Below, piece by piece: positions 1-15,034 of a stretch of 15,034 nucleotides of DNA. The first letter of the stretch is position 1; the number at the start of each line of letters is the position of its first letter. Source of the stretch: an uncultured Eubacteriales bacterium (GTDB lineage: Bacteria; Bacillota; Clostridia; Oscillospirales; Oscillospiraceae); contig UROL01000030.1 of NCBI GenBank assembly GCA_900549495.1, positions 1 through 15,034 of the forward strand, in the 5' to 3' direction. The notes under the pieces were generated by a model. That model did not search any database. It had not been told where the DNA came from and was given only the letters and a program-made list of their open reading frames with translations. The position numbers and the translations under genes are program-made.

Positions 1-22
1 CTCGCTAAACCGGAGGGGTGGC

Positions 23-40
23 GGGCGATTTTCATCGCCC
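23..40. other. Small hairpin in the left flank
   Basis: A seven-base stem (GGGCGAT at 23-29, ATCGCCC at 34-40) with a four-base loop lies in the non-coding left flank. No T-run follows it on either strand, so it is not a convincing terminator. It could be the structured 3' part of something cut off by the window edge. I see no gene in 1-244. Confidence 0.3.
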
Positions 41-159
41 CGAAAAACTCAGAAGATTTTGGGTTTTACAATTCGTTGGAGTGGGCTCTTGTGGGAGACG
101 TGCGGATTCGTCTATTTACGACAGAAATTTTGGCAAAATGCTAAAAAATAGATAGAGTA

Positions 160-189
160 TTGACAGAAAAGTGGTGTGTATGGTAGAAT
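160..189 (+). promoter_or_regulatory. Sigma-A-type promoter of the tetR/surface-polymer operon
   Basis: A perfect -35 box TTGACA (160-165) and a -10 box TAGAAT (184-189, five of six consensus bases) are 18 bases apart and end about 55 bases before the tetR start codon. No other comparably good promoter was found between here and 8588, and the genes behind it are packed, so this is the probable promoter of the whole operon. Confidence 0.7.
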
Positions 190-196
190 ATTCACA
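175..196. promoter_or_regulatory. Candidate TetR-type operator overlapping the -10 box
   Basis: An imperfect inverted repeat, TGTGTAT (175-181) and ATTCACA (190-196), has six of seven arm positions complementary around an eight-base centre. It covers the -10 box of the operon promoter, and the centre includes part of the palindrome GAATATTC (186-193). Position and size fit an operator for the TetR protein encoded immediately downstream, which would make the operon autoregulated. This is inference from geometry only. Confidence 0.35.
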
Positions 197-244
197 AAAG
201 AAGCGGTACTTCGTCTGTAAACAAATTGAAAAGAGAATATACAT

Positions 245-937
245 ATGCCAAGAAATACACAGAAGGATATCCGGGCAGAGGCTCTGCGGCGGGAGCGGAT
301 TTTGATGGCCGGGCTCCGGCTGTTTTCCCAGCAGAGCATTGAGCAGGTCAGCATGGATATGGTGGCCCAGGCGGCGGGGGTGGGGCCCACCACCCTGTTT
401 AAGTACTATAAGAGCAAGGAAAGACTGGTGGTGGCCATCAGCGCCATGGCCTGGACAGAGGAGTGGCACCTGGCCCTGGAGCACTACGGGCCGGAAATGC
501 AGGAAACCATGACGGCCTATGAGCTGATTCAGTGCTATACCGACTGGATTATCCTGGTTTACCGGCGGAACCCGGCGCTGCTCCGGTTCAGCGGGGATTA
601 CAAATCCTACATCTGCCGCCAGAACCCGCCCCAGGAGGAGCTGCAGGAGCACCTGGGGGCCTTGCAGCCCATCAAGACCATGTTTCACCGGGCCTACCTC
701 CGGGCCAAGGACGATGGCAGCATCCGCCTGGACGTGCCGGAGGATACCCTGTATACGGCCACGGCCATCCATATGCTCTGCGTTGCAGAGCGCTTCGCCC
801 AGGGCATTGTCTGGACCCGCTATGAGACCGAAAATCATCTTCGGGAGCTGGACATTACCCAGGACATGATACTGAGTTGGTGCGCCGGGGAGAAGGCTCC
901 CCCCAGGCGGCCTCCCATATCTCGGCATGGCAGCTAG
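245..937 (+). CDS. TetR/AcrR-family transcriptional regulator
   Basis: A 230-residue one-component repressor-type protein. Residues 12-60 form the TetR DNA-binding domain: a first helix with ILMAGLRLFSQQ (19-30), then the helix-turn-helix VSMDMVAQAAGV (35-46) and the recognition helix with TTLFKYYKSKERL (49-61). The rest, about 65-215, is a helical ligand/dimer domain too divergent for a ligand to be named. The C-terminal tail from 216 is basic and proline-rich. The start codon follows a weak purine-rich site (GAAAAGAGA, about 8 bases upstream) and a good promoter. The next gene begins 38 bases after the stop codon, so this regulator is probably the first gene of the surface-polymer operon and represses it through the inverted repeat at 175-196. 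It could instead also control targets elsewhere; family assignment is firm, target is inferred. Confidence 0.9.
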   Translation: MPRNTQKDIRAEALRRERILMAGLRLFSQQSIEQVSMDMVAQAAGVGPTTLFKYYKSKERLVVAISAMAWTEEWHLALEHYGPEMQETMTAYELIQCYTDWIILVYRRNPALLRFSGDYKSYICRQNPPQEELQEHLGALQPIKTMFHRAYLRAKDDGSIRLDVPEDTLYTATAIHMLCVAERFAQGIVWTRYETENHLRELDITQDMILSWCAGEKAPPRRPPISRHGS

Positions 938-975
938 GCAAAGGCCGCCCGCCGGGGGGAAAAGGGGGAAAAGCA

Positions 976-1752
976 ATGACGAAAAAGCAGATTTATTATT
1001 CCCGCACCTATCGCAGGCTCCGTGCTGACCGCAGGCAAAGCCTGATTCTGTTCCTGGTGGTGGTGATCCCGTCTCTGGCAGCCATGATTTTCTTCATGCC
1101 GGAGATTACCCTGCTGTTCTGCCGGGTGGCTGCCCGGGTGCTGGGCCGGGCGGGGGTGATTACCGTGCGCCAGGCCATGTACAACCAGCTGTTTGGGAAT
1201 ATCCATTATCTGGCCTCGGTGGCGGGGCGGCCCTCGGCCTGGATGTGCCTGTGCAATGTGGGGGTCTGCCTGGCTGGGATGGTGCTGTGCATGGTGCTGC
1301 CCACCCGGAACCGGCCAGTGAGCATCTACCTGATTTTCAATGCCGCCATTCACCTGATTTCCAGCCTATGGTTTCTGTTTGCCGGGTGGGACTTCCCCTA
1401 TGATGCCACGGATTTCTCCCAGCTGTACCTGATTCAGGAGGTGGGAATCTGGGTGGTGTTCCTGGTGATGACCACCGGCGTCACCTCTATTCTGGGCACT
1501 CTGGGGCTGGGCTACAAGCTGCTGACGGTGGTGGCGGTAATGGCCTATAGCTGGGTCTTCGGCCTGGTGCGCTACATTGTATTTCTGTATCTGATGCGCC
1601 GGTATACCATGCTGTATATGACGGTGATGTATTTCACCTTCGGCCCCATGTTCGATTTTCTGTACCTGGTGATGATTTATGGCTGGTTTGTCAATCGCAT
1701 GGTAAAGCTCTATGAATCCGCCAAGGGGAAGGAGGAATGGGAATGGTCATAA
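976..1752 (+). CDS. Six-TM integral membrane protein of unknown family, operon gene 2
   Basis: I do not recognise this 258-residue protein. A basic N-terminus (YYSRTYRRLRADRR, 7-20) precedes a first membrane helix at about 22-41. Further hydrophobic segments lie at roughly 92-109, 117-137, 153-175, 180-208 and 212-238. A short charged tail (KGKEEWEWS) ends the protein. The start at 976 is chosen because AAAGGGGGAA lies about seven bases before it; an upstream in-frame start at 877 would overlap tetR by 61 bases and add a low-complexity extension. Its 3' end overlaps the glycosyltransferase gene by 10 bases, so the two are translationally coupled. The likely role is as a membrane partner of the glycosyltransferase, for example in export or complex assembly. 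An exosortase-like fold was considered but the catalytic Cys and His are not visible. Confidence 0.75.
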   Translation: MTKKQIYYSRTYRRLRADRRQSLILFLVVVIPSLAAMIFFMPEITLLFCRVAARVLGRAGVITVRQAMYNQLFGNIHYLASVAGRPSAWMCLCNVGVCLAGMVLCMVLPTRNRPVSIYLIFNAAIHLISSLWFLFAGWDFPYDATDFSQLYLIQEVGIWVVFLVMTTGVTSILGTLGLGYKLLTVVAVMAYSWVFGLVRYIVFLYLMRRYTMLYMTVMYFTFGPMFDFLYLVMIYGWFVNRMVKLYESAKGKEEWEWS

Positions 1753-3008
1753 GGCTGCTAAAGGGGTATATGTTCTTTATCATCGGGCTGATGCTGCTGT
1801 ATACCCTGCGCCACTTCTATTTTACGGTGCAGCGGCTTCTGGGCAGCCAGCGGCTCTACTATGGGGACATCATCACCAGCAAAATGAAAACCATCTCCGT
1901 GCTGATTCCCATGCACAACGAGGAGCTGGTGCTGCGCAACGCCCTGGATGCCCTGCTGGAATGCGACTACGACCCGGCGCTGATGGAGATTATCCCCATC
2001 AACGACCACTCCACTGACCGCACCGGGGAAATGCTGGAGGAATACCATAGGAAATACGATTTCATCCGCCCCCTGCACCGCCATACTGGCCGCCGGGGCA
2101 AGCCCTCCGGCCTGAACGATGCCATGAAGCTAGCCCGGGGGGAAATCATTGTGGTGTTTGATGCGGACTACCGCCCGGCCCGGAACCTGCTGAAGCAGAT
2201 TAGCCTGGGCTTTGAAGACCCCCATGTGGGGGCGGTGATGGGGCGGGTCATCCCCTACAACGCCAATAAGAATATGCTTACCCGGCTGATTTCCCTGGAG
2301 CGCTCCGGGGGCTACCAGGTAGACCAGCAGGCCCGGTATAACCTGGGGGCCGTGCCCCAGTACGGCGGCACCGTGGGTGGCTTCCGGCGGGACTACCTGC
2401 TGGAAACCGGGGGCTTCCGGGAGAATATTCTGGCAGAGGATACCGAGCTGACCTACCGGCTCTTCACCAACGGCTGGAAGGTGCTGTATGCCAACTCCGC
2501 CGAGTGCTACGAGGAATCCCCGGAAACCTGGAATATCCGGGGGCGGCAGATTCGCCGCTGGTCCCGGGGCCATAACCAGGTGCTGTTCCACTATTTCTTC
2601 CCCACCCTATTCAGCCGCCACATGACCCTGATTCAGAAGCTGGACGGCATTTTTCTGCTGTTTGTCTACGCCGTGCCCATGTTTACCATGGTGGGCTGGC
2701 TGGTTTCCATGGCTCTGTTCTTCCTGGGGGAGATGAACATAATGAGCGGCTGGTGGGTTATCCTGTTCCTGGGGGTATACGATTCCTTCGGCAATTTCGC
2801 CCCCTTCTTCGAGGTGGGCAGCTCCCTGGTGCTGGACGGCACCCCCAAAGAGGCCACGCTGCTGCCCCTGCTGATGTTCAATTTCTTCTTTTACATGTGG
2901 CATATCTCCCTGGGCTTCTTCGATGCGGTGGCGGATGTGGTCACCGGACGAACCACCGTCTGGGATAAGACCGCCCGGGCCAAGCGAAGCAAGGAGGCGG
3001 TGAAATGA
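1743..3008 (+). CDS. Processive family 2 glycosyltransferase (cellulose/hyaluronan synthase-like)
   Basis: A 421-residue membrane glycosyltransferase that should polymerise a nucleotide-sugar donor on the cytoplasmic face and thread the chain through its own membrane helices. An N-terminal helix (about 8-22) precedes the GT-A domain. All hallmark residues of processive GT2 enzymes are present: ISVLIPMHNEE opening the fold (51-61), Asp88 in INDHSTD, the DAD metal site (140-142), the base Asp233 in AEDTELTYRL, and QIRRW (269-273), which is the QxxRW signature of cellulose and hyaluronan synthases. C-terminal membrane segments lie near 302-329, 336-356 and 373-393. No PilZ domain is present, so direct c-di-GMP control of the BcsA type is not expected. 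The ATG at 1743 is preferred because GGAGG ends seven bases upstream; an in-frame ATG at 1737 sits almost on that site. The sugar cannot be read from sequence. Confidence 0.93.
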   Translation: MVIRLLKGYMFFIIGLMLLYTLRHFYFTVQRLLGSQRLYYGDIITSKMKTISVLIPMHNEELVLRNALDALLECDYDPALMEIIPINDHSTDRTGEMLEEYHRKYDFIRPLHRHTGRRGKPSGLNDAMKLARGEIIVVFDADYRPARNLLKQISLGFEDPHVGAVMGRVIPYNANKNMLTRLISLERSGGYQVDQQARYNLGAVPQYGGTVGGFRRDYLLETGGFRENILAEDTELTYRLFTNGWKVLYANSAECYEESPETWNIRGRQIRRWSRGHNQVLFHYFFPTLFSRHMTLIQKLDGIFLLFVYAVPMFTMVGWLVSMALFFLGEMNIMSGWWVILFLGVYDSFGNFAPFFEVGSSLVLDGTPKEATLLPLLMFNFFFYMWHISLGFFDAVADVVTGRTTVWDKTARAKRSKEAVK

Positions 3009-4036
3009 ATGAAATAAAGGGTACCCTGCTTTTGTTCGCCCTGATGTTCGCTCTGCCGCTGCTGCTGGCCGCCTCCTATGGCAAGCTGCGTAAGTCCAAG
3101 GTGCTCCATATCCGGCAGGATTACGTCAGAGACCCCCGGTATTTCGGCAGCAGCTTCCGCCGGATGGTGCAGGCTGCCCTCTCGGCAGATGAAAATGGGG
3201 TGCTCCACCTGTCCAGGCCGGAGCAGTGCGTGTTCCCGGAGGATGCCGGGGCCCTTGCAGAGCCGGCGGTGGAATGCCTGGTGCTGGCCCTGAATGGGGA
3301 ATTCCGGCCGGAAAAGCCCCATGTCTTTCACAAGGAAATCTACTGCGCCCAGGATGCCTCCCTTCCCCCAGGCAGCCAGTTTCGGGCCCTCTGCGGCCAG
3401 CGGATAGCCCTGGCCCGGGGCTGCCAATGTCTGCGCTGGGTGGACGGCAACGAGGCGGTGACCGTGGGAGAAAACTGCGATCTGGGCCTTAGCGCCTCCT
3501 CCGGGAGGCTGCTGACCCTGGGCAGCCAGACCAGCTTCCAGCGGCTTTACGCCCCGGAAATCCGGCTGGCCGTGGCCCCGGAGGGGCCCCCGCCCCATAG
3601 CCCGGTGCCGGTGCCGGAGAAGCGGCATATGCCGGTGCTGTATGACCTGCGTAACCTGTCCGAGCGCCAGAGCGACTCCCGGGGCCATGTGGGCGCCAGC
3701 CTCATCACCCGCTGGAATCTGCGGATTCTGGAGGGCATGACGGTGGAGGGGGACATTAGCGGTGACCGGGGCGTTCGGGTGATGAAAAACGCCGTGGTGT
3801 ACGGCAACGTATTTGCCGGGGCCGACGTGCTGCTGGAGGAGGGAGCCCGGGTGCTGGGCAATGTGTTCAGCCAGGGCAGCGTCCGCCTGGGCCCGGGGGC
3901 CAGTGTGGGCCAGCCCGGAGAAATCCACTCTGTAATTGCCCGGAAGAAAATTTACTTCGCCGGTGACAACCGGGTTTATGGCTTTGTCAGCGCCCTGCGG
4001 GGCGGCACCACCGGCGACAGGGGGGACGGACGATGA
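3005..4036 (+). CDS. Membrane-anchored bactofilin-like (polymer-forming) beta-helix protein
   Basis: A 343-residue protein with one N-terminal membrane segment (about 6-23) and then a soluble part. Residues 228-330 show the short-period pattern of a beta-helix: repeated turns such as GMTVEGDISGDRGVRV, NAVVYGNVFAGADVLLEEG and ARVLGNVFSQGSVRLGPGAS, ending with IARKKIYFAGDNRVYGFV, much like bactofilins (polymer-forming cytoskeletal proteins). Classical bactofilins are shorter and lack a transmembrane helix; this one carries about 200 extra residues, including a second, weaker strand-rich stretch (152-190) and a proline-rich linker (192-206). It starts by a four-base ATGA overlap with the glycosyltransferase gene and has AAGGAGG seven bases upstream. 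In context it may be a scaffold that localises the polymer synthase. The fold assignment is by pattern and should be confirmed by structure prediction. Confidence 0.75.
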   Translation: MNEIKGTLLLFALMFALPLLLAASYGKLRKSKVLHIRQDYVRDPRYFGSSFRRMVQAALSADENGVLHLSRPEQCVFPEDAGALAEPAVECLVLALNGEFRPEKPHVFHKEIYCAQDASLPPGSQFRALCGQRIALARGCQCLRWVDGNEAVTVGENCDLGLSASSGRLLTLGSQTSFQRLYAPEIRLAVAPEGPPPHSPVPVPEKRHMPVLYDLRNLSERQSDSRGHVGASLITRWNLRILEGMTVEGDISGDRGVRVMKNAVVYGNVFAGADVLLEEGARVLGNVFSQGSVRLGPGASVGQPGEIHSVIARKKIYFAGDNRVYGFVSALRGGTTGDRGDGR

Positions 4037-5118
4037 AAAGAAGAAAGCTGCCATACCTCTGGGCCCTGCTGCTGGCCCTGCCCCTGGTGGCGCTGTGCTT
4101 CCTGCTGCAAGGCATCCCCGCCGAGGAAACGAAGGCAGCCCGGCCCTATGTGCCGGAGCTATGGGATTTGTATGAGCAGAGCGGACTGACAAATGGGCAA
4201 AGCCTGTCGGAGGAAAAGGTGCTGGAGACGGAATCGGTGGTTGCCTATGCTGACCGGGTGTTTTCTCTGAACACCGTTCTGCCCAATCAGGCCGATTACG
4301 CCCTGCAAGTGGCCCAGGCGGTGCAGCGGGACTGCCCGGGGGTAAAGAACTTCTATCTGCTGCCCATTCCCGGGCGGGGGGTGCTGGAACCGGACTATCC
4401 CCAGCAGCGGGAGCAATTTGAAACCTTTGTAGAAGGACTGTCGGCAGGAAATGTGATTCAGGTTCTGCCCCAGCTTCAGGAAAACGGCGGCAGAAATCTA
4501 TACTACAGAACGGAAAACGGCTGGAACATGGAGGGCGCTTTCTATGGCTATCAGGCCATTTTGGAGGCGCTGGGCATGGAGCCGGACAATCTGCAAGGCT
4601 ACCGAACTTATCTGTTCGGAGATTTCCACGGTAGCGAGCTGACGGCGCAGAAAGCCGTTTGCAAGTCGGAGGAACTGCGGAAGCGGCTGCGGGGCATTCC
4701 CAATGACCCCTACACCCTTTACATCAACAGCGAAAACCCCAACCGGGAAATTCTCACAGAGAAAACCGACGAGGGCATCCGAACGGTAGAACGCAGAACC
4801 GTGCGTATGAGTTGCATGGGCCCCAACGGCATTGTGGGAGGGAATGATTTCCTGCACAGCATGGTTAACGGTAGAGGGGACGGCGGCGTTATCCTGATTG
4901 CAGATCATGTAGGGAAGCTGCTGGCACCCTATTTAAGCGAAGTCTATGAATGGGTGTATGTAGTGAATGTCCGGGAGGATACATCCTTCCGGCAGGATTT
5001 GCCCAGAGTATTGGAGGAAATCGGGGCGGATACGGTGATTTACGCCGCTCCTGAAAACCGGCTGGGAAACGAATCCTATATGCGGGCGCTGAACCCATTT
5101 GTCCGAGGGGAGGAATAG
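4033..5118 (+). CDS. DHHW/AlgX-like protein with degenerate catalytic site
   Basis: A 361-residue protein with an N-terminal signal anchor (basic MKRRK, hydrophobic 8-26), so most of it lies outside the membrane. The layout matches the DHHW family, relatives of the SGNH-fold alginate acetylation proteins AlgJ and AlgX. Supporting stretches are YYRTENGWNMEGAFYGYQAI (157-176), where the family has YYRTDHHWT..GAyyAYqA, then FGDFHGSEL (195-203), and VILIADHVGKLLAPYLSEVY (286-305), where the family has a vliGDS/KDSfan...pfL..y block. The DHHW motif reads ENGW (161-164) and the DS of the nucleophile block reads DH (291-292), so the Asp, His and Ser expected of an acyltransferase/esterase are all absent. 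It therefore looks like a non-catalytic, perhaps polysaccharide-binding, family member. It overlaps the upstream gene by ATGA and the next gene starts three bases after its stop codon. The family call is by remembered consensus. Confidence 0.75.
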   Translation: MKRRKLPYLWALLLALPLVALCFLLQGIPAEETKAARPYVPELWDLYEQSGLTNGQSLSEEKVLETESVVAYADRVFSLNTVLPNQADYALQVAQAVQRDCPGVKNFYLLPIPGRGVLEPDYPQQREQFETFVEGLSAGNVIQVLPQLQENGGRNLYYRTENGWNMEGAFYGYQAILEALGMEPDNLQGYRTYLFGDFHGSELTAQKAVCKSEELRKRLRGIPNDPYTLYINSENPNREILTEKTDEGIRTVERRTVRMSCMGPNGIVGGNDFLHSMVNGRGDGGVILIADHVGKLLAPYLSEVYEWVYVVNVREDTSFRQDLPRVLEEIGADTVIYAAPENRLGNESYMRALNPFVRGEE

Positions 5119-5121
5119 CGG

Positions 5122-5745
5122 ATGATTCTATGGATACAGGAAATACTCACCCGGTTTGCTGACTTCACCGCTCTGGCGGGGCGCATTCCCCTGGAAATTC
5201 TGGCAGATACCCGGCTGTATCTGGTGCTGGGGGCGCTGCTGCTGGCCCTGGGCATCCACTGCTACCGGTGGCTTGCCGGTGGAGCGGCCTTTCTGGCGGT
5301 GGCAGCCGGGCTGACAGCCTGGATGCAGGGCCGGGCCGCCTGGGGCCAGACCGTCACAGCCTTTGTCCTTATCGGTATGCTGGTGGCGGCCATGGTCTTC
5401 AACTGGAAGCGGGTGGATGCCGTCCTGCTGTGCGCCTTTGCCGCCGCCATGCCCCTGTACCTGCTGGGCCAGGCCTGGTGGTTGGCAGGGCTGGTGGGGC
5501 TTCTGGCCGGAGCAATGGCCTATTTCTTCCCCCTGGCGGGGGTGCTGGTTGGCTCCTCGCTGCTGGGCGGGATGCTGCTGGCGGATACCGGGGTGCTGCT
5601 CCCCTGGGTGTGCTGGGGGCTGGTGCCGGTGGGCATTGGGGTGCAATACCTGCTCTTTGGTCGGCACCAGCGGCTATTTTCCAAATGCGTCCCGGACTGG
5701 GTGCGTGACCTTCCGGCACGCAGGAAGGCGGGGCGGCGGAAATGA
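5122..5745 (+). CDS. Seven-TM membrane protein (TMEM198/DUF4203-like), operon gene 6
   Basis: A 207-residue, very hydrophobic protein. After a short amphipathic N-terminus come about seven membrane helices, near 32-47, 50-67, 76-93, 98-117, 119-135, 138-155 and 160-179, followed by a basic cytoplasmic tail (RHQRLF and RKAGRRK) consistent with the positive-inside rule. Several helices carry small-residue repeats such as GALLLALG and GVLVGSSLLGG. The overall look recalls TMEM198/DUF4203-type proteins, but I cannot confirm the family from motifs. A strong site GGGGAGGA sits seven bases before the start codon, and the last four bases overlap the next gene as ATGA. The position between the DHHW-like and VTC genes suggests a membrane component of the same complex. 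Function unknown. Confidence 0.75.
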   Translation: MILWIQEILTRFADFTALAGRIPLEILADTRLYLVLGALLLALGIHCYRWLAGGAAFLAVAAGLTAWMQGRAAWGQTVTAFVLIGMLVAAMVFNWKRVDAVLLCAFAAAMPLYLLGQAWWLAGLVGLLAGAMAYFFPLAGVLVGSSLLGGMLLADTGVLLPWVCWGLVPVGIGVQYLLFGRHQRLFSKCVPDWVRDLPARRKAGRRK

Positions 5746-6422
5746 TTCAGGTGCTGCGTAAGGAAAAAAAGTACATCCTGCCCCGGCGGGCGGCCATGGA
5801 GCTGGAGCGGCAGCTGTCCGGGGTGATGCAGCTGGATACCAACGGAGTGGAGGGCCGCTACTTCATCCGCTCCCAGTATTTCGACTCCCTGACCGACGGG
5901 GACTTGCATGACAATCTGGCGGGGCTATGGGAGAAAAGCAAGCTCCGGCTGCGGATTTATTCCCTGGACGACCAAAAGGCCAAGCTGGAATGGAAGCGGA
6001 AATTCGGCCTGGACAGCCGGAAAAGCTCCCTGACCGTTACCAGGGCCCAGGCCCTGCAAATGGAGCGGGGGGATGCCTCCTTCCTGCTGGACATGGATTC
6101 CCAGCTGGCCCGGCAGATTTACTGCCGCTTCACGGCGGGGGCCTACCGGCCCAAGACCATTGTGGAATACCAGCGCAAGGCGCTGCTCTATCCGGCGGGG
6201 GATGTACGCATCACCTTCGACACGGATATCCGGGGCTCGGTGTGCCCCTGGGGGCTGTTTGAGCCCCTGGCCACCTTCCCCATTACCGGAAACGAATATG
6301 TTTTGATGGAGGTAAAATACTCCGAGCTCATCCCCCAGCTGCTGGTGGACATTCTGCATCAGGCGGACAGCCTGCAAACCAGCAACAGCAAATATTTGCA
6401 GGCGAGACTGCTGAATCTGTAA
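5742..6422 (+). CDS. VTC-domain protein (putative polyphosphate polymerase)
   Basis: A 226-residue stand-alone VTC domain of the triphosphate tunnel metalloenzyme superfamily, related to the catalytic domain of yeast Vtc4, which makes polyphosphate from ATP. The tunnel residues are intact: RKEKKY (6-11), SQYFDS (44-49), KLRLRIY (67-73), LEWKRK (82-87), VEYQRKAL (141-148), TFDTDIR (158-164), MEVKYS (189-194) and the terminal SNSKY (214-218). The alternating Lys/Arg and Glu residues would line the tunnel and bind triphosphate and metal. No SPX domain or membrane segment is present, so in contrast to yeast it lacks the inositol-pyrophosphate sensor; the adjacent DUF4956 membrane protein may provide the anchor. 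The gene overlaps its neighbour by ATGA. The enzymatic activity of bacterial VTC proteins in such clusters is inferred from the fold. Confidence 0.92.
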   Translation: MIQVLRKEKKYILPRRAAMELERQLSGVMQLDTNGVEGRYFIRSQYFDSLTDGDLHDNLAGLWEKSKLRLRIYSLDDQKAKLEWKRKFGLDSRKSSLTVTRAQALQMERGDASFLLDMDSQLARQIYCRFTAGAYRPKTIVEYQRKALLYPAGDVRITFDTDIRGSVCPWGLFEPLATFPITGNEYVLMEVKYSELIPQLLVDILHQADSLQTSNSKYLQARLLNL

Positions 6423-6436
6423 AGGAGTGCGACAAT

Positions 6437-7117
6437 ATGAGAGCGTACATACTGGAAAATCTTACCAATACGGAATCCCTGGATCTGGCGGTGATTCTGC
6501 TGAACAACGCCGTATCCCTGGTGATGGCGTTTTTCATCATGTTCACCTATAAGATTTCCTACACCGGCAGTGCCTACAGCCGCCGGTTCAATGTGGCCAT
6601 TGGCTCCATTACCCTGATTACCACCATGATTATGAGCGTCATCAGCAACAATGTGGCGCTGTCGTTGGGCATGGTGGGCGCCCTGTCCATCATCCGGTTC
6701 CGTACTGCGGTGAAGGATGTCCGGGACGCCACCTATATCTTCTGGGCCATTGCGGTGGGCATTGGCTGCGGCGTGTCCCAGTATGCCCTGATTGCCATTG
6801 GCTCGGTGTTCCTGCTGGTGTTCCTCCAGCTCACCAGCCGGGGCTTTACCTCCTACCGGCAGATGCTGGTGGTGCAGGGGGAGAATGGGGCCCTGTCCCG
6901 GATTGAGGCGGCGGTTACCGACTATTTCGACGGCAAGGTCAAGCCCTCCATGCGGAATATGACCGAGGTGAGCTGTGAGCTGGTGTACTCCGTGCCCGAG
7001 GGAATGCTGGAGCGGGGAGCAAAAAAGAACCAGATGGATATCACCGAGGCGCTGATTCAGATTCCCGGGGTGAACCGGGTGAATCTGGTGGAGCAGAAGG
7101 ACGAGCTGAGCCAGTAG
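6437..7117 (+). CDS. DUF4956 domain membrane protein
   Basis: A 226-residue protein carrying the DUF4956 signature LGMVGALSIIRFRTAVKD (77-94), followed by RDATYIFWAIAVGIG (96-110). Membrane segments are predicted near 17-37, 54-70, 100-113 and 116-132. The remaining 95 residues form a soluble, probably cytoplasmic domain containing DYFDGKVKPS and a final IPGVNRVNLVEQKDE segment that could be an ACT-like alpha/beta unit. AAAGGAG lies nine bases before the ATG. DUF4956, VTC-domain and CotH proteins are often encoded together in bacteria, which supports a functional complex here. The biochemical role is not established; a membrane anchor or channel for the VTC product is one possibility. Confidence 0.9.
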   Translation: MRAYILENLTNTESLDLAVILLNNAVSLVMAFFIMFTYKISYTGSAYSRRFNVAIGSITLITTMIMSVISNNVALSLGMVGALSIIRFRTAVKDVRDATYIFWAIAVGIGCGVSQYALIAIGSVFLLVFLQLTSRGFTSYRQMLVVQGENGALSRIEAAVTDYFDGKVKPSMRNMTEVSCELVYSVPEGMLERGAKKNQMDITEALIQIPGVNRVNLVEQKDELSQ

Positions 7118-7142
7118 GCCCGGCTGCGGGAAAGGGGGCGAT

Positions 7143-8588
7143 TTGCCTTTGGAGCGGATGAAAAAAACCCTGCTGTGCCTTCTGGCAGTGGCGGCGGTGC
7201 TGGTGGTGACGGTGCTGGGCAACGGCGTGGTGAATGCCAGCGTCCCCAAGGAGAAGGTGCAGAAAACCGTCACCCCGGAGCAGCTGGCGCTGTGGGGCGA
7301 GCCGGACACGGAGCGGATGGAATTCTACGGCGTACCCATATTTGAAACCAACCTGCCGGTAATCTACATCAACACCCAGGGCCAGAAAATCGGCAAGGAG
7401 AACAAGATTGTGGGCACCATTGCCCTGGGGGCTGACGATGGGCAGATGCACTCCGTCCAGGAGACACCCCAGGCCGTCTACCGGGCGAGAATCAATTACC
7501 GGGGAGCCTCCTCCTATAGTAAATTCGACAAGAAGCAATACCGAATCAAATTCCTGAAGAACAATTCCGACGGTGACCGGAATGTGGCCCTGTGCGGCAT
7601 GGGAAAGCACAGCGAATGGGTGCTCAACGGCCCCTATCTGGACAAAACCCTGGTGCGTAACAAGCTGATGTATGACCTGGCCCGGGAGATGGGCCACTGG
7701 GCCCCGGACAGCCGGTTCTGCGAGCTGTTTGTGGATGGGGAATACCATGGCGTTTATGTGGCCATCGAGCCGGTTACCAACGGAGATACCCGGCTGCGGC
7801 TTTCCAAATTCGGTCTGCTCTCCGGGAAAACCCCCTATCTGGTGGAGCGGAACCGGGATTCCAAAGTGGATCAGGCGTTGATGACCTATGGCAAGGAAAT
7901 GGGCTATACCCATTTGTCGCTGTACATCGACTATCCCTCCTCTTCCAAGCTCACCGCCAAGCAGGAGCAGTACATCCGGGAGGATATCTCCGCCTTTGAG
8001 CGGGTGCTGTATGGGGAGAATTTCCTGGACGAGCTGACAGGCTACCGAAACTGGATTGACATGGATAGCTGGGTGGACTATTTCATCCTCAACGAATTTG
8101 CCATGATTCGGGATGCGGGCAACCTGTCCACCTATGCCTATAAGAAGCTGAACGGAAAAATCCAGCTGGCGGTGTGGGATTTCAACAACGGCTTTGACCA
8201 CTATCCGGAGTATGTGCTGGATGGCACCGGGTTTGAAACCATTAAAAACTCCTGGCTGGATCGGGTTTGCCAGGATCCGGTATTTGTAGACCGGGTGGTG
8301 GAGCGGTATCGGCAGCTGCGGGAAACCACATTGTCCCAGGAGCACATCGATGGACTGCTGGCGGGCTATCGCAGCCAGCTGGGGGATGCGGTCTGGCGGA
8401 ACTTCCAGATTTGGGGCGGCTCCTTCAATGATAATATCCTGGTGGGCCTGGATGCAGAGGGGAACCCCCGCAACATCCGAAGCTACCAGCAGGCGGTGGA
8501 GCAGCTGGATACCATGATTTCCCGGCGGCTTGCCTATCTGGACGAGCACATCACCGACCTATACGACCTGTGCCAGAAAGAATCCTGA
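7143..8588 (+). CDS. CotH-type kinase-like protein, exported or membrane-anchored
   Basis: A 481-residue CotH-family protein; spore-coat CotH of Bacillus subtilis is an atypical protein kinase. Residues 7-30 are a hydrophobic signal/anchor after KK, so the domain probably faces outward. Family blocks are visible in order: YRARINYRGASSYSKFDKK (113-131), HSEWVLNGPYLDKTLVRNKL (156-175), CELFVDGEYHGVYVAIE (193-209), PYLVERNRD (231-239), IDMDSWVDYFILNEFAMIRD (305-324) and LAVWDFNNGFDHY (342-354). The last block has Asn where many CotH proteins have a second Asp (WDFD), so metal binding may differ. The TTG at 7143 has AAAGGGGG four to five bases upstream; the internal ATG at 7158 has only a GGAG three bases away. 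Either start leaves the signal segment intact. Last gene of the operon, 25 bases after the DUF4956 gene; likely to modify a secreted protein or polymer. Confidence 0.9.
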   Translation: MPLERMKKTLLCLLAVAAVLVVTVLGNGVVNASVPKEKVQKTVTPEQLALWGEPDTERMEFYGVPIFETNLPVIYINTQGQKIGKENKIVGTIALGADDGQMHSVQETPQAVYRARINYRGASSYSKFDKKQYRIKFLKNNSDGDRNVALCGMGKHSEWVLNGPYLDKTLVRNKLMYDLAREMGHWAPDSRFCELFVDGEYHGVYVAIEPVTNGDTRLRLSKFGLLSGKTPYLVERNRDSKVDQALMTYGKEMGYTHLSLYIDYPSSSKLTAKQEQYIREDISAFERVLYGENFLDELTGYRNWIDMDSWVDYFILNEFAMIRDAGNLSTYAYKKLNGKIQLAVWDFNNGFDHYPEYVLDGTGFETIKNSWLDRVCQDPVFVDRVVERYRQLRETTLSQEHIDGLLAGYRSQLGDAVWRNFQIWGGSFNDNILVGLDAEGNPRNIRSYQQAVEQLDTMISRRLAYLDEHITDLYDLCQKES

Positions 8589-8617
8589 AGCATTTTGGCA
8601 AATACACTCCCTTTTTC

Positions 8618-8656
8618 CCAATAAAAAGAAAACCGGTGTCCCTCAGCGGACACCGG
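8618..8656 (-). terminator. Intrinsic terminator, minus strand
   Basis: A nine-base-pair stem, CCGGTGTCC (8633-8641) with GGACACCGG (8648-8656), has a six-base loop. On the minus strand the stem is followed by TTTTCTTTTTATT, a good U-tract; on the plus strand an A-rich stretch follows. It is therefore a minus-strand terminator lying only 44 bases past the CotH stop codon, and would also stop minus-strand transcription from entering the operon antisense. Confidence 0.75.
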
Positions 8657-8664
8657 AACAAAAG

Positions 8665-8710
8665 AAATAAGCTCTCAACCAGGCTCTGACCTCTGATTGA
8701 GAGCTTATTT
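8665..8710. terminator. 14-bp perfect inverted repeat, probable terminator of the polymer operon
   Basis: AAATAAGCTCTCAA (8665-8678) pairs perfectly with TTGAGAGCTTATTT (8697-8710) around an 18-base loop that contains CTCTGA twice. With GCTCTCAA/TTGAGAGC as the core stem, TTATTTCATTT follows on the plus strand and TTATTTCTTTTG on the minus strand, so it can act in both directions. On the plus strand it is the first hairpin with a U-rich tail after the CotH gene. Confidence 0.6.
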
Positions 8711-8803
8711 CATTTCACTGTCAATTTGCAGTTTCACTTGTAACCACCCTTTCTACGGATTCAAGCAGGTACGTTTTTTTCTTTCGTCCTTCCTTGTATC
8801 TAC

Positions 8804-8831
8804 ATAATACCACACTCTCCTGTATTTACAA
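8804..8831 (-). promoter_or_regulatory. Minus-strand promoter with extended -10
   Basis: Read on the minus strand: -35 TTGTAA (8831-8826, four of six consensus bases), a 16-base spacer, and -10 TATTAT (8809-8804, five of six) preceded by TGG, an extended -10. Transcription would begin near 8797 and run through the small region that ends at the minus-strand terminator. Confidence 0.5.
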
Positions 8832-8880
8832 GATGGGATTGTCACCAAAGAAACGCCGGGTTTTTCCTACAAAAAGTCAG

Positions 8881-8909
8881 TTGAATCCAGGGCTGGAATA
8901 TGGTATCAT
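8881..8909 (+). promoter_or_regulatory. Promoter-like site facing a terminator
   Basis: TTGAAT (8881-8886, four of six), a 17-base spacer, and TATCAT (8904-8909, five of six) with a TGG extended -10. A start near 8916 would fall right at the hairpin 8917-8939, so any transcript would end after about 30 bases. It may be the leftover of a deleted gene. Confidence 0.35.
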
Positions 8910-8916
8910 AAACATG

Positions 8917-8945
8917 TTGGGCAGCTTTTCGCTGCCCAATTTTTT
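8917..8945. terminator. Intrinsic terminator between opposed units
   Basis: TTGGGCAGC (8917-8925) pairs with GCTGCCCAA (8931-8939) around TTTTC, followed by six T on the plus strand. It directly abuts the stop codon of the minus-strand hydrolase (8944-8946), so it probably also serves as that gene's 3' hairpin, although the minus-strand tail (CATGTTTATG) is poor in U. Confidence 0.7.
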
Positions 8946-9696
8946 ACCGCAGCTGTAGCAGGAAATCCCTGACGGCGGCGGTGAGCTGGTCCAGGTGGTG
9001 GGTGAAGCAGTGGTCGTCGCCGGGGATGGCGGCCAGGCGGGCGTTGGCGTACTGGGCCACCAGCTCCGGTGCCAGGGCGTAGGGAACGGCCTCGTCATCG
9101 GTGCCGTGGACGATGAGCACCGGGCCACGGAAGCGGCTGACGGCGTAGTCCACCGGGAGCATTCTGGCGGCACGGATGTAGTTGGCGCTCAGGGGGCGGC
9201 CACCGAAGGCCACCAGCTCCGGCAGGGAGTCGTCATCGAAGGGGATGCCCAGCAGGTTGCCGCTTCTGGCGCCGTAGACGATGTTCACAGCGGGGGACAT
9301 GGGGATCAGGGCCTGGATGCGGTCGGCCATCATGCCGCCGGTGAGGATGGTGTTCAGGCCGCCCTGGGAGTGACCGGCCAGCACAATTTTGGAGACGAAG
9401 GGCCAGCTTCTTGCGGTGTCGATGACCTGCATGGCTTGCAGCATCCAAATCATTACATTGTGGTTATAGAATTCGCCGTCGCTGGTGCCGTGGCCGTACT
9501 GGTCCACCCGCAGCACGGCGTACCCGACCTCTACGGCGGTCTGGGCTACGGCGGTGATGTGGGGCTCGTCCATATTCCCGGTGAGTCCGTGGAGCAAAAT
9601 CAGCAGGGGCAGCTTCTCCGCCCCGGTCTCCGGCATATCCAGCTTCCCCCGCAGGATGATGCCGTCACAGGAAAATTCCATAGGCTTAGAATTCAT
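8944..9696 (-). CDS. Alpha/beta hydrolase, cinnamoyl/feruloyl esterase-like
   Basis: A 250-residue cytoplasmic serine hydrolase without a signal peptide. The oxyanion-hole block LILLHGLTGN (32-41) is followed by VDQYGHGTSDGEF (64-76), the nucleophile elbow GHSQGG with Ser110 (108-113), the acid block HGTDDEAVP with Asp201 (197-205), and the histidine block GDDHCFTHH with His229 (226-234), so the triad Ser-Asp-His is complete. The HGxTGN start, the 250-residue size and the small cap region resemble gut bacterial cinnamoyl/feruloyl esterases and their serine-aminopeptidase-like relatives; the substrate is likely a small ester but is not proven. GGGAGGA lies about eight bases before the ATG and a near-consensus promoter precedes it. 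It is monocistronic, convergent with the polymer operon and divergent from hrcA. Confidence 0.9.
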   Translation of the reverse strand: MNSKPMEFSCDGIILRGKLDMPETGAEKLPLLILLHGLTGNMDEPHITAVAQTAVEVGYAVLRVDQYGHGTSDGEFYNHNVMIWMLQAMQVIDTARSWPFVSKIVLAGHSQGGLNTILTGGMMADRIQALIPMSPAVNIVYGARSGNLLGIPFDDDSLPELVAFGGRPLSANYIRAARMLPVDYAVSRFRGPVLIVHGTDDEAVPYALAPELVAQYANARLAAIPGDDHCFTHHLDQLTAAVRDFLLQLR

Positions 9697-9752
9697 ATTT
9701 TGTTCCTCCCGATGTATTTTTTCTGCAAAGCACGGAATGCTTTCTTCATACC

Positions 9753-9781
9753 ATTGTACCCTACCCCCTCACTCTCGTCAA
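9753..9781 (-). promoter_or_regulatory. Promoter of the alpha/beta hydrolase gene
   Basis: On the minus strand: -35 TTGACG (9781-9776, five of six), a 17-base spacer and -10 TACAAT (9758-9753, five of six). The start site would be near 9746, about 50 bases before the start codon. The -35 box ends two bases from the first copy of the tandem repeat. Confidence 0.75.
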
Positions 9782-9783
9782 TG

Positions 9784-9837
9784 TTTTTAGTTACGCTTTG
9801 GGATGGTTCCTATACGTTGGTTCCCTGACCCGCCCGG
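9784..9837. repeat. Tandem repeat unit A
   Basis: First of two 54-base units (period 55). Each begins TTTTTAGTTACGCTTT and ends GTTCCCTGACCCGCCCGG. Units A and B agree at 47 of 54 positions without gaps. The distal half recurs between dnaK and dnaJ. Confidence 0.85.
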
Positions 9838-9838
9838 T

Positions 9839-9892
9839 TTTTTAGTTACGCTTTACGCTGGTACCGATACGGTAGTTCCCTGACCCGCCCGG
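9839..9892. repeat. Tandem repeat unit B
   Basis: Second unit, with the differences from unit A confined to its middle. It is followed by TGACG, an extension shared with the third copy at 13691-13722 but not with unit A, so units B and the third copy share the longer 3' end. Confidence 0.85.
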
Positions 9893-10032
9893 TGACGATA
9901 CCCTGGGGGAAACCGGGGGCGGGATATGGTTTTGTTTTTCGGAAACGGTTGGGGTTTGGGGAAACCCGGTCTGAGCGGGGGCGGATACAATCTATCCGCA
10001 AAAAGGTCATTAAAAATTCACAGATGAGGGAC

Positions 10033-10061
10033 TTGACAATTTTGGCACTCGATGGTATAGT
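10033..10061 (+). promoter_or_regulatory. Sigma-A promoter of hrcA-grpE-dnaK
   Basis: Perfect -35 TTGACA (10033-10038), a 17-base spacer, and -10 TATAGT (10056-10061). The transcription start would fall inside the CIRCE operator, as in other HrcA-controlled operons. Confidence 0.9.
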
Positions 10062-10068
10062 GTGCTTA
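10042..10068. promoter_or_regulatory. Degenerate second CIRCE overlapping the promoter
   Basis: TTGGCACTC (10042-10050), nine bases, then GTGTGCTTA (10060-10068) match the CIRCE arms TTAGCACTC and GAGTGCTAA at 8 of 9 and 7 of 9 positions with the exact N9 spacing. It covers the spacer and -10 box and overlaps the perfect CIRCE by three bases. It may be a second, weaker HrcA site. Confidence 0.5.
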
Positions 10069-10092
10069 GCACTCAGAGAGAATGAGTGCTAA
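10066..10092. promoter_or_regulatory. CIRCE operator (HrcA binding site)
   Basis: A perfect TTAGCACTC-N9-GAGTGCTAA (arms 10066-10074 and 10084-10092) just after the -10 box and 16 bases before hrcA. HrcA, folded with the help of GroE, binds this element and represses; repression is lifted on heat shock. Confidence 0.98.
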
Positions 10093-10108
10093 GAAAGGAG
10101 GAGGGTTC

Positions 10109-11182
10109 ATGGAGCTGACAGAGCGCAAGAAGAAAGTCCTGCGTAGTGTCGTAGACCTGTATATCCGCACCGCTGAGCCGGTGGGCTCCAAGGCCATTAC
10201 CGAGCTGCCGGATATGAACTACTCCTCTGCCACCATTCGCAACGAGATGGCGGATCTCACCACCATGGGCTACCTGGAGCAGCCCCATACCAGCGCCGGG
10301 CGGGTTCCCTCCGCCGCAGGCTACCGGATGTATGTGGATGAGCTGATGATGGACTACCGCCTCAGCGTGGACGAAACCAAATCCATCAACACCGCCATTG
10401 AAGAAAAAATGAGCCAGGTGGATAAGCTGGTGGAGCGGGTTGCCAAGCTGGTCTCCCAGGCCACCAATCTTCCCGCCATCAGCGCCGCCGCCCGGCATGG
10501 CAGCGCCACGGTGCTGAAATACAATCTGCTGCAATCCGGCACCGGGGGCTTCATCCTGGTGCTGACCCTGACCCAGGACCAGGTGGTAAACAAGCTGATT
10601 AAGCTGCCCGTGGCCATTGCCGACTCGGATTTGAATTTGCTCACCGCCCTGCTCAACGCCACCATGACGGAGATTCCCGCCGAGGAATTCACCGCCGAGA
10701 GAATGGAAAAGGTGATGCGCTCCGCCGGAGCCGCCGCCAGCCTGGTGCCGGTGATTGTGGACTTCACCACCGAAACCTTAAAGAAGAACGCCGCCGCCGA
10801 TGTGGCCGTGGCCGGTCAGGCAAGGCTCCTGGGCCTGCCGGAGTACCGGGACGTGGACAAGGCCCAGCGGGTCCTCAGCTCCATTGATGAGGATGCCCTG
10901 GGGAATCTCCCCGCAGTGATGCAGGGCAGCAACGGCACCCGGGTAATCGTAGGCCCGGAAAACGTGGCGGATGAACTGAAAGACACCTCCGTGGTCATGA
11001 CGAAATTCGACATTGGCGACGGGATGCAGGGGATGATTGGCGTGGTAGGCCCCACCAGAATGGACTACGCAAAAATCACCGCCCGATTGAGCTACTTCGC
11101 AGAGAGCCTCAGTAAGATGTTCGCAAAACCGGAAACACCCCAGCTCCCAGGCTCTCTGGAGCAGGATAAAACTTCCCAATAA
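10109..11182 (+). CDS. hrcA: Heat-inducible transcription repressor HrcA
   Basis: A 357-residue repressor of class I heat-shock genes. The N-terminal winged-helix domain spans about 1-75, with KKKVLRSVVDLYIRTAEPVG (7-26), then SSATIRNEMADLTTMGYLEQ (39-58) and HTSAGRVPSAAGYRMYVDEL (60-79), a stretch diagnostic for HrcA. The remaining GAF-like and dimerisation parts run to a C-terminal DIGDGMQGMIGVVGPTRMDYAKI stretch (its first 20 residues are enough to place the family) near 299-321. The ATG at 10109 has AAAGGAGG seven bases upstream; an in-frame ATG at 10082 lies inside the CIRCE and is rejected. It is first in the hrcA-grpE-dnaK order, and both CIRCE-like sites lie immediately upstream, so it is autoregulated. 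grpE starts 15 bases after its stop codon. Confidence 0.97.
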   Translation: MELTERKKKVLRSVVDLYIRTAEPVGSKAITELPDMNYSSATIRNEMADLTTMGYLEQPHTSAGRVPSAAGYRMYVDELMMDYRLSVDETKSINTAIEEKMSQVDKLVERVAKLVSQATNLPAISAAARHGSATVLKYNLLQSGTGGFILVLTLTQDQVVNKLIKLPVAIADSDLNLLTALLNATMTEIPAEEFTAERMEKVMRSAGAAASLVPVIVDFTTETLKKNAAADVAVAGQARLLGLPEYRDVDKAQRVLSSIDEDALGNLPAVMQGSNGTRVIVGPENVADELKDTSVVMTKFDIGDGMQGMIGVVGPTRMDYAKITARLSYFAESLSKMFAKPETPQLPGSLEQDKTSQ

Positions 11183-11197
11183 AGGAGAGACCTGCAT

Positions 11198-11749
11198 ATG
11201 TCTAAGAAAGAGAAACTGCAAGACCAGCCCACCCCCGAGGAAATCAAAGCCCCGGAGACCGAGCTGACCGAGACCAACGAACCCGTCCCCGAAGAGCAGG
11301 AGGCCCCCAAGGCCCCCGAAATCAACTGGGAAGAGAAATACAACGCCGAGCACGACACCTACCTGCGGCTGGCTGCGGAGTTCGATAACTTCCGCAAGCG
11401 CACCACCAAGGAAAAGGATCAGTCCTACGGCAACGGCAAGGCCGATGCCATTGTCAAGCTCCTGCCCATTTATGACAATCTGGAGCGGGCCCTGAACCAG
11501 CCCACCGAGGATGCCGCCTATAAAAAGGGCGTGGAGATGACCATGACCGAGCTGGTGAAGATTTTCACCGGGCTGGGGGTGGAAATCTTCGGAGCTCCCG
11601 GCGAACCCTTCGACCCCGCCATCCACAATGCGGTGATGCACATTGAAGACGAGAGCCTTGGCGAAAACGTCATTGCTCAGGTCTTCCAGAAGGGCTTCCG
11701 GCTGGGCGACAAGGTTGTCCGCTTCGCCATGGTGCAGGCAGCCAACTAA
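11198..11749 (+). CDS. grpE: Nucleotide exchange factor GrpE
   Basis: A 183-residue cytosolic dimeric exchange factor that releases ADP from DnaK. Residues 1-42 are an acidic, proline- and glutamate-rich disordered tail, then a long coiled-coil helix leads into AEFDNFRKRTTKEK (60-73), the classic GrpE motif. KLLPIYDNLERAL (87-99) forms the four-helix bundle, and the beta-wing domain carries FDPAIHNAVMHIED (138-151) and VFQKGFRLGDKVVRFAMVQ (162-180). Full length for the family. AAAGGAGA lies about ten bases before the ATG. It sits between hrcA and dnaK as in most Bacillota and is co-regulated with them. Confidence 0.97.
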   Translation: MSKKEKLQDQPTPEEIKAPETELTETNEPVPEEQEAPKAPEINWEEKYNAEHDTYLRLAAEFDNFRKRTTKEKDQSYGNGKADAIVKLLPIYDNLERALNQPTEDAAYKKGVEMTMTELVKIFTGLGVEIFGAPGEPFDPAIHNAVMHIEDESLGENVIAQVFQKGFRLGDKVVRFAMVQAAN

Positions 11750-13603
<1,854 letters not shown>

Positions 13604-13619
13604 TTAAATGGTTCCCAGA

Positions 13620-13648
13620 AAGGGGCGGCCCAATCGCCGCCCCTTATT
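13620..13648 (+). terminator. Terminator after dnaK
   Basis: AAGGGGCGGC (13620-13629) pairs with GCCGCCCCTT (13636-13645) around CCAATC, followed by ATT. The stem is very strong but the U-tract is short, so partial read-through into dnaJ is plausible. A second small hairpin (GGCGAC 13649-13654, GTCGCC 13658-13663) follows immediately. Confidence 0.7.
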
Positions 13649-13690
13649 GGCGACTGTGTCGCCTGACAATGCCGCTACGGGGCTTGTACG

Positions 13691-13722
13691 GATACATCGG
13701 TTCCCTAACCCGCCCGGTGACG
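13691..13722. repeat. Third copy (partial) of the intergenic repeat
   Basis: GATACATCGGTTCCCTAACC (13691-13710) continued by CGCCCGGTGACG (13711-13722) matches the distal half and 3' extension of repeat unit B; only a few bases in the ATCG block and one A/G difference separate them. The bases before 13691 do not match the TTTTTAGTTACGCTTT start. A further hairpin follows (AACCATA 13735-13741, TATGGTT 13750-13756). Confidence 0.7.
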
Positions 13723-13797
13723 CACTGCACACCAAACCATAGGGACGAGTATGGTTGCCCCTGTGGCTGGCTTTTCTTACTTACGAGGTGAACGACT

Positions 13798-14952
13798 TTG
13801 GCAGATAAACGTGACTATTACGAGGTGCTGGGTGTCCAGAAGGGCGCATCAGCGGATGAAATCAAGAAGGCCTATCGGAAGATGGCCATGAAATATCACC
13901 CCGACCGGAACCCCGGCGACAAGGACGCCGAGGAGAAGTTCAAGGAGGTGGGCGAGGCCTACGAGGTGCTGTCCGACGACGAGAAGCGCGCCCGCTACGA
14001 CCAGTATGGCTTCGCCGGGGTGGACCCCAATTTTGCAGCCGGTGGCGGTGGCAGCGGCTTTGGCGGCTTCGGCGGCGGCTTTGGCGGGTTCGGTGACTTT
14101 GGCGACATTTTCAGTGACCTGTTCGGCGGCGGCGGAAGCACCCGCCGGGGGGGCCAGAGCAGCGCCCGCCGGGGTGAGAACATTATGGCCCGGCTGGATT
14201 TGACCTTTGAAGAGGCCGCCTTTGGCTGCGACAAGGAGCTGAGTATTCCCAGAATTGAGAACTGCGCCGCCTGCAACGGCACCGGCAGCGCCGACGGCAA
14301 TATCGAGACCTGCCCCAAGTGCCACGGCAGCGGCCAGGAGCAGGTGATTCAGAACTTTATGGGGATGCAGATGCGCTCCACCGCCCCCTGCTCCCAGTGC
14401 GGCGGCAAGGGCAGGATTATCAAGACCCCCTGCACCACCTGCAAGGGCAAGGGCAAGGTGCGCCGCACCAACAAGGTGCTGGTGAAGGTGCCCGCCGGTG
14501 TCAACGATGGGCAGAGCGTCCGGGTTCGTGGCGCAGGCAATGTGGGCAGCGGCGGAGCCCCCGCCGGGGATTTGCTGGCCGAGGTTCATATCAAGCCCCA
14601 CAAGCTGTTCAAGCGCCGGGACTTTGACGTGTACTGCGAGGTGCCTATCTCCTTCGCCCAGGCGGCCCTGGGCGCGGAAATCGAGGTGCCCACCCTGGAC
14701 GGCAAGGTGACCTACACCATCCCAGAGGGAACCCAGACCGGCCGGGAGTTCGTCCTCCGGGGCAAGGGCATCCCCCAGGTGAACAACCCCAAGCTCCGGG
14801 GCGACCACCACTTCAACGTGGTAGTGGAGACCCCCACCCGGCTCACCAACGAGCAGAAGGAGCTGCTGCGCCAGTTCGACGGCACCGTCAGCAAGAATGT
14901 CACCCCCAAGCGCAAGGGGTTCCAAGATATTCTCAATGATTTCTTCAAATAA
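13798..14952 (+). CDS. dnaJ: Molecular chaperone DnaJ (Hsp40, type I)
   Basis: A full-length 384-residue type I Hsp40. The J domain (1-70) has KYHPDRN with HPD at 34-36, which stimulates DnaK ATPase. A Gly/Phe-rich linker (82-119, many GGFGG repeats) follows. The zinc domain holds all four CxxCxGxG repeats: CAACNGTG (156-163), CPKCHGSG (172-179), CSQCGGKG (198-205) and CTTCKGKG (212-219). The C-terminal beta-sandwich includes [19 protein letters not shown] (229-247), [20 protein letters not shown] (258-277) and LRGKGIP (320-326). The start is TTG at 13798, giving [19 protein letters not shown] lies six bases upstream and no ATG fits. A 194-base gap with terminator and repeat separates it from dnaK, and no good promoter is visible, so expression probably depends on read-through. 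Confidence 0.97.
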
Positions 14953-14962
14953 AATTAAGCCG

Positions 14963-15001
14963 AAAACCCAGGCCCGGGACTTGTCCCCTGCCTGGGTTTT
15001 G
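14963..15001 (+). terminator. Terminator after dnaJ
   Basis: AAAACCCAGGC (14963-14973) pairs with GCCTGGGTTTT (14990-15000); inside, GGGA (14976-14979) can pair with TCCC (14984-14987), extending the hairpin. The right arm ends in TTTTG, giving a bidirectional-looking intrinsic terminator 11 bases after the dnaJ stop codon. Confidence 0.8.
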
Positions 15002-15009
15002 TGTATAAT
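14981..15009 (+). promoter_or_regulatory. Possible promoter of the next gene
   Basis: TTGTCC (14981-14986, four of six), 17 bases, then a perfect TATAAT (15004-15009). The -35 box lies in the loop of the dnaJ terminator. The genomic sequence stops two bases later, so the downstream gene cannot be seen. Confidence 0.4.
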
Positions 15010-15011
15010 AT

Positions 15012-15034
15012 CTGTCTCTTATACACATCTGACG
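15012..15034. other. Nextera/Tn5 adapter sequence at the contig end (artefact)
   Basis: CTGTCTCTTATACACATCT (15012-15030) is exactly the reverse complement of the Tn5 mosaic end used in Nextera library preparation, and the following GACG (15031-15034) is how the adapter continues. This is untrimmed library sequence, not genome. Confidence 0.97.

Follow-up and report, generated by a model that had tools for sequence, protein, structure and literature searches.

Genes encoding a VTC-domain protein, a DUF4956 membrane protein, and a CotH-family kinase have been reported beside genes for polysaccharide synthases. The published description of the Gram-positive Pel cluster (pelDEADAFG) lists cotH, a poly-phosphate polymerase gene, DUF4956, and DUF4832 as accessory genes (PMC7112168). 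The NELoc-2 segment CP4_0458-0468 of C. perfringens is described as encoding VTC, a 226-residue membrane protein named tubulin/FtsZ, CotH, and a family-2 glycosyltransferase (GT2) named chitin synthase (PMC2879425); judged from this description, the 226-residue protein is probably DUF4956. The co-occurrence of VTC, DUF4956, and CotH, which the original prediction for this DNA took as known, is thus on record in both reports, and its statement that their joint role with a GT2 synthase is not worked out has to be read with the similar NELoc-2 set, already in print, in mind.

The locus analyzed here, at positions 976 to 8588 of the window (the whole stretch of 15,034 nucleotides), shares with the Pel cluster, as described, VTC, DUF4956, and CotH accessory genes beside a synthase-dependent exopolysaccharide operon. 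Pel uses PelF and PelG, whereas no PelF/PelG-type match was found among the eight genes of the locus, which is therefore not a Gram-positive Pel cluster. Profiles for PelF, PelG, and PelA had no match in loci L001 to L021, and Pel genes lay beside VTC in 6 of 40 VTC comparison loci. In addition, the VTCs of the Pel setting and of the P1-type cluster studied here form separate tree groups, and the passages describing the Pel cluster mention neither P1 nor a solenoid or DHHW-like gene (PMC7112168). The likeness to NELoc-2, compared by its published description, comprises VTC, the probable DUF4956, CotH, and GT2, but that segment also has a HEAT-repeat gene, a 685-residue gene product, a sigma factor, and a resolvase. 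In the NELoc-2 look-alikes L091, L092, L094, and L112, the GT2 is a different one and is accompanied by a HEAT gene and a GH72-like gene, the latter sub-threshold in L091.

The PNAG systems (pgaABCD, icaADBC) resemble the locus in their IcaA/PgaC-like GT2 and in the deacetylase-like gene of five VTC-less relatives; the locus differs from them in that its GT2 scores far under the PgaC cut-off, P1 has no NCBIfam match, solenoid and DHHW-like genes are added, and an epimerase is linked in relatives. The Listeria Pss polymer is described as poly-beta-1,4-ManNAc with galactose (PMC4125290, PMC5039582), and the likeness, with PssC compared by description, lies in an IcaA-like GT2 and in a ManNAc polymer, which on the window side is predicted from the linked epimerase. 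In Listeria, Pss includes PssD, which is BcsB-like, and PssE, a c-di-GMP receptor, whereas neither family was matched among the eight window genes.

All eight open reading frames were found at 976 to 8588, tightly packed on the + strand in the order P1, GT2, BAC (beta-solenoid), DHHW-like, P5, VTC, DUF4956, and CotH. The overlaps and very short gaps that had been noted were confirmed, with spacings between -16 and +25 bases (P1/GT2, -16; GT2/BAC, -4; BAC/DHHW-like, -4; DHHW-like/P5, +3; P5/VTC, -4; VTC/DUF4956, +14; DUF4956/CotH, +25). The GT2, VTC, DUF4956, CotH, and DHHW-like labels all held, with Pfam scores above their cut-offs, and P1 and P5 are, as had been said, polytopic membrane proteins, for which no Pfam or NCBIfam family scored above its cut-off. 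Judged from the overlaps, these genes likely form a single transcription unit, and the recurrence of closely similar gene orders in relatives indicates that the arrangement is above chance.

Processive GT2 polysaccharide synthases carry DxD, ED, and QxxRW motifs. All are present in the window GT2 (1737..3008, + strand, 423 residues; PF13641, 99 bits, above cut-off), as DADY at 142, AEDTE at 233, and QIRRW at 271. Among 21 sequences including that of the window, DAD[YG] and [AT]EDTE were found in 21 of 21 and Q[IV]RRW in 20 of 21, the exception being L021. The predicted assignment as a processive polysaccharide synthase is therefore well supported at the sequence level. PgaC/IcaA is the closest curated model, but the protein does not qualify as a PgaC/IcaA poly-GlcNAc synthase equivalog (TIGR03937, 122.4 bits for a cut-off of 422.3) or as an XrtG-associated glycosyltransferase (TIGR03111, 72.2 bits versus 364 required). 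P1 (976..1752, + strand, 258 residues) is presumed to be a partner subunit of GT2; its predicted structure (pLDDT 87) has about six long helices and one beta hairpin, 37 homologues were found, and no NCBIfam match was obtained at E≤1.

BAC (3005..4036, + strand, 343 residues) consists of one transmembrane anchor and a beta-solenoid with a bactofilin-like sequence. The membrane-bound beta-helix that had been proposed is borne out by the anchor and by the predicted structure, which is a beta-solenoid (pLDDT 89.3), but the bactofilin score is below the cut-off in the window (PF04519, 19.2 versus 27.9 bits); among the orthologues scanned, L002 (17.8) and L014 (17.3) also scored below and L018 (31.4) above this value. 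Several BAC relatives have an additional C-terminal LRR domain (LRR_5 in L002) that the window copy lacks. The solenoid is best read as cytosolic, because in L013 and L014 it is joined via a second transmembrane segment to an exported DHHW domain in one fused protein.

In DHHW/AlgX O-acetyltransferases, the catalytic residues are the Asp-His of the DxHW motif and a nucleophile Ser. The exported DHHW/AlgX-like protein of the window (4033..5118, + strand, 361 residues) has the expected family match (PF14286, 39.6 bits, above cut-off), so that the extracytoplasmic DHHW-like label stands, with the correction that the acetyltransferase residues are replaced: ENGWN is present instead of DHHWT and ADH instead of the DS motif. 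The protein is probably not an acetyltransferase. No VTC-linked copy among 14 had all three of Asp, His, and Ser (12 read via an alignment column and those of L005 and L125 by eye from printed strings), and the motif is also degenerate in L016, the contig of which ends before any VTC place. All these residues are present in the one copy of L127, which has an MBOAT gene within the cluster.

P5 (5122..5745, + strand, 207 residues) is a small polytopic membrane protein present in 11 of 13 VTC-bearing loci, being absent from L005 and L008, and has no family match; its orthologue in L014 gave a sub-threshold TM7S3/TM198 match (21.9 versus 29.2 bits). The VTC-domain (triphosphate-tunnel) protein (5742..6422, + strand, 226 residues; PF09359, 111.4 bits for a cut-off of 23) has no transmembrane segment. 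R6, E8, K10, R69, R71, K85, K87, K94, R145, E190, K192, and K217 are invariant over 13 sequences. Polymerases and hydrolases of this type are distinguished by basic versus acidic tunnel-exit residues (PMC4641920); a hand reading against the four glutamates reported there placed three positions, of which R6 and K192 are basic and invariant and E8 is acidic. The DUF4956 membrane protein (6437..7117, + strand, 226 residues; PF16316, 52.1 bits for a cut-off of 30.6) has three strong hydrophobic segments, a C-terminal soluble domain, and R87, R89, and K93 invariant over 13 sequences. Yeast VTC is a polyphosphate polymerase and translocase (PMC4641920), which the window resembles in tunnel-domain homology (the VTC profile matches Vtc4, E=1e-6) and in the adjacent membrane partner gene. 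The membrane part differs, being DUF4956, which has no PDB match at E≤1; the polyphosphate path thus has no structural support, and export is a prediction by analogy. In a sample of 245 genomes from one class, 127 had VTC. VTC and DUF4956 were adjacent in 59 of 60 and in 40 of 40 loci, and no functional study of the pair was found in the literature searched, which covers DUF4956 in part.

The CotH-family kinase (7143..8588, + strand, 481 residues; PF08757, 186.8 bits for a cut-off of 23.8) has an N-terminal transmembrane segment or signal anchor, and its catalytic part is predicted to lie outside the membrane. Its annotated start is the TTG at 7143, and aligned relatives start near the residue of the ATG at 7158. 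The profile aligns to the Bacillus CotH structure 5jd9 (E=1.8e-12), and N317, D324, K339, W345, and D346 are invariant over 11 sequences. D324 would be the counterpart of D228 of B. subtilis CotH, the D228Q variant of which is reported as inactive (PMC7821199).

The neighborhood survey that the original prediction had named as its test, rare co-occurrence counting against it, did not refute it: of 20 loci with enough sequence to judge, 13 have VTC after the P1-GT2-solenoid core, and DUF4956 and CotH follow VTC in 12 of these 13. GT2 distances correlated with those of the solenoid, VTC, DUF4956, and CotH over 12 loci (r, 0.825 to 0.890; 0 of 5000 permutations for each of the four proteins), and in a tree of 53 rows the VTCs of the P1-type cluster grouped together (support, 91/95). 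The position of VTC after the core in relatives and the joint divergence of GT2, VTC, DUF4956, and CotH indicate an old co-inherited unit. No description of the P1-GT2-solenoid core was found in the literature searched; the epimerase link, the VTC-less cores with other modules, and the degenerate DHHW motif are new beyond the earlier reading.

Alginate- and cellulose-type O-acetylation modules combine an MBOAT protein with AlgX/AlgJ-like proteins. Their counterpart on the P1-GT2-solenoid core is L127, with MBOAT and an intact DHHW, whereas in the window DHHW is degenerate and an MBOAT gene is absent. Among the seven core loci lacking VTC and CotH, five carry a deacetylase-like gene, one (L127) MBOAT plus DHHW, and one (L010) c-di-GMP genes; the L127 contig begins at P1, and VTC and CotH are located elsewhere in that genome. 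Because the VTC-less cores bear deacetylase-like or MBOAT genes and DHHW is degenerate with VTC and intact with MBOAT, the latter point coming from the single locus L127, the VTC-DUF4956-CotH module probably replaces another tailoring module of sister loci. MBOAT and VTC can coexist: L118 has MBOAT and a degenerate AlgX-like gene alongside VTC and CotH, and an MBOAT gene lies about 5 kb (L003) and 8 kb (L008) upstream of a VTC-bearing cluster. The same module adjoins varied synthases (Pel, GT2 with PilZ, and chitin-synthase-like GT2). It is not strictly a glycan-tailoring device, since 28 of the 40 VTC comparison loci have no profile-recognized polysaccharide synthase close by and 7 of the 40 have a Cthe_2159 carbohydrate-binding protein in place of CotH.

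A WecB-type UDP-GlcNAc 2-epimerase gene is linked to 16 of 26 distinct core loci versus 0 of 40 VTC comparison loci, pointing to a ManNAc-containing polymer; the 15,034-nucleotide window itself has no WecB gene, which put the link beyond the reach of the original prediction. Such genes are common and have roles in making teichoic acids and other glycans as well. WecB matches were found in 19 of 19 P1-bearing genomes at both E≤1e-110, a line set after seeing the list, and the search threshold of 1e-20, versus 15 and 23 of 30 genomes without P1, respectively. For the G004 family only, the counts were 6 of 6 versus 0 of 7 (1e-110) or 2 of 7 (1e-20). For L004, L014, and L128, the genomic WecB matches are on contigs other than that of the cluster.

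The explanation that we favor, with rather less than even confidence, is that the locus is a single exopolysaccharide operon, inherited together and equipped with a phosphate module. GT2 and P1 would polymerize and extrude an N-acetylmannosamine-containing polymer, and the cytosolic solenoid would scaffold the synthase and pair across the membrane with the extracellular DHHW-like pseudoenzyme. VTC would use ATP at the inner face to produce polyphosphate, with DUF4956 anchoring VTC and handing the chain outward, as in the yeast VTC complex. Extracellular CotH would then phosphorylate either the polymer or a surface protein holding it, the module occupying the slot of MBOAT plus active DHHW (O-acetylation) or of a deacetylase in sister loci. 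For the original proposal of a polysaccharide that is made, exported, and phosphorylated or anchored, the synthase is well supported, and phosphorylation, still conjectural, becomes somewhat likelier because VTC-less loci carry other tailoring genes and the VTC and CotH catalytic residues are conserved. The module swap on a common core may be read as phosphate-based tailoring of surface polymers. A bolder and distinctly doubtful extension is a self-contained extracellular phosphorylation device, in which polyphosphate exported via DUF4956 is the phosphoryl donor for a CotH-type kinase, swappable with O-acetylation or de-N-acetylation across exopolysaccharide synthases and here yielding a phosphorylated ManNAc polymer. 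If true, such a donor would solve the absence of ATP outside the cell for kinases. The favored reading as a whole would also give anaerobic bacteria a ManNAc-type exopolysaccharide and bring a cytosolic solenoid scaffold into synthase-dependent secretion.

CotH might instead be a regulator that phosphorylates a synthase subunit, such as the DHHW-like protein or P1 loops, while VTC-DUF4956 tunes local phosphate or polyphosphate and the polymer is free of phosphate. We consider this possible but rather unlikely. Regulation of Pel by CotH has been suggested (PMC7112168), a module found beside Pel, GT2 with PilZ, and chitin-synthase-like GT2 is easier to explain by a regulator than by a polymer-specific enzyme, and c-di-GMP genes occur on one VTC-less core (L010); however, 6 of 7 VTC-less cores bear polymer-modifying genes, and control of a cytosolic catalytic domain by a CotH predicted to be outside would be awkward. 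That the module acts on surface proteins only, at multiple sites, its adjacency reflecting a shared phosphoprotein/glycan surface layer, appears unlikely. For the characterized Bacillus CotH, the substrate is the serine-rich region of CotB (PMC7821199). A domain scan of some of the CotH copies showed fusions to lamin-tail and other domains in at least 4 of the 40 VTC loci, and the 28 VTC loci with no recognized synthase close by are in line with this reading. However, none of the eight translated products looks like a serine-rich repeat protein, and the cluster-specific VTC group and GT2 co-divergence tie the module to the synthase, although linkage alone would suffice for that.

The polymer could also be a PNAG-like poly-GlcNAc, the linked epimerase feeding ManNAc to another envelope glycan, which we likewise hold to be unlikely. 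PgaC/IcaA is the nearest curated GT2 model (122 bits), VTC-less relatives have deacetylase-like genes, and in L018 an upstream gene recalls pga operons through its sub-threshold outer-membrane-barrel match, but the score misses the PgaC cut-off (422 bits) and epimerase genes adjoin the cluster on either side, depending on the lineage. Resemblance to IcaA is not decisive, because Listeria PssC is also about 30% identical to IcaA (PMC4125290) and yet poly-ManNAc is reported (PMC5039582). A fortuitous neighborhood of genes with no joint role would fit the rarity of P1-type clusters (2 of 391 class genomes, the query genome being one of the two), but is contradicted by the survey, in which gene order is conserved and the genes diverge together across 12 loci, and is very improbable.

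Downstream of CotH, a putative intrinsic terminator (8916..8940, + strand) is a consensus match only, such sites numbering 9 in 700 to 9000 versus 7.7 expected from shuffles. Upstream, a TetR-type regulator gene (245..937, + strand, 230 residues; PF00440, 46.9 bits), for which a phmmer search (E 1e-4) gave no match in loci L001 to L021, is separated from P1 by 38 bases on the same strand and may be a local regulator belonging to the 976-to-8588 unit.

The eight open reading frames at positions 976 to 8588 of the forward strand were confirmed as real, oriented in the same direction, and tightly packed, and the compact system proposed in the original prediction therefore stands as an observation. 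They encode, in order, P1 (a six-helix membrane protein), a GT2 glycosyltransferase, a bactofilin-like solenoid protein, a DHHW-like protein, P5 (a small polytopic protein), VTC, DUF4956, and CotH. The GT2, DHHW, VTC, DUF4956, and CotH proteins of the window exceeded the Pfam cut-offs, the bactofilin match of the solenoid protein stayed under its cut-off, and P1 and P5 matched no family in Pfam or NCBIfam above a cut-off. Upstream of the set, at a distance of 38 bases, is a TetR-type gene. An alpha/beta hydrolase gene (8944 to 9696, reverse strand) is convergent to cotH and is followed by an ordinary HrcA, GrpE, DnaK, and DnaJ heat-shock operon (10082 to 14952, forward strand, according to our own reading of the open reading frames). 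No Rfam family reached its gathering score in the window.

Co-occurrence of these genes, which the original prediction proposed to examine by a gene-neighborhood survey, was assessed with a P1 profile built from 24 sequences. This profile identified 21 loci in genome contigs, and whole-genome searches added 5 distinct loci (26 in total). P1 was matched in 2 of 391, 7 of 299, 3 of 63, 2 of 246, and 1 of 76 genomes of the five groups searched, these counts including genomes already known. A 60-residue P1 fragment with two stops, found for genome G904 in two of the group searches, was excluded. The equally long contigs L017 and L124, in which the position of P1 is identical, count as one locus, and L022 and L023 repeat L002 and L017, respectively. 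The contig extended far enough past the solenoid and DHHW genes to be informative in 20 of the 26 loci, the other six ending too early to tell (L007, L009, L012, L016, L017, and L126). VTC was found behind the P1-GT2-solenoid core in 13 of the 20 informative loci, followed by DUF4956 and CotH in 12 of them (L001 to L004, L006, L008, L011, L013 to L015, L020, and L125); the contig of the thirteenth, L005, stops after VTC. P5 was present in 11 of the 13 VTC-bearing loci, the exceptions being L005 and L008; in L125, P5 was recovered by direct search (71 bits), since a long VTC reading frame overlies the gene. As far as the contigs run, the core lacked the VTC-DUF4956-CotH module in seven loci (L010, L018, L019, L021, L127, L128, and L129). 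Among the six corresponding genomes searched (those of L010, L018, L019, L127, L128, and L129), five contained a match to neither VTC nor CotH anywhere (G007, G011, G012, G970, and G998), and G666, which carries L127, has both elsewhere in the genome. L013 lies on a contig binned, probably in error, as a Micrarchaeota metagenome-assembled genome; its cluster closely resembles the one in L014, which is a Clostridiaceae record.

Pairwise distances between GT2 proteins of 12 loci, including the window, correlated with those of the solenoid protein (r = 0.890), VTC (0.845), DUF4956 (0.825), and CotH (0.836), and none of 5,000 permutations reached the observed value for any of the four correlations. 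GT2 was the best conserved of the five proteins (mean identity of 0.70 versus 0.37 to 0.59 for the others). In a tree of 53 sequences, a single branch (91/95) separated the VTC proteins of the P1 cluster from those of the Pel, NELoc-2-like, and PilZ-GT2 settings. As judged from these comparisons of sequences, the GT2-solenoid-VTC-DUF4956-CotH set is an old unit. The correlations are evidence of joint inheritance and not of joint function, since plain vertical descent of linked genes also yields them.

A gene for a UDP-GlcNAc 2-epimerase (WecB; PF02350, e.g., 402.7 bits in L002) was linked to P1 in 16 of the 26 loci, i.e., in 12 of the first 21 and in L127, L019 (G012), L129 (G998), and L125 (G814). 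In G012, G998, and G814, linkage was established by genome coordinates, the epimerase lying approximately 10 kb or less from P1 on the same strand. The gene is located upstream of P1 in L006, L007, L009, L010, and L015; in L001 to L003, L008, and L020, it directly follows CotH. In G867 (L126), the epimerase lies behind CotH on a contig other than that of P1, and this locus was excluded from the 16. The epimerase was found in none of 40 VTC comparison loci, and the window itself contains no such gene. At the search threshold of 1e-20, the epimerase was detected in 19 of 19 P1-bearing genomes versus 23 of 30 others, and in 19 of 19 versus 15 of 30 at E ≤ 1e-110, a line set post hoc with the list already seen. 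In the family of G004, the corresponding values were 6 of 6 versus 2 of 7 (1e-20) and 6 of 6 versus 0 of 7 (E ≤ 1e-110). The linkage of the epimerase to P1 loci and its frequency in P1-bearing genomes point to UDP-ManNAc as the putative donor for the GT2 polymer. According to excerpts of two reports, Listeria makes a poly-ManNAc exopolysaccharide (PMC5039582), and its GT2 protein PssC is approximately 30% identical to IcaA (PMC4125290).

VTC and DUF4956 were adjacent in 59 of the 60 best-scoring VTC loci, which include some near relatives of each other; in the exception, L051, VTC lies near the sequence end. The two genes were also adjacent in all 40 comparison loci, taken at spaced ranks and not at random (30 from the class of G002 and 10 from that of G007). 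CotH flanked the pair in 25 of these 40 loci, 21 detected by profile and 4 more by Pfam; for the 19 loci without a profile match, Pfam was run on 18 neighbor proteins of 16 loci, leaving out L114, L121, and L123. A Cthe_2159-type carbohydrate-binding protein (PF14262) replaces CotH in seven loci (L088, L090, L097, L098, L106, L109, and L113), indicating that the exported partner of VTC-DUF4956 is of two kinds or more. In 11 of the 40 loci, the gene run also includes a profile-recognized polysaccharide synthase (six Pel, four NELoc-2-like, and one PilZ-GT2); in addition, a GT2 gene lies two genes away in L095, and a PelF-like glycosyltransferase is located further off in L122. Thus, the constant feature is VTC plus DUF4956, to which an exported partner is usually added and frequently, though not invariably, a synthase.

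The original prediction that a polysaccharide is made, exported, and then phosphorylated or linked to a phosphorylated anchor protein is partly supported and is refined here to one proposed co-inherited exopolysaccharide operon, in which VTC-DUF4956-CotH may place phosphate on a putative ManNAc-containing polymer or on a surface protein that holds it. By hand reading of the alignment, two of the four positions that separate polymerase from hydrolase are basic in VTC and one is acidic, the fourth being unplaced. R87, R89, and K93 of DUF4956 are invariant, and a sequence search of the PDB returned no solved relative. CotH is kinase-like by profile match to a solved structure and is predicted to be located outside the membrane. 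Polyphosphate may be exported and then used by CotH: a kinase outside the cell requires a phosphoryl donor, which exported polyphosphate would supply. This proposal is bold but testable. A different role for CotH, regulation of the synthase, has been suggested for the Pel setting in excerpts of PMC7112168, which describe Pel operons adjoined by cotH, a poly-phosphate polymerase, DUF4956, and DUF4832. For the NELoc-2 locus of Clostridium perfringens, likewise in excerpts, PMC2879425 lists VTC, CotH, and a GT2, and PMC11677781 reports a glycosyltransferase and a HEAT protein together with CotH and polyphosphate-polymerase-domain genes; the latter paper was the sole match for CotH together with polyphosphate polymerase among the open-licence papers searched. 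Searches of open-licence papers retrieved no description of the P1-GT2-solenoid core or the replacement pattern, and none of polyphosphate-fed CotH.

MBOAT genes were found approximately 5 kb (L003:3577-4980) and 8 kb (L008:632-2032, followed by an unassigned gene for 365 amino acids) upstream of P1 of VTC-bearing clusters, separated from P1 by other genes in both loci, which slightly lowers our confidence in the operon with phosphate tailoring, already somewhat short of even, and raises by a trace that in regulation by CotH. Cores devoid of the module carry other genes: a polysaccharide deacetylase-like protein in L018 and L019 (Pfam, above cut-off), L128 (Pfam, below cut-off), and L021 and L129 (our own profile only); GGDEF/EAL genes in L010; and MBOAT (PF03062, 96.9 bits) with a DHHW protein (PF14286, 97.3 bits) in L127. 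The motif of the latter protein is intact (DHHWT and TDSYG). The Asp, His, and Ser residues occurred together in none of the 14 VTC-linked DHHW copies (window, L001 to L006, L008, L011, L013 to L015, L020, and L125): L014 keeps DH with Glu in place of Ser, and several copies keep Ser and have lost Asp-His. The DHHW protein of L016 is also degenerate (DGGWT), its contig stopping before any place for VTC. The simplest reading of these motifs is that clusters with VTC-DUF4956-CotH would have abandoned acetylation by the DHHW protein and retained the former enzyme in a structural role. Speaking against a strict either/or rule, L118 combines MBOAT, a degenerate AlgX-like protein, and VTC-DUF4956-CotH beside a GT2 with PilZ; the upstream MBOAT genes of L003 and L008 count against such a rule as well. 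The unusual cellulose-like cluster of L118, from a genome in the same class as Granulicatella (G007), additionally contains a metallo-beta-lactamase-fold gene.

DHHW/AlgX-type domains are extracytoplasmic. In L013 and L014, the solenoid and DHHW domains form a single chain with a second transmembrane segment between them, so that the solenoid is most simply placed in the cytosol. A basic stretch behind the transmembrane anchor of the solenoid protein is consistent with this location. The predicted structure comprises a transmembrane helix, a second helix, and a beta-solenoid; Foldseek returned no significant match among solved structures, and a second structure comparison returned generic solenoids. 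The 16-base overlap of the P1 and GT2 genes (1737 to 1752 in the window) was kept in 15 of 17 loci with both ends called (7 bases in L015 and 13 in L018), the same bases thus encoding the C terminus of P1 and the N terminus of GT2. Assignment of P1 and GT2 to an exosortase/XrtG system, prompted by the GT2 neighbor and the membrane topology, was rejected, since P1 had no match in NCBIfam, GT2 scored far under the XrtG-associated NCBIfam cut-off, and cysteine was absent among the invariant or nearly invariant columns of the P1 alignment. GT2 motif counts rest on three motifs, a first-Asp pattern that matched the window only being too strict and left out. In L018, the core is preceded by a gene whose outer-membrane-barrel-like Pfam match remained under the cut-off (25.7 versus 28.7), and this identity is not claimed.

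A conserved protein of approximately 400 residues, P9, is encoded behind CotH or WecB in relatives (19477 to 20700 in L002) and is absent from the window. It lies downstream of CotH in seven loci (L002, L004, L006, L011, L014, L015, and L020) and was detected by profile also in L125 and L127. No Pfam family exceeded its cut-off in the five copies scanned. A suspected relationship of P9 to the Listeria glycosidase PssZ (GH126) is unproven, a profile search of the PDB giving only a weak match to an alpha-1,6-mannanase (E = 0.043). Directly behind P9 in the Butyrivibrio cluster, an open reading frame cut by the locus end (L004:19491-20774) matches the calcineurin-like phosphoesterase family PF00149 (21.9 versus a cut-off of 21.5 bits), with a sub-cut-off purple-acid-phosphatase N domain, and possibly encodes a phosphatase beside the phosphate module.
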